The notes beneath the pieces are model-generated. The model was not told the DNA's origin and did no database searches. It saw only the letters and a list, made by a program, of their open reading frames with translations. From NCBI GenBank assembly GCA_039944855.1, contig JBDUXZ010000002.1:62001-126000 (forward strand): a DNA stretch of 64,000 bases. The letters are read 5' to 3'. Shown here in pieces: positions 1 through 64,000 of this stretch. Positions within the stretch are counted from its first letter, which is position 1; every line of letters begins with the position of its first letter. Both the position numbers and the translations under genes were made by a program. The stretch comes from Rhodothermales bacterium. Its GTDB lineage: Bacteria > Bacteroidota > Rhodothermia > Rhodothermales > JANQRZ01.

Positions 1-811
1 CGGACGAGGCGGCGCGGCGCGGCGCGTCCTCGTCGCCTTTCCGGCCGGCCAGCCAGCGGTCGAGCCGGGCGAGCACGCCGCCCTTCTCCTCGCCGCGCGC
101 CGGGGCGCTGTAACCGCCGTAGGCAGAGCGTTGTGGGAAAAACGCCTGCGCCCACGCCGCGAGGTCGGTGCCGCGCTGCTGCGCCCAGCCGAAGAGGAAG
201 CCGATGCCCGCACCGCCGAGGTACGTCAGGAGCAGCGCGGGATGGCCGAGCGTGAACAGGACCGAGAGCAGGAGGAAGCCACCCGCCAGCCACTTCAGCG
301 GGACGACGCCGATGATGAACAGCCCGATGCCGCGGTTCGGGTAGAGCGCCGCCACGCAGAAGAGCACGCCGAAGACGGGCGCCATCGCCCCGTCCACCGG
401 GAACAGCCGGCCGTCGGGGATCACCGCGCCGAGGAGCACGGCGAGGAGCGCGCCACCGATCGCGGCGAGCACGTAAAGCCCGAAGAGCCGGTGGCTGCCG
501 TAGGTCTCCTCGAAGTCCCGGCCCATCCAGTAGAGCCAGAGCATGTTGAACCCGAACGAGATCAGCCCCCAGAACCCGACTTGCAAATGGACGACGCTGT
601 ACGTCAGGAGCTGCCACGGCCGGAACAGCGGCGTCGGCAGCGCCGGGTTCAGCGCGAGGTACTCCACGACGAACGTCGCCGCCGGCCCCGAGAGGCGGAC
701 GAAGAACCACGCGACGTAGATCACCGTGTTCACGGTGAGCAGGAGGCGCAGCGCCGGCGGCAGCAGGCGGTACCACCGCTGAAATCGGTCCAGGGGAGAT
801 TCTCCGGTCAT
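1..811 (-). CDS. Rhomboid-family membrane protein lacking catalytic residues (3' end outside window)
   Basis: At least 270 codons read without a stop from ATG at 811 to the window edge. The protein has about six hydrophobic segments followed by a charged cytoplasmic tail, and its overall pattern fits the rhomboid fold (W-Q-L-L-T-Y, then N-M-L-W-L-Y-W-M-G). Active rhomboids have a GxSG serine and a later histidine. Here the serine motif reads GAMAPVFG (Met143) and the expected A-H-L-G-G reads T-Y-L-G-G (Tyr197). Both members of the dyad therefore appear to be missing, which would make it a non-proteolytic pseudo-rhomboid. It lies directly downstream, on the same strand, of an apparently active rhomboid. 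The family call is firm; loss of activity is inferred from motif alignment by eye. Confidence 0.82.
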   Translation of the reverse strand, partial: MTGESPLDRFQRWYRLLPPALRLLLTVNTVIYVAWFFVRLSGPAATFVVEYLALNPALPTPLFRPWQLLTYSVVHLQVGFWGLISFGFNMLWLYWMGRDFEETYGSHRLFGLYVLAAIGGALLAVLLGAVIPDGRLFPVDGAMAPVFGVLFCVAALYPNRGIGLFIIGVVPLKWLAGGFLLLSVLFTLGHPALLLTYLGGAGIGFLFGWAQQRGTDLAAWAQAFFPQRSAYGGYSAPARGEEKGGVLARLDRWLAGRKGDEDAPRRAASS

Positions 812-931
812 AAAGCCGCGGGGAGACCCGCTATCAATCCGACGGTCCGGCGGGGAAGGCTCGCAGGGCCCCTCCCGTCCCCGGATGATACCACGCGCGC
901 AACGACGCGCCGAGGCAGCAAGCGGAAAAGT

Positions 932-1642
932 TTAGTACCCAGCGCGGCGCGGTTGCGGCCCAATCGGGAGCTTCCCGCGCCAGTACTGGATGAGGAGGAA
1001 GCCGGCGAGCGCGCCGCCGAGGTGGGCGAAGTTCGCCACGCCCGCCTGCGTGCCCGTGACGCCGGCGTAGAGCTGGAGCACCATCAGCCCCGTCACAAAC
1101 CACTTCGCTTTGATCGGGATCGGGGGAATGAGCAGCATCACGCGCTCCTCGGGGTACATCATCCCGAAGGCGAGGAGCACGCCGAACACGCCGCCCGAGG
1201 CCCCGACCGTCGGCACGATCACCGGGTCGCCGATGCCGAAGAGGAACGGCGACGAGGTCACGAGGAGCTGGAGCAGGCTAGCTCCGATCACGCAGAAAAA
1301 GTAGAAAAACAGGAAGCGCTGGCTCCCCCACGTGTTCTCGATCCGCATCCCGAACATCCAGAGGCCGAACATATTGAAGAAGATGTGGCCGAGCCCGCCG
1401 TGGAGGAACGCCGTCGTGACGAGCTGCCACGGGTAGAACTGCGGAACCGCGTTCACCTGCCCGAACCGGCTCGGCGCGACGTCGGGCGTCCCCGCCGGCC
1501 ACAGCGCGAACCACTGGAAGAGGAAAGCCTGCATCTGAGGCGCGACGGTGGCGAAGTACACGAGCCCGTTGATGATCAGGAGGTTCTTGATCACCGGTGG
1601 CATTACGCTCCACGTCGGCGGCTGGTACGCGGTCTGGTTCAT
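932..1642 (-). CDS. Rhomboid-family intramembrane serine protease
   Basis: The product has 236 residues and about six transmembrane segments. The catalytic serine is in V-G-A-S-G-G-V-F-G (Ser149) and the partner histidine is in N-F-A-H-L-G-G-A (His207), as in active rhomboid proteases. These cleave transmembrane substrates within the inner membrane. The N-terminal region (PPVIKNLLIINGLVYFA) is typical of Bacteroidota rhomboids. The gene precedes the pseudo-rhomboid on the same strand with a gap of about 120 bp, so the two are probably co-transcribed. Substrates cannot be read from the sequence. Confidence 0.93.
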   Translation of the reverse strand: MNQTAYQPPTWSVMPPVIKNLLIINGLVYFATVAPQMQAFLFQWFALWPAGTPDVAPSRFGQVNAVPQFYPWQLVTTAFLHGGLGHIFFNMFGLWMFGMRIENTWGSQRFLFFYFFCVIGASLLQLLVTSSPFLFGIGDPVIVPTVGASGGVFGVLLAFGMMYPEERVMLLIPPIPIKAKWFVTGLMVLQLYAGVTGTQAGVANFAHLGGALAGFLLIQYWRGKLPIGPQPRRAGY

Positions 1643-1921
1643 TGACTAAAACAGGGGTGACGGAGTAGGGGTAGAACGGGGCCCCCGATGCGGGGGTTGC
1701 GTCGAACGAGCCGAGCCGGGGAAGGTTGCGAACGGTCGGATAAGGGGAAAGGGTGAGGGGAAAAGGGTAAAATGAGCGCATCTGCCGGGACCGCATTACG
1801 CTCCCCGTGCGCTCGCCCGTACCGACTCGACGGTGCCGTACCGACTCGGCTGTGCCGCTTCAATGGCTTAATCCGATCTCCCCTCTTTACCCTTCACCCT
1901 TTTCCCTTTTCCCCTTCGACT

Positions 1922-2698
1922 GTGTACCTCTTCCTCTCCGACCTCCACCTCGGGCGCGGCACCGCTGCCGAGAGCCGCGCCGCCGAACGCGACGCGCTCG
2001 CCCTCCTCCGCGCGCACGAATCAGACGTGCGGCCTGCCGGGGGCGACGGCGGCCTCTTCCTCGTCGGCGACGTGTTCGACCAGTTCATCGAGTACCGCCG
2101 CCTCGTCCCGAAGGGGTTCGTCCGGCTCCAAGGCCTCCTCGCCGAATGGACGGACGCGGGCGTCCCCGTCACGTATGTCGTCGGCAACCGCGACCCGTGG
2201 CACCTCGACTACTTCGAGCGCGAACTCGGCGTGCGCGTCGTGCCCGACGGCGTGGCGGCGAGGCTGGCGGGGCGCGAAACGTATATTGCCCACGGCGACG
2301 GGCTCGTCCCGACGGAGCAGGCGTACAACCGGCTGAAGCCGCTGCTGCGCCACCCCGTGCCCTACCGGCTCTACCGGAACCTCTTCCCCGGCGACTGGGG
2401 CTACCGCCTCGCCCGGCACATCGCCCGCCGGGGCAGCGGCGCGCCCGACGCCCCCACCGTGGACGCCCTCCGCGACGCCGCCCGACGCCGCCTCACCGGC
2501 CCCACCGACCTCGTCGTGTTCGGCCACGGCCACCGCGCCGAACGGATCGACGGGCCCGGCGGGACCTACCTCAACCCCGGATACTGGTTCGCCGACCGCA
2601 CCTTCGCCCGCCTCGACGCCGCCGGCCCGGCCCTTCTCCGCTGGACGGCCGGCGAAGCCCGACCGCTCGACGCGACCGAATACGCACGCCACGAATAA
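1922..2698 (+). CDS. UDP-2,3-diacylglucosamine diphosphatase-like metallophosphoesterase (LpxH-like)
   Basis: The product is a 258-residue calcineurin-type phosphoesterase. The metal-binding motifs are S-D-L-H-L-G near the N-terminus, G-D-V-F-D, G-N-R-D, and the late histidines in A-H-G-D-G and F-G-H-G-H. The second motif is GNRD, as in LpxH, which removes UMP from UDP-2,3-diacylglucosamine in lipid A synthesis. Bacteroidota members of this family are usually annotated that way. The frame is open upstream to 1772, but similarity starts at GTG 1922 (V-Y-L-F-L-S-D), which is chosen as the start. Lipid A specificity is inferred. Confidence 0.8.
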   Translation: MYLFLSDLHLGRGTAAESRAAERDALALLRAHESDVRPAGGDGGLFLVGDVFDQFIEYRRLVPKGFVRLQGLLAEWTDAGVPVTYVVGNRDPWHLDYFERELGVRVVPDGVAARLAGRETYIAHGDGLVPTEQAYNRLKPLLRHPVPYRLYRNLFPGDWGYRLARHIARRGSGAPDAPTVDALRDAARRRLTGPTDLVVFGHGHRAERIDGPGGTYLNPGYWFADRTFARLDAAGPALLRWTAGEARPLDATEYARHE

Positions 2699-2891
2699 AG
2701 AGTAAAGCACAAAACGAGCGGGAGCCCGGCCCAACCCGCTCCCGTAGACCCGCCGCATCGTAGGTTTACCGGAGTTCACTCCCGCAGCCTGTCCCACAGG
2801 GCATGCGTAATAACCCCGCGCGCCCGGCCGTTTCCCCACCGGCCCTCCCCTTGAATCCAGGCGGTTTTACCGCTCGCCGATCCCGCCACGC

Positions 2892-5243
2892 ATGCCCAGC
2901 GATCCCTACTCCGAAGACGAGTTGCAGCGCTACTTCGACGACCCCGAGGCGCGCCGCACCGCCACGTCCGACGCCGAGGTCAAGCGCCGTTCGTTCACCG
3001 CGCTCAAGTGGGTGACCCTCGGCATCGGGGGCATCGCCCTGCTCTTCGTCCTCTGGCTCGTCATCCTCTCCTTCACGCTCCCGCCGACGGAGTTGATCGA
3101 GAACCCCGAGCACCTCGAATCGACCGTGGCCTACACTGCCGACGGCGTCGAGCTCGCGCGGTACTACCTCGGCCAAAACCGAACGTGGGTCGCCTCGAAC
3201 GAGATCTCGCCGACGATGACCGAGGCGCTCGTGGCGATGGAGGACCGGCGGTTCTACGACCACTGGGGCGTGGACATGCGCGGGTTCGCCGCCGTCGCCT
3301 ACGGCGCGCTCACCGGCCAGGGCGTCCGCGGCGCGAGCACGATCACGATGCAGCTCGCGCGTAACCTCTACGAACAGATAGGCTTCGACCGCTCCGTCAC
3401 GCGGAAGGTGAAGGAGATCCTCACCGCGATCCAGCTCGAACGGCGCTACACGAAGGACGAGATCGTCGAGATGTACCTCAACACCGTCGCGTGGGGGAAC
3501 AACGCGTTCGGCGTCGAGGCCGCGGCTCAGACCTACTTCGACAAGTCCGCCGCCGAACTCGACGTCGAGGAGTCCGCCGTGCTCGTCGCGATGCTCGCGG
3601 CGACGACGCGCTACAACCCCGTCCGCAACCCCGAGGCCGCGATGCGCCGGCGCAACCTCGTCCTCGCTGAGATGGTCGAGAACGGCTCACTCGACCGCAC
3701 CCGCTACGACGAACTCAAGGCCGACTCCATCGCGCTCACGTTCCGGCCGTACTCCCACACCGACAACCTCGCGCCGCACTTCGCCGAGATCCTCCGCGCC
3801 GAGCTGAAGAAGTGGGGCAAAGAGAACGGGTACGACATCTACACCGACGGCCTCGTCGTCCACACGACGATCGACAGCCGGATCCAGCAGATGGCGCAGG
3901 CCGCCGTCGACGCGCAGACCGACAAGCTCCAGGCCGTCGTCGACGTGGAGTGGAGCGCGCGCAACTCGTACCGCTCGCAGCGAGAGGACGACTACGTCCG
4001 CTACGCCGCCGCGAACGACTACGAGCCGTGGGGCTACTTCTGGAACAGCCAGACCCGCCTCGTCGATGCCTTCATCCGCGACACCGACCGCTGGCGCCGC
4101 CTCCGGGACGAGGGCGCGAGCCGTGAAGAGGCCGTGGCCCAACTGCGCGGGGACGAGGCCTTCATGGACTCGCTCAAGACGGACAAGACCCACCTCGAAG
4201 CCGGCTTCCTCGCGATGGACCCCAACACCGGCTACGTCCGCGCGTGGGTCGGCGGGCGCGACTTCGTCGCCGACAAGTTCGACCACGTGAAGACGGCGCG
4301 GCGCCAGCCCGGCTCCACGTTCAAGCCCTTCGTCTACATCGCCGCCATCGACAACGGGTACTCGCCGTACTACCGCCTCATGGACTCGTCGTTCGTGTGG
4401 CGCCAACCCGGCCTCCCGGACTGGCGGCCGACGAACTCCGGCGGCACGAGCGGGAGCTACGTCACGCTCCGCACGGCCCTCGGCCAGAGCAAAAACATCC
4501 CGACGGCGCGACTCACCAAGGAAGTCGGCCCGGCGACGGTCGCGACCTACGCCCGCCGCCTCGGCGTCGAGAGTGACATCGACGCCGTCCCGTCGATCGG
4601 CCTCGGCGTGAGCGACGTGACGCTCCTCGAGATGGTCTCGGCTTACGCCACGCTCGCCGACGGCGGCGTCCATCACGAGCCGCAGTTCATCCTGCGCATC
4701 GAGGACCGCCAGGGGAACGTGATCGCCAACTTCGAGCCGCAGGGCCGCGAGGCGCTCAGCGCGTCGACGGCCTACACCGTCGTCGACATGATGCGCGAGG
4801 TGATCGACAGCGGCACGGGCAACCGCATCCGCTGGAAGTTCGGCCTCCGCGACGCCGACTTCGCGGGCAAGACCGGGACGACGCAGGAGAGCGCCGACGG
4901 CTGGTTCATGCTGATGCACCCCGACCTCGTCGCCGGCGCGTGGGTCGGCTGGAACGACCGCCGCGTCGCCTTCCGCACGAGTTGGTGGGGGCAGGGCGCG
5001 CACAACGCGCTCCACATCGTCGGCGACTTCGCCACGCGCGTCGCGAAAGCCGAAGACCTCCCGCTCGCCCGGCAGCTTGCCACGAACCGCTTCGAGCCGC
5101 CGAGCGGGTACGTCCCCCCCGCCGCCCCGCCGCCGCCCGAGGACGTGGACGGTCGCACGCCCGTCCAGCGCCTCTTCGACCGCTGGGAGAACCGCGACAA
5201 CCCGCGCCGCGACGAGGAGAACCGAGGCCGCATCGGCTGGTGA
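2892..5243 (+). CDS. Class A penicillin-binding protein 1A (bifunctional peptidoglycan synthase)
   Basis: The product has 783 residues: a cytoplasmic N-terminus, one membrane anchor at about residues 41-63, a GT51 glycosyltransferase domain and a C-terminal transpeptidase. The glycosyltransferase carries E-D-R-R-F-Y-D-H-W-G with catalytic Glu117, then G-A-S-T-I-T-M-Q-L-A-R-N. The transpeptidase has S-T-F-K (Ser475), S-K-N and K-T-G-T (Lys660). It polymerises and cross-links peptidoglycan on the periplasmic side. A paralogue is encoded at 48620-51205. The tail is proline-rich and then charged. The function is secure; PBP1A-type naming is by overall layout. Confidence 0.95.
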   Translation: MPSDPYSEDELQRYFDDPEARRTATSDAEVKRRSFTALKWVTLGIGGIALLFVLWLVILSFTLPPTELIENPEHLESTVAYTADGVELARYYLGQNRTWVASNEISPTMTEALVAMEDRRFYDHWGVDMRGFAAVAYGALTGQGVRGASTITMQLARNLYEQIGFDRSVTRKVKEILTAIQLERRYTKDEIVEMYLNTVAWGNNAFGVEAAAQTYFDKSAAELDVEESAVLVAMLAATTRYNPVRNPEAAMRRRNLVLAEMVENGSLDRTRYDELKADSIALTFRPYSHTDNLAPHFAEILRAELKKWGKENGYDIYTDGLVVHTTIDSRIQQMAQAAVDAQTDKLQAVVDVEWSARNSYRSQREDDYVRYAAANDYEPWGYFWNSQTRLVDAFIRDTDRWRRLRDEGASREEAVAQLRGDEAFMDSLKTDKTHLEAGFLAMDPNTGYVRAWVGGRDFVADKFDHVKTARRQPGSTFKPFVYIAAIDNGYSPYYRLMDSSFVWRQPGLPDWRPTNSGGTSGSYVTLRTALGQSKNIPTARLTKEVGPATVATYARRLGVESDIDAVPSIGLGVSDVTLLEMVSAYATLADGGVHHEPQFILRIEDRQGNVIANFEPQGREALSASTAYTVVDMMREVIDSGTGNRIRWKFGLRDADFAGKTGTTQESADGWFMLMHPDLVAGAWVGWNDRRVAFRTSWWGQGAHNALHIVGDFATRVAKAEDLPLARQLATNRFEPPSGYVPPAAPPPPEDVDGRTPVQRLFDRWENRDNPRRDEENRGRIGW

Positions 5244-5277
5244 GCTGAGCGACGACGTACGAGTGACGAGCAACGAG

Positions 5278-5634
5278 TCAGGAGCGACGACGTAGCGTTT
5301 TAATGGAGGCGACGGTCATTGCCAGGATCTCGTCGGTCTCGCTCATGAGGTCGTTCAGCCTCGTCACCTCTACCAGTTCCGCTTCGACGAGCAGTTCCAA
5401 CCAGTAGAGCGTTTCATCCGCTTCCTCTTCGACGATCTTTAGCTTGGCAATCATGTCAGCCGTCGAGCGACCACGGGAGGCCGCCCGGTAGTTCGCTCCG
5501 ACCGAGGTGCCCGAGCGCAAAAGCTGCCGGCCTATGACGCGGGCCGCCTCGCTGCGCGGCAGGGCCCCGACCAAATGGATCACTCGGAGCGCCAGCCGCT
5601 TCGTCCGAGTCCTGAGGTGTCGTTCAGCTTCCAT
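5278..5634 (-). CDS. Four-helix bundle protein (23S rRNA intervening-sequence protein family)
   Basis: The product has 118 residues, predicted as entirely helical. It carries the family pattern Q-L-L-R-S-G-T-S-V-G-A-N-Y-R-A-A followed by A-K-L-K-I-V-E-E-E-A-D-E-T-L-Y-W-L. Members were first found in insertions within 23S rRNA genes, but many, like this one, are free-standing. Biochemical function is unknown. It lies convergently just past the PBP1A gene (34 bp) and is divergent from the sbcD-like gene. The flanking spacers contain short degenerate repeats of the actcgt/gacgag type. Confidence 0.85.
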   Translation of the reverse strand: MEAERHLRTRTKRLALRVIHLVGALPRSEAARVIGRQLLRSGTSVGANYRAASRGRSTADMIAKLKIVEEEADETLYWLELLVEAELVEVTRLNDLMSETDEILAMTVASIKTLRRRS

Positions 5635-5703
5635 AACTTGGGGCTTTATGCCTCAGACGCCTGTGGAACCCATTCGTAACTCGTCCTTCGTATTTCGTCA
5701 CTC

Positions 5704-6951
5704 GTGAAAATTCTCCACACCGCCGACATCCACCTCGGCTACGAGACGCACGGCCGGCTCAACCCCGAGACCGGGCTGAACTCGCGCCTCCACGACTTCG
5801 CCCGGAGCTTCCGCTTCCTCGTGGACCGCGCCCTCGCCGAGGACGTCGACCTCTTCCTCTTCTGCGGGGACGCCTACCGCACGGCCGACCCCACGCCGAC
5901 GCAGCAGAAGCTCTTCGCCGAGTGCCTCCGTCCCATCGCCGACGCGGGCATCCCGATCGCGATGATCGTCGGCAACCACGACCACCCCGTCTCGTTCGGG
6001 AAGGCCTCGTCCGTGGACATCTTCGGCTACTTATCGGGGAACGTCCGCGTCTATCGGACGCCGACCGTGGACCGGATCGACACGAAAGCGGGGCCGCTCC
6101 AACTCATCGCCCTGCCGTGGCCGATCCGCTCGATGCTGCTCTCGAAGGAGGAGCACCGGAAGAAGAAGCCCGAGGAGATCCGCACCTTCATCGAGGAGCT
6201 CTACACCGGCTTCGTGCAGCAGGCGGCCACCGAGCTCGACCCGTCGCTCCCGGCCGTGCTCGCCGGGCACTTCACCGTGCAGGGCGCGGAGGTCGGCGGG
6301 AGCGAGCGGACGAGCCTCATCGCGCACGAGCCGAAGTTCACCGTCGGCCAGCTCACGCCGAACGGCATCGACTACGTCGCGCTCGGGCACATCCACAAGT
6401 ATCAGGACCGCAACCTCGCCGCCTACGAGCGCGGCGAAGGCCCGCCCGTCGTCTATCCGTCCTCGCTCGAACGCATCTCGTTCAAGGAGCACGACGCCGA
6501 GAAAGGCTTCGTCCTCGTCGATATCACGACGGACAGCGGCGAGAAAAAGACGACGTACGAGTTCGTCCCCACGCCCGCGCGCCGCTTCCTCCCAATCGAA
6601 GTCGACGCCCGTGATACGGCCGACCCGACGGGTAAGATCGTCGGCCGGATCAAGCTCGAAGACGTGCGCGACGCCGTCGTCCGCATCCGCTACCGGATCG
6701 AAGAGGCGCAGGTGCCGCTCGTCGACGGGCGCGCGATCCGCGACGCACTCGCCGAGGCCGACACCGTCGCCGCGATCGAGCGCGTCGTGGACCCGGCCGA
6801 GCGCAAGCGCACAACGGTCGTGCAGCGGGACGCGACGCTGAAGGTCGCGCTCGGACAGTACATCGCCCAGCACGAGAGCCTCGCGTCAATGGAGGACGCC
6901 CTCATCGCCGCCGCGCTCGAAATCGAGCGTGAGGTAGACGGGAAGGGCTAG
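5704..6951 (+). CDS. sbcD: SbcD-like DNA repair exonuclease (metallophosphoesterase)
   Basis: The product has 415 residues and starts with GTG. The Mre11/SbcD metal motifs are present: H-T-A-D-I-H-L-G near residue 5, F-C-G-D-A-Y, G-N-H-D-H, the histidine in L-A-G-H-F-T, and A-L-G-H-I-H-K. With SbcC it forms a nuclease that opens DNA ends and hairpins. No SbcC ATPase lies next to it in this window. The stop codon overlaps that of the convergent ispE gene at a shared ctag. Assignment to the SbcD/Mre11 family is firm; partnership with a remote SbcC is inferred. Confidence 0.87.
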   Translation: MKILHTADIHLGYETHGRLNPETGLNSRLHDFARSFRFLVDRALAEDVDLFLFCGDAYRTADPTPTQQKLFAECLRPIADAGIPIAMIVGNHDHPVSFGKASSVDIFGYLSGNVRVYRTPTVDRIDTKAGPLQLIALPWPIRSMLLSKEEHRKKKPEEIRTFIEELYTGFVQQAATELDPSLPAVLAGHFTVQGAEVGGSERTSLIAHEPKFTVGQLTPNGIDYVALGHIHKYQDRNLAAYERGEGPPVVYPSSLERISFKEHDAEKGFVLVDITTDSGEKKTTYEFVPTPARRFLPIEVDARDTADPTGKIVGRIKLEDVRDAVVRIRYRIEEAQVPLVDGRAIRDALAEADTVAAIERVVDPAERKRTTVVQRDATLKVALGQYIAQHESLASMEDALIAAALEIEREVDGKG

Positions 6952-7784
6952 CGCCGCGCACTCGTCCACGCCCGGTGCCCGGCCGCTTCTGCCTCGGTCG
7001 CCGCGTCTCGCGCATTGGCCGTCTGCTCAAAGACGCCAAACACGGCGGCGCCGGATCCGGAGAGCGCCGCGTATCCCGCGCCCGCATCGAGCAGCCGCTG
7101 CCGCGCCGCGCGGATCTCCGGGTATCGAGCGAGGATCGGCGCTTCGAAGTCGTTCACGAGATCGCGCCGCCACCGTTCGAGGTCGTTGGAGCGCACGAGG
7201 TCACGGAGGTCGGGGCGACCCTCCACCTTCGGCTCGACGAGGCTGTACGCCGCCGCCGTCGCCACCTGCACGGATGGCATCACGACGGTGAGGGCGTAGG
7301 GCAGTCGGTACGGCTCGTCAGCCAACGGCTCCAGCACTTCCCCCCGGCCCGTAGCGAGCATGGCCTCGTCGTGAAGGAAGAACGGGACATCAGAGCCGAG
7401 GTCGGCTGCGAGGCGGTGGAGGACGGGCGCGGGGAGGTCGAGGCCCCAGAACTCGGCGAGGAGGCGGAGCGTGTGGGCGGCATCGCTGGAGCCACCGCCC
7501 AGCCCGGCCCCGTGCGGCACCTGCTTCCCGAGGTAGAGCGCGCCGTTCGGCTCGATCCCTGCCTCCCCCGCCAGGGCTCGGGCGGCGCGCACGCAGAGGT
7601 TCCGCTCGTCGGCCGGGAGCGCCGGGTCGGAGCAGGTGAACCGGAAGTCCTCGGCCGGCTCCACCGTCAGCGTATCGTGCCAACCGAAGGGCAGCAGGAC
7701 CGTTTCGATGGCGTGGTACCCGTCCGCGCGACGGCGCAGGACGTGAAGACCGAGATTGATTTTTGCAGGGGCGAGGTGGGGCAA
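6948..7784 (-). CDS. ispE: 4-diphosphocytidyl-2-C-methyl-D-erythritol kinase
   Basis: The product is a 278-residue GHMP kinase. The N-terminal motif A-P-A-K-I-N-L-G-L-H-V contains the substrate-contacting lysine, and the ATP loop is P-H-G-A-G-L-G-G-G-S-S-D-A-A. A late glycine-rich segment (L-S-G-S-G-A-A-V-F-G) closes the C-terminal domain. It phosphorylates CDP-methylerythritol in the non-mevalonate isoprenoid pathway in the cytoplasm. Its length is normal for IspE. It is convergent with the sbcD-like gene, the two stop codons overlapping. Confidence 0.95.
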   Translation of the reverse strand: MPHLAPAKINLGLHVLRRRADGYHAIETVLLPFGWHDTLTVEPAEDFRFTCSDPALPADERNLCVRAARALAGEAGIEPNGALYLGKQVPHGAGLGGGSSDAAHTLRLLAEFWGLDLPAPVLHRLAADLGSDVPFFLHDEAMLATGRGEVLEPLADEPYRLPYALTVVMPSVQVATAAAYSLVEPKVEGRPDLRDLVRSNDLERWRRDLVNDFEAPILARYPEIRAARQRLLDAGAGYAALSGSGAAVFGVFEQTANARDAATEAEAAGHRAWTSARR

Positions 7785-7912
7785 TGGAATCGGAGGGTGC
7801 TCGTTTTAGGAGAAGACCGGAGACGAGAGGATAAGGGCCCCAGCGGCGGTATTGCGCCGGGTCAGCCATGCCCTTAGTTTGCGGCGCCAATTTCGGACCC
7901 AACCGCCATCGA

Positions 7913-9754
7913 ATGCTCTTTCCGAATCGTCTAGCGACAACTGGGGTTTGTTGTCTGCTGCTCTGCCTGCTCATCGTGGGGCCCCTCCCCGTTCAAGCGC
8001 AGACAAGCCCCTCCGCCCTCTCGCTGGCCGAGCAGCAGGCTCTCATGGCGCAGCAGGCCCGCCAGCAGGTCAATGACCGGATCCTAGCCGCAGGGGGCGT
8101 TCCTCTCGAAGGCGCCCTTGACCCAGCCGCGTACATCGTGGGACCGGGCGACGTGTTCAGCATTACTACGGGCGGGGCGATCCCGCTCCAGATTGCCCCT
8201 TCGGTGACGGCCGACGGCGTCCTGGTGGTCCCCTCACTCGGGAGCTTTCCCGTCGCTGGCCTCAGCTTGACAGAAGCCCGCGCGCGCGTCATCACCGCGC
8301 TCCAGCGGTCCTATCGCAACGTGCCAATCGAGGTGGCCCTTGCACAGCCCCGCCAGTTCTACGTGCACGTCTCTGGAGAGGTCGCCCGTCCCGGCCGTCA
8401 CGTGGCCGTGCCCGTGGCCCGCGTCGAAGACGCTCTCGCCGCTGCGATGGAGGACAACAATCCGCTCCAAGCGCTGGAGAGGCAGCGGCGCGAATACTGG
8501 AACTACGACGGCCTCCCGGCCCTGCGCAACGTGATGGTGGAGCGGCAGACGGGCGAGCGGATCCCTGTAGACCTGATGCGCTATTACGCGACCGGAGATA
8601 CCCAGTACAACCCGTACCTCCGCGACGGCGACCGCCTCTATGTACCGACCTACACGAGCGATGGAGACGCGGTCTTCGTCGAGTACAAGAACCGGGAGAT
8701 TCTCAACCGGATGACCACGAACGGGACGACCCGGACTAACGTGGACGCTTACGACTTCCGCCCCGGCGATACCGTCACCGATCTCCTGCTCGTCGCTGGA
8801 GGCCCGTCACTGCTCAACGAAACGAGCACGATCCGCCTCATGCGGAACGTCGGTGGTGCACTCGACGTGCGCTCGGTCGATGTGCAGGCCATCATCGCCG
8901 GGACCGAACCCGACGTTTCGCTCCAACCTCGCGACAGGCTCCTCATCCCCGATGCCTTGGCTCGTACCGGGGTCGCCGAAGTCGACGGTTTAGTCGTCTA
9001 CCCGGGGACGTACCCTATCGTCGCTGGCGAGACAACCCTCCGCGACCTCGTGGTCGCCGCAGGAGGCGTCCTCCCCGAGGGGCTGCTGCGGGCGGCGTAC
9101 CTCGAACGCCGTGGGGCCGCCGAGTCCGCGGATCGCACGCAGTCGCTCGAGTCTGTCGAGAACCCTGCCGCGCGCGATGCCCTCATCCAGCAAGAGATCT
9201 TCAAGCAGGCCCGGCTCACGGACCTCTCCTTCGTCAGCCGGCAATACCTGACCCGTGAACTCCTCCAGTTCCAACGGGTCTCCCTCGAACTCGGCGACGA
9301 CGTGGCCTCCATTCCCGAGGTCCCACTCCGCGACGGGGACCGGTTCGTCGTACCGCGTGACCCCGATGCCGTGCTCGTCATCGGCCAGGTCCAGAACCCT
9401 GGATACGTTCCTTTTCGCGCTAGCGCCGATGCGGCGTACTACATCGAGCAAGCCGGAGGCCAAGGTCCGGCTGCCGCCGAGGTCTACCTCCGCGAAGCCG
9501 GGAGCGGCGCGCTCCGCTCCCCTGCGAATGCTCCTATTCGCTCAGGTGACGCACTCTTCGTCGATCGCGAGCCGATGGCTGACACGGAATCCTTGCAGGC
9601 GCTGGCACTCCAGGAGCGCCAGCTAGATTTCCAGCGCTTGCAAGAGCGCTCGAACCGCCGCTTCCAATACATCCAGACGGGGCTCGCCATCGTGGGCACC
9701 GCCGTCGGCCTCGTCACGACGTACCTCCTCATCCAGAGTGAGACGTCGAATTAG
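7913..9754 (+). CDS. Polysaccharide export protein with SLBB domains (Wza-like)
   Basis: The product has 613 residues from ATG 7913, followed by a good signal peptide ending V-Q-A-Q. An in-frame ATG at 7868 would add 15 residues before that signal and is less likely. A Poly_export domain starts at about residue 50 (A-A-Y-I-V-G-P-G-D-V-F). Several SLBB-type repeats follow (F-Y-V-H-V-S-G-E-V-A-R-P-G; L-V-V-Y-P-G-T-Y-P-I; V-L-V-I-G-Q-V-Q-N-P-G-Y-V). A transmembrane helix lies close to the C-terminus, as the outer-membrane helix of Wza does. It is longer than Wza (about 380). It opens the polysaccharide locus and probably forms the outer-membrane export channel. Confidence 0.9.
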   Translation: MLFPNRLATTGVCCLLLCLLIVGPLPVQAQTSPSALSLAEQQALMAQQARQQVNDRILAAGGVPLEGALDPAAYIVGPGDVFSITTGGAIPLQIAPSVTADGVLVVPSLGSFPVAGLSLTEARARVITALQRSYRNVPIEVALAQPRQFYVHVSGEVARPGRHVAVPVARVEDALAAAMEDNNPLQALERQRREYWNYDGLPALRNVMVERQTGERIPVDLMRYYATGDTQYNPYLRDGDRLYVPTYTSDGDAVFVEYKNREILNRMTTNGTTRTNVDAYDFRPGDTVTDLLLVAGGPSLLNETSTIRLMRNVGGALDVRSVDVQAIIAGTEPDVSLQPRDRLLIPDALARTGVAEVDGLVVYPGTYPIVAGETTLRDLVVAAGGVLPEGLLRAAYLERRGAAESADRTQSLESVENPAARDALIQQEIFKQARLTDLSFVSRQYLTRELLQFQRVSLELGDDVASIPEVPLRDGDRFVVPRDPDAVLVIGQVQNPGYVPFRASADAAYYIEQAGGQGPAAAEVYLREAGSGALRSPANAPIRSGDALFVDREPMADTESLQALALQERQLDFQRLQERSNRRFQYIQTGLAIVGTAVGLVTTYLLIQSETSN

Positions 9755-9786
9755 CGTTCGGCCCTATTCCACCAGTCTGCTCGCGC

Positions 9787-11010
9787 ATGGAAATCAAAAC
9801 CCAAGAGACCACGCACGGCGATGGCCTCGCTCTCGAGGATGAGGCACGCCGGGAGCAAGCTTCCCAAACCCTCTGGACCGGGCTCGCCATTCTCTGGCAG
9901 CGTCGCCGGTTCATCGCGGGCGTTACGGCCCTGGCCGCCATCGTCAGCATCGTCGTTGCCCTGCTGATGCCGAAGTGGTATGCAGGCGAGGCGCGCGTGC
10001 TACGCTCAGAGGGCGGGATGTCGATCATGGGCATGATGGACCGCGCCTCCGGCGGCCTCAGCCGCCTGCTCGGAGCCGGCGGCGGTGACTACGTCCGCTA
10101 TCTCGCCATCCTCACGAGCCGGTCTATGCTGGAGTCCGTGGTGGAGGAGTTCGACCTCGTGCGCGTATATGACATTGAAGCCGATGATGACGAGAACCCG
10201 CTCGATATGGCTGTCGAAGAGCTGACAGACAATGTAGAGTTCGATGTGGACGTCGAGTTCGACTACCTCGCTGTACGCGCCTACGACAAGGATCCAGAGC
10301 AGGCTGCAGCGATGGCGAATTTCATCGTAGCGCAGCTGAATGAGGCGAATGCGCGCCTCACCTCGCAGAGCGCACGCGAGTCGCGCATTTTCATTGAGCA
10401 GCGACTCCGCAAAGCGGAATCCGACCTGGACTCCGTGCGGGGCGAACTCCAGCAGTTCCAAGAGGCAAATGGCTTCGTCGAGCTCGAATCCCAAGCTCAA
10501 GCGTTCATAACCTCCATGGCGACACTGAAGGGCCAAGTCGCCGAAGCAGAGGTCCGCTACCAGACGCTGGCCCAGCAGTATGGACCGGACAACCCGCAGG
10601 TGCAGGCGGCTCGCACCGCGTTGCAAGCCGCCCGCCGCCAAGTCAACGCGGCCCTCGGCGGACAAGACGCGATGCTTCCCGTTTCTATGCAAGAGTTGCC
10701 CTCGATGAGCCGACGCTATGCGGAGCTGATGCAAGACCAGCTCATTCAGGCAGAGGTCATCGAGAACATCTACCCGCTCTACGAGCAGTCCCTCTTCCAA
10801 GAGCGCAGTGAAGCCTCGGCGGTGCAGGTGGTGGACGAGGCCGTCCCGCCGATGCGAGCGGCCAAGCCTTCGCGGCGGATGATCGTGGTTGTCGTCACGC
10901 TCAGCGCCTTCATGCTGGCCTGCCTCTTCGCATTCGCACACGCGTGGCTGTGGCAAAACAGAGCACAGCTCGCTCATCGCCTGCACGCAGCCAGCCGCCG
11001 GGTGGCCTGA
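9787..11010 (+). CDS. Wzz/GumC-type chain-length determinant protein
   Basis: The product has 407 residues with the classical polysaccharide co-polymerase layout. A first membrane helix lies at about residues 46-63 and ends in the proline-containing L-L-M-P-K-W-Y. A long, largely helical periplasmic region follows, with coiled-coil character around residues 195-250, then a second membrane helix at about 362-385. There is no C-terminal tyrosine kinase domain. It begins 32 bp after the export gene and probably sets polymer length together with the Wzy-like protein downstream. Confidence 0.9.
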   Translation: MEIKTQETTHGDGLALEDEARREQASQTLWTGLAILWQRRRFIAGVTALAAIVSIVVALLMPKWYAGEARVLRSEGGMSIMGMMDRASGGLSRLLGAGGGDYVRYLAILTSRSMLESVVEEFDLVRVYDIEADDDENPLDMAVEELTDNVEFDVDVEFDYLAVRAYDKDPEQAAAMANFIVAQLNEANARLTSQSARESRIFIEQRLRKAESDLDSVRGELQQFQEANGFVELESQAQAFITSMATLKGQVAEAEVRYQTLAQQYGPDNPQVQAARTALQAARRQVNAALGGQDAMLPVSMQELPSMSRRYAELMQDQLIQAEVIENIYPLYEQSLFQERSEASAVQVVDEAVPPMRAAKPSRRMIVVVVTLSAFMLACLFAFAHAWLWQNRAQLAHRLHAASRRVA

Positions 11011-11014
11011 GCCA

Positions 11015-12502
11015 TTGGGCAACGAACCTTCCGCTGCAATCGAGGGCGCTCCGCTTGCGTTTCTGGAGGCGGTCGTGGTTTGGGGCACGCGTGCGCTCGC
11101 GGCGACGCTCGTGGGCATCCTCGTCGCCTTGCTCAGTCTAGCCTGGTACGCGCCCGAAGCTCTCCCCTTCCTGCCGCTCGCCCTCGTCGGTCTCTGCGGC
11201 ATCGCGGTGCTGTCCCGCTACCCCTTAGCGAACTTAGGCGTCGTACTCGCCGGCTTCGTCTTTGCGGTCAACTCCGACGAGGGCCTCCAGATATCGGAGG
11301 TCGTCTACGGCCTGTACCTCTACGCGTACGTGTTTTTCTGGTACGCGCGCCGACTCCTCCGTGGCGACAAGATCCTTTTCAGCGCAACGGATCGGGCCGC
11401 CCTCCTCTTCATCGTTGGAGGGGCCTTCCTGGGCGTAGCGATGGCCCTCGTATTCGGCGCCTCGCTCAGCGACTTGCGCTCCGACCTCACGGCGTTCCTC
11501 GTCCTCGCCCTCTACTTTCCTGTCAAGGAAGCCTGCCGCTGTGCACCGCGCGGTCCCGATGTCATCGTGTATGTGCTGATCGGCCTTGGGATTTTCCTCG
11601 GCATCCAGAACTTCATCGTCTTCCGGTCGATCATCTCTTCGGCTACGCTGGCATGGCAGGTGGCCGACGCCCGATTCGCCGCTACGGAAGCTCTGATCAT
11701 GATCAGCTCATCCGGGGTGTTGTTCCTCCTGCTCGACGCCGAACGGTGGCGTCATCGGCTAGGGTTGCTCGTGCTGCTCCTGTTCATGCTGGCTTCCCTC
11801 ATACTGACGAAGGGCCGGACGTTCTGGATGGCCTTCGCCTTCGGGACCGTCCTCTCGCTTCTCTTCCTCGGGGGTCGCCAGCGGTTCCGCTTGATCTTCC
11901 TTACGACCGTAGGCTCCGCCGTGCTCGTCCTCATCACGGTGACGTTCTTCGGTCAGCTCGCCGACCTCGTGTTTAGCGGAACGCTGAGGCGACTCGCCAC
12001 TCTACAGGACGCTTCGTCGCAGGACTTGTCGCTGATCGCCCGATTCATCGAGTGGAACGCGCTATGGGACTACATCGTGCGGAACCCTGTTCTGGGCTAC
12101 GGCTTCGGCACCACCTACCAGTTCTACGACATCATGGATGTGGGGACCGTGGACCGGACGTTTACGCATAATGGGTACCTCGGCGCGTGGTTCAAGCTCG
12201 GCATCTTCGGCCTTCTCGTGCTCCTCTTTCTATGGGTCAGTGGGATTTGGGATGCCGTCGTGGTCTACCGAACCCGTTTGCTCTCCGAGCGCTACCGCAC
12301 CTATGCGCTGCTCTCAATCGTGTCGCTCGCGGCGCTCGCGCTCGCGGCCAACGCGTCCATCTTCTTCATCTATATGAACCAGCTCTTCCCCTTCGCGCTC
12401 CTGACCGGGATGGCGAGTGGGCTCCGGCAGCGAAATCTCTCTCTCGTGGGACAAAGCCGAGCGGCGGCCGTCCAAGCTCACACGGCTGGCTCGGCGCTGT
12501 GA
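11015..12502 (+). CDS. O-antigen ligase/polymerase family membrane protein (Wzy-like)
   Basis: The product has about 495 residues and ten or more hydrophobic segments. A large extracytoplasmic loop after residue 300 contains N-P-V-L-G-Y-G-F-G, the usual signature of the O-antigen ligase/Wzy superfamily. It probably polymerises or ligates repeat units at the periplasmic face. The frame is open back to 10889, inside the wzz-like gene. TTG 11015, five bases after the wzz-like stop, avoids that overlap and is the chosen start; a GTG further in is also possible. Confidence 0.85.
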   Translation: MGNEPSAAIEGAPLAFLEAVVVWGTRALAATLVGILVALLSLAWYAPEALPFLPLALVGLCGIAVLSRYPLANLGVVLAGFVFAVNSDEGLQISEVVYGLYLYAYVFFWYARRLLRGDKILFSATDRAALLFIVGGAFLGVAMALVFGASLSDLRSDLTAFLVLALYFPVKEACRCAPRGPDVIVYVLIGLGIFLGIQNFIVFRSIISSATLAWQVADARFAATEALIMISSSGVLFLLLDAERWRHRLGLLVLLLFMLASLILTKGRTFWMAFAFGTVLSLLFLGGRQRFRLIFLTTVGSAVLVLITVTFFGQLADLVFSGTLRRLATLQDASSQDLSLIARFIEWNALWDYIVRNPVLGYGFGTTYQFYDIMDVGTVDRTFTHNGYLGAWFKLGIFGLLVLLFLWVSGIWDAVVVYRTRLLSERYRTYALLSIVSLAALALAANASIFFIYMNQLFPFALLTGMASGLRQRNLSLVGQSRAAAVQAHTAGSAL

Positions 12503-12906
12503 GCGCGGGGCACCAGACCCTGAAGAACGCTCGCTCGCTCGCGTGTGGCGTGACGGCCATCATTGCCCGCGATGCGGCCCGCGTCGGCTCCCACCCCGCG
12601 TCGGCTCCCACCCCGGTTCGGGGGCTGTAGCGTCCCAGCATCGCTGTCTTACAGGACGTAGTGTGAGGGCAGGTTGCTCGAAAGCTCTCCTTGTCCTTCG
12701 CCCTGATGGGGCGAGAGGACGTACCCCATACCGCCGGCGACCTTCAAGGGCAGACCATCGGGGTCCACGTTCTTGCCCCACAGGGGAGCGATGCCCGGCA
12801 CGACAGAGAAGGGGTGCATAGGCTACGGCTCTCGAGCAACGCGGCGGGACACTAGCTGCCCCAGCCGTCACATCCGGCGGCGTATTCCCTTGACTTTGGT
12901 ATCCTA
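12503..12906. other. 404-bp spacer with tandem 17-bp repeat; no convincing gene
   Basis: The spacer lies between the wzy-like and wzx-like genes. Two tandem copies of gcgtcggctcccacccc occupy 12581-12597 and 12598-12614. A 56-codon minus-strand frame (12649-12819) has no recognisable motif. The length is unusual for an otherwise tightly packed operon and may mark a deletion or an eroded gene. No promoter or terminator was recognised. Confidence 0.5.
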
Positions 12907-14337
12907 ATGAGTGCAGGTAGGCAGATTGCCAAAAACATGGGGGCGCTGACCCTAGCACGCGGGGTAACTGCGCTGCTCAGCCTCGGAACCTTCGCACATC
13001 TTACACGGGCGCTCGGGCCAGACCGGTTCGGGATTTTGAGCTGGGGTCTCGCCCTACTCCTTTACTTTTCACTTATCGTCGACCTTGGCCTGGGGGTCCT
13101 TGGGACTCGTGAGGTAGCCCGAGACACCAGTCGCGTTCGACGTCTGGCCGAGGAGATACTGACGCTGCGCTTGGTGCTTTTAGCGGTTGCCCTGAGCGGC
13201 TTCGCCCTCATCGTACTCCTCCTCGACAAGCCTCCGTTGTTCAAGTATGTTATCGCCGTAGAGGGTCTGGCGCTCGTTGGCCACGCATTTGCGTTTGACT
13301 GGGTGTATCAGGGAGTCCAGAGGATGGGCATCATCGCCCTTCGAAATGTGACGAGCGCACTCCTGACATTCGTCGGGGCTATCCTCATCGTTCGATCACC
13401 CGACGATGTGGTCTTAGCAGCCGTCATCACTACATCAGCCCTCCTACTCAGTAACGGCTGGATGGCCGTGACGTATTGGCGTGAGTTCGGCCCCCTTAGG
13501 CTACGCGTAGAGTGGACAGCTTGGAAACGCCTGGCCCGCCCGGCTTTCCCAATTGCCGCCTCCCTGCTCATGATCTACGTATACACGACGGTAGATCAGC
13601 TCATGCTGGGCTTGCTCCGCTCAGATACCGAAGTCGGATGGTATGCGGTCTCTTTCCGGATTCTGACGGCTGCCCTCATTGCGAGCGACGTCATCAACCA
13701 AGCCTTCCTCCCCGCTCTCTCTGAAGCCTATGGCAATCCGATGGCGATGCTCCACAGGGCTCGCACCTTCGCGACCGCTTTGTTCGCCCTCGGTCTCCCG
13801 ATCGCTGTAGGCGGAGCTGCTATGGCTCCCGAGATCGTCGTCCTCTTTGCGGGTGATGACTTCGCGCCTGCTACGGTATCGCTAACGCTCCTCATGATCA
13901 ATGTCGGCCTCGTTTACATCGGCAAGGCATTCGGCGACTCGCTCATTGCTTGGGATCGCGAGCGGGCCTTCCTGTGGATCGCCACGGCTGGAGCCTTACT
14001 CAACATCGCGCTGAACGCCATACTGATCCCGGCTTTTGGCCTGAACGGCGCGGCTGTGGCGACGGTCATATGTGGCGGCGGTGTCACCGTGGGGCTTGCC
14101 GTGACATACTACCGTGCCTTCGGGACCCTCTTCCTTCCCGAGTTAGCACGCACCGCGCTCGCTACCGCAGTATGCGTCGGGGTTCCGGTATGGCTCGGCC
14201 GTGCTTGGGAATGGCCCCTCCTCGTCATCGTTCCAGTGTGCGTGCTACTCTACGGAGGGGGGCTCGTGATTTTCCGTGTCATCCGCCCGAGCACGCTCGC
14301 CGTTCTTCGAAGGACGGCTCCAACAGAGTCAACTTGA
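12907..14337 (+). CDS. Wzx-type oligosaccharide flippase
   Basis: The product has 476 residues and about 12-14 membrane segments. The N-terminal pattern N-M-G-A-L-T-L-A-R-G-V-T-A-L-L-S-L-G-T-F is typical of polysaccharide flippases (MOP superfamily). It probably moves lipid-linked repeat units across the inner membrane for the Wzy-like polymerase encoded just upstream. Third codon positions are less GC-rich than in housekeeping genes of the window, consistent with lateral acquisition of the locus. Confidence 0.9.
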   Translation: MSAGRQIAKNMGALTLARGVTALLSLGTFAHLTRALGPDRFGILSWGLALLLYFSLIVDLGLGVLGTREVARDTSRVRRLAEEILTLRLVLLAVALSGFALIVLLLDKPPLFKYVIAVEGLALVGHAFAFDWVYQGVQRMGIIALRNVTSALLTFVGAILIVRSPDDVVLAAVITTSALLLSNGWMAVTYWREFGPLRLRVEWTAWKRLARPAFPIAASLLMIYVYTTVDQLMLGLLRSDTEVGWYAVSFRILTAALIASDVINQAFLPALSEAYGNPMAMLHRARTFATALFALGLPIAVGGAAMAPEIVVLFAGDDFAPATVSLTLLMINVGLVYIGKAFGDSLIAWDRERAFLWIATAGALLNIALNAILIPAFGLNGAAVATVICGGGVTVGLAVTYYRAFGTLFLPELARTALATAVCVGVPVWLGRAWEWPLLVIVPVCVLLYGGGLVIFRVIRPSTLAVLRRTAPTEST

Positions 14338-14415
14338 CAGAGCACAGTGAGCCCGTAGATTCTGTTGGTATCACTCCATCCTCCGCCCCACCCAATACGG
14401 GATTCGCTGCACGAC

Positions 14416-15183
14416 ATGCCTAAAGTCGCCCCCCCGCTGGACATATTCCCTGCTTACGACAAGCGCCGTGCAGAAAGCACGGGGCTCCGCAGGTGGATCT
14501 ACAAGCTTTCCCCGATTCCGCTGCACACCCTCACGCCCCTCGTGTTCGAATTGCGGTTATCCGTCCTGCGCATGCTCACTCGACGGGTGCCTCGACAGTT
14601 TCAGGGGATGCGTGACCTGCTCGTCAACATTGGGCCGGGACCGTACGGCAAACCTGGCTGGGTGAACGTAGACATTTTTAAGGCGGAGGGTATTGACTGC
14701 GTGTACGACTGCCGCAAGCATTTGCCCTTCCCGGACCACGCTGTCCGCGCCCTGTTTTGCGAGCACGTCTTCGAGCACATCGACTACACCGAGGAGGCCC
14801 CGCACTTCCTCGCCGAATGTTATCGAGTACTACAACCGGGAGGCGTCGTCCGAATCATCGTGCCGGACGCCGAGGCATACCTCCGGGCCTATTGCGAGAG
14901 TGGCTGGGAGCGGCTCGCCGAGGTCCGACAACTCGGCGAGAACCGCTACGATCCCCATCACGGTGGTCACTACCGTACGAAGATGGAGCTCATCAACGTC
15001 CTATTCCGACAAGGCTTTGAACACAAGTTCCTGTACGATTACGAAACCCTGGCGCTGTTACTGAAGGACGCCGGGTTTTCGCAGGTGAACCGCGGGACCT
15101 TCGGAGAGTCCGTGCTGGATGAACTCAAGATTGACAAGCCCGAGCGCGCTTCCGAGAGTCTTTACGTTGAGGCCATCAAATAG
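14416..15183 (+). CDS. Class I SAM-dependent methyltransferase
   Basis: The product has 255 residues from ATG 14416; the frame extends to 14365 but similarity begins later. The SAM fold is marked by L-V-N-I-G-P-G-P-Y-G (motif I), V-N-V-D-I-F, the helix F-C-E-H-V-F-E-H-I, and Y-R-V-L-Q-P-G-G-V-V-R. This subtype is common in polysaccharide loci, where it is predicted to methylate a sugar or the growing glycan. The actual substrate is unknown. It lies in the polysaccharide operon, 47 bp before a glycosyltransferase. Confidence 0.82.
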   Translation: MPKVAPPLDIFPAYDKRRAESTGLRRWIYKLSPIPLHTLTPLVFELRLSVLRMLTRRVPRQFQGMRDLLVNIGPGPYGKPGWVNVDIFKAEGIDCVYDCRKHLPFPDHAVRALFCEHVFEHIDYTEEAPHFLAECYRVLQPGGVVRIIVPDAEAYLRAYCESGWERLAEVRQLGENRYDPHHGGHYRTKMELINVLFRQGFEHKFLYDYETLALLLKDAGFSQVNRGTFGESVLDELKIDKPERASESLYVEAIK

Positions 15184-15229
15184 CCTCAACGTAGACGAGA
15201 CTCTTGAAACCTCCGATTTCGCCAAGTTG

Positions 15230-16471
15230 ATGTCCGATCCGTATCGTCACCGCCTCATGCTGTTCGAGCCGAACAGCGGGGGGCACCACGCTGGGTACAT
15301 CGCCCACGTCCTCCAGGCATGGCGCAACCTCACCCTTCCGGGCCGCATCGCGGCGGTCGTCTCGCCGCGGCTTTTTGACGAGCACCCTACGCTGCGGGAC
15401 CTCGCGTTCGACGATGGGCACGGTGCAGCGGAGTTTGTGGAAATGCCCGAGGCTCCGGCGCTGAAGGGGCGCTCTCTTCTGGCGAAGGGGATCGGAGAGC
15501 GGCGTCTGCTCAAGGAGTACACCGAGCGGCTGCGGCCCGAACACGTCGTCCACATGTTCATGGACCACGGCCAGTTTGCCCTCGCCACCGGCCTCCGGTT
15601 CTCGTACCCCGTCGAGATCTCCGGCCTTTTCCTCCGCATCTCCCACCAACGTGCGCTCCCCGACGAGACCATGCACGAGCGCGTCGTTCGGCTACGGAAG
15701 CGGTGGCTGCTATGGGCCGCCCTCCGCAACCCCCACATGGGCGTCGTCTTCTCGGCGGACCCGACTGTCGCTCCAGCCGTCCGCGCGCTCGATCCCAGTG
15801 CACGGACCGCAACGCTTCCCGACCCGGTGCCCCTCCCGTCTGGGAATGCCGAGCCGGTCGAGACACGGATGGCCTATGGGGTGGAGCCGGACCGGCAACT
15901 CGTCCTGCTCTTCGGCGTGCTCGCCGAGCGGAAAGGGGTCTTCAAAATGCTGGAGGCGCTTCGCCGACTGCCCGACGCGGTCTGCGCCCGCCTCTGCGTC
16001 CTCTTCGCTGGACCGGTGGAAACGGGGCTCGAAGGGCGGCTACACTCTGCTATGGATGCTGTGCGGCGCGAGCATCCGGTCCAACTCCTCCTCCACGAAG
16101 CCTACCTCCACGAGCCCGAGATCAACGCGCTCTTGGGCGCTGCCGACCTCGCCCTTCTTCCCTACCAGGGGCACTCCGGAACAAGCTCCGTCCTCATCCG
16201 AGCGTCCGGGACACAGCGCCCTGTCTTGAGCCAGAGCTATGGCCTGATGGGCGAGCAGGTCCGCGAGCACGCGCTCGGCCAAGCCGTCGACGCCTCCGAT
16301 CCGCAAGCCATCGCTGATGGGCTCATTCGCTTTCTCGAAAACCCAACGGTAGGATTCGATCCGGCCCGAGCCCGAGCCTTCGCCGAGATGCACACGCCCC
16401 ACGCATACGCCGAGGCCATGCTCGCCCACCTCGACCTGCTGACTTCCCGCTCCGGCGTCCCGTCGCCGTGA
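15230..16471 (+). CDS. Glycosyltransferase, GT4-like
   Basis: The product has about 413 residues from ATG 15230. An open frame back to 15119 overlaps the methyltransferase and is not used. The N-terminus L-M-L-F-E-P-N-S-G-G-H-H-A-G-Y fits a GT-B donor/acceptor fold. The C-terminal half has L-L-F-G-V-L-A-E-R-K-G-V-F and a late L-L-P-Y-Q-G-H-S-G-T-S-S segment at the usual sugar-nucleotide site. It probably adds one sugar of the repeat unit in the cytoplasm. Sugar specificity cannot be deduced. Confidence 0.8.
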   Translation: MSDPYRHRLMLFEPNSGGHHAGYIAHVLQAWRNLTLPGRIAAVVSPRLFDEHPTLRDLAFDDGHGAAEFVEMPEAPALKGRSLLAKGIGERRLLKEYTERLRPEHVVHMFMDHGQFALATGLRFSYPVEISGLFLRISHQRALPDETMHERVVRLRKRWLLWAALRNPHMGVVFSADPTVAPAVRALDPSARTATLPDPVPLPSGNAEPVETRMAYGVEPDRQLVLLFGVLAERKGVFKMLEALRRLPDAVCARLCVLFAGPVETGLEGRLHSAMDAVRREHPVQLLLHEAYLHEPEINALLGAADLALLPYQGHSGTSSVLIRASGTQRPVLSQSYGLMGEQVREHALGQAVDASDPQAIADGLIRFLENPTVGFDPARARAFAEMHTPHAYAEAMLAHLDLLTSRSGVPSP

Positions 16472-17293
16472 GGGCAGCGGTCGCAACATCCACGCGGCCC
16501 CTCCTGCTCCGGCAACCCTGCCTCGGCCTGGCGAACACTGACACATTCAGCCTGCGCTTGCCGACTCGTGCCATCTGAAGCGAGTTCCTCGAGCTGGATG
16601 CCCCGTCTATCTCCCCCCGCGTGACGGTCTCCATCTTCACTATCACGTACTTCCGAGTGACGAGGAACCGCTTGATAAGACGTACCGCATCCTCGCAGAC
16701 CGCTATCTCTTCTCAACTCGCCCGCCCTCTCCATCAACGATCGAATCGGAATTGCTGACGCTTTTCAGGCTCGTGGAATGCGATGCGTGAACACAGCGGA
16801 CAATCCCAAAGTAGAGGAGCCAGCCACAGAAATGTCTTCATACCGCTGAGATCCTTGACCTCCGAACTGACCTATGGAGAGGAAGGGGACCACCCGTTCC
16901 TCAATCCGAAGACACTACATTCATCACCACGTACCGTTATCGATGGGTAGGAATGGAAGACCCGGACCCTGGACAGTCGGGTGCGCTCCTAGTATTGCCC
17001 TTCGCGCACCCTGTCGCTATTCTGGGATCGAGCTTGAGGGTTTCTTGCTGGGCTATTGGTTTCCGAACGGAACCGGTGCGCCAGACAACCACCGTACCAT
17101 AACGCGCCGCAGCGTCTCAACCTGCGCCTTCTCCACTAGCGACGCCCCTGCCGTACCGCGCAGACGTAGTGATCGATGGAAGCGAATCCTTGACCAGGTC
17201 GCTGCCTCGCACACCATAAGCCACGCCTCGCGTAATGAGACCGTTGTTTCTCGGCAACGCACTCCATAATCAGATCACTTCCTCACGACCGCT
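16472..17293. other. 822-bp gene-poor stretch in the polysaccharide locus, possible eroded coding DNA
   Basis: No intact gene is recognised. Protein-like but startless frames occur. One at about 16537-16790 (plus) includes P-L-D-K-T-Y-R-I-L-A-D-R-Y-L-F-S-T. Another, ending at 17102, includes T-F-I-T-T-Y-R-Y-R-W-V-G-M-E-D-P. Neither could be matched to a family. A 131-codon ATG frame at 16874-17269 has poor composition. The pattern suggests one or two genes broken by frameshifts, and base composition is lower in GC than the flanks. This is an impression from reading, not a proven pseudogene. Confidence 0.35.
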
Positions 17294-18550
17294 TTGCCCA
17301 CTCCGATTCGTCGCGTTTGCATTCAATGGCCTAGGCTTGGGCCGCTGCATCTCAACAGGTTGCGTGCCGCTCACGAGGTGCTTGGCCGCCACGGTATCGA
17401 GGTCGTTGCGCTGGAGATCGCAAGCAACGACGCCATCTACGACTGGCGCGAGGAGCAGGCTCCGACACCGTATCCCCGCGAGACGTTGTTCCCCGGTCGC
17501 AATTACGACAACCTGACGCCGGAGCAACTCCATACGGTCACCACGGAGGCCCTCGACAAGCTCAACCCTGACGCCGTCCACATCCACAGCTATGCGACGC
17601 CCGATGCCAGGGCATGCCTTGCTTGGTGCCGTCGCCATCGCCGTGTTGCTGTATGCATGGCCGAGAGCAAAGAGAGCGATGCCCCACGGATATGGTGGCG
17701 CGAGAGACTCAAACACGTCATTGCTTCGGAGTTCGACGCTGCTCAAGCTTCCGGCTCCCCAGGAACTCGCTACGCAGTCAAACTGGGGATCCCTGCCTCT
17801 CGCATCTTCATTGGCTATAGCGTCGTCGATAACGAGTACTTCGCGGAGCATGCGCTGATCGCTCAGAACGATCCCTCGGGAGTCCGCCATCTGCCAGGCC
17901 TCGGCGATCCGACTCCCTTTTTCTTTGCCTCGGCCAGATTCATAGAGCGCAAGAACCTTCCAGCGCTCCTGCACGCCTACGCCCGCTACCGCCGCGAGAG
18001 CCCTGAACCTTGGCGGCTTGTGCTCATCGGAGATGGCCCGCTCCGTCCTCAGCTCGAACAAATCATTGCCGATGAGCAGATAGAGGGCATAACGCTGGCC
18101 GGATGGATGCAGATCGAGCACCTCCCCTCGTACTACGGGCTCGCGTCCGCTTTCGTCCATACTGCTGAGGTCGACCAGTGGGGTCTCGTGGTGAACGAGG
18201 CCATGGCTGCCGGCCTCCCCGTCATCGTTTCCACCGGAACCGGGTGCTCCGAGGACCTCGTCCACGACGGCGAGAACGGGTTCACGTTCCGGCCCGACGA
18301 TATCGCCACGCTTGCTCGCCACCTCTACGCTGTGGCGCACGAGGTCGATCGCGATGGCTTCGCCCAGCGATCCCGCGAGATCATCGCGGAGTGGCCGCTG
18401 GAACGATTTGGAACCAGCCTCCACCAAGCTGTCGAGGCCGGAGCGGAGGTGGCTGACCGGCGGGGCTTTAGCCTGCTTGCGCGCGCCGCCCTGTGGGCTT
18501 TGCGGAAGGCGTCACGGTCAATCACGTCGTTCCATAGCATTGCGAGGTAG
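17294..18550 (+). CDS. Glycosyltransferase family 4 protein
   Basis: The product is a 418-residue GT-B enzyme, apparently starting with TTG 17294. The C-terminal domain shows A-S-A-R-F-I-E-R-K-N-L-P-A-L-L, then L-I-G-D-G-P-L, and the nucleotide-sugar site E-V-D-Q-W-G-L-V-V-N-E-A-M-A-A-G-L-P-V-I, the canonical E-x7-E region of GT4 enzymes. It should transfer an activated sugar to the lipid-linked repeat unit. It follows the gene-poor stretch, so its start and upstream region may have been rearranged. Confidence 0.87.
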   Translation: MPTPIRRVCIQWPRLGPLHLNRLRAAHEVLGRHGIEVVALEIASNDAIYDWREEQAPTPYPRETLFPGRNYDNLTPEQLHTVTTEALDKLNPDAVHIHSYATPDARACLAWCRRHRRVAVCMAESKESDAPRIWWRERLKHVIASEFDAAQASGSPGTRYAVKLGIPASRIFIGYSVVDNEYFAEHALIAQNDPSGVRHLPGLGDPTPFFFASARFIERKNLPALLHAYARYRRESPEPWRLVLIGDGPLRPQLEQIIADEQIEGITLAGWMQIEHLPSYYGLASAFVHTAEVDQWGLVVNEAMAAGLPVIVSTGTGCSEDLVHDGENGFTFRPDDIATLARHLYAVAHEVDRDGFAQRSREIIAEWPLERFGTSLHQAVEAGAEVADRRGFSLLARAALWALRKASRSITSFHSIAR

Positions 18551-18635
18551 CAACCGCTCGGCTCTCACGCGCTTATTCTTAACTCCAGCCGCCCTCCCTC
18601 CTTCGCTCGTTTACCTAGCTAGTAACCCCGTCGCT

Positions 18636-19430
18636 ATGACTGCCCCCAACTCTCTCCAAGACCGTGTCGAGCGCGAACGCGCCGCGCACACCGAGGACGA
18701 CGTGCTGGGCCGGAGTGCCCAACTCAAGGACCGGTTCAGCCACATCTGGCGCTACCCCGCCCTCCGCCGACTCCTCGACACCCTCGAAGGCCATCTCTCC
18801 AACCTCGACGGGAAGCGCGTTCTCGACCTCGGCTGCGGGCGTGGCGAGCGGAGCCTGACGCTGCTCGAACGAGGCGCCACCGTCGACGGCATCGACATTT
18901 CCCCTGTCTACATCGGACAGGCCGAGGACGAAGCCCGCGCCGCCGGCTTCCCCGACGCCCGCTTCACGTTCATCGCCGGCGACGCGCACCACCTCCCGTA
19001 CGACGACGCCTCGTTCGACCTCGTCGTCGGCGACGGCATCCTTCACCACCTCGACCTCGACGCAGCGCTCGGCGAGGTCCACCGCGTCCTGAAGCCGGGC
19101 GGACGGGCGCTCTTTCGCGAGCCACTCCTCGACAACCCCCTCCTCAAACTCTTCCGCGCCCTCACGCCGAAGGCACGCACCGAGGACGAGCTCCCGCTCA
19201 GCACGTCGGACCTCCAGCAAATCGAGGCCTCGGACCGGTGGAACGTCGAGAGCTCGTACTGCGGCCTCCTCAGCGCCCCGGTTGCCGTGGTGACATCGTT
19301 CGTGCTGCGCCCCTTCCCGAACAACGTCTTCCTCCGTGCCGCCGACCGGGTGGAGCAGGCCTTGGCTAGCCGGAAATCGCTCCACGCGAAGCATCAGTAC
19401 GTCCTGCTCAATCTCGTGCGTCGCGCCTGA
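18636..19430 (+). CDS. Class I SAM-dependent methyltransferase
   Basis: The product has 264 residues from ATG 18636. Motif I is V-L-D-L-G-C-G-R-G-E-R-S, followed by V-D-G-I-D-I-S, an acidic motif in F-I-A-G-D-A-H-H-L-P, and V-L-K-P-G-G-R-A-L-F-R-E-P. This is the UbiE/Methyltransf_11 type. It closes the polysaccharide locus and could modify a sugar or a lipid; the substrate is not evident. Codon use is more GC-biased than in the wzx-to-glycosyltransferase block, so it may belong to the resident genome. Confidence 0.85.
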   Translation: MTAPNSLQDRVERERAAHTEDDVLGRSAQLKDRFSHIWRYPALRRLLDTLEGHLSNLDGKRVLDLGCGRGERSLTLLERGATVDGIDISPVYIGQAEDEARAAGFPDARFTFIAGDAHHLPYDDASFDLVVGDGILHHLDLDAALGEVHRVLKPGGRALFREPLLDNPLLKLFRALTPKARTEDELPLSTSDLQQIEASDRWNVESSYCGLLSAPVAVVTSFVLRPFPNNVFLRAADRVEQALASRKSLHAKHQYVLLNLVRRA

Positions 19431-19450
19431 CCCCGTAGGCGCAGCCGGGG

Positions 19451-19906
19451 CTAGCCCCGGCCGGTGTGGCCGAAGCCACCCGTTCCACGCGCCGTCTCCT
19501 CTAGCTCGGCTTCGGGCACGAGTTCCACACGTTCGACGCGGGCTACGACGAGCTGGGCGATGCGCTCGCCGCGCTCGACGGTGAACGTCTCGAGCCCGTG
19601 GTTGATGAGGATGACCTTCACCTCGCCCCGGTAGTCGGCGTCGATCGTGCCGGGGCTGTTGAGGACGGTGACGCCGTGCTTCGCGGCGAGGCCGCTTCGG
19701 GGACGGACCTGCCCTTCGGTGCCGAGCGGGAGCGCGAGCTTGAGCCCGGTCGGGAGGAGGGCGTGCGTGCCGGGGGCGAGCGCGACGGGCTCGGTGACGG
19801 CGGCGCGGAGGTCGAGCCCGGCGGAGCCTACGGTGGCCTGCGCGGGGAGGTCGAGCCCTTCGCCGTGGGGGAGGACCTGGACGGGGACGCGGATGGGGTC
19901 GGACAT
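19451..19906 (-). CDS. dut: Deoxyuridine 5'-triphosphate nucleotidohydrolase (dUTPase)
   Basis: The product has 151 residues, the usual length of the homotrimeric enzyme. The five motifs are readable: [38 protein letters not shown]; and the C-terminal P-loop-like [10 protein letters not shown]. It hydrolyses dUTP to dUMP and pyrophosphate, keeping uracil out of DNA and supplying dTMP synthesis. It follows the POT transporter on the minus strand, with a hairpin in the 64-bp spacer. Confidence 0.96.
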
Positions 19907-19920
19907 GGACTGGGGAAATG

Positions 19921-19950
19921 CGTAGGGGCGACCGGCCGGCCGCCCCTACG
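19921..19950. repeat. Perfect intergenic palindrome (gtaggggcg family)
   Basis: The ten-base arms cgtaggggcg and cgcccctacg enclose the palindromic centre accggccggc, so the whole 30 bp is nearly self-complementary. It lies between the transporter gene and dut. No T-run follows in the direction of transcription, so it is not a classical terminator. Related hairpins occur at 43768-43786 and 63059-63120. Confidence 0.8.
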
Positions 19951-19970
19951 GGTCGGGATGGGAACGAGCG

Positions 19971-21581
19971 TCAGTGTGAGATGGCGGCGGCCTCTTCCGA
20001 GCGCGCCATCATCCGCTTGAACGGACCGGCGATGAAGAAGAACACGACGCCTGCCGCAATCGCGATCGACGCGACGAGGCCCATGAACGAGGGAAGTTCG
20101 AGGACTTCGTAGAACGACGCGATGTAGCCGGCGATGAAGTTGCCGACGGAGGCGCCGAGGAACCACACCCCCATCATCAGCGACGAGACGCGGGCCGGGG
20201 CCAACTTCGTCATCGCGCTCAGCCCGACGGGCGAGAGCGTGAGCTCGCCGAGGGTGTGGAGGAGGTACGTCAGTACGAGCCACATCGGCGAGACTTCGGC
20301 GCCGCCGGCTGCGGCGGCCCCGGCCCCGATCATCACGACGAACCCGAGCCCGAGGAGCACGAGGCCGACGCCGAACTTCGTCGGGCTCGACGGGTCCTTC
20401 CCGCGCCGCCCGAGCCACACCCACAGCGCGGCCACGACGGGCGCGATCGTGAAGATGAACAGGGCATTGAGCGACTGGAACCACGCCGCCGGAATCACGC
20501 CGGTGCCGAGCCCCGGGATCCACTGCAGCCAGTCGCCGACGGTGCGGTCGGTGGACTCCTGCGCGAAGAGGTTGAGGCTGGAGCCGGCCTGCTCGAACGC
20601 CGCCCAGAAGACGGCCGCGCCGAGGAAGAGGAGCCCGATGAGGTAGAGCCGCTTCCGCTCGGCGTCGGTCCAGTAGTCGCGTGTGAAGAGCCATCCGAAG
20701 AGGCCGAAGACGATGACGAGCAAGATCACGGTGTAGATCGTCGTGATCGTCTCGGCCGTGGAGGCGATCACGCCCGCCGCCATCAGCCCGCCGAGGACCG
20801 CGATGAGCACGGCGAAGCCGCCGAGCCCTTTGAAGAACGCGCCGCGCGCCGTCGCCTTCTCTCGCTGCGCCTCAGCGGTGAGCGCGCCGACGTTGCCGAG
20901 TTGCTTCCCGAAGAGCACGTAAACGATCATCCCGACCGTCATGCCGACGCCGGCCGCAGCGAAGCCGTAGTGCCAACCGTAGTTGATCGCGAGCGCGCCG
21001 CAGACGAGCGGGGCCGCGAAGGCGCCCATGTTGATCCCCATGTAGAAGATCGTGAAACCGGCGTCGCGCCGGGCGTCCTCGGCCGGGTAGAGCTGCCCGA
21101 CCATCACCGAGATGTTCGGCTTCAAGAGGCCCGTCCCGATCACGATGAGGCCTAGGCCGGAGAAGAAGAAGATCGTCGACGGGATCGCCATCGTGAAGTG
21201 GCCGAGGGCGATGATGATGCCGCCGACGAGGACGGAGCGCCGCTGCCCGAGGATCCGGTCGGCGATCCAGCCGCCGGGGAGGTTCACGAGGTAGACGAGC
21301 GAGGTGTAGAGCCCGTAGATCAGGGCCGAGGTCGCCACGTCGTAGCCCAGCCCGCCGTCGACCGTCGCCGCGGTCATGAACAGGACGAGGAGGGCGCGCA
21401 TCCCGTAGTACGAGAAGCGCTCGAAGAGCTCGGTGAAGAAGAGATTCGAGAGCCCGAGCGGGTGCCCGAAGAAGCGCGTGTCGTTCGCGCCAATCGCGCC
21501 AGAGGCGACGCCTCCGCCGGCAGCGGCGATTTCATGCGCGGCGAGGTCCGTCGAGGCCTCAGCGTTGGGATCTTTTGCCAT
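19971..21581 (-). CDS. Proton-dependent oligopeptide transporter (POT/PTR family, DtpT-like)
   Basis: The product has 536 residues and about 12-14 membrane helices. The family signature E-L-F-E-R-F-S-Y-Y-G-M-R in helix 1 is present, carrying the proton-coupling ExxER element. P-G-G-W-I-A-D-R-I-L-G-Q-R-R follows after helix 2, and the second PTR signature region lies around F-Y-M-G-I-N-M-G-A. It should import di- and tripeptides with protons across the inner membrane. Such a role fits a lineage that secretes peptidases, as seen at 24969. It is upstream of dut on the same strand. Confidence 0.95.
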   Translation of the reverse strand: MAKDPNAEASTDLAAHEIAAAGGGVASGAIGANDTRFFGHPLGLSNLFFTELFERFSYYGMRALLVLFMTAATVDGGLGYDVATSALIYGLYTSLVYLVNLPGGWIADRILGQRRSVLVGGIIIALGHFTMAIPSTIFFFSGLGLIVIGTGLLKPNISVMVGQLYPAEDARRDAGFTIFYMGINMGAFAAPLVCGALAINYGWHYGFAAAGVGMTVGMIVYVLFGKQLGNVGALTAEAQREKATARGAFFKGLGGFAVLIAVLGGLMAAGVIASTAETITTIYTVILLVIVFGLFGWLFTRDYWTDAERKRLYLIGLLFLGAAVFWAAFEQAGSSLNLFAQESTDRTVGDWLQWIPGLGTGVIPAAWFQSLNALFIFTIAPVVAALWVWLGRRGKDPSSPTKFGVGLVLLGLGFVVMIGAGAAAAGGAEVSPMWLVLTYLLHTLGELTLSPVGLSAMTKLAPARVSSLMMGVWFLGASVGNFIAGYIASFYEVLELPSFMGLVASIAIAAGVVFFFIAGPFKRMMARSEEAAAISH

Positions 21582-21729
21582 AGGGGTCTACTCGGTGGGA
21601 AGAGGAAGACAGCGAAGAGGAGACGTCGCCAAGCGAACGGGCAGAAGATAGGAAGAATCCACAGGCCGTGCAGGGCGATCCGGCGTTCCTCCCGGATAGG
21701 CCGCCGGTCTGTCCAGCGAGGTCACACCC

Positions 21730-22701
21730 TCACGCAGCCCCATCGAGCAGTTGGAGCGCGAGGGCGTGCGGGGCGAGAGCGTCGGCACCGAACGCATCGA
21801 GCGCATCGTCGAGCGCGGCCTGCCGCTCAGTTGTCCAGAACCGCCGCTGCCAGTCGGCTTGCACGAGGCGGCGGACGCGGCGGCGCAGCCGGGCTGCCCG
21901 CTTCGCCTCCCACCGGCCGTCGGCGGCCAGCCAGTCGCGGTGTTGCTGCATGGCGTCGGTGAGCGCGTCCAGCCCCTCCGTCTGCGTGGCGACGGTCTTC
22001 ACGACGGGGGGCATCCACGTCGCCTCGTCGTGCGCACGCAGCCGCAGCGTCGAGCGGAGCGCGCCGACGAGCGCGTTGGCGTCGGGGTGGTCGGCCTTGT
22101 TGACGCAGAACACGTCGGCGATCTCCATCAGCCCGGCCTTCATCGCCTGGATCGCGTCGCCGCTCTCGGGCACGAGCACGACGACGACGGTGTCGGCGGC
22201 CTCGGCCACATCGAGTTCGCCCTGCCCCACGCCGACGGTCTCGATGAGCACGCGGTCGAAGCCGGCGGCGTCGAGCACGTCGCACGCCGCCTCGGTCGCT
22301 TCGGAGAGCCCGCCGCCCGCGCCGCGCGCCGCGAGCGAGCGGAAGAACACGCCGTCGTCGCCGAGCCGCTCGCTGAGGCGGACGCGGTCGCCGAGGAGCG
22401 CGCCCCCCGTGAACGGACTCGACGGGTCGACGGCGACGACGCCGATTGTCTGCCCGGCCTCGCGGACGTGCCCGATGAGCCGGTCGGTAAGCGTGGACTT
22501 CCCCGCGCCGGGCGGCCCCGTGATGCCAACGCGCCACGCGCCGCCGGTGTGCGGGTAGAGCGCGTCTACGAGGTCATCGGCCCCTTCAAGGCCGTTCTCG
22601 ACGCGCGTGATGGCGCGGGCGACGGCGCGGCGGTGGCCCGCGAGGACGGCATCGGCGAGGGCGTGAGGGTCGGTGAGGTTCATGGGAGGAAGATGACGCA
22701 C
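21730..22701 (-). CDS. meaB: Methylmalonyl-CoA mutase-associated GTPase MeaB
   Basis: The product has 323 residues. The P-loop is G-P-P-G-A-G-K-S-T-L, followed by V-A-V-D-P-S-S-P-F-T-G-G-A-L-L-G-D-R-V-R, which is diagnostic of the MeaB/ArgK family. E-T-V-G-V-G-Q-G-E-L and N-K-A-D complete the G-protein motifs. It protects and reactivates adenosylcobalamin-dependent methylmalonyl-CoA mutase. The mutase genes are not in this window. The arginine kinase name (ArgK) is an older misassignment for this family. Confidence 0.95.
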   Translation of the reverse strand: MRHLPPMNLTDPHALADAVLAGHRRAVARAITRVENGLEGADDLVDALYPHTGGAWRVGITGPPGAGKSTLTDRLIGHVREAGQTIGVVAVDPSSPFTGGALLGDRVRLSERLGDDGVFFRSLAARGAGGGLSEATEAACDVLDAAGFDRVLIETVGVGQGELDVAEAADTVVVVLVPESGDAIQAMKAGLMEIADVFCVNKADHPDANALVGALRSTLRLRAHDEATWMPPVVKTVATQTEGLDALTDAMQQHRDWLAADGRWEAKRAARLRRRVRRLVQADWQRRFWTTERQAALDDALDAFGADALAPHALALQLLDGAA

Positions 22702-22797
22702 GCGGCGCGCTCCGTGCCCGGCATCGCCATTATCAATCGCAAATTTTCATTTCTTCCCCGCTGCCGCCCCGACCTTAGCAAGCTCGTTACCTCCCCA

Positions 22798-22912
22798 TTG
22801 TCATTGCGAGAAGCGAAGCGACGAAGCAATCTCCCTAGGGAAGCAGGCCGGAAGACCTCTAGAAGTCCTTCGGAGATTGCCGCGTCGGCCTTCGGCCTCC
22901 TCGCAATGACAA
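22798..22912. repeat. 115-bp REP/MITE-like palindromic element
   Basis: The ends are perfect 13-bp inverted repeats, ttgtcattgcgag at 22798-22810 and ctcgcaatgacaa at 22900-22912. A second internal pair, gcaatctcc and ggagattgc, is also perfect. The right half includes gccgcgtcggccttcggcctc, typical of intergenic elements found in many genomes. It lies in the divergent promoter region between meaB and aspS. It has no coding capacity. Confidence 0.85.
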
Positions 22913-22946
22913 CGGGGGATTCTCCTTCGCTCTCCTGGCACTCCCC

Positions 22947-24809
22947 ATGTCCGAACACGCCCCCCGCACGCACACGAACGGCGCGCTCCGCGATGAGCAC
23001 GTCGGCCAGACGGTCACGCTCAAAGGCTGGGTCGACACCCGGCGCGACCTCGGCGGTCTCATCTTCATCGACCTCCGCGACCGCTACGGGCTGACGCAGG
23101 TGGTCTTCTCACCCCAAGTCGCGCAGGCGGCGTACGAGAACGCAGAGAAGCTCCGCACCGAGGCCGTGATCTCCGTCCGCGGCGAGGTCCGCCGGCGCGA
23201 CGCCGACCAGGTCAACCCGAAGCTCGCGACGGGCGAGATCGAGGTGTGGGTGGACGACGTGGAAATCCTCAACACGGCCGAGCCGCTCCCCTTCGTCGTG
23301 ACGGCGCACGAGGAGAAGCAGCAGAACACGAACGAGGAGCTCCGCCTCCAGTACCGCTACCTCGATCTCCGGCGGCCCGCACTCCAACAGAACCTCCTCC
23401 TCCGCTCGAAGCTCTACCAGAGCGTCCGCCGCTACTTCGACGGGCACGACTTCGTCGAGGTCGAGACGCCGGTGCTGATGAAGTCGACGCCGGAGGGCGC
23501 GCGCGACTACCTCGTGCCGAGCCGCGTCCACCCCGGCCAGTTCTACGCGCTCCCGCAATCGCCGCAGACGTACAAGCAGATCCTCATGGTCGCGGGGCTC
23601 GACCGCTACTTCCAGATCGTGAAGTGCTTCCGCGACGAGGACCTCCGCGCCGACCGCCAGCCGGAGTTCACGCAGATCGACGTCGAGATGACGTTCGCGA
23701 CGGAGGAGGGGATCTACGAGATGATGGAGGGCCTGATGGCGCAGGTCTGGCGCGAGCTGAAGGGGACGGAGTTGGAGACGCCGTTCCAGCGGATGCCGTA
23801 CGCCGAGGCGATCCGCCGCTACGGCTCCGACAAGCCCGACCTCCGCTTCGGCCTCGAACTCCACGACGTGTCAGCCGCCTTCGCCGACACCCCGTTCCGC
23901 GTGTTCAGCAACGTCGTCGACGCGGGCGGCGCGATCGTCGCGATCCGCGTGCCGGGCGAGGGCGACCGCGGGCGCGGCGCGATGGACCGGCTCGACAAAG
24001 ACGTCGTCCGCAAGCGGATCGGCGCGGGCGGGCTCGTCTACTTCAAGCTCCCGAGCGACGGCAGCGAGACGTTCTCCTCCGTGAAGTCGGAGGTCCTCCC
24101 GACCGAGTACGTCGACCGCGCGATCGAAGCCGTCGGTGCCGAAGCCGGCGACCTCGTGCTCGTGCTCGCCGGGCCGCAACCGAAAGTGTTCGAGCAGGCC
24201 GGCACGCTCCGCCTCCACCTCGCCGACGAGCTCGGCCTCCTCCCCGACGGTGCCGACGGCCCGTGGCGCTTCCTGTGGGTGACGGACTTCCCGCTCCTCG
24301 AACACGACGCCGACGAGGACCGGTTCTACGCCATGCACCACCCGTTCACGAGCCCGAAGGCCGAGGACATGGCGAAGCTCGACACCGACCCCGGCGCAGT
24401 CCGGGCGCGGGCGTACGACCTCGTCCTCAACGGCTCCGAACTCGGTGGGGGCTCGATCCGGATCCACCGTCGCGAGGTGCAGCAGCAGATGTTCCGCGCC
24501 CTCGGCATCGAGGCGGAGGAGGCGCAGGAGCGATTCGGCTTCCTCCTCGACGCCTTCCGCTACGGCGCGCCGCCCCACGGCGGCATCGCCTTCGGCCTCG
24601 ACCGGATCGTGATGCACCTCACCGGCGCATCGTCGCTGCGAGACGTGATCGCGTTTCCGAAAACGCAGGCGGCGTCGGAGTTGATGAGCCACACGCCGGA
24701 CGCCGTCGACGACCGCCAGCTCCGCGACCTCCACATCCGCACCGTCCTCCCCGACGCCAAAGCGGGCGACGGCTCGGACAAGACGAAGGCGGTGAAGCAG
24801 CCGTCGTAG
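22947..24809 (+). CDS. aspS: Aspartyl-tRNA synthetase
   Basis: The product has 620 residues, of the bacterial long type. An N-terminal OB-fold anticodon-binding domain starts at about residue 18 (V-T-L-K-G-W-V-D-T-R-R-D). The class II catalytic core has motif 2 in F-R-D-E-D-L-R-A-D-R-Q-P-E-F-T-Q and motif 3 in G-I-A-F-G-L-D-R. The bacterial GAD insertion lies between, at about residues 290-420. It charges tRNA-Asp in the cytoplasm. Whether it also acts on tRNA-Asn cannot be decided here. Confidence 0.97.
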   Translation: MSEHAPRTHTNGALRDEHVGQTVTLKGWVDTRRDLGGLIFIDLRDRYGLTQVVFSPQVAQAAYENAEKLRTEAVISVRGEVRRRDADQVNPKLATGEIEVWVDDVEILNTAEPLPFVVTAHEEKQQNTNEELRLQYRYLDLRRPALQQNLLLRSKLYQSVRRYFDGHDFVEVETPVLMKSTPEGARDYLVPSRVHPGQFYALPQSPQTYKQILMVAGLDRYFQIVKCFRDEDLRADRQPEFTQIDVEMTFATEEGIYEMMEGLMAQVWRELKGTELETPFQRMPYAEAIRRYGSDKPDLRFGLELHDVSAAFADTPFRVFSNVVDAGGAIVAIRVPGEGDRGRGAMDRLDKDVVRKRIGAGGLVYFKLPSDGSETFSSVKSEVLPTEYVDRAIEAVGAEAGDLVLVLAGPQPKVFEQAGTLRLHLADELGLLPDGADGPWRFLWVTDFPLLEHDADEDRFYAMHHPFTSPKAEDMAKLDTDPGAVRARAYDLVLNGSELGGGSIRIHRREVQQQMFRALGIEAEEAQERFGFLLDAFRYGAPPHGGIAFGLDRIVMHLTGASSLRDVIAFPKTQAASELMSHTPDAVDDRQLRDLHIRTVLPDAKAGDGSDKTKAVKQPS

Positions 24810-24813
24810 GCTC

Positions 24814-24912
24814 GCGACCCCCTGCCGCGCTCACGGTCACTCGCTACGCTCGTTCCCCACTTTGCGCGGCTGTCCCCCTCGGCGAGGGGGACAGCCCGGT
24901 GCGCCCTGAGCA
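24814..24912. repeat. About 100-bp dispersed repeat with strong hairpin, copy 1
   Basis: The core is a perfect hairpin with 13-bp arms, ggctgtccccctc at 24868-24880 and its complement at 24884-24896, with a 3-base loop. The flanking sequence from gcgacccc to the start of ctgagca matches, in reverse complement, the copy at 57474-57580. It sits between the convergent ends of aspS and the subtilisin gene. It could act as a two-way terminator, although no T-run is present. Confidence 0.75.
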
Positions 24913-24968
24913 AGCGTAGGGACTCGTCCCGGAGCGACTGATGGCGCACCGGGCGGGGGTCCGCTCCG

Positions 24969-27900
24969 CTATCGCAGCAGCGTCATCCGCCGCGTCGCCA
25001 CCACGCCGTCCGCCGAGAACCGCGCGACGTAGACGCCACTGGCGAGCCCGCGCGCATCCCACGTCGCGGTGTGCGACCCGGCCTCGAAGCGCCCCTCGGC
25101 CAGCACCGCCACGCGGCGGCCGAGCGCGTCGAACACCTCCAGCCGCACGTCCGAAGCGCGCGGCAGCGCGTACCGGAGCGTGGTCGACGGCGCGAACGGG
25201 TTGGGGTAGTTCGCCTCCAGCGCGGCCTGATCGGGAATCCCGCTCTCGCTCTCATTCGCGACCGCGTTCCCCATCAGCGCCTCGACCCACATGTGCCAGC
25301 CGTCGTCGGCGTTCTGGAACCACGCCTGCGACATGTTATGCCACGTGTTATCGCTCCACAGCTCCCACTCGAACGGTGAGGGGGCGCCGAGCGACTGCGT
25401 GGCGGCGATCGTGAAGTCGTTCGTGCCGTACGGCGCGGCGTACTCGACGGACACGAAGAACGAGGCCGGGACGGCGACCGGGGCGAACCGGAGTTCCGTG
25501 GCCGGCGATGGCGTGGCCGGATCGCCATCGACCTGCGCATCAGCCAGGGTGTAGGTCTGCGAGAACAGCGGACTGCCCTGCGGGCCCGTCGCTGCCGTGC
25601 CGCCGTAGACCCGGAGCGTGTACGACACGAGCGCCGGGGTCGGCGCGCGCGCGCTGAGGTAGACGTCGACGCCTTCGAGCAGGCCGCCGCCCGGCACCTC
25701 GAACGCGACGGCCTTGCCGAGGTCGGTGAATTCGTTCGTGCCGTGGACGAACCCGCCGCCCTGCGTCGTGAAGGCGTTCTGCGTGTCCGTGTCCGTGAGG
25801 TGCGTAAGCGTCCCGCCGCCCGTTCCGCCTCCCTCGACGGTGAGTGTGACGGGCACCGTGAAGGTCGCCTCGTCCGGGTCGTTCGAGGTGATGACGACGG
25901 TGCCGGTGTACGTCCCGGCCTGCAATCCGACCGCGCTCAGTCCGACGGTCACCGTGCTGCTCGCGCCGGGTGTCGTCGTGCCCGAGCCCGGCGTGACGGC
26001 GATCCACGAGGCCCCGCCGCCCGTGTTGAGCGCCGCGTCGAGCTGGAGACGCGGCCGGGTAAGGCCGTTGCGGGAATCCGTGACGGGGACGCCCGTCGAG
26101 GCGATGGCGTCGAGGATTTCGGTGACGCTGGCCTGCGGGCGCTGGCCCTTCATCACGGCCCACGCCCCGGCGACGTGCGGGGCGGCCATCGAGGTGCCGC
26201 TCAGTTCGCCGAAGACGCCGCCGGGCATCGACGACGTGATGGTCTGGCCGGGCGCGAGCAGGTGGAGGCCGGCCGAGCTGTTCGAGAACGGGGAGATCGC
26301 ATCGACGATCGTCCCGCCGGAGCCGTCCTGCGTGGAGCCGACGCTGACGGCCGTCGAGATGCAGGCCGGCGCGCCCATGGCGTTCGTGAAGCTCTCGTTC
26401 CCCGACGCGATGACGGTCGCGATCCCCGCCGCCCGGAGGTTGTCGATGACGGGCTTGAGCGGGTTGTCGTCGCAGGCGCTCGTGAACTGGCCGCCCCCGA
26501 GGCTCATGTTGGCCGAGGCAATAGCGAACGTGTTGCGCTGGCCGTAGACGTACTCGAGCCCGCGCATCTGGTCCGAGGTCGCGGTGAGGGTGCAGGGAGC
26601 CTGGCCGCCGCAGATCTGCGCGTCGAGGATGGTGGTGAAGACCTGCACGGCGATGAGGCTCGCGTCCCGCCCCACGCCGGAGAACGCGGGGCCACGGCCC
26701 ACGGCGATCCCGGCGACGTGCGTGCCGTGGTTGCATCCGTCGACCCCGCACGGGGCCGCTGCGCCGGGCCCGGTCTGCTGGGTCTGCCCGTTCGGGCAGT
26801 TGGACACGGCCACGCCGGCCTGCGACGATGAGAAGCACGCCTCGGCGACGGCCCGCCCGCCGAAGAACGGGTGCCCCGTGTCGGTGCCCGTGTCGAGCAC
26901 GGCGACGGCCTGCCCCGCGCCGGAGAACCCCTGCTGCCACGCCGCGGGCGCCCCGACGATCGCCGTGCTCTCCGCCAGCGACGTGGGGTAGAGCACGTCC
27001 TCGTGTACGTCGTACACGCCGGGGTCGGCGGCGAGGGCGTCGAGCCCGGCGACGTCCACGGTCATCGCGACGTAGGGCACGGTCTCGAAGGTCTTGACGG
27101 AGCGCACGTCGTAGGCGGCGAGCCGGTCCAGCAGGGCCTCCCGCGCCGAGGCGATCCCTGTCCGCTGCCGGTCCACCGCATCGTTCCGGCCCAACTCCCC
27201 TTCGGGCCGGAACGCCGTGTTCAGCCCGACGATCACGGCGACCGAGCCGGTCCGCCGCGCGGTTTCGCGGAGCGCGGCGAAGTCCGAGACCGCCGGAGCC
27301 GTGCCGTAGCGCTCCGCCACCGGCGGCTCAAGCCCGGCAGGCCGATTGGCGGTGGCCGACGCATTCCATGAGAGCGACCCCGCTCCGGTGTTGCCGATCG
27401 TCAGGTTCAGCGTCGTGGTCGCTCCAGCCGCCAGCGTTGCGCCGAGGCTGGCCGGCGTCACCGCGATGTCCGGCACGTTGCCGCCACCGCCGCCCGAATC
27501 GCCGAGGGCGCGGATCACGAACGCGTCTTGTTGCCCGTTCCCGAGGATGTCCCCGAGCGCGGTCCAGTCGTTCGGCGCACTCGTCCCGCTGAAGAAGCAG
27601 CGGCCGGCGTAGTTGCCGGTGCCCTCGTCGTCCGTGCCCATCGGGAACGGGACGTCGAGGAAGCCGACGACGATGAAGAACGATTCCCCCGCCTGGAAGG
27701 TCGGCGGCGCCGGGTCGAAGCTGACCGCGAGGAGTTGGCCGTTGGGCGCGGGCGCGCTCCCCGAGCCGAAGAACAGGAGGTTGCCGCCGGTGGGGCTGTT
27801 CGGCCCGGCCGCATCGTCGTACACGGCGATCGCGAGGTCCTGCGTCCCCGACTCCGTCCGGTATGCGAAGCGGGTGCCCGTAAGCGTGAAGGCCGAGGAC

Positions 27901-28169
27901 GTCGTGAACCGCGTCGCCGCGTAGAACTCCGTCGCCGCGCCGAAGCCGAGGTAGTCGTCCGGCGTCGCGTTCCGGTCGTCGTAGACGATGGAGTCCGGGG
28001 CGAAGCTGGAGGGCGGCGGGGCGGCGAACGCCTTGGTCAGCGGGATGCTGGCATCTGCCGCCCGGATCGACGGCGCCTCCGCGACGTGGTGCTGTGCGCT
28101 AGCGCGGGGAACGAGCGTGAGTAGGAGCGCGAGAGCGACCCCGAGGGCGCGGGCGGTGAGACCGGACAT
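24969..28169 (-). CDS. Secreted subtilisin-like serine peptidase (S8) with T9SS sorting domain
   Basis: The product has 1066 residues. A signal peptide occupies residues 1-25 (ending R-A-S-A-Q). A beta-rich N-terminal region and an Ig-like segment follow, then a propeptide-like part and the S8 domain. The triad is Asp426 (A-V-L-D-T-G), His481 (N-H-G-T-H-V-A-G) and Ser660 (G-T-S-M-A-A-P-H). A further Ig-like repeat precedes the C-terminal 80 residues (N-Y-P-N-P-F-A-P, then L-E-V-F-D-A-L-G-R-R), a type A T9SS sorting domain. It is therefore expected to be exported to the cell surface or medium to degrade proteins, feeding peptide uptake. Confidence 0.93.
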   Translation of the reverse strand: MSGLTARALGVALALLLTLVPRASAQHHVAEAPSIRAADASIPLTKAFAAPPPSSFAPDSIVYDDRNATPDDYLGFGAATEFYAATRFTTSSAFTLTGTRFAYRTESGTQDLAIAVYDDAAGPNSPTGGNLLFFGSGSAPAPNGQLLAVSFDPAPPTFQAGESFFIVVGFLDVPFPMGTDDEGTGNYAGRCFFSGTSAPNDWTALGDILGNGQQDAFVIRALGDSGGGGGNVPDIAVTPASLGATLAAGATTTLNLTIGNTGAGSLSWNASATANRPAGLEPPVAERYGTAPAVSDFAALRETARRTGSVAVIVGLNTAFRPEGELGRNDAVDRQRTGIASAREALLDRLAAYDVRSVKTFETVPYVAMTVDVAGLDALAADPGVYDVHEDVLYPTSLAESTAIVGAPAAWQQGFSGAGQAVAVLDTGTDTGHPFFGGRAVAEACFSSSQAGVAVSNCPNGQTQQTGPGAAAPCGVDGCNHGTHVAGIAVGRGPAFSGVGRDASLIAVQVFTTILDAQICGGQAPCTLTATSDQMRGLEYVYGQRNTFAIASANMSLGGGQFTSACDDNPLKPVIDNLRAAGIATVIASGNESFTNAMGAPACISTAVSVGSTQDGSGGTIVDAISPFSNSSAGLHLLAPGQTITSSMPGGVFGELSGTSMAAPHVAGAWAVMKGQRPQASVTEILDAIASTGVPVTDSRNGLTRPRLQLDAALNTGGGASWIAVTPGSGTTTPGASSTVTVGLSAVGLQAGTYTGTVVITSNDPDEATFTVPVTLTVEGGGTGGGTLTHLTDTDTQNAFTTQGGGFVHGTNEFTDLGKAVAFEVPGGGLLEGVDVYLSARAPTPALVSYTLRVYGGTAATGPQGSPLFSQTYTLADAQVDGDPATPSPATELRFAPVAVPASFFVSVEYAAPYGTNDFTIAATQSLGAPSPFEWELWSDNTWHNMSQAWFQNADDGWHMWVEALMGNAVANESESGIPDQAALEANYPNPFAPSTTLRYALPRASDVRLEVFDALGRRVAVLAEGRFEAGSHTATWDARGLASGVYVARFSADGVVATRRMTLLR

Positions 28170-28320
28170 GGCAGCGACACGTTGTGATAGAGGAATCCGA
28201 GGCCCGAGCCCCGCTTCTCTATCAGGAACGTGAAGCCGCGCTGCGCCGGATCATCCGGCCTCGCTCGTCCCACCATCCACTTCTGGCGTACGGCTCGATG
28301 ACATCGCGCCCGGTGTTTGG

Positions 28321-30858
28321 TTACCGCACCAGCGTCATCTGCCGCGTCGCGACGGATCCGCCCGCGCTGAGCCGCGCGAAGTAGACCCCGCTCGCGAGCC
28401 CGTCGGCGTCCCACGCGACGGTGTGCGAGCCGGCGGCGCGGCGGCCCTCGGCGAGCGTCGCCACGCGACGGCCGGCGGCGTCGAAGACCTCCAGCCGCAC
28501 GTCGCCCGGCCGGTCGAGCTCGAACCCGAGCGTCGTGCGATCGCGGAACGGGTTCGGCGCGTTCTGGCTGAGGCGGAAGCCGGTCGGGGCCGTGTCGGAC
28601 TCGGCGGCCACGGGGTTGAGGACGAGCGGGCGGCGGTAGACCCCGTTCCCGTGCGTCGCCACGCGGAGCGTCCGGTCGCCAGCCGCCACGAGGTCCATCA
28701 CGAGCACGGCCTCGGGCAGCCCATCGCTGAACGCCTCCCACGTCGCGCCCGCGTCGCGCGTGACGAACACGCCCACGTCGTTCCCGACGAACACGGTGTC
28801 GGGCGCGAGCGGGTCGAAGGCGACGGCGTTCGTCGGGGCGTCGGGGAGCGGGCCGGTGACGTCAGTCCACGTCGCGCCAGAGTCCTCGGTTTTAAAGACG
28901 TGCGGCGTGCCGAAGCCGCCCATCGTCACCCACACGGTGGCGTCGTCGGTCGGGTGGACGGCGATGTCGACGACGAAGCGGTCGGGCAGGCCGAGCGTGA
29001 TGTCGGTCCATGCGTCGCCCCCATCGCGGGTCACGAAGAGGCGCGGCGGGCCGGGATTGTCGACGGGATCGCGGAGGAGCGGAGCCGTCGCGACGTAGAC
29101 GACATCCTCGTCGACGGGCGAAACGGCGAGGGCGAGCGGCGGATTCCCGTTCGGGTCCACGTTAGCGCCCCCGTTCGTCGCCGTCCAATTGGTCCCTCGG
29201 TTCGTCGATTTATAGACAATGCTGCGCCCGGCGTAGAGCGTGCTCGGCGCGCTCGGCGCGACGGCATAGGGCGCGATGAACGCGGTCTCGTCGGAGAACG
29301 GCGGCGCAATGCCAGCGGTAAACGAGAAGCCCCCATCGCTTGAGCGGCGGAGGTTGAGGCCCTGCGACGAAGCGTAGGCAATGTCGGGATCGCTCGGGTC
29401 GATGGCCGTCCACGTCCCGTCGCCGCCGAAGACATGGTCCCACGCCTCGCCCTCTTCCATGCGGACGGTGCCGTTGTCCTGCAGCCCGCCGAGCATGTAC
29501 GCTCCGTCCGCGGAGACCGACGTGCCGTTGTAGAACTGCGCCGTCCGCATCCCGAACTCGAGGTTCTCGATCGTGTCGCCGCCGTCCGTCGTGCGGTAGA
29601 CGCCGCCGTCGCCGGCGAGGTACACGATGTCGGGGTCCGTCGGGTGGAACGCGACGGCGTGGTTGTCGGCGTGGATCGGGTTGAGCTGGGTGATGTTCTG
29701 CCCCTCGCCGTTGGAGCGGTACATGTTGACGCCACCGAGGTAGAGCACGTCGGGGTCGAGCGGGTTGACGCCGACGTAGTGGGCGAACCAGCCCTGGAAG
29801 CGGGCATAGTCGAACGTGCTGAGGGTCTCCCACGAATCGCCGCCGTCGGTCGTGCGGACGAGGTAGGTCTGTGTCCCGCCCGAGCTGAAGATGCCGTCGC
29901 CGATGCTGGCGTAGATCGTCTCCGCCTCGGTCGGGTGGCGGCTGAGGAGCACCTTCCCGATGTAACTCGTGGGGAGCCCGTCGGTGACCTGCGCCCACGT
30001 CTCGCCGCCGTCGGTCGTCCGGTAGAACCCGTAGTCCGGCGACTCCTGGTTGCCGCAGACGGCGAGGACGTCGTCGGGGTTGGCGGGGTTCACCGTCACG
30101 TCGGTCCCCATCACCACGTCGAGCGACAGCGTCCACGTCGCGCCGGCGTCGCGGGTGACGTAGATGCCCTCGGTCGTCGCGGCCCACAGCGTGGCGTCGT
30201 CGGTCGGGTCGAAGCGGAGCATCTGCACGCCGCGCTCCTGGTTCCGCGACCAGTCGAGGCTCGTCGCCCACGTCGCGCCGCCGTCCGTCGATTTGAGGAT
30301 GCCCATGCCGTAGCTCCCGCGCGTCGGCCGGTAGACCACGCCCCCCGTCGACTCGCCGTAGCGGTAGACCTCGCCGGTGCCGAGGTAGACCGTGCTCGTG
30401 TCGCCGGGCGCGATCACGACGGCCGAGGCCGCCGTCACGCCGAAGCCGGTCGGGACGCGCTCCCACGCCGCGCCGGTGCCGCCGGTGTACGAACGCCAGA
30501 GCCCGCCGCCCGCCGAGCCGGCCCACACCGACTCCGGCCGCTCGGGGTTGATCGCGAGCGCGAGCGTCCGCCCGCCCACGTTGTCCGGCCCGATGGATTC
30601 CCACACCTCGTCGCCGCCGCCCCGGCTCTCGGCTTCGAGCGCGCGGCGCACGGCCAGCGCCTCGGCCACCCCCTCCGACGGGAGTTCCGTCCCCGGATAC
30701 GCCCGCTGCATCGTCCACATCACGAGGGCTTCGTACGCCCCGGACACCGGCGGACGGGCCGGGTCCTTCTCTTCGGAGTCGGGGCGGAGCAGCCAGAGGG
30801 CCGCCGCGAGGAGAGCGACGATGAGGACGGCGAGCGTGATTCGGGGTGCGTTCGGCAT
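28321..30858 (-). CDS. Secreted BNR/VPS10-type beta-propeller protein with T9SS sorting domain
   Basis: The product has 845 residues from ATG 30858; an open frame to 31056 precedes a clear N-terminal membrane/signal segment (L-A-V-L-I-V-A-L-L-A-A). Many repeats of the type S-x-D-G-G-x-T-W run from about residue 90 to 720, as in sortilin/VPS10 and glycosidase-like BNR propellers. The C-terminus Q-N-A-P-N-P-F-R-D, with L-E-V-F-D-A-A-G-R-R, is a T9SS sorting domain very close to that of the neighbouring peptidase. Enzymatic activity is not evident; binding or glycan-related roles are possible. Confidence 0.88.
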   Translation of the reverse strand: MPNAPRITLAVLIVALLAAALWLLRPDSEEKDPARPPVSGAYEALVMWTMQRAYPGTELPSEGVAEALAVRRALEAESRGGGDEVWESIGPDNVGGRTLALAINPERPESVWAGSAGGGLWRSYTGGTGAAWERVPTGFGVTAASAVVIAPGDTSTVYLGTGEVYRYGESTGGVVYRPTRGSYGMGILKSTDGGATWATSLDWSRNQERGVQMLRFDPTDDATLWAATTEGIYVTRDAGATWTLSLDVVMGTDVTVNPANPDDVLAVCGNQESPDYGFYRTTDGGETWAQVTDGLPTSYIGKVLLSRHPTEAETIYASIGDGIFSSGGTQTYLVRTTDGGDSWETLSTFDYARFQGWFAHYVGVNPLDPDVLYLGGVNMYRSNGEGQNITQLNPIHADNHAVAFHPTDPDIVYLAGDGGVYRTTDGGDTIENLEFGMRTAQFYNGTSVSADGAYMLGGLQDNGTVRMEEGEAWDHVFGGDGTWTAIDPSDPDIAYASSQGLNLRRSSDGGFSFTAGIAPPFSDETAFIAPYAVAPSAPSTLYAGRSIVYKSTNRGTNWTATNGGANVDPNGNPPLALAVSPVDEDVVYVATAPLLRDPVDNPGPPRLFVTRDGGDAWTDITLGLPDRFVVDIAVHPTDDATVWVTMGGFGTPHVFKTEDSGATWTDVTGPLPDAPTNAVAFDPLAPDTVFVGNDVGVFVTRDAGATWEAFSDGLPEAVLVMDLVAAGDRTLRVATHGNGVYRRPLVLNPVAAESDTAPTGFRLSQNAPNPFRDRTTLGFELDRPGDVRLEVFDAAGRRVATLAEGRRAAGSHTVAWDADGLASGVYFARLSAGGSVATRQMTLVR

Positions 30859-30962
30859 CGAGCGGCGGGGTTGATATCTCCAGGGCGAGGTGGAGTTTAC
30901 GGCGCGCCCCCGTCGGTCGCCACCCCTTCTCGCGTGCCCGTGCCCGCTACGGCGTGCGATCG

Positions 30963-32306
30963 CTACGGCACCCGTGAAAGCTGGATCGTCTGCGTCGTCT
31001 CGCCCGCTTCGATCCGCAGGAAGTACGCCCCCGGCGGGAGCGCGGTGGCGTCCCACCCCAGCGTGTGCGCTCCGGCCGAGCGGTCGCCCTCCGCGAGCAC
31101 CATCACCTCGCGGCCGAGCACGTCGTAGACGGCCGCCCGCATCGGCCCTGGCTCGGCGAGGTCGAACCGCACCGTCGCGCCCGCACGGGACGGGTTAGGG
31201 TACACCTCGGCGCGCAGCGTTGGCGCGGGCGCGGCCTCGGCCGACGTCGCCGCATTCGTCATGCGCAGCACGGTCAGCTTCCCGTCGAAGTCGCTCGCGT
31301 AGACGTAGCCGCCCGCCGTGTACGGGAACGCGCCCCACGTCCCGATGAACTCGTCGTCGTCGGTGTCCGGCGTCGTGTCGTAGCGGGCGACCTCGACGGG
31401 GTTGGCCGGGTCCGAGATGTCGACGACGGTGACGCCCGCGCTGTAGTGCGAGAGCACGACGAGGTCGCCCATCACGTGCGCGTTGTGCGCCAGCCCGTTC
31501 GCGCCGAGGTACTCCCCGACGAGTTCGATGTCGCCGAGGTCGCTGATGTCCCACACCTTCACCGTACGCCCCCGCGTCTCCTCCGTCGTGACGACGTAGC
31601 GGCCGTCGCCGCTCGGCCAGATGTTGTGCATGTAGCCGCCGTTCGGGACGGGCTGCCGGGCGAGGAGTTGGGGGTCCTGCTTGTCCGAGACATCCCATAT
31701 CGAGAACGAGGGGTAGAACCCCTCCGCCACGTAGAGCGTGTCGCCGCGCGCGTGCATGTCGTGGCCGTTGGGGAGCGGGACGAGGCCGACTTCCTGCGGG
31801 TCGAGCGGGTCGGCGAGGTCGAGGATGCGGACGCCGCGATACCGCTGGGAGAGCACGTAGGCGTAGCCCGTGACGGCGTCGACGTCCATGTTGTGCGAGC
31901 GGACGTCCTCCGCAGTCGTGAACGCCATCACGAGGTCGGCGCTCTCGGGCAGCCCGCTCAGGTCGACCACCTGCACGCCCTCGTTCGTCCCCCGCATCTC
32001 GGCCACGACGTAGAGCGTCGAGCCGTAGACGACCATGTCGCGGTGGAAGTAGTAGTCGTTCTGCGCCGGCCCCGGAATCGTGTGGAGGATCTCGAGGTCG
32101 GGCACCGAGACGATGGCCGTCCCGTCGGGCACGCCGACGATGGCGTACTCCGCCCCGTCGGGCGCCGTGTAGCCCCACACGTCCGACGTGCCGTTGCCGC
32201 CCGCCGTGACCGGGAATGACACCGTGCCGACGAGGTCGAGCGCGAGATCCTGCGCCACACACGGCAGCGCAGCGGCGAACGCAAGGAGGCAGACGAGGCG
32301 TCTCAC
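30963..32306 (-). CDS. Secreted choice-of-anchor B-like repeat protein with T9SS sorting domain
   Basis: The product has about 447 residues from GTG 32306, directly followed by a signal peptide (L-V-C-L-L-A-F-A-A-A-L-P-C-V-A-Q). Repeats of V-V-D-I-S-D-P-A-N-P-V-E-V-A type form a LVIVD/choice-of-anchor-B beta-propeller. N-G-H-D-M-H and N-A-H-V-M supply conserved histidines. The C-terminus V-Y-P-N-P-S-R-A-G-A, followed by V-Y-D-V-L-G-R-E-V, is a T9SS sorting domain. Its function is unknown; related proteins are surface-exposed in Bacteroidota. It is the first of three consecutive T9SS cargo genes on this strand. Confidence 0.88.
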   Translation of the reverse strand: MRRLVCLLAFAAALPCVAQDLALDLVGTVSFPVTAGGNGTSDVWGYTAPDGAEYAIVGVPDGTAIVSVPDLEILHTIPGPAQNDYYFHRDMVVYGSTLYVVAEMRGTNEGVQVVDLSGLPESADLVMAFTTAEDVRSHNMDVDAVTGYAYVLSQRYRGVRILDLADPLDPQEVGLVPLPNGHDMHARGDTLYVAEGFYPSFSIWDVSDKQDPQLLARQPVPNGGYMHNIWPSGDGRYVVTTEETRGRTVKVWDISDLGDIELVGEYLGANGLAHNAHVMGDLVVLSHYSAGVTVVDISDPANPVEVARYDTTPDTDDDEFIGTWGAFPYTAGGYVYASDFDGKLTVLRMTNAATSAEAAPAPTLRAEVYPNPSRAGATVRFDLAEPGPMRAAVYDVLGREVMVLAEGDRSAGAHTLGWDATALPPGAYFLRIEAGETTQTIQLSRVP

Positions 32307-32634
32307 GGGTCGTGTGCGAAGTTCGGAGGGGGAGGGAACGCAAAGTAAGGCGTCATAACACGATCCGGTTGAGGCGTTGTGGTTGGGAGGGAGGAAAGAC
32401 AGGTGGGGGCTCCGTCTTCGCCGCTCTCCGAAGGTCACCGGGGTCGTGCTCACGACCGGCCACGGACTACGGACCACGGGCGCCGAATCCGGCTCCGGCG
32501 TCGAGGCAGACGCTTACGGGCTACCGGATTCGGGACCATTTTGGTTTTGCCTAAACTTCGCAGGAGCGCGCGGGCGCCCCCCCATCGGAGCGCCGTATAC
32601 TTGGCCTCCTCACCGGCGAACGCGGCCGGTCTGA
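32307..32634. other. Spacer without recognisable gene
   Basis: The spacer lies between the GTG start of the LVIVD-repeat gene and the tRNA promoter. Frames on both strands are short or shadow-like. It probably holds the leftward promoter of the T9SS gene group, but no clear -33/-7 pair was found on that strand. Confidence 0.5.
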
Positions 32635-32666
32635 TTGACACCGGTAGCCTCGGCTTCGTACCTTTC
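32635..32666 (+). promoter_or_regulatory. Bacteroidota-type promoter for the tRNA pair
   Basis: TTG at 32635-32637 and TACCTTTC at 32659-32666 are separated by 21 bp. This resembles the Bacteroidota primary sigma factor consensus (TTG, 19-21 bp, TAnnTTTG), with one mismatch in the -7 box. The tRNA-Lys begins 10 bp downstream, a normal distance for a short leader. Confidence 0.55.
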
Positions 32667-32675
32667 GGGCTCGCT

Positions 32676-32751
32676 GACTCCGTAGCTCAGTTGGTAGAGC
32701 AGCTGGCTTTTAACCAGCGGGTCGTAGGTTCGAGCCCTACCGGAGTCACCA
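32676..32751 (+). tRNA. tRNA-Lys (anticodon TTT)
   Basis: The acceptor stem GACTCCG pairs with CGGAGTC. The D-arm contains AGCTCAGTTGGTAGAGC. The anticodon arm CTGG-CTTTTAA-CCAG carries TTT, and the T-arm contains GGTTCGAGCC. Discriminator A is followed by an encoded CCA. It heads a two-tRNA unit with tRNA-Leu. Confidence 0.97.
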
Positions 32752-32786
32752 CGGCAGACGCCTCGCGGCGTCGGTCGTCCCCATCC

Positions 32787-32870
32787 GCCCGGGTGGTGGA
32801 ATTGGTAGACACGCACGCTTGAGGGGCGTGTGCCCGAAAGGGCGTGCTGGTTCGACTCCAGTCCCGGGCA
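32787..32870 (+). tRNA. tRNA-Leu (anticodon GAG)
   Basis: The acceptor stem GCCCGGG pairs with CCCGGGC. The anticodon stem CACGC/GCGTG encloses TTGAGGG, giving anticodon GAG. A long variable arm (TGCCCGAAAGGGCG) is typical of class II tRNAs such as Leu. The CCA end is not fully encoded: CCT follows the discriminator A. Confidence 0.96.
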
Positions 32871-32874
32871 CCTC

Positions 32875-32918
32875 AGCCGGCGCCGATAGCTTCGAAGCTA
32901 TCGGCGCCGGCTTTTTTT
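32875..32918 (+). terminator. Strong intrinsic terminator after the tRNA genes
   Basis: Perfect 18-bp arms, agccggcgccgatagctt and its complement, with a 2-base spacer, are followed by a run of seven T. It lies four bases after the tRNA-Leu and ends the two-tRNA transcript. It is one of the few textbook terminators in the window. Confidence 0.95.
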
Positions 32919-32982
32919 GTGGCCCGTCCCCTCTTGCCCGAGCGCACGCAGGTGCACCTCTACAGTAAAATCGAGCGCCGCC

Positions 32983-33012
32983 TTGATTCTTTCTAGCTGC
33001 CGTATACCTTTG
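32983..33012 (+). promoter_or_regulatory. Bacteroidota-type -33/-7 promoter for the cytochrome gene
   Basis: TTG at 32983-32985 and an exact TAnnTTTG match, TACCTTTG at 33005-33012, are 19 bp apart. Both spacing and sequence match the consensus of the Bacteroidota primary sigma factor. Transcription would start near 33018-33020, leaving a leader of about 70 bases before the cytochrome ATG. Confidence 0.7.
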
Positions 33013-33086
33013 CAGTTGCCGCCCGCTCAAACCCTTCCCGGCGGGGCGCCCTCCCTCCCCTAGCCCCTCCCGCGTCGAGATTCGCC

Positions 33087-34136
33087 ATGAGACATCCGCT
33101 CATACTCCATTCGTGGTGGATCGCGCCGCTCGCGCTGCTGTTCGGCCTCGCCCTCACGATGCCCTTCGCGCCCGGCCCTCCCCCCGACGACTCGCCGTAC
33201 CTCCGCATCGACCCGGAGAAGATCGTCCTCAACCCGAGGAACGACCGGCAGCCGTGTGGCGAGTGCCACCTGCTCGAGTACGAGGTGTGGCAGGGGACGC
33301 CCCACGCCACCACCTTCGACGAGCTCCACAGGACGGAGCAGGCGCGCGCTATTCTGGACCGAATGGGGCTGCGCCTCGCCAAGCGCGAGAGCCTCTGCCT
33401 CCGCTGCCACTACACCACGAAGATCGTAGACGAGCAGCCGCGAGCGATCGCCGGCGTCTCGTGCGAGAGCTGCCACGGGGCCGCACGCGACTGGCTCGAC
33501 ATCCACAACAACTTCGGCGGCGCGACCCGCCAGACCGAGACGGCCGAGCACCGCGCGGTGCGGGTGGCGCAGAGCCGCGAGGCCGGGATGCTGCGCCCGT
33601 CGGACGACCTCTACGCCGTCGCGGCCAACTGCTTCGAGTGCCACACGGTCCCCAACGAGCAGCTCGTCAACGTCGGCGGCCACCTCCCCGGCAGCGCGTT
33701 CGAACTCCTCGACTGGTCGGCCGAGATCCGACACAACTTCGTGGACTCCCAGGGCAGCACCGACCAGACCAACCGGGCGCCCACTCCCGAGCGCAGGCGG
33801 ATGATGTACGTGCTGGGCCGCGCGCTCGACTACGAGTACAGCCTCCGGGCGCTAGCGAAGGCGACGACGGAGGGCCTCTTCGCTCAGGCGATGGCGCAGC
33901 GCGTGCAGCGGGCCGGGCGTGAGATCGACCGGATCCTCGACGTGGCTGACGTGCCGGCGCTGCAGGAAGCGCGGGCGCTCGGAGAGGCCGTGGCGCTCGG
34001 ACCCGGCAACGGCGAGGCGCTCGGCGGGGCCGCCGGCCAGATCGGAGAGGTCATGCGCGCCTTTGCCCGGGCGCACGACGGGTCCACGCTCGAAGCCATC
34101 GATCCACTCCTCGCTTCTTCCGGGGATGATGGGTAG
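33087..34136 (+). CDS. Tetraheme cytochrome c family protein
   Basis: The product has 349 residues. An N-terminal hydrophobic anchor/signal lies at residues 9-28. Four CxxCH heme sites follow: C57-H61, C104-H108, C126-H130 and C182-H186. The layout resembles the cytochrome c-554/multiheme family. Additional histidines (H73, H81) could serve as distal ligands. The C-terminal third is heme-free and mostly helical. It is periplasmic or membrane-tethered and should transfer electrons. The partner enzyme is not in the neighbourhood, and the gene appears to be transcribed alone from its own promoter. Confidence 0.88.
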   Translation: MRHPLILHSWWIAPLALLFGLALTMPFAPGPPPDDSPYLRIDPEKIVLNPRNDRQPCGECHLLEYEVWQGTPHATTFDELHRTEQARAILDRMGLRLAKRESLCLRCHYTTKIVDEQPRAIAGVSCESCHGAARDWLDIHNNFGGATRQTETAEHRAVRVAQSREAGMLRPSDDLYAVAANCFECHTVPNEQLVNVGGHLPGSAFELLDWSAEIRHNFVDSQGSTDQTNRAPTPERRRMMYVLGRALDYEYSLRALAKATTEGLFAQAMAQRVQRAGREIDRILDVADVPALQEARALGEAVALGPGNGEALGGAAGQIGEVMRAFARAHDGSTLEAIDPLLASSGDDG

Positions 34137-34155
34137 TGCTCCGACCGTCTCACTT

Positions 34156-34295
34156 TGTCATCCTGAGCGGAACGGAGTCGAAGAACCCTAAGGCTCGGCG
34201 AAGCCCATCTCTTCGGGCATGGCTCCAACGGGCTGGCGGGGCTCCCCCCGGAGAGATCCTTCGACTGCGGCCTGCGGCCTTCGCTCAGGATGACA
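34156..34295. repeat. 140-bp palindromic intergenic element (tgtcatcctgagcg type)
   Basis: Perfect 14-bp inverted ends, tgtcatcctgagcg at 34156-34169 and cgctcaggatgaca at 34282-34295, border it. An inner pair around agtcgaag and cttcgact is also complementary. Similar sequences are widespread intergenic elements in bacteria. It sits between the convergent ends of the cytochrome and CHAT genes, and is distinct from the element at 22798. Confidence 0.82.
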
Positions 34296-34366
34296 GGACA
34301 AGGTGAGGCGGCGTTCGCCCACGGGCTCCCGTAGCAACGGGCTCCCCGAGCACGACGAATATTGTT

Positions 34367-37300
34367 CTACGGCCCCTCCCGCCGCAGCGCCGCGTGCGGG
34401 TGGCCGTAGACGGCGTAGGCCAGCCACGAGGCATCCTCGAACCGCGCCTTCTCGCGCGCCTTCCGCGTCGCCTCCGCGAGCGTGTCGCCGTCGCCGAGCG
34501 CGTCGTAGAGCGCTTCGGTGAACGCCCGCGCCGGCGCGTCGCCCACCGACCACAGCGTGCCGACGAACGCGCCCGCCCCGGCCTGCAGGAACGCCTGCGC
34601 GAACCCGCCGATCTTCGTCAGCGAGAACCCGAGCCGCCCGGCCTGACACGCGTTGACGACGACGAGCGGGCGGTTGCCGTCCTCGCCGACGAGGTTGCCG
34701 TGCTCGGCGACGGTCGTGGCGCTGAGGTAAGCAGGGATCACCGCCCCGTTCTCAACGCGGCCCTCCAGCTTCAGGCTCGCGAGCGTGATGTTGTCGTGCT
34801 CGGCCTCGCCGTGGCAGGCGAAGTGGAGCAGGTCGAACGCGCCGGGCGTGCGGAGCAGCTTGCGGATGGACTGCTGATCCGCATCGACGCGCTGGGCGCC
34901 GAAAGCGTGTTCGAGGTAGCCCGCTTCTTCCTGCGCTTCGGGCAGCACGTCGTCGGGGTGCGGGTAATCGGGGATGACGAAGCGGGCGCGGCCGGGCCGA
35001 AGCCGGAGCGCCTCGGGCGGCCACCCCTCGATGTACGGCGGGAGCCCGTCGTGGAGCCAGCGGACGAGGCCGAACTGCGCGAGGAAGAGGGTCTCATCGG
35101 GGAGCCCGGGCGCGCCGGGCGGCTTGAGGTGGACGAGCTCCCACGGGATGAACGGCTCCGTCGAGAGCACCTGAATGCTCCCGAGCCGATCGCGGTACTT
35201 CCAGAGCAGGCCCTGCAGCTCGTCCGGGAAGAGCCGCGTGAAGAGCGACGCGCCGAGCGCCCGCAGCTCCTCCGTGAAGTCGTCGAGGTCCTGCCCCCCG
35301 CCCAGCCACCGGTCCTCGATCTCCCGGTAGAGGTTGTCGACGTACTCGCGCCGGTCCATCTTTAACGGCGCGCTCACGAACCGCTTCAGCACGGCGCCGG
35401 GGATTTCGAGGTCGAACTCGTAGTAGCTCTCGCCACCCACGTCGCGCTCGTCGATGCGGAGCTGGTTGAGCGGCTCGGCGAGCGGCGGGGCCGACACGCC
35501 GACGCCCTCGGCGCGCACCGGCCGCGCCCCGTCGTCGGGCACGGCGGCGGTGATCTCGACGAGCAGCTTGAGCTTGACGAGGGGCACCTGCCCCTGCCGC
35601 GCCGTGATGTGGACCTCGCCCTCCCCCACGTCCACGGCCCGGAGGTCGAAGTACAGCTCGGCCGGGTCGTTCGGGTTCGGAGGGGGGATCGTCGCTCGTA
35701 GGTCGCCGACGGCTTCGAACCCGCGCCGGGGCCGCACGTCGAGGATGATCGGGCGCTCGGGGTCGACGGCGTCCGACTGCCCGCTCGCCGTCGCCTGCCC
35801 GACGGCTACCGCAATGGCTTCGCGCGCGACGGCGACCATGAGCGTCGCGTCGTGCCCTGCCTGCACGCGCTGCGGCATCTCGGCGTAGAAATGACAGGCC
35901 ACAGGCGCGGGGTCGGCGTGGGGCACGTCGCCAGGGGCCGAAGCGGACTCTTCGTAGTCCCACACTCCGCCGTCATCCAGCGGCGCCATCTCCTCTTCCC
36001 ATGCCCCGCCGTCGTCGGCCGAAGCCATCTCCTCTTCGTATCCCGCTTGTTGCTGCTGTTGCTGCTGTTGCTGCTGTTGCTGCTGTTGCTGCTGTTGCTG
36101 CTGTTGCTGCTGTTGCTGCTGTTGCTGCTGTTGCTGCTGAGGATACGCGACACCCGCCCCCGCGCCCGGATTTCTGCCTCGACGGGTCCCTCCTCGCGTC
36201 GTGCGAGGCGGCGGTGCCGGAGCCGGCGCGGACGGTGCTGACGGAACCGGTGGCGGCGCACTCTCGGCCATCTTCGGCGGCGCGGCACGCTCGGCCAGTT
36301 CCCGGCTCGACAGCGCCGCCGGACGCTCGGCGAGCACCCCGACGGGTCGCCCCTCGTCCAGCACGACGACGCGGCCCGTCGTCGGCCCCGCCGTGTAGTC
36401 GGGCACGTCGGGCAGCGACTGCCCCGCCCGCGCGCTCGGCGACTCTTGAAACTCGTGCATCCCGAGCGCATCGAGCAGCGCTGCATCGGGCGGCGCATCG
36501 CCCGCCATCTCCCGCACTTCCTCGGCCCGGTAGGCGTAGTTCAGCACTCGGTCGCCGTACCCCCGCCGCACGACGACGTAGTCCGCGGGCTCGGCGTCGA
36601 GTTGGTCGAGGACTTCGCCGGCCGTCGTGTCCGACGTCGTCGTGAGGATCGCGGTGTTCACGGCGACGGGCAGGTCCCGCGTCGCGCCCCGGCGCGACGA
36701 GCGGCGGCGCGGCGCACTCGCCGCGAGCGACGGCTCGGGCAGCGCCAGCCACCGCGCGAGCGCCGCGACGACCTCGGGCCGCGTGAAGTAGTTCGTGTGG
36801 TAGACGTGCGGGTTCTTCCCAAGGTCGAGGTGGTCTTTCACGAAGCGCCCCGCGTCGACGTCGATGGCCGTCATTGACGCGGTGTTCACGACGAGGTCGC
36901 TGTCGTCGCGGAAGAGGGCGTCGGTGACGCGGTCGCCGAGGGCGGCGAGGAGGCGAGCGGGAAGCTCGTGCGGCTCGTGATCGCCCGTCAGTTGCGCGTG
37001 GAAGTTGGAGGTGATGGCGCAGTAGCTCGTCCAATCCCGCTCGGGCTGACCGGGCTGCACCTCATTCAGCGTGCGGAGGAACGGGCCGTCCGGCTGCATC
37101 GCGGCGAGGCCGGGCACGGCCCCCTCCGTCACGACTTCCGTCGCGAGATATTTCATGAGCGCGCCGAGGCCCTGCACCAGTTCTTTGAGCAGCGTCGCCA
37201 CGAACGTCGCGGCCGGGACGAGACTGACGGCGCGGAAGACGCCGACGGCGATGTTCGTGTAGAGGTCGACGAACGTGTGCCAGTTCTCGGGGTCGGCGAG

Positions 37301-38347
37301 GCCCGTCCCCGCGTTCGGCGTGCCGACGAAGACGACGCGGCCGAACGTCGGCCGCCACGCTTCGCCGGGGAGGACGAGTTCGACGAGGCTCCGGTACACG
37401 AGCCCGCCCCGGCTGTGCGTCACGACGTCAATCTGGGGCGGGTGCTCGCCCACCGTGCGGAGGCGGCGCAGCAGGTCCTGCGCGTTCGCCTTCGGATCGA
37501 CGCTCAGCGTGGGGTGGTCGAAGCCGAGCACGGCGTCGTACGTCCGCTCCGCTTCGCGGAGGAGGTGCCGCCCCCACGGATACGCGGCGAGCGCTCCGTA
37601 CGCGCCGGCCGTGCTGCTGAACGTGCCGTGGATGAAGAGCAGCAACCGCGCCGGTCGATCCGTCGGCAGCCCGAGCCCGCCGAGCCCATCGAGCCGCCGC
37701 CACTGCGTCGGGTCGCCGCCGTCCATCACGAGGAGGCCCGGCCGGACGTGCTGCTCCAGCGTGCTCATCGCCTTCGCCGCCGCCTTTTTCGCGACGAACC
37801 GGAGGACGTAGAGCTTGGCCTTGTCGAGAATTTTGTCGAGGACGAGGTCTTTGATGAACCCGCGCGTCGCGCGCTCCGGCGGCCCACCCGCAGCCGGCGA
37901 GAGTTCGATCGTGAACCGTACTTCGCGCGGTCCCGAGCCTCCGCTGCGGCGGCGCGGCCCTGCCGGGGTCGGCGGCGCGTCCGGCAGCTTCCACGCATAG
38001 ACCCCGTCCTGCTCGACGAGAACGACGGCCTCCTCCTCTCCGCCGAGTGGCACGTCGACGGCCACGCTCTGCGGCCCCGCCGGACTCGGTCCGCGCCGCG
38101 TCGTCGACGGGCGGGCGGCGGGGAGGTCCATGCTCGTCACGGTGAAGCCCTGCTCTTCGAACGCGGCAGCGACGGCGCTCGCCTCGGCCCCATCGTCGCC
38201 CGCGGCGCCGGCCACGCCCGGCAGCGGGCGGGGAGCGTAGCGATCGCCGCGGCCTCCACCGCGGCGGGTGGGCGGAGCGGCGGGCGCTTCGTAGTCCGAG
38301 GGAAGGGTGATGCGGATGCCGCTCTCGTGCTCGATGATGCTGGACAT
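34367..38347 (-). CDS. Multidomain alpha/beta hydrolase - polyglutamine - CHAT protease protein
   Basis: The product has 1326 residues and no signal peptide. At about 225-500 lies an alpha/beta hydrolase with L-L-L-F-I-H-G-T-F and nucleophile Ser312 in T-H-S-R-G-G. A region at about 555-680, ending in G-R-V-V-V-L-D-E-G-R-P-V-G-V-L, looks CBS-like. A proline-rich linker then leads to 31 consecutive glutamines (residues 737-767). A beta-sandwich segment follows at about 800-930. The C-terminal 270 residues are a CHAT domain, a caspase-like cysteine protease, with His1179 (F-A-C-H-G) and Cys1234 (N-A-C-Q-A-G). It is probably cytoplasmic. CHAT proteins act in bacterial immunity and cell-death systems, so a defence or effector role is plausible but inferred. 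Boundaries are approximate. Confidence 0.85.
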   Translation of the reverse strand: MSSIIEHESGIRITLPSDYEAPAAPPTRRGGGRGDRYAPRPLPGVAGAAGDDGAEASAVAAAFEEQGFTVTSMDLPAARPSTTRRGPSPAGPQSVAVDVPLGGEEEAVVLVEQDGVYAWKLPDAPPTPAGPRRRSGGSGPREVRFTIELSPAAGGPPERATRGFIKDLVLDKILDKAKLYVLRFVAKKAAAKAMSTLEQHVRPGLLVMDGGDPTQWRRLDGLGGLGLPTDRPARLLLFIHGTFSSTAGAYGALAAYPWGRHLLREAERTYDAVLGFDHPTLSVDPKANAQDLLRRLRTVGEHPPQIDVVTHSRGGLVYRSLVELVLPGEAWRPTFGRVVFVGTPNAGTGLADPENWHTFVDLYTNIAVGVFRAVSLVPAATFVATLLKELVQGLGALMKYLATEVVTEGAVPGLAAMQPDGPFLRTLNEVQPGQPERDWTSYCAITSNFHAQLTGDHEPHELPARLLAALGDRVTDALFRDDSDLVVNTASMTAIDVDAGRFVKDHLDLGKNPHVYHTNYFTRPEVVAALARWLALPEPSLAASAPRRRSSRRGATRDLPVAVNTAILTTTSDTTAGEVLDQLDAEPADYVVVRRGYGDRVLNYAYRAEEVREMAGDAPPDAALLDALGMHEFQESPSARAGQSLPDVPDYTAGPTTGRVVVLDEGRPVGVLAERPAALSSRELAERAAPPKMAESAPPPVPSAPSAPAPAPPPRTTRGGTRRGRNPGAGAGVAYPQQQQQQQQQQQQQQQQQQQQQQQQQQQQQQQAGYEEEMASADDGGAWEEEMAPLDDGGVWDYEESASAPGDVPHADPAPVACHFYAEMPQRVQAGHDATLMVAVAREAIAVAVGQATASGQSDAVDPERPIILDVRPRRGFEAVGDLRATIPPPNPNDPAELYFDLRAVDVGEGEVHITARQGQVPLVKLKLLVEITAAVPDDGARPVRAEGVGVSAPPLAEPLNQLRIDERDVGGESYYEFDLEIPGAVLKRFVSAPLKMDRREYVDNLYREIEDRWLGGGQDLDDFTEELRALGASLFTRLFPDELQGLLWKYRDRLGSIQVLSTEPFIPWELVHLKPPGAPGLPDETLFLAQFGLVRWLHDGLPPYIEGWPPEALRLRPGRARFVIPDYPHPDDVLPEAQEEAGYLEHAFGAQRVDADQQSIRKLLRTPGAFDLLHFACHGEAEHDNITLASLKLEGRVENGAVIPAYLSATTVAEHGNLVGEDGNRPLVVVNACQAGRLGFSLTKIGGFAQAFLQAGAGAFVGTLWSVGDAPARAFTEALYDALGDGDTLAEATRKAREKARFEDASWLAYAVYGHPHAALRREGP
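36047..36139. repeat. Microsatellite of ttgctgctg units encoding polyglutamine
   Basis: The 93 bp consist of one ttg followed by ten copies of the 9-bp unit ttgctgctg on the plus strand. On the minus strand these are 31 CAG/CAA glutamine codons inside the CHAT protein gene. Each unit change keeps the frame, adding or removing three glutamines. Slippage could therefore vary linker length between the hydrolase and CHAT halves. Confidence 0.97.
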
Positions 38348-38548
38348 GGGTTCCCGGGTTCAGAATGGACGGTCCGATGAGGTCACTCATCATTCTATTT
38401 TACAAAAGACTACCCCACTACCGCCGCGTAACCTTCATTCTTTGCCCACACCCCCACGAAGCGCGATGACCGCGCCGCTATATTGGCGCGCGGTCCTCTC
38501 TCCTTTGTCCGAACGTCCCTCTCCACTCCTCCTATTCGAACCCCGTCT

Positions 38549-39772
38549 ATGCGCCCTGTCATTACGGGAATCGGGATGATCAGCGCCTTAGGACCGGAGC
38601 GCGATCCCATATGGGAGATGTTGTTGGCGGGCAGGCCGCGCATGGGCGCCATCTCGGCGTTCGAGGCCGCATCGCACGGCATGGAAAACTGCGTCGTCTC
38701 CGAGATCGCGGATCAGGACCTGGAGGCCCGGCTCGATCAGCTGCGCGCGCGCTCGATCACGACGAAGCGGGGCCGGTTCCGCTCGCTCGCGCTGGCCGCA
38801 GCGGCCGAAGCGCTCGACGACGCCGGCTTGCCCGGCGAGGACCCGGAGGACCGCGCCTCGGCCGGCATCGTGATGGGCACGCTCTCCGCCGGCGCCGCCG
38901 AAGTCGAACGCATCGCGCACGCCACGTTCAGCGGCGGGAAACCGAGTGTTGCCGACAACCTGGGCAAGCGGACCAGCATCGTGCTCCAGGATATCGCCCG
39001 GGCCTTCGACCTGAGCGGTCCCGCCCTCGGCGTCGACGCGGCGTGCGCCAGCGGCGCCGTGGCCCTCACGCACGCCTGCCGCCTTGTCGCCACCGGCGCG
39101 CCCTGGTGCCTGGCGGGCGGCGTCGAAGCGTCCATCGTCGCGTCCAACGTCAAGCTGGCCCACGTCCTCGGCATCGTCCCGACCTCGTTCATCGACGAGC
39201 CCCACCGCTCGTCGCGCCCCTTCGATCTCCGACGCGAAGGCTACGTCCCGGCCGAGGGCGCGTGCTTCCTCGTCCTCGAAGACGAAGCGCACGCCCGCCG
39301 GCGCGGAGCCCGCATCTACGCCCGCATCACTGGGTTCGCCGAGCAGACGTACACGGGCCACCCGACGCAGCTCTGTGACACGTTCGCGGAGGCGTTGATG
39401 CACAAAGCTCTCCGCCGCGCCGACGTTCGTGCGGACCAACTGGGCTGGATCAACGCGCACGCCACGTCGACACGCCAGGGCGATATCGCCGAAGCCACGG
39501 CCATCGGCCGGATGGGCGAGGCGGTGTTGTGCTCCGCTCCGAAGTCCGTCACGGGCCACCTGCTCGGCGCGAGCGGGGCCTTCGAAGCGGCGTTCTCGGC
39601 CCTGTCCCTGCACGACCAGGTCATCCCGCCCACCGTCAACCTCGACGACCAGGACGCGCTGTGCCCCGTCCGCTGCGTCCGGGAACGGACCGACGCGGCC
39701 TTCGACTACGTACTCTCGAACTCGCTCGGGTTCGGCGGGATGAGCTGCTCCATCGTCTTCGGACGCGCCTGA
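38549..39772 (+). CDS. Beta-ketoacyl synthase (FabF-like KAS)
   Basis: The product has 407 residues from ATG 38549, where similarity begins (R-P-V-I-T-G-I-G-M-I-S). The thiolase-fold triad is intact: Cys166 in D-A-A-C-A-S-G-A, His304 in N-A-H-A-T-S-T, and His337 in V-T-G-H-L-L-G-A-S-G. Such enzymes join malonyl units to acyl carriers. It lies 60 bp upstream of the acyl-AMP ligase/carrier/acyltransferase fusion. It therefore probably belongs to a specialised lipid or secondary-metabolite pathway and not to primary fatty-acid synthesis. Product unknown. Confidence 0.92.
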   Translation: MRPVITGIGMISALGPERDPIWEMLLAGRPRMGAISAFEAASHGMENCVVSEIADQDLEARLDQLRARSITTKRGRFRSLALAAAAEALDDAGLPGEDPEDRASAGIVMGTLSAGAAEVERIAHATFSGGKPSVADNLGKRTSIVLQDIARAFDLSGPALGVDAACASGAVALTHACRLVATGAPWCLAGGVEASIVASNVKLAHVLGIVPTSFIDEPHRSSRPFDLRREGYVPAEGACFLVLEDEAHARRRGARIYARITGFAEQTYTGHPTQLCDTFAEALMHKALRRADVRADQLGWINAHATSTRQGDIAEATAIGRMGEAVLCSAPKSVTGHLLGASGAFEAAFSALSLHDQVIPPTVNLDDQDALCPVRCVRERTDAAFDYVLSNSLGFGGMSCSIVFGRA

Positions 39773-39832
39773 CCCTCCCGGCACCCGCGACACCATCGTG
39801 CCGCTCCGTAGCCGTGCGAGCCCTCGTTTCCC

Positions 39833-42763
39833 ATGCTGCCCCTCCAAGCGCACCCTCTCCGACCCCCGCCGGGCGTAGGCGTCCTGCCGGGGCGCTCGAT
39901 GGTCGAGGTCTTCCTGAACCGGGTGGAGCAGGCGCCGCAGTACCGTCCGCTCCTCTTCTTGCAGGAGGACGGCACGACGGAGTCCACCCCTCTCGGCCAG
40001 CTTCACGAGGAGGCCCTGCACTACGCCCGGAGCCTGCGTGCCCGAGGCGTCGCGCGGGGCGACCTGGTCATCCTCGTGTTCCCTCACTCGGGCGACCTCA
40101 TCACGGCCTTCTTGGCCACGCTGTACCTAGGCGCGCTCCCGGCCATCGCCCCGTATTTCAACCCGCAGGCGCCCCTCGACGTGTACCAGGGGCAGGTCCA
40201 GAAGCTGGTAGCCTCCGTGGGCGCGCGTGCCGTCGCAACCTCGGCCGCGCTCGAACGAACCCTGATCCCGTTCCTCGCCGAGACCGGCTGCGAGGTGGTG
40301 GGACTCGCTGGGGAGCAGACGCCTGCGGACCCCGCGCCGCTCCACCCATACCTCGCCGCCGGACACGAGACCGCATACGTGCAATTCTCCAGCGGGACGA
40401 CCAGCCTGCCCAAAGGGGTGATGCTGTCCCACGAGGCCGTGCTGGAGTACTTGCGCACCTCGTGTGACACGTTCGCCTATACCGAGGACGACGTCACCGT
40501 GGGCTGGCTCCCGCTGTACCACGACATGGGGCTGGTCACCCAGGTTCTGACACCGCTGCTGTCGGGCGTGCCCTCGGTGCTCATCTCGCCGTTCCACTGG
40601 ATGCGCCGTCCCGAAGCCCTGCTGTCGGCCATCGACCGGTTCCGGGGCACGATCAGCTGGATGCCCAACTTCGCCTTCAGCTACTGCGTGCGGCGTACGC
40701 AGCGGCGCGACCTGACAGGCTTGGACCTCAGCAGCTGGCGCATCCTGGGCTGCGGCTCCGAGCCCATCCAAGCCGAGAGCCTGCACCGCTTCGCCGATCG
40801 GTTTGCGCCCTTCGGGTTCCGGCGCTCCGCGCTCCTGGCGGGATACGGGATGGCGGAGAACGTCGCCGGCATCACCTTCTCCCCGCTCGACCGGGAGCCG
40901 GACGTGGAGTGGGTCTCCGTGCCCGCTCTGCAGCAGCAACGAGCGGTTCCGGCCACGCGAGGCGGGGGCGACACCGTGGCCCTCGTCGGATGCGGGTACC
41001 CCAAACCCGGCATCACGCTGCGCATCACGGACGAAGCCGGTCAGCCTGTGCCGGAGCGCCAAGTCGGGGAAGTGTTCGTCCAGAGTCCGTGCCTCTTCGA
41101 GGGCTATCTCCGGCAGCCGGACGTGACGGAGGCTGCCTTCCACGGGGACTGGTTTCGCACGGGGGACCTGGGATATCTCGCTGAGGGGCAGCTCTTCCTG
41201 TGCGGACGCAAGAAGGACCTGATCATCGTGGGCGGCAGTAACGTGCACCCCGAGCACATCGAAGCCGCCGCGCGCGCGGCCCTGGGCGCGCAGGCGGGCC
41301 GGCTGGTCGCCTTCGGCGTGCCGGACGAGCGGGCTGGCACCGAGCGGCCCGTTCTGGTGTGCGAGGCGGCACAGCGCCTTCCCGATGCCGAGCGCGACGC
41401 GTTGGCGCAGCGGGTGCGCCAGCGGGCGTTCGACGAGCTAACGATCGCGCTGGGCGAGGTCTGCTTCGTCGACAAGGGCTGGATCGCCAAGACGACGAGC
41501 GGGAAGCTGGCGCGCGCGGCCAGCCGGCAGAAGTACCTCGGGCTGCGAGAGGATCGCGACGTCTCCCGATCCGAAGGGCCGCTCGACACGGCGCCGGCCG
41601 GGTCGCCGCAGGTGCTCGAACGGCAGCTGCAAACGCTGTTCGAAACCCAGCTCGGCGTCCACCCCATCGACCCCAGCGACAACCTCTTCACCGTCGGCGG
41701 CGACTCGATCCAGATCATGAGTGCGCTGGCGGAGATCGAGGCCCGCACGGGCCGGGACGTGCCACTCGAAGCCTGGATGCAGGACCCTACGATCGCGCAC
41801 TTGGTGACGCTGCTCCGGCAGCAGTCCCTCATCGATCCCGCTTCCCCCGACGGTCCGGCGTCACCCGGTGATGCCCTTCCCGCTCATCCGCCCAGGCATC
41901 TCAAAGAGTTCGCTCGCCGGGTGATCGTGGCCTGTCTGCCGTACCCGGTCGGTGCCCGGCTCGTCGCGCGCTTCTTCGGCCAGCCGATGGTGCAACGGCT
42001 CCTGTTTCGTGACGAGGTGCGATTCCTGCGTCAGTTCTACCAGTTGATCGAGCAGCCGCTCGTGGACGAGGCCGCGTTCATCCACCAGGCCCTCACGTTC
42101 CGGAGGGGCCGTCTCTGGCGCATCGCTGGCCGCGTCCGGGCTACGCCGGAGGACATGAACCGCTGGGGCGAGGTCGTGGGGTGGCCCCGCTTCCAGCGCG
42201 CCTACGAGCAGGGGCGCGGGGTCGTGCTCGTGCATGCCCACACGCTCTCCCTCTCCTTCGCGCGGCGTGTTCTCGAGCGACTGATGCCCTCCGATCTCCG
42301 CGCGCTCGTCAGCGTGGCCGTGGCGGAGGGCGATCTGACCGACGTAGAGCGGGAGGCCGCCCTGCAGCAGCGCTACGTAGAGCAACTGTACACGTGTCAG
42401 AAAACGCTGGAGCGGGGCGGCATCGTCAGCATCGCGGGGGACGATCGCTATGGGGCGAGCCGAGGCGTGACCGTGCCCTTCCACGGCCGGCAGCGCGCGT
42501 TCAAAACGGGCTTCGCCCATCTCGCCGTGGCGACGGGCGCGCCGGTCCTCCCCGTCTTCTCATCCTCCGACCTGACGGGGAGGACGACGATCGAATTCGG
42601 CGAGCCGCTGGCCTACGCCGATCAGGCTCCCGACGAGCAGGTCGACGCTCTGGTCAGGGCCTACGCAGCCTATCTCAAAGAGAAGTGGAGGGGAGGCGCC
42701 GCGAACGTTCCCCCTGCCAAGATGCGCTACCACCAGGCGCTTCCCCCCTCGGCGGCTCCGTGA
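39833..42763 (+). CDS. Trifunctional fatty acyl-AMP ligase - acyl carrier protein - LpxL-like acyltransferase
   Basis: The product has 976 residues in three parts. Residues ~20-565 form a FAAL-type adenylation domain: Q-F-S-S-G-T-T-S-L-P-K-G, L-P-L-Y-H-D-M-G-L, G-Y-G-M-A-E, W-F-R-T-G-D, R-K-K-D-L-I-I-V, and a terminal T-S-G-K-L-A-R lysine. Residues ~590-665 form a carrier domain with phosphopantetheine Ser625 in G-G-D-S-I-Q-I. Residues ~690-960 resemble lysophospholipid/lipid A acyltransferases (G-I-V-S-I-A-G-D-D-R, then V-P-F-H-G-R-Q-R-A-F-K-T-G). The order suggests that a fatty acid is activated, loaded on the carrier, and transferred to an acceptor on one polypeptide. The acceptor is unknown. 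Confidence 0.85.
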   Translation: MLPLQAHPLRPPPGVGVLPGRSMVEVFLNRVEQAPQYRPLLFLQEDGTTESTPLGQLHEEALHYARSLRARGVARGDLVILVFPHSGDLITAFLATLYLGALPAIAPYFNPQAPLDVYQGQVQKLVASVGARAVATSAALERTLIPFLAETGCEVVGLAGEQTPADPAPLHPYLAAGHETAYVQFSSGTTSLPKGVMLSHEAVLEYLRTSCDTFAYTEDDVTVGWLPLYHDMGLVTQVLTPLLSGVPSVLISPFHWMRRPEALLSAIDRFRGTISWMPNFAFSYCVRRTQRRDLTGLDLSSWRILGCGSEPIQAESLHRFADRFAPFGFRRSALLAGYGMAENVAGITFSPLDREPDVEWVSVPALQQQRAVPATRGGGDTVALVGCGYPKPGITLRITDEAGQPVPERQVGEVFVQSPCLFEGYLRQPDVTEAAFHGDWFRTGDLGYLAEGQLFLCGRKKDLIIVGGSNVHPEHIEAAARAALGAQAGRLVAFGVPDERAGTERPVLVCEAAQRLPDAERDALAQRVRQRAFDELTIALGEVCFVDKGWIAKTTSGKLARAASRQKYLGLREDRDVSRSEGPLDTAPAGSPQVLERQLQTLFETQLGVHPIDPSDNLFTVGGDSIQIMSALAEIEARTGRDVPLEAWMQDPTIAHLVTLLRQQSLIDPASPDGPASPGDALPAHPPRHLKEFARRVIVACLPYPVGARLVARFFGQPMVQRLLFRDEVRFLRQFYQLIEQPLVDEAAFIHQALTFRRGRLWRIAGRVRATPEDMNRWGEVVGWPRFQRAYEQGRGVVLVHAHTLSLSFARRVLERLMPSDLRALVSVAVAEGDLTDVEREAALQQRYVEQLYTCQKTLERGGIVSIAGDDRYGASRGVTVPFHGRQRAFKTGFAHLAVATGAPVLPVFSSSDLTGRTTIEFGEPLAYADQAPDEQVDALVRAYAAYLKEKWRGGAANVPPAKMRYHQALPPSAAP

Positions 42764-42884
42764 GGAGACGGCTGCCCCGCCCGCCGGTCCCTTTTGCCCG
42801 CATCTCCACGGAGCGCAGCGACCCCGCCGCGCCGCGCCGCGTAGCTTCGGTTCGCATCCTCTTCCCGGCCCGTTCTCCTCTCTT

Positions 42885-43754
42885 ATGCGCCCCGCTCTCC
42901 GCGACCTGCTCGACCTCCTCGACCTCGAAAAGATCGAAGAGAACATCTTCCGTGGCTTCAACCGCAACCTCGGCTCGAAGCGCGTCTTCGGCGGGCAGGT
43001 GCTCGCGCAGGCGCTCGTCGCGGCGGCCCGGACGGTCGAGCCGGACCGCGTGGCGCACTCGCTCCACGCCTACTTCATCCTCCCCGGTGACATCGAGGCC
43101 CCGCTCGTCTACGACGTGGACCGCATCCGCGACGGCGGCTCCTTCACGACGCGGCGCATCCGCGCGGTGCAGCACGGCCGGCCGATCTTCAACATGTCGG
43201 CCTCGTTCCAGCGCGTCGAGGACGGGCACGAGCACCAGACGACGATGCCCGACGTGCCCGGACCCGACGGCCTCGCCTCGGAGATCTCCCTCATCCGCGC
43301 GATTGCCGACCGCATCCCGGAGCCCCTCCGCGCGACCTACACCCAGGACCGCCCGTTCGAGTTCAGGCCCGTCGATCCGGTGAACCCCTTCGCCCCCGAG
43401 CAGCGCCCGGCCGAGCACGCCGTGTGGTTCCGCGCCGTCGACGCCCTGCCGGACGACCTCGCCGTCCACCAGAGCCTCCTCGCCTACGCCTCCGACCACG
43501 GCCTCCTGCCCACGGCACTCCGCCCGCACAGCCTCTCGTGGCTCCAGCCCGACCTCCAGATCGCCAGCCTCGACCACGCGATGTGGTTCCACCGCCCCTT
43601 CCGCGCCGACGAGTGGCTGCTCTACGTGACGGAGAGCCCAACGGCGTCCGGCGCGCGCGGCTTCACGCGCGGCTCGGTCTACACCCAGGCGGGCGCGCTC
43701 GTCGCCACCGTGACGCAAGAAGGGCTGATGCGCCTGCGTGAACCGAAGGGATAA
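42885..43754 (+). CDS. tesB: Acyl-CoA thioesterase II
   Basis: The product has 289 residues with a double hotdog fold. The TesB pattern G-S-K-R-V-F-G-G-Q-V-L-A-Q-A-L and H-S-L-H-A-Y-F-I-L-P-G-D lies in the first half. D-H-A-M-W-F-H-R-P-F-R-A-D-E-W-L, with the catalytic aspartate region, lies in the second. It hydrolyses acyl-CoA to free fatty acid. It follows the acyltransferase fusion by 121 bp on the same strand and could supply or recycle fatty acids for that pathway, or simply be a housekeeping neighbour. Confidence 0.93.
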   Translation: MRPALRDLLDLLDLEKIEENIFRGFNRNLGSKRVFGGQVLAQALVAAARTVEPDRVAHSLHAYFILPGDIEAPLVYDVDRIRDGGSFTTRRIRAVQHGRPIFNMSASFQRVEDGHEHQTTMPDVPGPDGLASEISLIRAIADRIPEPLRATYTQDRPFEFRPVDPVNPFAPEQRPAEHAVWFRAVDALPDDLAVHQSLLAYASDHGLLPTALRPHSLSWLQPDLQIASLDHAMWFHRPFRADEWLLYVTESPTASGARGFTRGSVYTQAGALVATVTQEGLMRLREPKG

Positions 43755-43767
43755 CCATCCCCAGGCA

Positions 43768-43786
43768 GGGCGAACGCCATTCGCCC
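43768..43786. repeat. Short hairpin between convergent tesB and queF
   Basis: The 7-bp arms gggcgaa and ttcgccc enclose a 5-base loop, followed by cctac. It has the same gggcg/cgcccctac look as the palindromes at 19921 and 63059. Without a T-run its terminator role is uncertain. Confidence 0.55.
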
Positions 43787-44329
43787 CTACGCGCGCTTTC
43801 CCTCTTCCGCTCTTCCGCTCTTCGGTTCTTCGTTTCCCTGCTCCCGGCTGTCGACGGTGCACGTCGTGTTGATGCCGCCGCGCACGTTGTAGACCGTCGT
43901 CACGACGAGGCGCTCGGGGTCGCCGAGCCAGCGGTGGAGGTCTTCGTACATCAGCGCCGTGATGTCCTCCTGCGCCGCGCCGATGTTGCGCCACGAGATG
44001 AGGTAGTACTTCAGGCTCTTCAGCTCCAGCAGCCACGAGCCGGGCACGTACTCGATGCGGAGCGTGCCGAAGTCGGGCAGGCCGGAGAACGGGCAGAGCG
44101 CGCTGAACTCGCCCATCTCCGTCTCGTACACGACGACCTGTCGCGCGGCGTGCTCGTACGGCATCCGGTGGATCTCGCTCTGCCGCGCCTCGGGCGGGAG
44201 GAAGAGGCCGACCTGCCCCTCGGGCCGGATCCCGTAGCGGGCCATGTGTTCGAGCGACTGCTCAGTGTGGTGGAGGGCGCGCTCGCGCGCTTCGGCGAGG
44301 CGTTCGGCGATGTCGGGCGAGTCGTTCAT
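43787..44329 (-). CDS. queF: NADPH-dependent 7-cyano-7-deazaguanine reductase (preQ1 synthase)
   Basis: The product has 180 residues and is the single-domain (type I) tunnelling-fold enzyme. The nucleophile lies in S-A-L-C-P-F-S-G-L-P-D-F-G-T, together with the aspartate. The QueF signature E-L-K-S-L-K-Y-Y-L follows, with the glutamate in A-A-Q-E-D. The usual F-H-E reads A-Q-E here. It reduces preQ0 to preQ1 in queuosine synthesis. It is divergent from queC and queE, whose products make preQ0, and the extra C-terminal tail is charged and probably disordered. Confidence 0.92.
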   Translation of the reverse strand: MNDSPDIAERLAEARERALHHTEQSLEHMARYGIRPEGQVGLFLPPEARQSEIHRMPYEHAARQVVVYETEMGEFSALCPFSGLPDFGTLRIEYVPGSWLLELKSLKYYLISWRNIGAAQEDITALMYEDLHRWLGDPERLVVTTVYNVRGGINTTCTVDSREQGNEEPKSGRAEEGKRA

Positions 44330-44478
44330 GGCGTTCGTGCGGATGGTCGGAGCGGCGCTGCAACGGGCGGACCGGGGGCCGGTTCGTCGGTCGCTGCGAA
44401 TTTAGCAGAATATCGCCGGGGCGCGGTTGCCCCCGGCGCGTTCGCGTCGCACCTTCGTTGTCCACCGCGATATCCACG
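44330..44478. promoter_or_regulatory. Divergent queF/queC control region
   Basis: The spacer is 149 bp between divergent queuosine genes. It contains a GC-rich stem-loop, about 44414-44439 (cgccggggc and gcccccggcg arms with one bulge). No preQ1 riboswitch core (short stem with an A-rich tail ahead of the start codon) could be recognised. Shared regulation is inferred from the arrangement only. Confidence 0.4.
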
Positions 44479-45213
44479 ATGTGCATGACTGGCTCTCCCA
44501 CTTCTTCGACACCCTCAGGGCAGGCGCTCGTCCTGTTCTCCGGCGGGCAGGACTCCACGATCTGCCTCTTCTGGGCCAAGCATCCCGACTTCGGCGGCTT
44601 CGCGCGCGTCGAGGCGCTCGGATTCCGCTACGGGCAGAAGCACGCCGTGGAACTGGAGCAGGCGCAGCGGATCGCGGACCTCGCGAATGTCCCGTTCACC
44701 GTGCTCGACCTCACCGGACTCCTCTCGGGCAGCGCCCTCACCGAGCACGACAAGGACGTCAGCGGCCCGCACGAGCGCGCGCCCGACCTTCCCGCATCGT
44801 TCGTCCCCGGCCGCAACGCGCTCTTCCTCGCCGTCGCCGCGAGCGTCGGCTACACGCGCGGCATCACCGACCTCGTCGGCGGGATGTGCCAGACGGATTA
44901 CGCGGGCTACCCCGACTGCCGACTCGATTTTGTCGAGGCCCAGCAGCGTGCCCTCGGGCTCGCGCTCGACGCCGACCTCCGGATTCACACCCCGCTGATG
45001 CACCGGACGAAAGCCGAAACGTGGAAGCTCGCCGCCGACCTCGGCACCGTCGATGGCGTGGACGTGCTCGACGCCGTCCGCGAACTCAGCCACACCGACT
45101 ACAACGGCGACCGCTCCGAGCGCCATGCGTGGGGCTACGGCCGGCTCGACAACCCGGCGTCGATCCTCCGGGCGAAGGGCTACGAAGAGGCGGAGGCGAA
45201 GGGATGGCTGTAA
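44479..45213 (+). CDS. queC: 7-cyano-7-deazaguanine synthase (QueC), variant without zinc cysteines
   Basis: The product has about 244 residues. The start is taken as ATG 44479; ATG 44485 or TTG 44458 are alternatives. The PP-loop is L-V-L-F-S-G-G-Q-D-S-T. N-A-L-F-L-A-V-A-A-S, D-Y-A-G-Y-P-D-C-R and the C-terminal H-A-W-G-Y-G and L-R-A-K-G-Y match QueC. It converts 7-carboxy-7-deazaguanine, ammonia and ATP to preQ0. Normal QueC has four zinc cysteines near the C-terminus, in T-C-Y-x-G and C-G-x-C-x-x-C contexts. Here they read S-H-T-D-Y-N-G and R-L-D-N-P-A-S, so all four are replaced. Its last codons overlap queE. Confidence 0.9.
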   Translation: MCMTGSPTSSTPSGQALVLFSGGQDSTICLFWAKHPDFGGFARVEALGFRYGQKHAVELEQAQRIADLANVPFTVLDLTGLLSGSALTEHDKDVSGPHERAPDLPASFVPGRNALFLAVAASVGYTRGITDLVGGMCQTDYAGYPDCRLDFVEAQQRALGLALDADLRIHTPLMHRTKAETWKLAADLGTVDGVDVLDAVRELSHTDYNGDRSERHAWGYGRLDNPASILRAKGYEEAEAKGWL

Positions 45214-45938
45214 CCGCGCCGGAACCGACGAAACGACGGGCGAAGCAGTACGCGGTCAAGGCCGTGTGGACAACGCTCCAAGGCGAGGGCGCGTGGGCAG
45301 GCCGCCCTGCCGTGTTCGTCCGCCTCGTCGGCTGCAACCTGTGGTCGGGCTACGCGCAGGACCGCGACCGCGACGCCGCCCGCACCGGCGCCGACTGCCC
45401 GCAGTGGTGCGACACCGACTTCACGAAGGAGGGCGCCGTCCGCCTCTCCGCCGACGCCCTGGCCGACCGCGTCCGCCGCACCGGCGGCGATATCCGATTC
45501 TGCGTGCTCACCGGCGGCGAGCCCCTGCTCCAAGTCGACGCCGCCCTCGTCCGCGCACTCCACGCCGTCGGCTTCGAAGTCGCCGTCGAGACGAACGGAA
45601 CGGTGGCCCTCGCCGACGCCTGCACCGACGGCGCAGGCGAAATCGTCCCGCCGGACTGGATCGTGTGCAGCCCGAAGCTGCCCGAGGACCGGCTGAAGTT
45701 GGAGACGTGCGACGAACTCAAGCTCGTCGTGCCCGACTACCGGCCCACCGCGTACGCCGCCTTCGCCGAGCGTGTCCGCCCGCACGTCGTCGGCGGGCGC
45801 GAGCGGCGCTACCTCTGGCTCCAGCCCGAGGACGGCCCCCGCCTCGCCGATGCGACGCACCTCGCCGTCGAAACGGCCCTCGCGCACCCGACGTGGCGCG
45901 TCTCCGTGCAGACCCACAAAGTCCTCGACATCGACTGA
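45204..45938 (+). CDS. queE: 7-carboxy-7-deazaguanine synthase (radical SAM)
   Basis: The product has 244 residues; ATG 45204 overlaps the end of queC by 10 bp, indicating translational coupling. T-L-Q-G-E-G-A-W-A-G-R-P-A-V-F-V-R is the QueE N-terminus. V-L-T-G-G-E-P-L-L-Q and E-T-N-G-T are the SAM-binding motifs. It rearranges carboxy-tetrahydropterin to CDG, the QueC substrate. The iron-sulfur cysteines appear to be Cys44, Cys65 and Cys69, i.e. C-x20-C-x3-C, with the last in Q-W-C-D-T-D-F. The usual spacing is CxxxCxxC, or Cx14CxxC in some families. Confidence 0.93.
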   Translation: MAVTAPEPTKRRAKQYAVKAVWTTLQGEGAWAGRPAVFVRLVGCNLWSGYAQDRDRDAARTGADCPQWCDTDFTKEGAVRLSADALADRVRRTGGDIRFCVLTGGEPLLQVDAALVRALHAVGFEVAVETNGTVALADACTDGAGEIVPPDWIVCSPKLPEDRLKLETCDELKLVVPDYRPTAYAAFAERVRPHVVGGRERRYLWLQPEDGPRLADATHLAVETALAHPTWRVSVQTHKVLDID

Positions 45939-45939
45939 C

Positions 45940-46920
45940 ATGCGCGCCCTCCGCTACCACGCCTTCGGCAAGCCCGCCGACGTCCTCCAACTCGACGACG
46001 TGCCGACGCCCGAGCCGGGACCGGGCGAGGTCCGCGTCCGGATGACGCACCGCTCCATCAATCCGGCCGACCTGCACACCGTCCTCGGCCACTACGGGAA
46101 TCTGCCGGACCTCCCCGCCGTCGGCGGGCACGAAGGCGTCGGCCGCGTCGACGCGCTCGGCGACGGCGTGACGGGCGTGGAGATCGGGCAGCGCGTCGTC
46201 CCGCTCGGCGTCGAAGGGACGTGGCGTGAGCACGTCGTCGTCGGAACCGATGATCTGTTCGTTGTACCGGCGGGCGTGGCGGACGAGGCGGCGGCGCAGC
46301 TCTTCGTCAACCCGCTGACGGCGTGGCTGATGCTGGAGCACCTCGATTTGCAAGAGGGCGACTGGCTCGTACAGACGGCGGCGACCTCGCAGGTCGGCCG
46401 CCTCGTGATCCAGCTCGCCCGGCGTCGCGGCCTCCGCACCGTCAACCTCGTCCGACGCGAAGACGCCCGCGCCGAACTCACCGCGCTCGGTGCCGACGAC
46501 GTGCTCGTGACGGAGGGCGAAGAAGACAGCGTGCGCGAGCGGATTCTCGACGTGACGGCGGGCGGCGCGGCAGGCGCGCTCGACGGCGTGGGCGGCGCGG
46601 TCGGAAGCCTCGTGGCGCGGTGCCTCGGCGACGAGGGGACGATGCTCGTCTACGGCCGGCTCAGCGGCGAGCCCCTCACCGTCGATGGCGGCATGCTGAT
46701 CTTCCGGCGCGCGACTGTGCGCGGGTTCTGGCGCACGCGCTGGTTCGAGCTCGCCCCGCGCGACGAAACGCGGGCAGCGCTCACGCACCTCGCCACGCTC
46801 ATCGCCGGCGGCGCCCTCCTCCTCCCCGTCGACGCGACGTACGATCTCGCCGACTTCGCCGGGGCCGTCGCCCTCAGCCGCGCGTCCGGCCGTACGGGGA
46901 AGGTGCTGTTGACGGGATAG
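45940..46920 (+). CDS. MDR-family oxidoreductase, enoyl thioester reductase-like
   Basis: The product has 326 residues from ATG 45940, two bases after the queE stop. S-I-N-P-A-D-L-H-T-V-L-G-H-Y and L-P-A-V-G-G-H-E-G-V-G-R-V are typical of the MECR/ETR and quinone-reductase branch of medium-chain dehydrogenases. The NADP-binding region has T-A-A-T-S-Q-V-G-R-L-V-I-Q-L-A. No structural zinc cysteine cluster is present. It probably reduces an enoyl thioester or quinone using NADPH. Its link with the que genes is likely positional only. Confidence 0.87.
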   Translation: MRALRYHAFGKPADVLQLDDVPTPEPGPGEVRVRMTHRSINPADLHTVLGHYGNLPDLPAVGGHEGVGRVDALGDGVTGVEIGQRVVPLGVEGTWREHVVVGTDDLFVVPAGVADEAAAQLFVNPLTAWLMLEHLDLQEGDWLVQTAATSQVGRLVIQLARRRGLRTVNLVRREDARAELTALGADDVLVTEGEEDSVRERILDVTAGGAAGALDGVGGAVGSLVARCLGDEGTMLVYGRLSGEPLTVDGGMLIFRRATVRGFWRTRWFELAPRDETRAALTHLATLIAGGALLLPVDATYDLADFAGAVALSRASGRTGKVLLTG

Positions 46921-46973
46921 AAAAGGGCGGCGAGCCGAAGCCCGCCGCCCTCATGCTCTGTCGGCCGCTGGTG

Positions 46974-48521
46974 CTACGCCGTCTTCGGTGCGACGAAGGG
47001 GAGCCAGCCGCCGTCCTCTTTGTAGCCCTCGACGACTTCGGCGAGCCGGCTGCTGCGATACGTAGTCACGATGGCATCGACGTCCTGCTTCAGGACGGTC
47101 AGCGCGTTCGAGATGAGGTCGCCGCGGAAGCCGCGCGTGCCGAGCTCGATCGTGAGGTCCATCGACACGATCCGGCTGAGGGCCTGGCCGAGTTCGACGA
47201 GCTTCCGCTGCGGCATCTGCATGTCGATGTCGAAGTCGAGCGTGTCCTTGAAGTAGTCGGCGGCGCGGGCGGTGAGGTCGTCCTTCTTGAGGTACTGGTA
47301 GAGGTTCGTCTCCTTCATCCGGCGCATCCCCTTCACCACGGCCTCGGTGACCTGCTGGTAGAGGATGTCGTTCGAGCCCTCGAAGATCTGGAACGGGCGG
47401 CTGTCGACGATCCCGCGCCCGGCGACGTTGTCGAGCGTGTAGCCCTTCGCGCCGAGGAGTTGGACGAGTGACTGCGACGCGCTCTGCATCATGTCCGTGC
47501 AGACGGTCTTGATGGCGTTCGCCGGGACCGACGCCTTCGAGAGGTCGTTCTCGATGCCGGCGTTCTCGCTGGCGTAGAGGCACATCGCCGAAACCGTCGT
47601 GAACTCGGCCTGCATCCGGGCGATGCGCGCGCGGACCTGGTCGTAGTCGAAGAGCGGCTGGTTGCCGACGAGGCGATCCTTCGCGTGGGCGAGGGCCTCG
47701 TCGAGCATCCGCTTGATGAAGCCCATCCCCATGCCGGGGAACTGCGTCCGGCTGCGGTGGAGGAGGTCGAGCATCATCTTGATGCCGGTCGAGTGCGGGA
47801 CGAGCCGGTGCGCCTTCGGCACGCGCGCGTCGACGCGGTTGCGGCCGTAGCGGATCATGTAGAGCCCGAGGTTCTCGTAGAACTCCTCGACGGTGATGCC
47901 CTGCGCGGCGTCGTTCTCGTCGACGATGAAGAAGTCGATGTCGCGGGCGAGGTCGCCCTGCGCGTCGCGCTGGCGGGCGGTGACGAGCCAGTAGTCGGCC
48001 CAGCCGGTGAGGCCGGCCCAGTGCTTGGTCCCTTCGAGGTGGTAGTGGTCGTCGCGCTCGGCGTACGACGTCTTCATGTTGAGCGCGTCGGAGCCGTAAT
48101 CGGGCTCCGTGATCATCAGCCCGCCGAGCGCTTTCTGGTGGAGGAAGCGGTCGAAGACGGTCGGCTTGACGGACTCCTCGCCGTACTTCGCGACGGGCTG
48201 GAGGAAGAGCGCCCCGTTGATGCCGACGGTGAGCGAGAGCGCGAGCGACTCGTACGACGACGCTTCGAGGATGCTCTGGCCCTCGCGGACTTCGCCGCCG
48301 CGCCCGCCGTACTCCTTCGGGATGAAGACGGAGAGCGGGTCGCACGCGAAGATGTCCCGCATGATGAAGCCGGGGAAGCCGCGTTGCAGCCCCATCGCGT
48401 CGATGTCGGCGCGGCGGTGGAACATGCGCTGGAGCGTCTCGCGGTAGTTCTGCAGAAAGTCGGGCAGCGGGAGGCTGACGGGCGAGGCGGTGAGATCGGA
48501 CACGGCGGTCGGCGCGTTCAT
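46974..48521 (-). CDS. Acyl-CoA dehydrogenase family protein
   Basis: The product has 515 residues, longer than the usual 380 because of extra N- and C-terminal helices. F-I-P-K-E-Y-G-G-R-G-G-E, L-M-I-T-E-P-D-Y-G-S-D and G-T-K-H-W-A-G-L-T-G match the FAD and substrate sites. L-L-G-A-K-G-Y and F-Q-I-F-E-G-S-N-D-I-L-Y lie near the C-terminus, as in acyl-CoA dehydrogenases. It should oxidise an acyl-CoA with FAD, but chain-length preference is unknown. It is convergent with the MDR gene. Confidence 0.9.
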   Translation of the reverse strand: MNAPTAVSDLTASPVSLPLPDFLQNYRETLQRMFHRRADIDAMGLQRGFPGFIMRDIFACDPLSVFIPKEYGGRGGEVREGQSILEASSYESLALSLTVGINGALFLQPVAKYGEESVKPTVFDRFLHQKALGGLMITEPDYGSDALNMKTSYAERDDHYHLEGTKHWAGLTGWADYWLVTARQRDAQGDLARDIDFFIVDENDAAQGITVEEFYENLGLYMIRYGRNRVDARVPKAHRLVPHSTGIKMMLDLLHRSRTQFPGMGMGFIKRMLDEALAHAKDRLVGNQPLFDYDQVRARIARMQAEFTTVSAMCLYASENAGIENDLSKASVPANAIKTVCTDMMQSASQSLVQLLGAKGYTLDNVAGRGIVDSRPFQIFEGSNDILYQQVTEAVVKGMRRMKETNLYQYLKKDDLTARAADYFKDTLDFDIDMQMPQRKLVELGQALSRIVSMDLTIELGTRGFRGDLISNALTVLKQDVDAIVTTYRSSRLAEVVEGYKEDGGWLPFVAPKTA

Positions 48522-48619
48522 GAGCAGGTACGGGGGATGAAGATCGGGCGGAAGGTACGTCGGAACGGAGCCGGGCGGGGCGACGGAATCCGGGTGCCAC
48601 CAGCCGCGCGTCGGGGCCT

Positions 48620-51205
48620 TTATTCGTCGCCGTTTACTGCACTACTGTCAGCCTGCGGCTCGGGATCCGGCGCGCCCTGCCCCACGGCCGGCGGCGGTTC
48701 CTCATCGAGCCGGTCGTAGAGCCGCTGCACGGCCGTCTTCGGCGCCTCGTCGTCGGCCGCGGCCTCCTCGGCGTCGTCTCCTTCGTCCGTTTCGATGTCC
48801 CCCTCGTCGGTCCCGTCGAAGTCGGAGTCGAAGTCGTCGTAGTCGGAGTAGAGCGAGTCGCTGCCGTAGGGCGATTCGTAGCTGTAGCGCGACGTGTCGG
48901 CGGTGGCGAACGAGTCGGCCCAGGCGTCGTCCTCGGGGTCGTAGCGGTCGGTGCGAGCGAAGATGGAGCCGGGCTCGCGGTAGCGGAACGGCGTGTCGAA
49001 CTCGACGTCCGGGAGCGTCGGCTCGGCCGCGCGGAAGAAGTCGCCGACGACGAGGAGCGCGTTGTGCGCGCCCTGCCCCCACCAGTCCGAGCGGAACGCG
49101 ACGGCCGGCTCCTCGAAGCCGACCCACGCGCCCGCCACGAGCGTGGGGTGCATGAGGAGGAACCACCCGTCGGCGCCGTTCTGCGTCGTCCCGGTCTTGC
49201 CCGCCACATCCGCCGTGATGCCGAACTGGCTGCGGATGCGGCGGCCCGTGCCCTGGTCGATCACGCCGCGCATCATGTGGACGACGGTCTGCGCCACGTC
49301 GCGCGGGATCGCCCGCTCCGACGCCCCGCCGAACTCGGCGAGGATGCGCCCGCTCGCCGTCTCGACGCGCGTCACGGGGATCGGCTCGCGGTAGCCGCCG
49401 CCGTTCGCGAGCGTGGCGTACGCCGTCGCCATCTCGAGGAGCGTCACGTCGCTCGTGCCGAGGGCGAGGGCGGGCACCGGGTCGAGCGGGCTCTCGCGGA
49501 CGCCGAGGTGGCGGGCGAGCGAGACCACGTTCGCCGGGCCGACCTCCATCATGAGCTGCGCCGTGATCGTGTTCTTCGACTGCACCAGGCCCTCCGTCAG
49601 CGTGAGGTCGCGGCCGGAGTAGCCGCCCGCGTTCGCCGGCCGCCACGTCTGCCGCCCGTTGTCGATGGGGATTGCGACGGCCTCGTCGGGGAACGTGTCA
49701 CCGGGGAGCCAGCCGCGTTCGAGCGCGGCGGCGTAGACGAACGGCTTGAACGTGGAGCCGGGCTGCCGCCGGGCCTGGTAGACGTGGTCGTAGGCGACCA
49801 CGTCGAAGTCGCGACTGCCGACCCACGCGCGGAGGTAGCCCGTGCCCGGCTCGACGGCGACGAAGCCCGCTTCGAGCCGGGTCTTCACCGTGCGCAGCGA
49901 GTCCATGAACGCGGCGTCGGCGCGGAGGCTGTCGAGCGCGGCGGCCTCGCTCGCCCCGCCTGCGACGAGCTGCTCGAACCGGCCCGTGCTGCGGACGAAG
50001 CGCGTGACGAGCTTCGGCTTCGAGCGCCAGAAGTAGTCGAACGGCGTGATGCCGGCGCGGTAGCCCTCGTACGCCGAGAGCCCGCCGCCGAGGCTCGGCA
50101 TCGACGCCCGGCTCCACTCGACGTCGGCGACGGCTTGCAGCCCCTCGGCCTGGGCGCGGACGGCCGACTCGGCCATCCGCTGCAGGCGGAAGTCGAGCGT
50201 GGTGTGGATGACGAGGCCGTCCTCGAAGAGGTTGTAGCCGCGCTCGTCAGCCCAGCTCGTGAGCCACTCGCGGACGTAGCGGGTGAAGTGGGGCGCACGG
50301 CTGTCGGGCCCGCTCTGCCGCTCGAAGTCGAGCCCGAGCGGCTGCGTCTTGAGCGAGTCGCGGGCGGCGTCGGTGAGCGCGCCGGCCTTGACCATCTGCC
50401 CGAGCACGACGTTCCGCCGCTCGACGGCGCGCTCGGGGTTGCGGACGGGGTTGTAGTAGCTCGTCCCCTTCAGCATGCCGACGAGCGTGGCGGCTTCGAG
50501 CACGCTGAGGTCGTAGGCGCGCTTGCCGTAGTACGTCCGCGCCGCCATCTCGACGCCGCGCGCGTTGTAGAGGAACGGGACCGTGTTGAGGTAGGCTTCG
50601 AGGATGTCGGCCTTCTCGTACTGCCGCTCGATCTTGAGCGCCGTGATGATCTCGCGGAGCTTGCGGTTGACCGTAAACGAGCGGCCGACCTCGTCGGGGT
50701 AGAGGTTGCGCGCGAGCTGCTGCGTGATCGTCGAGCCGCCCTGCCGGTCGCCCGTGACGGTCCGCACCGTCGCCGTCGCGAGCCGCTGCACGTCGATGCC
50801 GCCGTGGTCGTAGAACCGCCGGTCCTCGGTGGCGATGAGGGCGTCGATGACGTGGGTCGAGATGGAGTCGAGCGGCAGCCACTCGCGGTTGGAACGCTCG
50901 AACTGCGCGAGCTCCTCGCCGTCGGCCGAGACGACGATGCTCGGGCGGACCTCGGCCACGCGGCGTAGCTCGGCCGTGGACGGCGTCGAGGGGATGAGGA
51001 ACAGGGCGTAGACGACGAGCGCGAGCACGAACGCGAGGCCGAGCGCGATGGGCCCGCCGAGGCCGACGGCGATCCGCTTGGGCCACGGCTGCTCCGGGTC
51101 CCGCACGACGGCGGCGTATCGACGGAACGGGGTGGCGGCCCATCGGCCGGCGGCGCGCAAACGAGCGGAGGCGCTCGACGAGCGGGAGGAGGAGCGAGAG
51201 GACAT
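48620..51205 (-). CDS. Class A penicillin-binding protein 1A with acidic C-terminal tail
   Basis: The product has 861 residues from ATG 51205 (M-S-S-R-S-S-S-R-S-S); the open frame to 51244 adds 13 codons. It has a basic N-terminus, a membrane anchor at about 50-72, a GT51 domain with Glu127 (E-D-R-R-F-Y-D-H-G-G), and a transpeptidase with Ser484 (S-T-F-K), S-K-N and K-T-G-T. The last 120 residues are rich in Asp, Glu, Ser and Tyr and appear disordered. It is a paralogue of the protein at 2892 with the same insertion style in the transpeptidase. It makes and cross-links peptidoglycan. Confidence 0.95.
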   Translation of the reverse strand: MSSRSSSRSSSASARLRAAGRWAATPFRRYAAVVRDPEQPWPKRIAVGLGGPIALGLAFVLALVVYALFLIPSTPSTAELRRVAEVRPSIVVSADGEELAQFERSNREWLPLDSISTHVIDALIATEDRRFYDHGGIDVQRLATATVRTVTGDRQGGSTITQQLARNLYPDEVGRSFTVNRKLREIITALKIERQYEKADILEAYLNTVPFLYNARGVEMAARTYYGKRAYDLSVLEAATLVGMLKGTSYYNPVRNPERAVERRNVVLGQMVKAGALTDAARDSLKTQPLGLDFERQSGPDSRAPHFTRYVREWLTSWADERGYNLFEDGLVIHTTLDFRLQRMAESAVRAQAEGLQAVADVEWSRASMPSLGGGLSAYEGYRAGITPFDYFWRSKPKLVTRFVRSTGRFEQLVAGGASEAAALDSLRADAAFMDSLRTVKTRLEAGFVAVEPGTGYLRAWVGSRDFDVVAYDHVYQARRQPGSTFKPFVYAAALERGWLPGDTFPDEAVAIPIDNGRQTWRPANAGGYSGRDLTLTEGLVQSKNTITAQLMMEVGPANVVSLARHLGVRESPLDPVPALALGTSDVTLLEMATAYATLANGGGYREPIPVTRVETASGRILAEFGGASERAIPRDVAQTVVHMMRGVIDQGTGRRIRSQFGITADVAGKTGTTQNGADGWFLLMHPTLVAGAWVGFEEPAVAFRSDWWGQGAHNALLVVGDFFRAAEPTLPDVEFDTPFRYREPGSIFARTDRYDPEDDAWADSFATADTSRYSYESPYGSDSLYSDYDDFDSDFDGTDEGDIETDEGDDAEEAAADDEAPKTAVQRLYDRLDEEPPPAVGQGAPDPEPQADSSAVNGDE

Positions 51206-51448
51206 AGGGAGACGTGGGCGAGACGAGAGAGGCACCCCCTCCAACTAGGCCCCGCTCGTTTGGTTCAACGCCTCTGCAAAGCCCGCAAAACGAACGGGGG
51301 GCAGAGCGCGAGCCCTACCCCCCGTCGGTGTAGGGGCCGTCTGACGGGAGCGCCTTCAGGGGTTAGCCGGGCACTCGGGGGCCATCGACTCGGGCACCCG
51401 GCCGCTCCGGGTGAGTGTGATCGTGACGTAGCCCTTCTGCTGCGCGCT

Positions 51449-51886
51449 TTACTGCCGACGGAGGACGACATCGAAGGCTTCCGCCTCCCCTCCCTCGGTG
51501 ATGGTCGTGATCGTAATCGTATCCCGGTCGTCGCTCACTGTCCCTCCGATCGTCTCTTGACCGAATTCGTCCTCGATCGTGAGCGCGAGGTTCGGATGAT
51601 TGTAGGTCCCTGTGCCCGTGTAGCTACTCGTCGTCGGATTCGGTCTGTCGGTATGCAGGGTCGAAGTGCCAGTGAACGCGAAAGAGCCGCTCGCTGTGTC
51701 CGGTATTTCGAGGGCGATGAGGGTGTTATCGTTGGGATCGATGTAGCGGCCTTCGTACGTCCCACCGAAGGTGGCGTTGCCGTTCTCGTCTTCATCGTCT
51801 GTGGAGTCACAGCCGGTGAGGGCGAGGGCGGGGACGAGGAGGAGCGCCAAGAGCGCGCGGCGGCAAGAGAAGCAGGATGTGTTCAT
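51449..51886 (-). CDS. Small lipoprotein of unknown function
   Basis: The product has 145 residues from ATG 51886. Its signal peptide ends in the lipobox A-L-T-G-C, followed by acidic D-S-T-D-D-E-D-E-N-G-N. The acidic +2 residues are common in Bacteroidota surface lipoproteins. The mature part is Thr/Gly-rich and beta-strand-like (G-G-T-Y-E-G-R-Y; N-L-A-L-T-I-E-D; G-G-T-V-S-D-D). No enzymatic motif was seen. It follows the outer-membrane barrel gene on the same strand. Confidence 0.78.
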   Translation of the reverse strand: MNTSCFSCRRALLALLLVPALALTGCDSTDDEDENGNATFGGTYEGRYIDPNDNTLIALEIPDTASGSFAFTGTSTLHTDRPNPTTSSYTGTGTYNHPNLALTIEDEFGQETIGGTVSDDRDTITITTITEGGEAEAFDVVLRRQ

Positions 51887-51959
51887 GAGGTTGCGTTTGG
51901 TGGTAGTGAGGGCTGGACGGGTGAGTCGGTGCGACGGAATCGGCCCCGGCCGGCGGAGG

Positions 51960-53144
51960 TCAGCGGCCGATGCGGACTTGGAGGAAATGGGCGTACGTAG
52001 CCCCGTCGCTCGCTGAGGCGAGCCCTTCCTGCTGCGCGTAGAGCGCGTAGTCGAGCCGGAGCACGAGGAGGTCCAGCCCCGCCCCGACCGACGGGTAGCC
52101 CTGCCCGAATCCGCCCCGGAGCCGGATCGGCCCAAACCCGGCCTCCGCCCCCAACCGGAGCTTTCGAAACAGCCCCTGCCCGTCCTCCGTCGTCGAGGAA
52201 CTCAGCCAGTCCGCCATCACGGCGGCGCGCCCGAAGCCGCCGAGGCGCTCTGCCGGGACCTGGTAGGCCGCGCCCAGCCGTAGGCTCGGGCCGCCCCGGT
52301 CTTCGAGCGCCTCCCGCGCCTGCTCCTCCACATCGGAATCGGCGTCGACGTCACCGAGAAGCCCGTAGAAGTCGGTCCGGCTGTAGGACATCCCGCCCCC
52401 GACGAGGTCGTAGACGGCGAGCCCCGCCGTCAGCCCCGGCACCTTCGTTTGGTAGAGCGCGCCGACGTCGAAGGCCAGCGTCGAGCCGCGGAGGAGGGGC
52501 GGCGTGTCGAAGTCGTCGATCTCCTCGCGGTAGGCCGAGACGTGGCGCTGGACGTAGCGGCCGGAGACCCCGAGCGTGAGGGGCGTGCCGACTACAGGCG
52601 CGCCGGCCGCGAGCGCGACGATCCCGTCGACCTGACCGAACACGGCCGCCTCCGGGTAGCGCGCGCCGGTGTCGACGGCCTGCGCGCGGGCCGTCTGCTG
52701 CACGAACGCGCCGAACCCGACGCCAACGCTCCCGGCGCGGAAGCTGAACGAGGGGAGGTGGACCGTCGAGCGGAGCGTGATCGGGGAGCCGAGGAGGTCG
52801 TAGGCCCGGTCCTCCACCTCTTCCAACTCCGAATCCGAGAGGTCGTCGGCGTTCGCCAGCTCGTTCTCGTAGAAGTCGATCGCGTCGAGCACACTCGAGC
52901 TGGAACCGATGGAGAGGCCGGTGATCGTGACGTGGGCCCCCGTCGCCTGCCCGAGGTGAGCCGGGTTGTAGAACAGCGCCGTGGCGCGGTCGGGGAGGGC
53001 GACCCCGGCGTCGCCGCGGGCGAGCATGAGGGGCGACGGCACGGCGGCGCGGGCGTCGGCGGCGCTCTGCGCGCGGACCGGCAGGGACACGGCGAGCAGG
53101 AGGAAGAGCGCCGCGAGCGTGCTTCGGAAGAGGCGTTGGAGCAT
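51960..53144 (-). CDS. Outer-membrane beta-barrel protein, PorV/FadL-like
   Basis: The product has 394 residues with a signal peptide ending L-P-V-R-A-Q. The start of the mature protein, L-M-L-A-R-G-D-A-G-V-A-L-P-D-R-A-T-A-L-F, followed by Y-N-P-A-H-L, is the signature of PorV/PorQ-like barrels. Alternating hydrophobic strands run to the C-terminus, which ends F-L-Q-V-R-I-G-R. In T9SS organisms PorV shuttles cargo at the outer membrane, but many paralogues serve transport. The role of this copy is undefined. It lies between two lipoprotein genes on the same strand. Confidence 0.8.
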   Translation of the reverse strand: MLQRLFRSTLAALFLLLAVSLPVRAQSAADARAAVPSPLMLARGDAGVALPDRATALFYNPAHLGQATGAHVTITGLSIGSSSSVLDAIDFYENELANADDLSDSELEEVEDRAYDLLGSPITLRSTVHLPSFSFRAGSVGVGFGAFVQQTARAQAVDTGARYPEAAVFGQVDGIVALAAGAPVVGTPLTLGVSGRYVQRHVSAYREEIDDFDTPPLLRGSTLAFDVGALYQTKVPGLTAGLAVYDLVGGGMSYSRTDFYGLLGDVDADSDVEEQAREALEDRGGPSLRLGAAYQVPAERLGGFGRAAVMADWLSSSTTEDGQGLFRKLRLGAEAGFGPIRLRGGFGQGYPSVGAGLDLLVLRLDYALYAQQEGLASASDGATYAHFLQVRIGR

Positions 53145-53241
53145 AGTTATTGAGGACAAGAATGGGCGAGCGATGGGCAGGAGCACGAAAGCGAGGAGGC
53201 GAGCGGGGCCCCACCACGAACCCCCGCCCGCCTCTTCGCGC

Positions 53242-54120
53242 TCACCGGACCGGGGTGAGCCGCCGCTTCGCGGCGAAGTCGTCGCCATCGATGCGGCGGT
53301 AAGTAAGCTCAAGTGGCTCCGGCCCAAGCTCCGGATGGCGGAGCGTAACCGCTACACCCATCGCCGTGGGACGGCCTGTGGCCGAGGCGCCGGGGTAGTT
53401 GGTGCTCGTGTATTCGTCGGGGAGAATCTGAAAAGCTCCAGCGCTCGACGTGATTGAGATCGTCCCGCTCACCCCGTACCCCCCTGCGCTGCTGCCGTTC
53501 GGGAACGTCTGAATCACACTGGCCCGCACATCCGAGTAGTCACTGTCCAGGTAGGCCTCCCCCTGGCTCACGACGAATTGGTGGGTCTGGCCCGTAGAGC
53601 CCGTAGCCGTGTAGCTGTAGGGGAGCGCCTCGCCGTCGATGCTCTCGAGCTCGTAATCGTCCCGCAGGTTGAAAGCACATGCGTTCACGTCCTGGGTCCA
53701 CCGCGTGTACGTCTCCGTATAGACGTCGCCGTCGTCTTCGTCAACGATAGTCATCCGGTTGCCGTCGACGGTGATAGTAACCTCGTCTCGGTCGATGCTG
53801 CCATCGGAGTTGCGCTCAACGATGGCGTAGCGGTCGCCGCCGAGCGGCTCGATGCGAATTTCCTCGTCGTCCTCTACGTCCTCGAAGCAAGCGAACGGCC
53901 CCATGTAGCGAATGGGGAAACCGACTATGCGACCATCAGCAGCGATCTCGACGTAGGTCCCGAGATCCTCATCGGAACCCCACAGGCCGGTCAGGCTGGA
54001 GGGAAAGCCGCCATTGTCCCCCCCTTCGTCTGCGGAGTCGGAGTCGCAGCCGGTGAGGGCGAAGGCCGGGAGGAGCAGCGTGAGGAATGCGAAGCGAACG
54101 GAGTAACGGAGCAGGTTCAT
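53242..54120 (-). CDS. Lipoprotein of unknown function
   Basis: The product has 292 residues from ATG 54120. The signal peptide ends in A-L-T-G-C, followed by D-S-D-S-A-D-E-G-G-D-N. It is a beta-rich protein with repeated short strands (Y-V-E-I-A-A-D-G-R-I; V-T-I-T-V-D-G-N-R-M). Two cysteines (A-C-F and A-C-A-F) could form a disulfide. The signal region is very like that of the lipoprotein at 51449, suggesting related export. Function unknown. Confidence 0.8.
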   Translation of the reverse strand: MNLLRYSVRFAFLTLLLPAFALTGCDSDSADEGGDNGGFPSSLTGLWGSDEDLGTYVEIAADGRIVGFPIRYMGPFACFEDVEDDEEIRIEPLGGDRYAIVERNSDGSIDRDEVTITVDGNRMTIVDEDDGDVYTETYTRWTQDVNACAFNLRDDYELESIDGEALPYSYTATGSTGQTHQFVVSQGEAYLDSDYSDVRASVIQTFPNGSSAGGYGVSGTISITSSAGAFQILPDEYTSTNYPGASATGRPTAMGVAVTLRHPELGPEPLELTYRRIDGDDFAAKRRLTPVR

Positions 54121-54229
54121 AGAGACACGAGTGGTTAGTGAAGGATGGAGGGCTATAGGCGTCGAGGGCGAGACGATAGGGATTTGCCCGCGCCCCGCGC
54201 CTGTGGCATTTGTCACGGATCGGACGTCT

Positions 54230-54949
54230 TCATCGGCGCTCGACATCCGGAGCGGGCGGGAGGTCGATGAGGCCGTAGCGCCACGCCCACACCACGGCCT
54301 CGCCGCGCGTCCGCGCGCCGAGCTTGGCGTAGGCGGCCGAGAGGTGGTTGCGCACCGTCCCCGGCGCGAGGCCGAGTTCGTCCGCGATGCGGGCGTTGGG
54401 ATAGCCGAGCGCGGCGCACGCGAGCACCTCGCGCTCGCGCGGCGTTAGCGGATCCTCACCTTCGTCGATGTCCTCGCTGCGCCGCCTACCCGGCGGGGCC
54501 AGCCGCGCCGCCACGCGGGGGCTGAGGTAGACCTCACCGCCCTGCGCCACCACGCACACCGCCTCCAGTACCGTCTCGGCATCGTCCCGCGTCGAGACGA
54601 ACCCGGCCACGCCGTCGTCGAGGAGGGCGAGGACGCGGCGTCGCACCGGCTCCGCCTCATCCACGAGGGCGACGACGCGAACGGCCAGTTCGTCGAAAGC
54701 CTCCCCGGTAGCCCCCTCGGAGGAGGAATCAGGCTGGGTCCCCCGCTCGTCTTTGTCGAGGAAATGAGGGTGAGAGAGGATCACGTCCGGCGCGAGGCGC
54801 TCCCTGAGGTGGCGGAGCGCCCCGGCCTCGGACGCCTCCCCCACGAGGACGACGGCGGGGTGCTGCTCTAGCAGGCAGGCGAGCCCGTCGCGCAGCAACG
54901 GAAACGGCTCGGCGAGGACGACGCGGACGGGGGTGGGCGGGGTGGACAT
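54230..54949 (-). CDS. LuxR-type response regulator with degenerate receiver domain
   Basis: The product has 239 residues. Residues 8-135 have the outline of a CheY receiver, but the acidic pair reads A-E-P-F and the phospho-acceptor position reads P-D-V-I-L-S-H-P in place of L-L-D. The C-terminal HTH is complete: L-T-P-R-E-R-E-V-L-A, I-A-D-E-L-G-L-A-P-G-T-V-R-N-H-L. It should bind DNA, probably without classical phosphorylation. It is divergent from another LuxR-type gene, and the 163-bp spacer could be a shared control region. Confidence 0.87.
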   Translation of the reverse strand: MSTPPTPVRVVLAEPFPLLRDGLACLLEQHPAVVLVGEASEAGALRHLRERLAPDVILSHPHFLDKDERGTQPDSSSEGATGEAFDELAVRVVALVDEAEPVRRRVLALLDDGVAGFVSTRDDAETVLEAVCVVAQGGEVYLSPRVAARLAPPGRRRSEDIDEGEDPLTPREREVLACAALGYPNARIADELGLAPGTVRNHLSAAYAKLGARTRGEAVVWAWRYGLIDLPPAPDVERR

Positions 54950-55112
54950 GGCGGAAGCGGTGGTTAGGGGAGCACAATTTTGGCCCCGACACCGGGGTCC
55001 CGCATAGGACAGATGCCCTAATTTCCCTTCACACTCCGGCCGAAAGGTTCACCGGCACGGCCCCGTTCGTTCTCCTCCCACGAGGGCGCTGGCCCGGCCC
55101 CCACCCGCTACG

Positions 55113-56276
55113 ATGGAGCCCCTCTCGTCCGCCCACCTCGCCAGCCTCGCCGGCGCCCAGCAGCTCCTCCTCGCCCCCCTCACGCATCCCTCGCCGGAGG
55201 TGTGGATGGCGGCCGTCAACGCCGAACTCAAGACGCTCTTTGGCGCCGAGGGGGCCATATTCATTCTCACCCTCCCCACCGGCCCCCGCGTCATCACCGA
55301 CCTCGACGCCGGCGTGATGGCCTCCTACTTCGCGCACTTCGCCGCCACCGACGAGGCCCCCGCGATGCTCGAGCAGTTCGGGGGAGCCTGGGCGCTGGAA
55401 GAGGACACCCAGCACGTCCCCCTCCACACCCAATACGTCAAAGGGGAAGCGTTCAACGATTGGTACCGCCCGCTGGGGATGAACCGGACCATCAGCCTTC
55501 GCGCCTACGGCCGCCCGACCGGCGTGCCCTCGCTGGCGATGGGGTTCTCGGACACGCTCACGGCCGACATCGTCCTCGGCGGCTCGGCGGCGGCGCAAGG
55601 GCCGAAGACCGGCCCGGCGCGGACGCTCCTCGCCCTGCTCCAGCCGGCTCTCTCCGCCGGCGTCAACATGCTCCAGCAGACGCTCGGACACCCTGCGTCC
55701 GAGCGGCCCAGCGGCTTCGCTTCCCCGCACGTCGCGGCCGTCCTCGACGGGATGGCGACGGCGGTGTGGCTCTTCGACGAGGCCGGCCGCTTCCTCCACC
55801 ATTCGGCCGCAGCCACGCGCCTCGTCCTCGGCCTTGTGGAAGGGAGCGTGCTGCACGCGGCGGCGGAGCAGCATGCACGGGCGCTGCTGCGGGGCTACCA
55901 CCAGGGAACGCCGGTCTCGCCCTCCTGCACCGTCGAGGTCGGCGGGGAACGGGTGCGGCTGGTCGGGGCGTACCTCCGCCCGCCGTCGTCGCGGTCGCCT
56001 GCCGTACTCGTGCGGGCCGAGGGGGCCCACGTCGTCCTGCCGAGTGAGGAGACGGTGCGAGCGCGGTTCGATCTCACGCCGCAGGAGGCCCGCGTCGCGC
56101 ACCTCCGGGCGCGGGGCGTGGAGACGGCCGCCATCGCCGATCGGCTCAGCGTGTCGGTCCACACGGTGCGGCGTCACACGGAGCGCGTACTCACGAAGCT
56201 CGACGTCCGCCGGGCCGCCGAGATCGGCCCGCTGCTCCTGGCGATGAGCGGCAACGGGGCCGCGCAGTCGTCGTAG
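55113..56276 (+). CDS. LuxR-family transcriptional regulator with N-terminal sensory region
   Basis: The product has 387 residues. The last 65 residues are a LuxR HTH (F-D-L-T-P-Q-E-A-R-V-A-H-L, then I-A-D-R-L-S-V-S-V-H-T-V-R-R-H). The centre, about residues 205-310, resembles a PAS fold (A-A-V-L-D-G-M-A-T-A-V-W-L-F-D). The N-terminal 190 residues look GAF-like but have no clear signature. It probably responds to an internal cue. It is divergent from the LuxR gene at 54230, and no sensor kinase is nearby. Confidence 0.85.
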   Translation: MEPLSSAHLASLAGAQQLLLAPLTHPSPEVWMAAVNAELKTLFGAEGAIFILTLPTGPRVITDLDAGVMASYFAHFAATDEAPAMLEQFGGAWALEEDTQHVPLHTQYVKGEAFNDWYRPLGMNRTISLRAYGRPTGVPSLAMGFSDTLTADIVLGGSAAAQGPKTGPARTLLALLQPALSAGVNMLQQTLGHPASERPSGFASPHVAAVLDGMATAVWLFDEAGRFLHHSAAATRLVLGLVEGSVLHAAAEQHARALLRGYHQGTPVSPSCTVEVGGERVRLVGAYLRPPSSRSPAVLVRAEGAHVVLPSEETVRARFDLTPQEARVAHLRARGVETAAIADRLSVSVHTVRRHTERVLTKLDVRRAAEIGPLLLAMSGNGAAQSS

Positions 56277-56347
56277 CGCCCACGCTGGGCGGCGCGGGCG
56301 CACTGCGGCGACGGCGTATACTTCTCGATTCCCGACTTCCCGCCGCC

Positions 56348-57427
56348 ATGCCGCTCCCCCCTCGCTGGACGCTCGTGCTCCTCGCCGCCCTCCTCGCCGC
56401 ATGCACTGATGTGCCGGCAGAAACGCCGTCGCCGCCCTCATCCGAAGCACGGCCGGCGGCCCTCGCGGAAACCGTCCGCCTGCAGGGCGTCACGCTCGAC
56501 GCCCGCCAGCCGCCGCCGCCGTCGCTGATGCCGGAGATCGCCGCGCTCGGCGCCACGCACGTCGCCGTCATCCCCTTCGGCTTCCAGCGCCGCACCGACG
56601 ACCCCGGCTTTCGCACGAACTACGACGCCGACTGGTACACCGAGGGCGACCGCGGCATCCGCGCCCTCGCCCGGCAGGCCGACACGCTCGGCCTCCGCCT
56701 CGTCCTCAAGCCGCAGGTCTGGATCGGCAGCCACGACCCCGAGCAGTGGTCGGCGAACATCGGGTTTGAGACGGAGGCCGACTGGGCTGCGTGGGAAGCG
56801 AGCTACCGCGACTTCGCGCTGCACTACGCCCGGCTCTCCGCCGAGATCGACGCGCCCCTCCTCGTGATCGGGACCGAGTTGGCGCGCGCCGTGCGCGAGC
56901 GTGAGGCGTTCTGGCGTGGCCTCATCGCCGAGATCCGCGCGGTCTACGACGGGCAGATCACGTACGCCGCCAACTGGTACGACGACTTCGAGCACGTGCC
57001 GTTCTGGGACGCGCTCGACGCGATCGGCATCCAGGCCTACTTCCCGCTCACCGAGGCCGACGCCCCCACGGTCGCCGACCTCCGCGCGGGCTGGGAGCAG
57101 CACGAGCGCGCGATCGAGGCCGTCCACCGCCGCACCGGCAAGCCTGTGCTCTTCACCGAAGTCGGCTACCGCGATGTGCCCTTCGCCGCCGCCCGGCCGT
57201 GGGAGTGGCCCGACCGCCACACGCCGACGCTGGAGCCGGACGAGGCGTTGCAGGCCCGGCTCTACGAGGCCTTTTTCGAGGAGGTCTGGCCCGAGCCGTG
57301 GATGGCCGGGGCGATCCTCTGGAAGTGGCACCCGCCCTCCGACCGCAGCCGCGTCGGCGACTTCACGCCGCAGGGCAAGCCCGCCGAGGCCGTCATCCGG
57401 CGGGAGTTCGGAGGCGGAGCAGACTGA
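56348..57427 (+). CDS. GH113-like glycosidase lipoprotein
   Basis: The product has 359 residues. The signal peptide ends in a lipobox L-L-A-A-C-T-D, so the protein is membrane-anchored. A TIM-barrel fold follows, with G-V-T-L-D-A-R at the first strand, candidate acid/base Glu177 in I-G-T-E-L-A and candidate nucleophile Glu271 in F-T-E-V-G-Y-R. I-G-I-Q-A-Y-F-P-L lies between. This is the pattern of the GH113 group (beta-mannanase-like), in which Bacteroidota have many uncharacterised members. Substrate not established. Confidence 0.83.
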   Translation: MPLPPRWTLVLLAALLAACTDVPAETPSPPSSEARPAALAETVRLQGVTLDARQPPPPSLMPEIAALGATHVAVIPFGFQRRTDDPGFRTNYDADWYTEGDRGIRALARQADTLGLRLVLKPQVWIGSHDPEQWSANIGFETEADWAAWEASYRDFALHYARLSAEIDAPLLVIGTELARAVREREAFWRGLIAEIRAVYDGQITYAANWYDDFEHVPFWDALDAIGIQAYFPLTEADAPTVADLRAGWEQHERAIEAVHRRTGKPVLFTEVGYRDVPFAAARPWEWPDRHTPTLEPDEALQARLYEAFFEEVWPEPWMAGAILWKWHPPSDRSRVGDFTPQGKPAEAVIRREFGGGAD

Positions 57428-57473
57428 CGCCTTTGACCCCCTGCCCGTCGCGCCATCGCAGAGGCTTCGCCTC

Positions 57474-57580
57474 CGCTCAGGACGCAACGGGCTGTCCCCC
57501 TCATCGAGGGGGACAGCCGCGCGAAGCCGGGAGTGAAGACTCGCAGAGTCGGAACGACCGCGAGCGCGGCTGGGGGTCGC
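57474..57580. repeat. About 100-bp dispersed repeat with strong hairpin, copy 2
   Basis: It is the reverse-complement partner of the repeat at 24814-24912. The hairpin has the same 13-bp arms, ggctgtccccctc at 57490-57502 and its complement at 57506-57518, with loop atc. The outer part (gagcgcggctgggggtcgc) matches the other copy inverted. It again lies between convergent genes, reaching to the stop codon of the VWA gene. Confidence 0.75.
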
Positions 57581-59559
57581 TACCGCGTCGCCACCTCCGC
57601 CCGCGTCAGCGCGTCGGCCGCGTCGATGAGGCGGACGAACTCGGCGCGGTAGCCGTGCGGGTCTTCACCGCGCGCGCCCTCGGCGAGCATCTTCGCGTTC
57701 TCGAAGCTCGCCCGGCCCTTATGCGCCGAGTCCCGCAGCAGCAGCCCGAACTCGGCCACCGACGCGGCGAAGCGGAACGACTCGGACGACGCGACGAGCG
57801 GCGTGCCGGCATCGGCGAGCGTCGCTTCGAGCAGGCGGCTCGTGTCGCCGTCCGGCCGCTTGTAGCGGAGCTTCACCGTCAGCAGTTCGGGGTTCGTTGC
57901 GGCGTCGCCGCGCACGCGGTGGGCCTGATACTTCAGCTCGTCGACGCTCCCCATCGCCGGAGACTCCACGCCGACGGGCACGATCTCGTAGAGCGCCGTC
58001 ACGGAGTGGCCCGCGCCGAGTTCGCCCGCGTCCTTCGTGTCGTCGTTGAAGTCCTCGTCGGCGAGCAAGCGGTTCTCGTAGCCGACGAGGCGGTAGGCCG
58101 CGACGTGCGCCGGGTTGAACTCGACCTGGAGCTTCACGTCTTTGGCGATCGTGACGAGCGTGCCGCCCATCTCGTTGACGAGCACCTTCCGCGCCTCCGA
58201 GATCGAGTCGATGTAGGCGTAGTGCCCGTTGCCGTGGTCGGCGATCGTCTCCATCTTCGAGTCCTGCAGGTTGCCCGTCCCGAAGCCGAGCACGGAGAGG
58301 AAGACGCCCGACTGGCGCTCGCGCTCGATGAGCCGCATCATCTCAGCGTCGGACGACGCGCCGACGTTGAAGTCGCCGTCGGTAGCGAGGATGACGCGGT
58401 TGTTCTTCTCGGCGTCGAAGTGCTTGCGAGCGAGGTCGTAGGCGAGCTTGATGCCTTCGCCGCCCGCCGTCGAGCCGCCGGCTTCGAGCCGGCCGAGCGC
58501 GTCGAGAATCGCCTGCCGGTCGCTCGTCGGTTCGAGCACGACGCCCGCGGCCCCGGCGTAGACGACGATGCCGACGCGGTCCTGCTCGCGGAGGTTGTCG
58601 GTGAGGAGCGCGAACGCCTGCTTGAGCAGCGGCAGCTTGTCGGGGCTGTTCATCGAGCCCGACACATCCATCAGGAAGACGAGGTTGCTCGGCGGGAGGT
58701 CGGCCGTGTCGATCCGCTCGCCCTGCAGGCCGATGTGGACGAGCCGGTGGTCCGGCGCCCACGGGCACTCCGAGACTTCGGTGACGACGGCGAACGGGTG
58801 CTCGCCCGTCGGATCGGCGTAATCGTAGTCGAAGTAGTTGACGAGCTCTTCGATGCGGACGGCGTCGGTGACGGGAAGCGCACCGCCGTCGAGGAAGCGG
58901 CGGACGTTGGCGTAGCTCGCCGCGTCCACATCGATCGAGAACGTCGAGAGCGGCGCGTCCGTCGGCCGCTTGAAGTCGTTCTCAACGATCGCGGCGTAAC
59001 CCTCGCGGTCGACGGGCGGCGGGTTGTTCGTCTGTATGCCGGGGATGAGTTCCAGCGCTCGCGCGTTCGGGCGGCCCGGCGCGGCGGCGTCGGCCGTTGC
59101 CTCAGCCGCGCCCGTGACGCCGCGGATCGGGAGGTTGCTCATCTCCTCGCCCAAGAGCACGCGCGGCGCGCCGATGGCGTCTTTCTGGATGATCGGCCGC
59201 TCGTAGACGACGGTGATCTCGCCGAGCGACTGCGGGCCGAGCTCGAAGTTCAGTTCCGTCGTGTAACCGTTTCGGACGGGCACCTTCTCGACGGACTGCG
59301 GCTGATAGCCGACGAACGAAGCCGTGACGGTGTACTCGCCGACGGGGACGCCGATGATGAAGTAGTTGCCGTCGATGTCGGTCGACGCGCCGAGTTGAGT
59401 GCCGTCGACGACGACGTTCGCGCCCGGGAGCGGGTCGCCGAGGTCGTCGACCACCGTGCCGGCGAGCTTCCCGGTTGCGGGGTTGGGCTCGGAGTTGGGG
59501 ATGAGCCCGGCGACGGCGAGCAGGACGAGGGGGAGCAGGAATAAGCGGATGCGATGCAT
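57580..59559 (-). CDS. VWA-domain protein with carboxypeptidase-regulatory-like domain (YfbK-type)
   Basis: The product has 659 residues from ATG 59559, with an N-terminal hydrophobic signal segment. Residues ~32-115 form a CarbopepD_reg_2 beta-sandwich (L-A-G-T-V-V-D-D-L-G-D-P-L-P-G-A-N-V). A YfbK-like N-terminal region follows, then a von Willebrand A domain with MIDAS D-V-S-G-S-M-N-S at about residue 300, and a C-terminal YfbK region. It probably mediates metal-dependent protein contacts in the periplasm or at the surface. It resembles susD/tonB-plug partner segments only in the regulatory-like domain. Function unknown. Confidence 0.88.
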   Translation of the reverse strand: MHRIRLFLLPLVLLAVAGLIPNSEPNPATGKLAGTVVDDLGDPLPGANVVVDGTQLGASTDIDGNYFIIGVPVGEYTVTASFVGYQPQSVEKVPVRNGYTTELNFELGPQSLGEITVVYERPIIQKDAIGAPRVLLGEEMSNLPIRGVTGAAEATADAAAPGRPNARALELIPGIQTNNPPPVDREGYAAIVENDFKRPTDAPLSTFSIDVDAASYANVRRFLDGGALPVTDAVRIEELVNYFDYDYADPTGEHPFAVVTEVSECPWAPDHRLVHIGLQGERIDTADLPPSNLVFLMDVSGSMNSPDKLPLLKQAFALLTDNLREQDRVGIVVYAGAAGVVLEPTSDRQAILDALGRLEAGGSTAGGEGIKLAYDLARKHFDAEKNNRVILATDGDFNVGASSDAEMMRLIERERQSGVFLSVLGFGTGNLQDSKMETIADHGNGHYAYIDSISEARKVLVNEMGGTLVTIAKDVKLQVEFNPAHVAAYRLVGYENRLLADEDFNDDTKDAGELGAGHSVTALYEIVPVGVESPAMGSVDELKYQAHRVRGDAATNPELLTVKLRYKRPDGDTSRLLEATLADAGTPLVASSESFRFAASVAEFGLLLRDSAHKGRASFENAKMLAEGARGEDPHGYRAEFVRLIDAADALTRAEVATR

Positions 59560-59768
59560 CACGGCCTCCGTGGGTTGGGTGAGTGAACAGGAAGGCACGC
59601 CGGCGAGCGAACCCCGCCCTAACGAAACCCCGGCTGGCGGAAAGGCTCAACGCCAATCGCAGCCCCGGCATCGCGCCGTGCCCTGCACCCTCTTCACCTT
59701 TTCTCAACGGAGGCTCCGCCCGGCTTATTGCCGAAACGTCCTCTGTGCGCTCCAATCGACCTTTTCCG

Positions 59769-60287
59769 CTACGCCCCGGCGCGGTAAAGCTCGTACCCCA
59801 GCGTCTCCCCCTTCGCGAGGCAGGCATTCGGAAGTGCCTCGGCCGGGAGCGCGACGGGCACGAACCCCGCCTTCTCCAGCACGCGCCCCGACGCCGGGTT
59901 GTGCGCGAGCACGTGCGCGTAGAGCCGCCGCAACCCGATCTCTTCGAAGGCGAACGCGACGATACGCCGCACCGCTTCGCTCGCATAGCCCCGCCCCCAA
60001 TACGGCCGCCCGATCCAGTACCCGATCTCCGCTTCGCCCCGCGCGCGGTCCACGTTTTTGACGCTGATGTGCCCGACAACCTCGCCGCCCGCTACGATCA
60101 CGAAGGCATACTGCGTCCCGGCGGCGCGGCCGGGCAGCACGAGGTCTTCGACGAAGCGGACGGCGCCGTCGTCGGGATACGGATGAGGAACGAGGGTCGT
60201 CGCGGCGACGTCCGGGTGGGACGCGAGGCGCTGGATCGCGGGCGCGTGCTCCAGCGCGGTGGGGACGATGGCAACGCGTGCGCTCAT
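59769..60287 (-). CDS. GNAT-family N-acetyltransferase (RimJ/RimL-like)
   Basis: The product has 172 residues. The acetyl-CoA site is I-G-R-P-Y-W-G-R-G-Y-A-S-E-A-V-R. I-G-Y-W-I precedes it, and the late L-E-K-A-G-F-V-P-V motif is typical of the RimJ/RimL branch acting on protein N-termini or small molecules. The substrate is not predictable. It ends four bases from the start side of the adhesin-like gene's reading frame end, so it may be co-transcribed downstream of it. Confidence 0.9.
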   Translation of the reverse strand: MSARVAIVPTALEHAPAIQRLASHPDVAATTLVPHPYPDDGAVRFVEDLVLPGRAAGTQYAFVIVAGGEVVGHISVKNVDRARGEAEIGYWIGRPYWGRGYASEAVRRIVAFAFEEIGLRRLYAHVLAHNPASGRVLEKAGFVPVALPAEALPNACLAKGETLGYELYRAGA

Positions 60288-60291
60288 TCGG

Positions 60292-61191
60292 CTACTGCGT
60301 CGGGGCGACGGGCGCGCCGGACGGCACGACCGTCGTGTCGTCGCGCGGGGTGAAGAGGTCGAGGACGAGGCCGTCGAGTTCGCGGGCGTGCCCGTCGCGC
60401 AGCGTAATCGTGCCGACCTCGGTGGTAGCGCGGATCTTCGCGCCGCCCTGCCCGAGCCGACCCCGGAACCGCTGGCTCACGCCGTCCTCGTCGAGGTTCC
60501 GGTCGGTGAACCCGAGGCCCTGCACGGAGATCGAGCCCGTCTGCGTTCTCGCGTCCACGGTAGCATTTGCCTCGGCCGGCAGCGCGAGGAGGACGGCGCC
60601 GTTCTCCGTTTCGAGCCGCACGTCGGCCTCGGTGGAGAGCGCGGCGAAGCCCGCCTCGACGTTCCCGAGCGTCGTCCGGAGGTCGACCTGCTGCCCGGCG
60701 AGCCCGGCGGCCTCGATCGACCCGTTCTCGGCTTCGACTCCAATGTTTCCGGCGGTGCCGGAGAGCCGGACACTGCCGTTCTCGAGCCCGATCTGGAGCG
60801 GCGTCGCCCTCGGCACGCGCGCCTCGATGTTCACTTGCGTGCCCTCCGCGTCGTCCGTCCGCACGACGTATTGGTAGATCTCGCCGTCGCCCGCCTCCTC
60901 AATCGACATCCGGTCCAGCTTCTTCTGCGCCGTCGTGGCCGACGAGCCGCGCGCGACCTGCTCGAAGCGAAGCTCCGCCTCCTCGCCGTCCGTCCCGACG
61001 ACGGTGATCGAGCCCACTTCGGCGTCGATGACGAGCGTGCGCGCCCCGAGCCGGACGGAGCGTTCGACGACGGTCCGGGCCTCCTCGCTGCCGAGTTGGA
61101 GCCGTCCCTCCTCCCCCCGCGTCACGTTATCGTCCGAGCCGCACCCGGTGAGGAAAAGGAGGGCGAGGGAGCAGAGAACGAGTCGTAGCAT
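60292..61191 (-). CDS. DUF4097-like adhesin-type lipoprotein
   Basis: The product has 299 residues with a lipobox F-L-T-G-C-G-S-D-D. The mature part is a beta-helix-like series of short strands with V-G-S-I-T-V-V-G, E-N-G-S-V-R-L-S-G, E-N-G-S-I-E-A, T-E-N-G-A-V-L and T-Q-T-G-S-I-S-V-Q. This is the repeat style of DUF4097/putative auto-transporter adhesin head domains. Its role is unknown; it is expected at the cell envelope. It lies 14 bp after ftsX on the same strand. Confidence 0.82.
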   Translation of the reverse strand: MLRLVLCSLALLFLTGCGSDDNVTRGEEGRLQLGSEEARTVVERSVRLGARTLVIDAEVGSITVVGTDGEEAELRFEQVARGSSATTAQKKLDRMSIEEAGDGEIYQYVVRTDDAEGTQVNIEARVPRATPLQIGLENGSVRLSGTAGNIGVEAENGSIEAAGLAGQQVDLRTTLGNVEAGFAALSTEADVRLETENGAVLLALPAEANATVDARTQTGSISVQGLGFTDRNLDEDGVSQRFRGRLGQGGAKIRATTEVGTITLRDGHARELDGLVLDLFTPRDDTTVVPSGAPVAPTQ

Positions 61192-61205
61192 GCGAAGAGG
61201 AGGAA

Positions 61206-62087
61206 TCACGAAAGCTGGACGTGTTTGATAAACCGGCGCACCGCGAGCCACGACCCGAGCCACCCGAGCGCGGCCCCGACGACGAAGACGAGCGACAGGA
61301 CGACGAGCGGCGTGCCGCCCGGCCACCCCTGCGCCTGCGGCACCGCGCGGAGCAGCAGCCCGTAGAGCGGCCACACGAGGGCGCCCGCGATGAGCCCCGC
61401 CACGACGCCCTGCGCCAAGCCTTCGACGAGGAACGGACGCCGGATGAACGAGTCCGTCGCCCCGACGAGCTTCATCGTGCGGATGAGCATGCGGCGGGCG
61501 TAGATCGTCAGCCGCACCGTGTTGCCGACGAGGAAGAGCGCGGCGGCGACGACGACGAAGCCGAGCCCGAGCGCGATCGGCGTGAACACGCGGAGGTTGC
61601 GCTGGACTTTGGCGAGCAGCGGCTGGTTGTAGATCACCTCGTCGACGCGGTTGAGCCCGGCGAACGTCGCGGCGATGGCGTCGAGGCTGTCGGCGTTCGC
61701 GTAGTCGGGGTCGAGTTGGATGCGGAACGAGGCCGGGAGGAAGTCGGCGTCGGGGAGGGCGCCGGCCTCGTCGCCGAACTCGCGGCGGAACTCGGCGGCG
61801 GCCTCTTCGCGCGAGATGAACACGACCTCGTCCACGCCGACGGTGGCTTCGAGCCGGAGACGGAGCGCGTTCGTCGCCTGTGCGTCGGCCGCGTTCGCGA
61901 CGAAGACCTGCACCTCGCCGATGCGCTGCTTGAGCCAGCGCGTGACCTGCGATCCCTGCCACGCGAGCAGTCCGAAGACGGCGATGAGCACGAGCGCGAC
62001 GGTGAGGGCGCTCGTGGCCGTGAACGCGGCGAACTTCGCCCGCCGGAAGCCGGCGAGCCCTTCGCGGACGGTGTAGCTAATAGGCAC
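61206..62087 (-). CDS. ftsX: Cell division permease FtsX
   Basis: The product has 293 residues from GTG 62087 (V-P-I-S-Y-T-V-R-E-G). Four membrane segments are present: one after residue 20, then a periplasmic domain of about 125 residues with I-S-R-E-E-A-A-A-E-F, and three near the C-terminus. The FtsX hallmark is N-T-V-R-L-T-I-Y-A-R-R, then M-K-L-V-G-A-T-D-S-F-I-R-R-P-F. With FtsE it regulates peptidoglycan hydrolases at the septum. No ftsE lies next to it here. Confidence 0.92.
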   Translation of the reverse strand: MPISYTVREGLAGFRRAKFAAFTATSALTVALVLIAVFGLLAWQGSQVTRWLKQRIGEVQVFVANAADAQATNALRLRLEATVGVDEVVFISREEAAAEFRREFGDEAGALPDADFLPASFRIQLDPDYANADSLDAIAATFAGLNRVDEVIYNQPLLAKVQRNLRVFTPIALGLGFVVVAAALFLVGNTVRLTIYARRMLIRTMKLVGATDSFIRRPFLVEGLAQGVVAGLIAGALVWPLYGLLLRAVPQAQGWPGGTPLVVLSLVFVVGAALGWLGSWLAVRRFIKHVQLS

Positions 62088-62148
62088 GGGGGCGGCGGTT
62101 CGGTGGACTGTGGAAGATGTACAGCAAAATAGCGAAGCGCGCGCCGTA

Positions 62149-62170
62149 GAGACGCAACATGTTGCGTCTC
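62149..62170. repeat. 22-bp perfect palindrome
   Basis: Positions 62149-62170 read gagacgcaacatgttgcgtctc, fully self-complementary. It lies in the 121-bp spacer between pheA and ftsX. Such gagacgca elements recur in many bacterial genomes. It could be a small repeat or a protein-binding site; no T-run follows. Confidence 0.7.
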
Positions 62171-62208
62171 GCGTTGCCCTTACGCCGCCGGCCACCCCAA
62201 AGAGCGGG

Positions 62209-63045
62209 TCAGCCGGGGATCTCCCCCGCCGGGTACGAGCCGAGCACCCGCACGGCGTCGTTGAGCGCGGGGAGGTCGGCGAGCGCGGACTTCAGCGGCT
62301 CAGCCTCGGCGTCGCCCTCGACATCGACGAGGTAGCGGTACGCGCCCGGCGTGTCGGGGCGCGGGCGCGGTTCCACCTTCCACACCCGGAGCCGCCGCCC
62401 GACGAATGCGGTGAGACTGCGGAAGAGCGCGTTCGGCACGGCGAGGCCCGGCGTGAGCGCGAGCATCGTCTTCATCGCCCCGCCGCGCTCGGGCTCCACG
62501 TTGTCCCGTGCGATGACGAGGAAGCGCGTCACGTTCGACCGCTCGCTCTCGACGTGCTCGGCGAGCACGTGCAGCCCGTACAGCTCGGCCGCCCGCGCGC
62601 TCGCAATCGCGGCGACGCCCGCGAGCTTGTCTTGGGCGATCTGTCGCGCCGCGCCCGCCGTGTCGAACGCCTCCACGAGTTCGGCCTGCGGCAACCGGTT
62701 GCGGAGCGAGGCCGCGCACTGCCGCAGCGCCTGCGGGTGCGAACGCACCTCACGGACGTCCTCCAGCGCCGTCCCCTCCACTGCGAGGAGGGCGTGCGCG
62801 ATCCGGTCCCAGCGCTCCCCCACAATCCGAAGGCCACCGACCTCCAGCAGCCCGTCCAGCACCGCCACGATGCTCCCGCCGATGCTGTTCTCGACCGGCA
62901 CCACGCCGCGCGCGGCCTCGCCCGATGCCACCGCGTCGAACACGCGCCGGAACGTCGGCAAGCCGGAGAGGCGCGCGTCGGGGAAGTCGGCGAGCGCGGC
63001 GGCTTCGCTGTACGCGCCGGGCTCGCCCTGGTACACAATCGTCAT
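62209..63045 (-). CDS. pheA: Prephenate dehydratase
   Basis: The product has 278 residues from ATG 63045 (M-T-I-V-Y-Q-G-E-P-G-A-Y-S-E-A-A). V-P-V-E-N-S-I-G-G-S and the catalytic N-V-T-R-F-L-V-I motif lie in the PDT domain. The C-terminal 85 residues are the regulatory ACT domain, where the usual E-S-R-P reads V-E-P-R-P. It converts prephenate to phenylpyruvate in phenylalanine synthesis. There is no fused chorismate mutase. Feedback control by Phe is expected of the family but weakened motifs leave it open. Confidence 0.94.
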   Translation of the reverse strand: MTIVYQGEPGAYSEAAALADFPDARLSGLPTFRRVFDAVASGEAARGVVPVENSIGGSIVAVLDGLLEVGGLRIVGERWDRIAHALLAVEGTALEDVREVRSHPQALRQCAASLRNRLPQAELVEAFDTAGAARQIAQDKLAGVAAIASARAAELYGLHVLAEHVESERSNVTRFLVIARDNVEPERGGAMKTMLALTPGLAVPNALFRSLTAFVGRRLRVWKVEPRPRPDTPGAYRYLVDVEGDAEAEPLKSALADLPALNDAVRVLGSYPAGEIPG

Positions 63046-63058
63046 AGGTCGTGGCGTA

Positions 63059-63120
63059 GGGCACACCCGCGTGTGTGCCCGCATTCGGGCTGCAAAAAGG
63101 GCGGACACGCGGGTCCGCCC
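63059..63120. repeat. Double hairpin between argS and pheA
   Basis: Two stem-loops lie in tandem: gggcacac/gtgtgccc at 63059-63080 and gggcggac/gtccgccc at 63099-63120. Both are followed or preceded by gtaggg/cctac edges, as in the palindromes at 19921 and 43768. They occupy nearly all of the spacer between two genes of the same strand. Confidence 0.7.
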
Positions 63121-64000
63121 CTACATCTGTTCCGGCGCGGAGATCCCGAGCGCCGCGAGGCCGTTGCCGAGGACGGTCCGCGTGGCGCGGGCGAGGGCGA
63201 GCCGCGCCGCCGCGAGCGCCGGCTCCTCGCCGACGATGTGGCAGTCGCGGTAGAACTGGTTGAACGCCGTCGCCACGTCGCGGAGGTAGGTCGCCAGCCG
63301 GTGCGGCTCCATCGCCTCCGCCGCCGACGCGATCTGCTCGGGCAGGCGGAGCAGCTCTTTCATCAGCGCCGTCTCGCTCTCGTGACTCAGCAGCTCCCAC
63401 TCCGGGCTGTCCGTCACCTCGACGCCGACCTCCTCCGCCTTCCGCTCAATCGAGCAGATACGGGCGTGAGCGTACTGGAGGTAAAAGACCGGGTTCTTCT
63501 CGCCCGCCTCCTTCGCGAGGTCGAGATCGAAGTTGAGGTGCGTGCCGGGGCTGAGCATGAGGAAGAAGAACCGCACCACGTCCGGGCCGACCTCGTCCAC
63601 GAGGTCGTCGAGCGTGACGAAGTTGGCCTTGCGCGTGCTCATCTTCACCGGCTCGCCGCCGCGCACGAGCGTCACGAACTGGTAGATCAGCACGTCGATC
63701 TTCGACGCGTCGCCGCCGAGCGCTTCGACGCCGCGCACCACGTCGGGGTACGTCGCGATGTGGTCGGCGCCGAAGACGTCGACGATCCGGTCGAAGCCGC
63801 GATTCAGCTTGTCGAGGTGGTAGGCGATGTCGGGCAGGCGGTACGTCGGCTCGCCGGAGGACTTGACGAGCACCTCGTCCTTCTCCTCTTCCTCCCCGCT
63901 CTCCTTCGTCGTGACGGTCTTGCCGAGCCGGCCGGTCCTGAACCACACGGCACCGTCTTTGTCGTAGGCGAGGTCCTGCTCGCGCAGTCCGTCCACGACG
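63121..64000 (-). CDS. argS: Arginyl-tRNA synthetase, C-terminal part (5' end outside window)
   Basis: About 293 codons are open to the window edge; the internal ATG at 63996 is not the true start. G-A-D-H-I-A-T-Y-P-D-V and V-K-M-S-T-R-K-A-N-F-V-T-L-D-D-L are the class I KMSKS region of ArgS. H-A-R-I-C-S-I begins the helical DALR anticodon-binding domain, which ends normally in I-S-A-P-E-Q-M. It charges tRNA-Arg. The N-terminal HIGH-containing part lies beyond position 64000. Confidence 0.95.
   Translation of the reverse strand, partial: VVDGLREQDLAYDKDGAVWFRTGRLGKTVTTKESGEEEEKDEVLVKSSGEPTYRLPDIAYHLDKLNRGFDRIVDVFGADHIATYPDVVRGVEALGGDASKIDVLIYQFVTLVRGGEPVKMSTRKANFVTLDDLVDEVGPDVVRFFFLMLSPGTHLNFDLDLAKEAGEKNPVFYLQYAHARICSIERKAEEVGVEVTDSPEWELLSHESETALMKELLRLPEQIASAAEAMEPHRLATYLRDVATAFNQFYRDCHIVGEEPALAAARLALARATRTVLGNGLAALGISAPEQM

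Follow-up and report, generated by a model that had tools for sequence, protein, structure and literature searches.

Domain architecture of a hydrolase-CHAT protein

The window analysed here, a stretch of 64,000 nucleotides from a Rhodothermales bacterium, contains a minus-strand gene whose features are collected in Table 1. The original prediction that this region holds a single gene is borne out, as one open frame encodes a protein of 1326 amino acids, and its placement of Ser312, His1179, Cys1234 and the 31-glutamine run proved correct. Full-length homologues are 38–47% identical across both halves of the protein, which excludes a chance frame. The GC content of the gene (0.70–0.72) is the same as that of its surroundings, giving no sign of recent import, and the protein is presumably cytoplasmic because its N-terminus, judged by eye, does not resemble a signal peptide. 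Pfam domain calls are matches above curated cut-offs. Structure was predicted for two separate pieces of the chain rather than for its full length, and the resulting models reach moderate confidence, with mean pLDDT values of 56 and 66, and leave the mutual placement of the two halves unseen.

Table 1. Features of the 1326-residue protein and their coordinates in the window.
Feature	Residues	Position	Strand	Basis
Whole gene, DUF7362-DUF7379-TCAD7-polyQ-DUF7363-CHAT		34367..38347	-	open frame, Pfam, full-length homologues
DUF7362 N-terminal domain	11-169	37841..38317	-	Pfam E 3.1e-15
DUF7379 alpha/beta hydrolase	236-428 (Pfam), fold to about 534	37064..37642	-	E 1.4e-67, lipase matches
Nucleophile in THSRGG	Ser312	37412..37414	-	invariant in alignments A4 and A6
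Hydrophobic helical insert, candidate lid/membrane-contact element	366-405	37133..37252	-	model, hydrophobicity
Candidate catalytic acid, [N/S]DLVV	Asp484	36896..36898	-	invariant in A4; present in most DUF7379-peptidase fusions
Candidate catalytic His	His517	36797..36799	-	invariant in alignments A4 and A6
TCAD7, CBS-like	564-671	36335..36658	-	Pfam above cut-off; sub-threshold CBS match
Poly-Q, 31 residues	737-767	36047..36139	-	perfect 9-bp tandem repeat
Acidic imperfect 39-bp tandem repeat adjoining poly-Q		35958..36037	-	repeat analysis
DUF7363, Ig/macroglobulin-like beta-sandwich	822-928	35564..35884	-	Pfam, model fold search
CHAT peptidase domain	1135-1302 (Pfam)	34442..34945	-	E 1.7e-20; Foldseek
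CHAT catalytic His	His1179	34811..34813	-	invariant in A5 and A7
CHAT catalytic Cys	Cys1234	34646..34648	-	invariant in alignments A5 and A7

Both enzymes that had been proposed are present with intact catalytic residues, since fold searches return lipases for one half and CHAT/separase proteases for the other, and the residues are invariant in aligned relatives. The hydrolase half matches the DUF7379 profile (PF24096) at 227.8 bits against a cut-off of 33 and also matches lipase profiles; a Foldseek search with its moderate-confidence model returned MAJ1, BlEst2 and PGAP1 at E values of about 1e-4 to 1e-3. Across eight divergent hydrolases (alignment A4), Ser312, Asp484 and His517 are invariant, and the latter two, which the original prediction did not name, are the best candidates for the rest of the catalytic triad. 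The most hydrophobic stretch of the protein is an insert in this domain, modelled with low local confidence as two helices (353–374 and 378–405). The CHAT half matches its profile (PF12770) at 74.1 bits against a cut-off of 24, and the best structural match to its model is SAVED-CHAT (8tl0, E 2.8e-8), with separases and caspase-7 also returned; structures of the Myxococcus anti-sigma factor DdvA (8rot and 8rw5) are among the best matches in both fold and sequence.

Between the enzymes, the segment originally described as CBS-like is Pfam TCAD7. That description is fair because the segment has a sub-threshold CBS match (E 0.011) and its model follows the order beta-alpha-beta-beta-alpha, although a CBS identity is unproven. 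The predicted beta-sandwich is DUF7363, for which the fold search with the model returned Ig/MG-type sandwiches from complement and CARDB domains. Two proteins with sub-threshold DUF7363 matches, in genomes G390 and G278, are by eye large alpha-2-macroglobulin-like proteins and were rejected as whole-protein relatives. A linker of 140 residues (approximately 672–813) places Pro-, Gly-, Gln- and acid-rich stretches between the modules, while the linkers of the homologues are much shorter and unrelated in sequence. The poly-Q run numbers exactly 31 residues. We rejected it as a functional conserved linker: since it is encoded by a perfect 9-bp repeat and is missing from every homologue, it lies outside any conserved mechanism and cannot be a conserved cleavage site.

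The hydrolase-peptidase pair has been assembled repeatedly

The whole architecture was found in only two other genomes, those of Noviherbaspirillum and a Trueperaceae bacterium, and thus spans three phyla. Both proteins agree with the studied one in their set of domains and in domain order, and the poly-Q expansion is unique to the copy studied here. More broadly, DUF7379 is fused to a CHAT or C14 caspase domain in Bacteroidota, Pseudomonadota, Deinococcota and Cyanobacteriota. Besides the three proteins above, fusions with CHAT occur in genome G257, Ruegeria, Paracoccus, Azotobacter and several Bacteroidota. Looser plasmid-encoded proteins carry hydrolase and CHAT on one chain and are annotated only as 'CHAT domain-containing protein'. 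Fusions with C14, in either order, occur in the host genome itself, in G283, in G180 and in Coleofasciculus. They combine the same hydrolase family with a caspase-superfamily peptidase but differ in that the peptidase is C14 rather than CHAT and in their order or linker; in the host genome and G180, CHAT genes lie near the C14 fusion instead of being fused.

In the protein of G257, a genome from the same taxonomic order, the N-terminal half shares 40% identity with that of the studied protein, whereas the CHAT domain is of another subtype, closest to an 1800-aa family. The CHAT domain has therefore been exchanged while the hydrolase-CHAT combination was kept. A Pelodictyon homologue has the CHAT half without the hydrolase, indicating that the CHAT half is able to act without a fused hydrolase; this protein retains DUF7362 as a weak match (30% identity). 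A 422-aa hydrolase of Hymenobacter was considered as a split-gene DUF7379 and rejected, having a weak Abhydrolase_6 match below the cut-off and no significant similarity to the 1326-aa protein. The distribution of relatives is patchy, and a search for viral homologues found none. Because the pairing has been re-assembled several times in unrelated bacteria, the hydrolase and the protease probably work together.

Genomic neighbourhood and comparison with known systems

The studied gene is flanked by cytochrome c554, tRNA, fatty-acid and queuosine genes, and its nine neighbours include no defence-like gene and no partner. The claim that there is no partner gene thus holds within the window but does not extend to the homologues, several of which have candidate neighbours. 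The Trueperaceae homologue adjoins a subtilase and a zincin, the Pelodictyon homologue adjoins a subtilase and a caspase, and a second CHAT gene lies close to the Noviherbaspirillum homologue; the two subtilases show no detectable relation to each other (no blastp match at 1e-3). A second locus in the host genome combines the caspase-hydrolase fusion (L010:14900-18436) with CHAT genes. Among the other relatives, that of Ruegeria adjoins SIR2 and a PtuA-like ATPase, that of G066 adjoins ThsB-TIR and nSTAND1, and that of Azotobacter sits in a restriction-modification region. A secreted subtilase 6 kb downstream of the studied gene (24969-28169), considered as a counterpart of the Pelodictyon and Trueperaceae subtilases, was rejected as a partner in view of its type IX-type sorting tail and the several genes between. 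In two genomes of the same family (G001 and G002), the flanking ketosynthase matched only 32–33% paralogues, and no empty site was shown.

The closest precedent for the pair is found in VMAP systems, where caspase-superfamily domains are reported always to have an alpha/beta-hydrolase gene adjacent to them, from which joint operation was inferred (Kaur et al. 2020, PMC7159879). Like these MoxR-vWA ternary conflict systems, the studied gene pairs a caspase-superfamily peptidase with an alpha/beta hydrolase, here on one chain, and it carries TCAD7, a domain named in Pfam after the VMAP ternary complexes. It differs from VMAP systems in being a single chain and in having CHAT where those have a classical caspase; no MoxR, vWA or VMAP gene is present among its nine neighbours. 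Since the survey had already reported caspase-hydrolase neighbours, we regard the protein as a single-chain variant of a known pairing. The architecture had been called undescribed; this holds in that its Pfam families are unnamed, but the domains are already in Pfam and the pairing is already in that survey. The idea that TCAD7 links the protein by homotypic pairing to a ternary system encoded elsewhere was rejected, because a profile search of the host genome found no second TCAD7 above the cut-off. TCAD7 was also found in none of 386 cyanobacterial genomes, where ternary systems are common, although the search controls gave no match either.

With Csx29, the TPR-CHAT protease of the type III-E CRISPR 'Craspase', and with SAVED-CHAT, the protein shares the CHAT fold and the His/Cys dyad, which in Csx29 is required for cutting Csx30 (PMC10028731). 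Unlike them, it has no TPR or SAVED sensor (Pfam found no TPR repeats in the 1326 residues) and carries a hydrolase on the same chain; no Cas gene, Cas7-11 included, was found among the nine neighbours. The best PADLOC match is to BovA of Borvo, a defence protein that resembles the studied one in being encoded by a single gene and containing CHAT. The match is weak and partial (21.9 bits, profile positions 546–668 of 711), covers only about 130 CHAT residues and is not accompanied by a full-length profile match. No hydrolase is known on BovA.

Discussion

With both active sites intact and the pair recurrently assembled, the hydrolase-CHAT combination does look like an effector unit, as originally proposed. 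Most likely the pair serves a self-killing or anti-phage response, and we give roughly an even chance to the more specific reading of the protein as a single-chain, protease-gated lipase/esterase effector that serves a conflict or cell-death system of the bacterium, with the CHAT half as its switch. The DUF7363-CHAT half would be held inactive until a trigger arrives; CHAT would then cut a protein bond in its own chain or in a partner, the cut would release or activate the N-terminal hydrolase, and the hydrolase may damage a lipid or ester substrate so that growth stops. That the two enzymes share one pathway in which the protease controls the hydrolase is inferred; the existence of a trigger, the kind of substrate and an outcome in cell death are likewise predictions. 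Counted for an effector role were the invariant catalytic sets, the repeated pairing, the VMAP co-occurrence, the defence-type genes beside some relatives and the Csx29 precedent; counted against it were the non-defence flanks, the weak BovA match, the moderate-confidence models and the hydrolase-less Pelodictyon homologue.

Two enzymes on one chain, a long low-complexity linker lying exactly between the modules and the lack of a partner among the neighbours are consistent with a zymogen whose CHAT domain cuts its own linker and so releases the hydrolase independently of any partner protein. We consider this unlikely, because the linker is not conserved, so any conserved self-cut must lie outside it; moreover, the caspase-hydrolase fusions have a reversed order or other spacing, and CHAT enzymes already known cut partners. 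Cleavage in trans, for example of cascade proteases, with the hydrolase as an independent second weapon on the same chain, would agree with the proteases beside the Pelodictyon and Trueperaceae homologues and with the extra CHAT genes near the Noviherbaspirillum homologue and the host's caspase-hydrolase gene. It is a possible reading but a doubtful one, given that the studied gene has no such neighbour and that the two subtilases are unrelated by blastp.

A role in regulation or envelope stress rather than killing would make CHAT a signalling regulator, as DdvA may be, and the hydrolase a sensor or editor of lipid. The DdvA matches and the lipid-metabolism genes in the flanks point this way. 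DdvA, however, is a transmembrane anti-sigma factor, whereas the studied protein showed neither a membrane anchor nor a sigma-binding domain, and a core regulator would not be expected to have so patchy a distribution; we regard such a role as very improbable. It is distinctly unlikely that the gene is a self-contained caspase-lipase suicide device in which triggered CHAT cleaves itself and unleashes a membrane-attacking lipase with no partner gene, its pieces being exchanged among unrelated bacteria.

Bacterial caspase-like proteases are widespread in immunity, and their targets are mostly not known. Our analysis names a hydrolase as a likely partner of such proteases, with fusions that arose independently with CHAT and with C14, and the published suggestion of joint operation becomes directly testable in a single gene. 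If the protease-gated reading is true, proteolysis-controlled lipid attack would be a further known output of bacterial caspases, beside gasdermin pores and the release of Csx30.

Domain architecture and fold

The gene under study is real and, as far as its sequence can tell, intact; its product carries five Pfam domains, all above curated cut-offs. An NCBIfam search of the protein gave no meaningful match, and PADLOC returned only a weak, partial match to BovA. Ser312, His1179, Cys1234 and the 31-glutamine run (residues 737–767) lie exactly where the original prediction placed them, and its domain assignment proved accurate.

Location of the gene and its Pfam domains
Feature	Position	Strand	Length	E-value
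Gene under study	34367–38347 (window)	minus	1326 aa	
DUF7362	residues 11–169			
DUF7379	residues 236–428			1.4e-67
TCAD7	residues 564–671			
DUF7363	residues 822–928			
CHAT	residues 1135–1302			1.7e-20

The model of residues 1–690 (mean pLDDT 56, core strands 80–90) matches the structures of MAJ1, BlEst2, the GPI-deacylase PGAP1 and other alpha/beta hydrolases, bearing out the predicted hydrolase fold, and a profile built from the N-terminal part matches solved lipases. Ser312, Asp484 and His517, invariant in an alignment of eight DUF7379 proteins, form a putative Ser-Asp-His triad pattern. A helical insert in the hydrolase (residues 366–405) is more hydrophobic than any other stretch of the protein; by inference it may act as a lid or membrane contact, and the model is poor in that region.

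The model of residues 800–1326 (mean pLDDT 66) upholds the CHAT assignment, matching activated SAVED-CHAT (8tl0, E = 2.8e-8) as well as the CHAT anti-sigma factor DdvA, separases and caspase-7. Its DUF7363 part matches Ig/macroglobulin-type sandwiches (complement, CARDB), in agreement with the beta-sandwich proposed for the linker. Of the other linker parts, TCAD7, described as CBS-like, resembles CBS domains in its modelled secondary structure and gives a sub-threshold CBS match; the glutamine run exists but is not central. It is encoded at window 36048–36139 by a 9-bp unit repeated perfectly 10.2 times, a tract whose length probably differs from strain to strain; an imperfect 39-bp acidic repeat comes next. 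Because the linker outside TCAD7, poly-Q included, is not conserved, with short unrelated sequence in Noviherbaspirillum and Trueperaceae, the run is most plausibly a local expansion of the repeat that plays no part in the mechanism.

Relatives and their neighbourhoods

A genome-wide scan found full-length relatives with the five-domain order in Noviherbaspirillum aridicola (locus L020; TCAD7 under cut-off) and a Trueperaceae MAG (L021; DUF7362 under cut-off), and a Pelodictyon relative (L007/L016/L019) lacking the hydrolase. DUF7363 scores above its cut-off in two of the 396 genomes surveyed from the window's own phylum; for the Noviherbaspirillum class (369 genomes) and the Trueperaceae phylum (111 genomes) the count is one each. 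The starting genome is part of every count. The full architecture is therefore rare and scattered. Both other genomes of the same family lack it.

The pairing of hydrolase and peptidase recurs more widely. In genome G257, from the same order, a protein shares 40% identity with ours over residues 9–525; its C-terminal part is a different CHAT subtype, nearest to 1800-aa proteins, and neither TCAD7 nor DUF7363 matched it. DUF7379-CHAT fusions also occur in several Bacteroidota, in Ruegeria (966 aa), and in Paracoccus and Azotobacter, whose proteins of about 1790 aa contain a second hydrolase resembling LCAT. Fusions of DUF7379 with a C14 caspase are present in the window's own genome (G000:C3; L010:14900-18436), in genomes G283 and G180 and, with the order reversed, in Coleofasciculus; peptidase-free DUF7379 proteins, such as the secreted L044 and L045, exist too. 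The most economical reading of these sequences is that hydrolase and caspase-superfamily peptidase form a working unit assembled repeatedly in evolution.

As originally noted, no partner gene is seen in the window; the gene stands alone among genes for cytochrome c554, tRNAs, ketosynthase, acyl-ligase, thioesterase and queuosine. Divergent from it, window 38483–43754 holds in a row a ketosynthase, a 976-aa ligase-carrier-acyltransferase fusion (AMP-binding, PP-binding, Lip_A_acyltrans) and an acyl-CoA thioesterase. In window 24969–32477, a subtilase, a BNR/sortilin-like protein and an LVIVD-repeat protein, each with a type IX-like sorting tail, are encoded consecutively on the minus strand.

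Near the two full-length homologues lie further peptidase genes. In Trueperaceae, a subtilase and an astacin-like zincin diverge from the homologue. Noviherbaspirillum has a second CHAT gene (L020:6676-7958) some 2 kb upstream of its homologue, with an in-frame TAG stop mid-gene that may reflect decay, error or recoding; this gene's C-terminal part is 41% identical to a CHAT gene beside the window genome's caspase-hydrolase fusion. In Pelodictyon (L016:71-5773), CHAT, subtilase and caspase genes follow one another on one strand, possibly a protease cascade, and then comes a 412-aa protein without Pfam match. On a Ruegeria pomeroyi megaplasmid, the DUF7379-CHAT gene lies 36 bp upstream of a SIR2 plus PtuA-like ATPase gene; this candidate defence operon (L012:6638-13442) also holds a third gene without assigned role, and an IS5 element adjoins. 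A 1792-aa relative in genome G066 adjoins ThsB-TIR and nSTAND1, and restriction-modification genes lie near the Azotobacter relative. The relatives' neighbourhoods, more informative than that of the gene under study, point to conflict systems and are no proof of defence.

A Hymenobacter plasmid (L013:3301-8248) carries consecutively a CHAT gene, a possible alpha/beta hydrolase and a second CHAT gene. The window's own genome has a second locus of the hydrolase-peptidase theme at G000:C3 (L010:14900-20000, L011:1-3785), where the 1178-aa C14-DUF7379 fusion is accompanied by genes for a PKD/OmpA protein and for two CHAT proteins. One of these CHAT proteins matches VHL-beta at its C-terminus, and some 12 kb from the locus there is a site-specific recombinase.

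Possible mechanism

In the CHAT protease Csx29, target RNA triggers cleavage of Csx30, for which the His/Cys pair is required (PMC10028731). Here the CHAT half would most likely be a regulated switch in abortive infection or cell death, controlling the hydrolase by self-cleavage, by cleavage of a partner or allosterically. The original proposal, that CHAT cuts its own linker and frees the hydrolase, is one possible form of such control. Rival accounts would make the protein a self-contained zymogen, two independent weapons on one chain, or a regulator like DdvA.

A search of freely accessible literature turned up no paper that names DUF7379 or DUF7363, or that names the single-chain form. A hydrolase-caspase pairing has been described, with caspase genes of VMAP conflict systems always neighbouring an alpha/beta-hydrolase gene (Kaur et al. 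2020, PMC7159879); the authors inferred joint action of the two, and our protein is a single-chain variant of this putative pairing.

Follow-up and report, generated by a model that had tools for sequence, protein, structure and literature searches.

The window analysed here, that is the whole stretch of 64,000 nucleotides, carries a gene for a ketoacyl synthase (KAS) followed by a gene for a 976-residue chain in which a fatty acyl-AMP ligase (FAAL), an acyl carrier protein (ACP) and an LpxL-like acyltransferase are fused. It is proposed, with modest confidence, that these two genes form a horizontally acquired cassette that would activate an acyl group independently of CoA and transfer it to an acceptor other than lipid A. 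The host genome measures 4.6 Mb in 41 contigs. The features concerned are the following:

32676-32872, + strand: tRNA-Lys(ttt) and tRNA-Leu(gag), conserved left flank
32919-42884: accessory block of about 10 kb (cytochrome c554-like protein, CHAT protein, KAS, fusion)
38549-39772, + strand: KAS, FabF-like, 407 aa, starting at an ATG within the open reading frame listed from 38483
39833-42763, + strand: FAAL-ACP-LpxL-like three-domain fusion, 976 aa
39893-41542, + strand: FAAL domain, about residues 21-570 (PRK09192, 3kxw, motifs)
40895-40969, + strand: FAAL-specific insertion, about residues 355-379 (alignment)
41624-41815, + strand: acyl carrier domain, residues 598-661 (PF00550 PP-binding, 4.1e-11)
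41705-41707, + strand: Ser625, predicted phosphopantetheine site (GGDSI)
41903-42760, + strand: LpxL/HtrB-like (LABLAT) domain, about residues 691-976 (PF03279 and own profile)
42239-42241, + strand: His803, block I catalytic histidine
42254-42256, + strand: Ser808, where the HX4D/E acid would be expected
42350-42352, + strand: Arg840, aligned to the block II Arg (PatA R164, LpxM R159), the profile alignment being less certain here
42440-42445, + strand: Asp870-Asp871 (GDDRYG), block III acid matching PatA E200 and LpxM D192
42885-43754, + strand: TesB acyl-CoA thioesterase II, 289 aa, conserved right flank

The three open reading frames announced by the initial annotation (KAS, the 976-residue fusion and TesB) are all present, the KAS gene lying 60 bases upstream of the fusion gene. 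GC content at third codon positions stays between 0.83 and 0.92 in every 300-base step across the fusion and, given this steadiness, the single frame that runs through the three domains looks genuinely coding rather than open by chance. This also bears on the idea that the window holds decaying foreign genes devoid of current function. Decay would fit with genes confined to one genome of the host order and with a non-canonical catalytic motif, but the frames are intact, the third-position signal is strong throughout and the motifs of both KAS and FAAL are complete, and this explanation is regarded as improbable.

The combination of FAAL, carrier and LpxL-family domains in one chain was borne out by Pfam matches, by a FAAL-specific insertion and by Ser625, the predicted carrier serine (GGDSI motif), as first noted. 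The N-terminal part of the fusion matches AMP-binding PF00501 (residues 49-426, 9.3e-57) and contains the motifs of adenylate-forming enzymes (SSGTT186, GYGMAE337, TGDLGY443 and TSGK555). Its top NCBIfam model is the fatty acyl-AMP ligase PRK09192 (9e-113, below the curated cut-off), its closest solved relatives are FAALs, with the Legionella FAAL 3kxw as top PDB entry (1e-71), and a free-standing FAAL from Leptolinea sp., 39% identical, is its best match among the proteins retrieved. FAALs are separated from CoA ligases by a specific insertion. In the alignment, a 25-residue insertion is common to the fusion and eight FAALs and missing in three ACS-type proteins, one of which comes from the host genome. 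On this alignment, the ligase is a true FAAL, for which rejection of CoA and loading of holo-ACP are predicted from the family. The host genome has one 4'-phosphopantetheinyl transferase gene.

The KAS preceding the fusion is complete, as first described, with its N- and C-terminal Pfam domains (PF00109, 5.5e-31; PF02801, 2.1e-22) and an intact Cys-His-His triad (Cys166, His304 and His337). Domains and triad place it in the KAS I/II type without its reaching the curated FabF equivalog cut-off: FabF-type NCBIfam models score best, at 276 versus 387 bits and 274.7 versus 493.75 bits. The host genome encodes only one other KAS homologue, 33% identical, and no close homologue (E <= 1e-62) was found in 396 genomes of the phylum. 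In a tree of low resolution, the KAS of the window does not group with those of flexirubin or aryl-polyene (ape) clusters.

The C-terminal domain matches PF03279 (Lip_A_acyltrans; residues 699-911, 6.7e-11, 42.4-42.9 bits versus a cut-off of 22.3). This is the sole PF03279 match of the host genome; the family occurs in 89 of the 118 genomes of a phylum sample and is missing from every other genome of the host order and class listed in it. A profile built for this work from 39 homologues aligns to the domain over blocks I-III (2.8e-18). As in PatA, LpxM and LpxL, the block I His, the block II Arg and the block III acid are kept, but the window domain differs from these enzymes by the Ser found in place of the HX4D/E acid (H803-TLSL-S808), by its fused carrier and by a host without LpxC. 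This acid is retained in all but one of the 39 profile homologues, the exception (Asn) being a protein from an aryl-polyene-like cluster of Roseomonas. The glycine-rich part that deals with the acyl donor, VPFHGRQRAFKTGFAHLAVATGAPVLPVF, is well conserved, while the C-terminal family motif YPxxWF...W is not retained. A single-sequence AlphaFold2 model made without alignment has a pLDDT of 38, and in the LpxL tree the domain sits on a long branch beside a protein of Hydrogenedentota, a placement that is not reliable.

The missing acid raises the alternative that the LpxL-like domain has no catalytic activity and serves only to dock acyl-ACP or the membrane, the FAAL-ACP loader then feeding KAS to give a beta-keto acid or a longer acyl chain. 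The fall in activity by 3000-fold of E. coli LpxL E137A and the critical role of E127 in LpxM (PMC6286764) lend some weight to it, as do the intact KAS triad and the precedent of NocH (FAAL-ACP) and NocG (ketosynthase), described in a FAAL review (PMC11837247). However, the charge-relay partner of the PatA histidine is E200 of block III and not D131 of HX4D: D131A retains 37% of activity whereas H126A and E200A abolish it (PMC4792965). Likewise, LpxJ is devoid of any block I acid (PMC6148475). Since PatA and LpxJ use block III, activity of a domain that keeps His803, Arg840 and the block III acid is plausible, the roles of the latter two residues being taken from PMC4792965 and PMC6286764. Two other LpxL-like proteins also lack the acid (L016:7674-8585 of Roseomonas, with Asn, and L073:8519-9616 of Hydrogenedentota, the phylum of L069, with Gly), so that a protein without it is not necessarily dead; their sequences hint at a wider non-canonical LABLAT subgroup. 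The view that the loss of HX4D/E proves a dead domain was thus rejected on the PatA/LpxM alignment and the two studies just cited, and the non-catalytic alternative is considered rather unlikely. The LpxL-like domain is a divergent LABLAT member whose activity is no more than plausible.

Its acceptor is a distinct question. The first reading had proposed a lysophospholipid or lipid A-type acyltransferase: assignment to the LpxL family holds, but a lipid A-type reaction is unlikely. LpxC is a marker of the lipid A (Raetz) pathway and no match to it (PF03331) was obtained in the host genome, which is 97.9% complete and in which controls did match. This makes lipid A very unlikely as the acceptor, and it was discarded as a candidate. 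Enzymes of the LpxL type serve acceptors beyond lipid A, PatA for instance acylating a mannose of PIM. Beside the cassette, no gene was recognised for tailoring, for export or for making an acceptor.

The genomic context points to an insertion. The accessory block sits between the terminator of tRNA-Leu and TesB. In both same-family genomes compared (G001 and G002, all that the searches for relatives returned), TesB, queF and queC come next after tRNA-Lys(ttt) and tRNA-Leu(gag), with the same order after TesB as in the window, and cytochrome c, CHAT, KAS and fusion genes are all absent from the syntenic site. With both flanks of the block syntenic on the same contig, an assembly contaminant is unlikely. 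TesB (Pfam Acyl_CoA_thio, 6.4e-46; TIGR00189 passed) is 81-82% identical in these two genomes. A thioesterase does follow the fusion as initially noted, but its membership of the pathway was rejected, as it occupies the same site in sister genomes devoid of KAS and fusion; judged by gene order, TesB is a neighbour by ancestry, outside the cassette.

Acquisition of the block is favoured over its loss in the sisters, although the two are not fully separable, because close homologues of KAS and of the acyltransferase domain are missing or almost so from the phylum and order samples. Besides the domain itself, the 396 phylum genomes contain one weak, canonical LpxL at E <= 1e-8, and in the order's remaining 113 genomes nothing matched the acyltransferase domain at E <= 1e-6. 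No direct repeat of more than 10 bases was found at the ends of the block.

Two other genes of the block deserve mention. One (33087-34136, + strand) encodes a cytochrome c554-like protein with four CxxCH motifs and has no counterpart at the syntenic site of either sister. The other (34367-38347, - strand) encodes a 1326-residue CHAT-domain protein with DUF7379, DUF7363, DUF7362, TCAD7 and CHAT domains, a run of 31 glutamines (36047-36139, CAG/CAA repeat) and a weak PADLOC match of its CHAT part to BovA (1.8e-5); it is possibly a conflict-system protein. Elsewhere in the window, the region 9787-19430 has a low GC content (about 0.61-0.63 at 10-18 kb versus about 0.70) and carries genes for Wzz, O-antigen ligase, flippase, glycosyltransferase and methyltransferases, and is thus probably a variable surface-polysaccharide locus.

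The initial annotation could name no characterised pathway with this gene set, and none was found in the literature searched either. The search for the three-domain architecture, which it had suggested, yielded no second FAAL-ACP-LpxL chain. It covered about 570 genomes (396 of the phylum, 114 of the order and 68 of Hydrogenedentota), 72,556 plasmids and scans of GTDB and IMG/VR with LpxL or KAS peptides, scans that reach close relatives only and do not prove absence.

Fusions that follow a similar plan are nevertheless known. Fusions of FAAL to ACP, PKS or NRPS are reported in the FAAL review (PMC11837247). In the NocH-NocG pair of nocuolin A, a FAAL-ACP didomain stands beside a ketosynthase as in the window (PMC11837247), but it belongs to a cyanobacterial natural-product pathway and has no acyltransferase domain; other FAAL-ACP didomains are comparable. 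In the host order itself, FAAL-ACP-PF00155 three-domain fusions were recognised by Pfam (L003 and L007) or by sequence pattern (L002, L004-L006 and L008). They have FAAL and then ACP in the same N-to-C order as the window fusion, but their third domain has a PLP aminotransferase fold (alpha-oxoamine-synthase-like) instead of being LpxL-like, and their FAAL parts are 32-35% identical to that of the window. They probably act as synthases of the sphingolipid or sulfonolipid type, the acyl feed being built into the same chain. They resemble the separate proteins AasR, AcpR and SPT of Caulobacter, for which a dedicated acyl-ACP feed into sphingolipid synthesis was shown (PMC9386255).

Proteobacterial plasmids provide another case, the ACP-FAAL-PlsC (PF01553) fusions of Methylobacterium nodulans (L013:6632-9481, WP_012631269) and Paraburkholderia phymatum (L014:6578-9487). 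These chains, close in length to the window fusion, likewise bring together an adenylating, a carrier and a glycerolipid-type acyltransferase domain, but their carrier is N-terminal and their acyltransferase belongs to the PlsC family, a branch other than LpxL. Downstream of the M. nodulans fusion, at about 1.4 kb, is a gene annotated as CDP-archaeol synthase. With at least two independent precedents, the principle of fusing FAAL and carrier to an acyl-using enzyme is not new; judging from the sequences compared, what is new is the FAAL-ACP-LpxL combination in one chain, its parts and general plan being already known.

A further likeness concerns pigment clusters. In the aryl-polyene and flexirubin clusters (E. 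coli CFT073 ape, flx and the Roseomonas cluster L016), ketosynthase, ACP, AMP ligase and LpxL-like acyltransferase cooperate (PMC8253772, PMC3992019), but as separate genes and with two ketosynthase partners, ketoreductase, dehydratase, LolA and MMPL export. The Roseomonas cluster, which is aryl-polyene-like, has LpxL, AMP ligase, ACP and ketosynthase together. In five flexirubin-type clusters of Bacteroidota type, an ACP gene directly precedes the LpxL-like gene, and in four of them a ketosynthase gene lies just upstream; one of these clusters (L061) contains an aromatic ammonia-lyase gene, which supports its assignment to flexirubin. The KS-ACP-LpxL order of L060, L061, L063 and L064 is matched in the window, with FAAL at the N-terminus of ACP-LpxL. 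By analogy, the fusion looks like the ACP-LpxL step of flexirubin-type clusters with its own FAAL attached. In E. coli, a proposed role of the acyltransferases ApeD and ApeJ is to link the pigment to its lipid anchor (PMC8253772). The LpxL-like part is contained in ApeJ; ApeD was wrongly considered as an LpxL relative, its motif being PlsC-like.

This gene order, together with a block III of the DRY type as in flexirubin-type clusters, could suggest a shrunken aryl-polyene- or flexirubin-like pigment pathway in which the ligase would load an aryl acid, KAS extend it and LpxL anchor the product. The ligases of pigment clusters act on aryl acids such as 4-hydroxybenzoate and coumarate (PMC8253772, PMC3992019), whereas the window ligase, which carries the insertion, is a true FAAL. 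Moreover, the neighbours scanned (part of the window genes) include no recognised second ketosynthase/chain-length factor, ketoreductase, dehydratase, MMPL or LolA. In its tree of low resolution KAS does not group with pigment-cluster ketosynthases, and in the LpxL tree the domain lies on a long branch. A pigment pathway thus appears quite doubtful.

The reading retained is therefore that of the CoA-independent cassette. The FAAL domain would adenylate a carboxylic acid in free form (in all likelihood a fatty acid, given the enzyme family) and would load it in cis onto the phosphopantetheine carried by Ser625. KAS may then lengthen or condense the carrier-bound acyl chain, as its adjacency and intact triad suggest; neither a reductase nor a dehydratase was recognised next to it. 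Finally, the LpxL-like domain, through His803 and Asp870/871, would acylate an acceptor other than lipid A at a hydroxyl or an amine. By analogy, this mode would resemble both the ACP-LpxL anchoring proposed for aryl-polyene and flexirubin pigments and the FAAL-ACP feed of bacterial sphingolipid synthesis, but would combine loading and transfer in a single polypeptide. Domains and motifs, the FAAL insertion, the KAS residues, the coding signal, absence from the sisters and of close homologues from the phylum sample, the phosphopantetheinyl transferase, the lack of LpxC and of a second PF03279 match, the ACP-LpxL pairs, the Roseomonas cluster and the kept His and block III were counted in favour of the cassette. 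Counted against it were Ser808, the loss of YPxxWF...W, the lack of an orthologue to show selection, the lack of recognised helper genes and the unusable structure model (pLDDT 38). A more specific proposal is put forward only tentatively: the fusion could be a self-loading, CoA-free O- or N-acyltransferase working by a His803-Asp870/871 relay that dispenses with the HX4D/E acid and producing an undescribed lipid or lipid-linked metabolite, whose chain would be set by KAS.

A 2024 review of aminolipids considers that FAAL-type feed of aminolipid synthesis is not established (PMC11631085). The fusions compared here draw a repeated pattern, in which FAAL and carrier are joined to varied acyl-using enzymes (aminotransferase-fold, PlsC and LpxL). 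A FAAL, a carrier and an acyltransferase in one chain would allow CoA-free acyl transfer to an acceptor to be tested with a single protein, and an LpxL domain devoid of the HX4 acid would show to what extent block III can sustain catalysis by itself.
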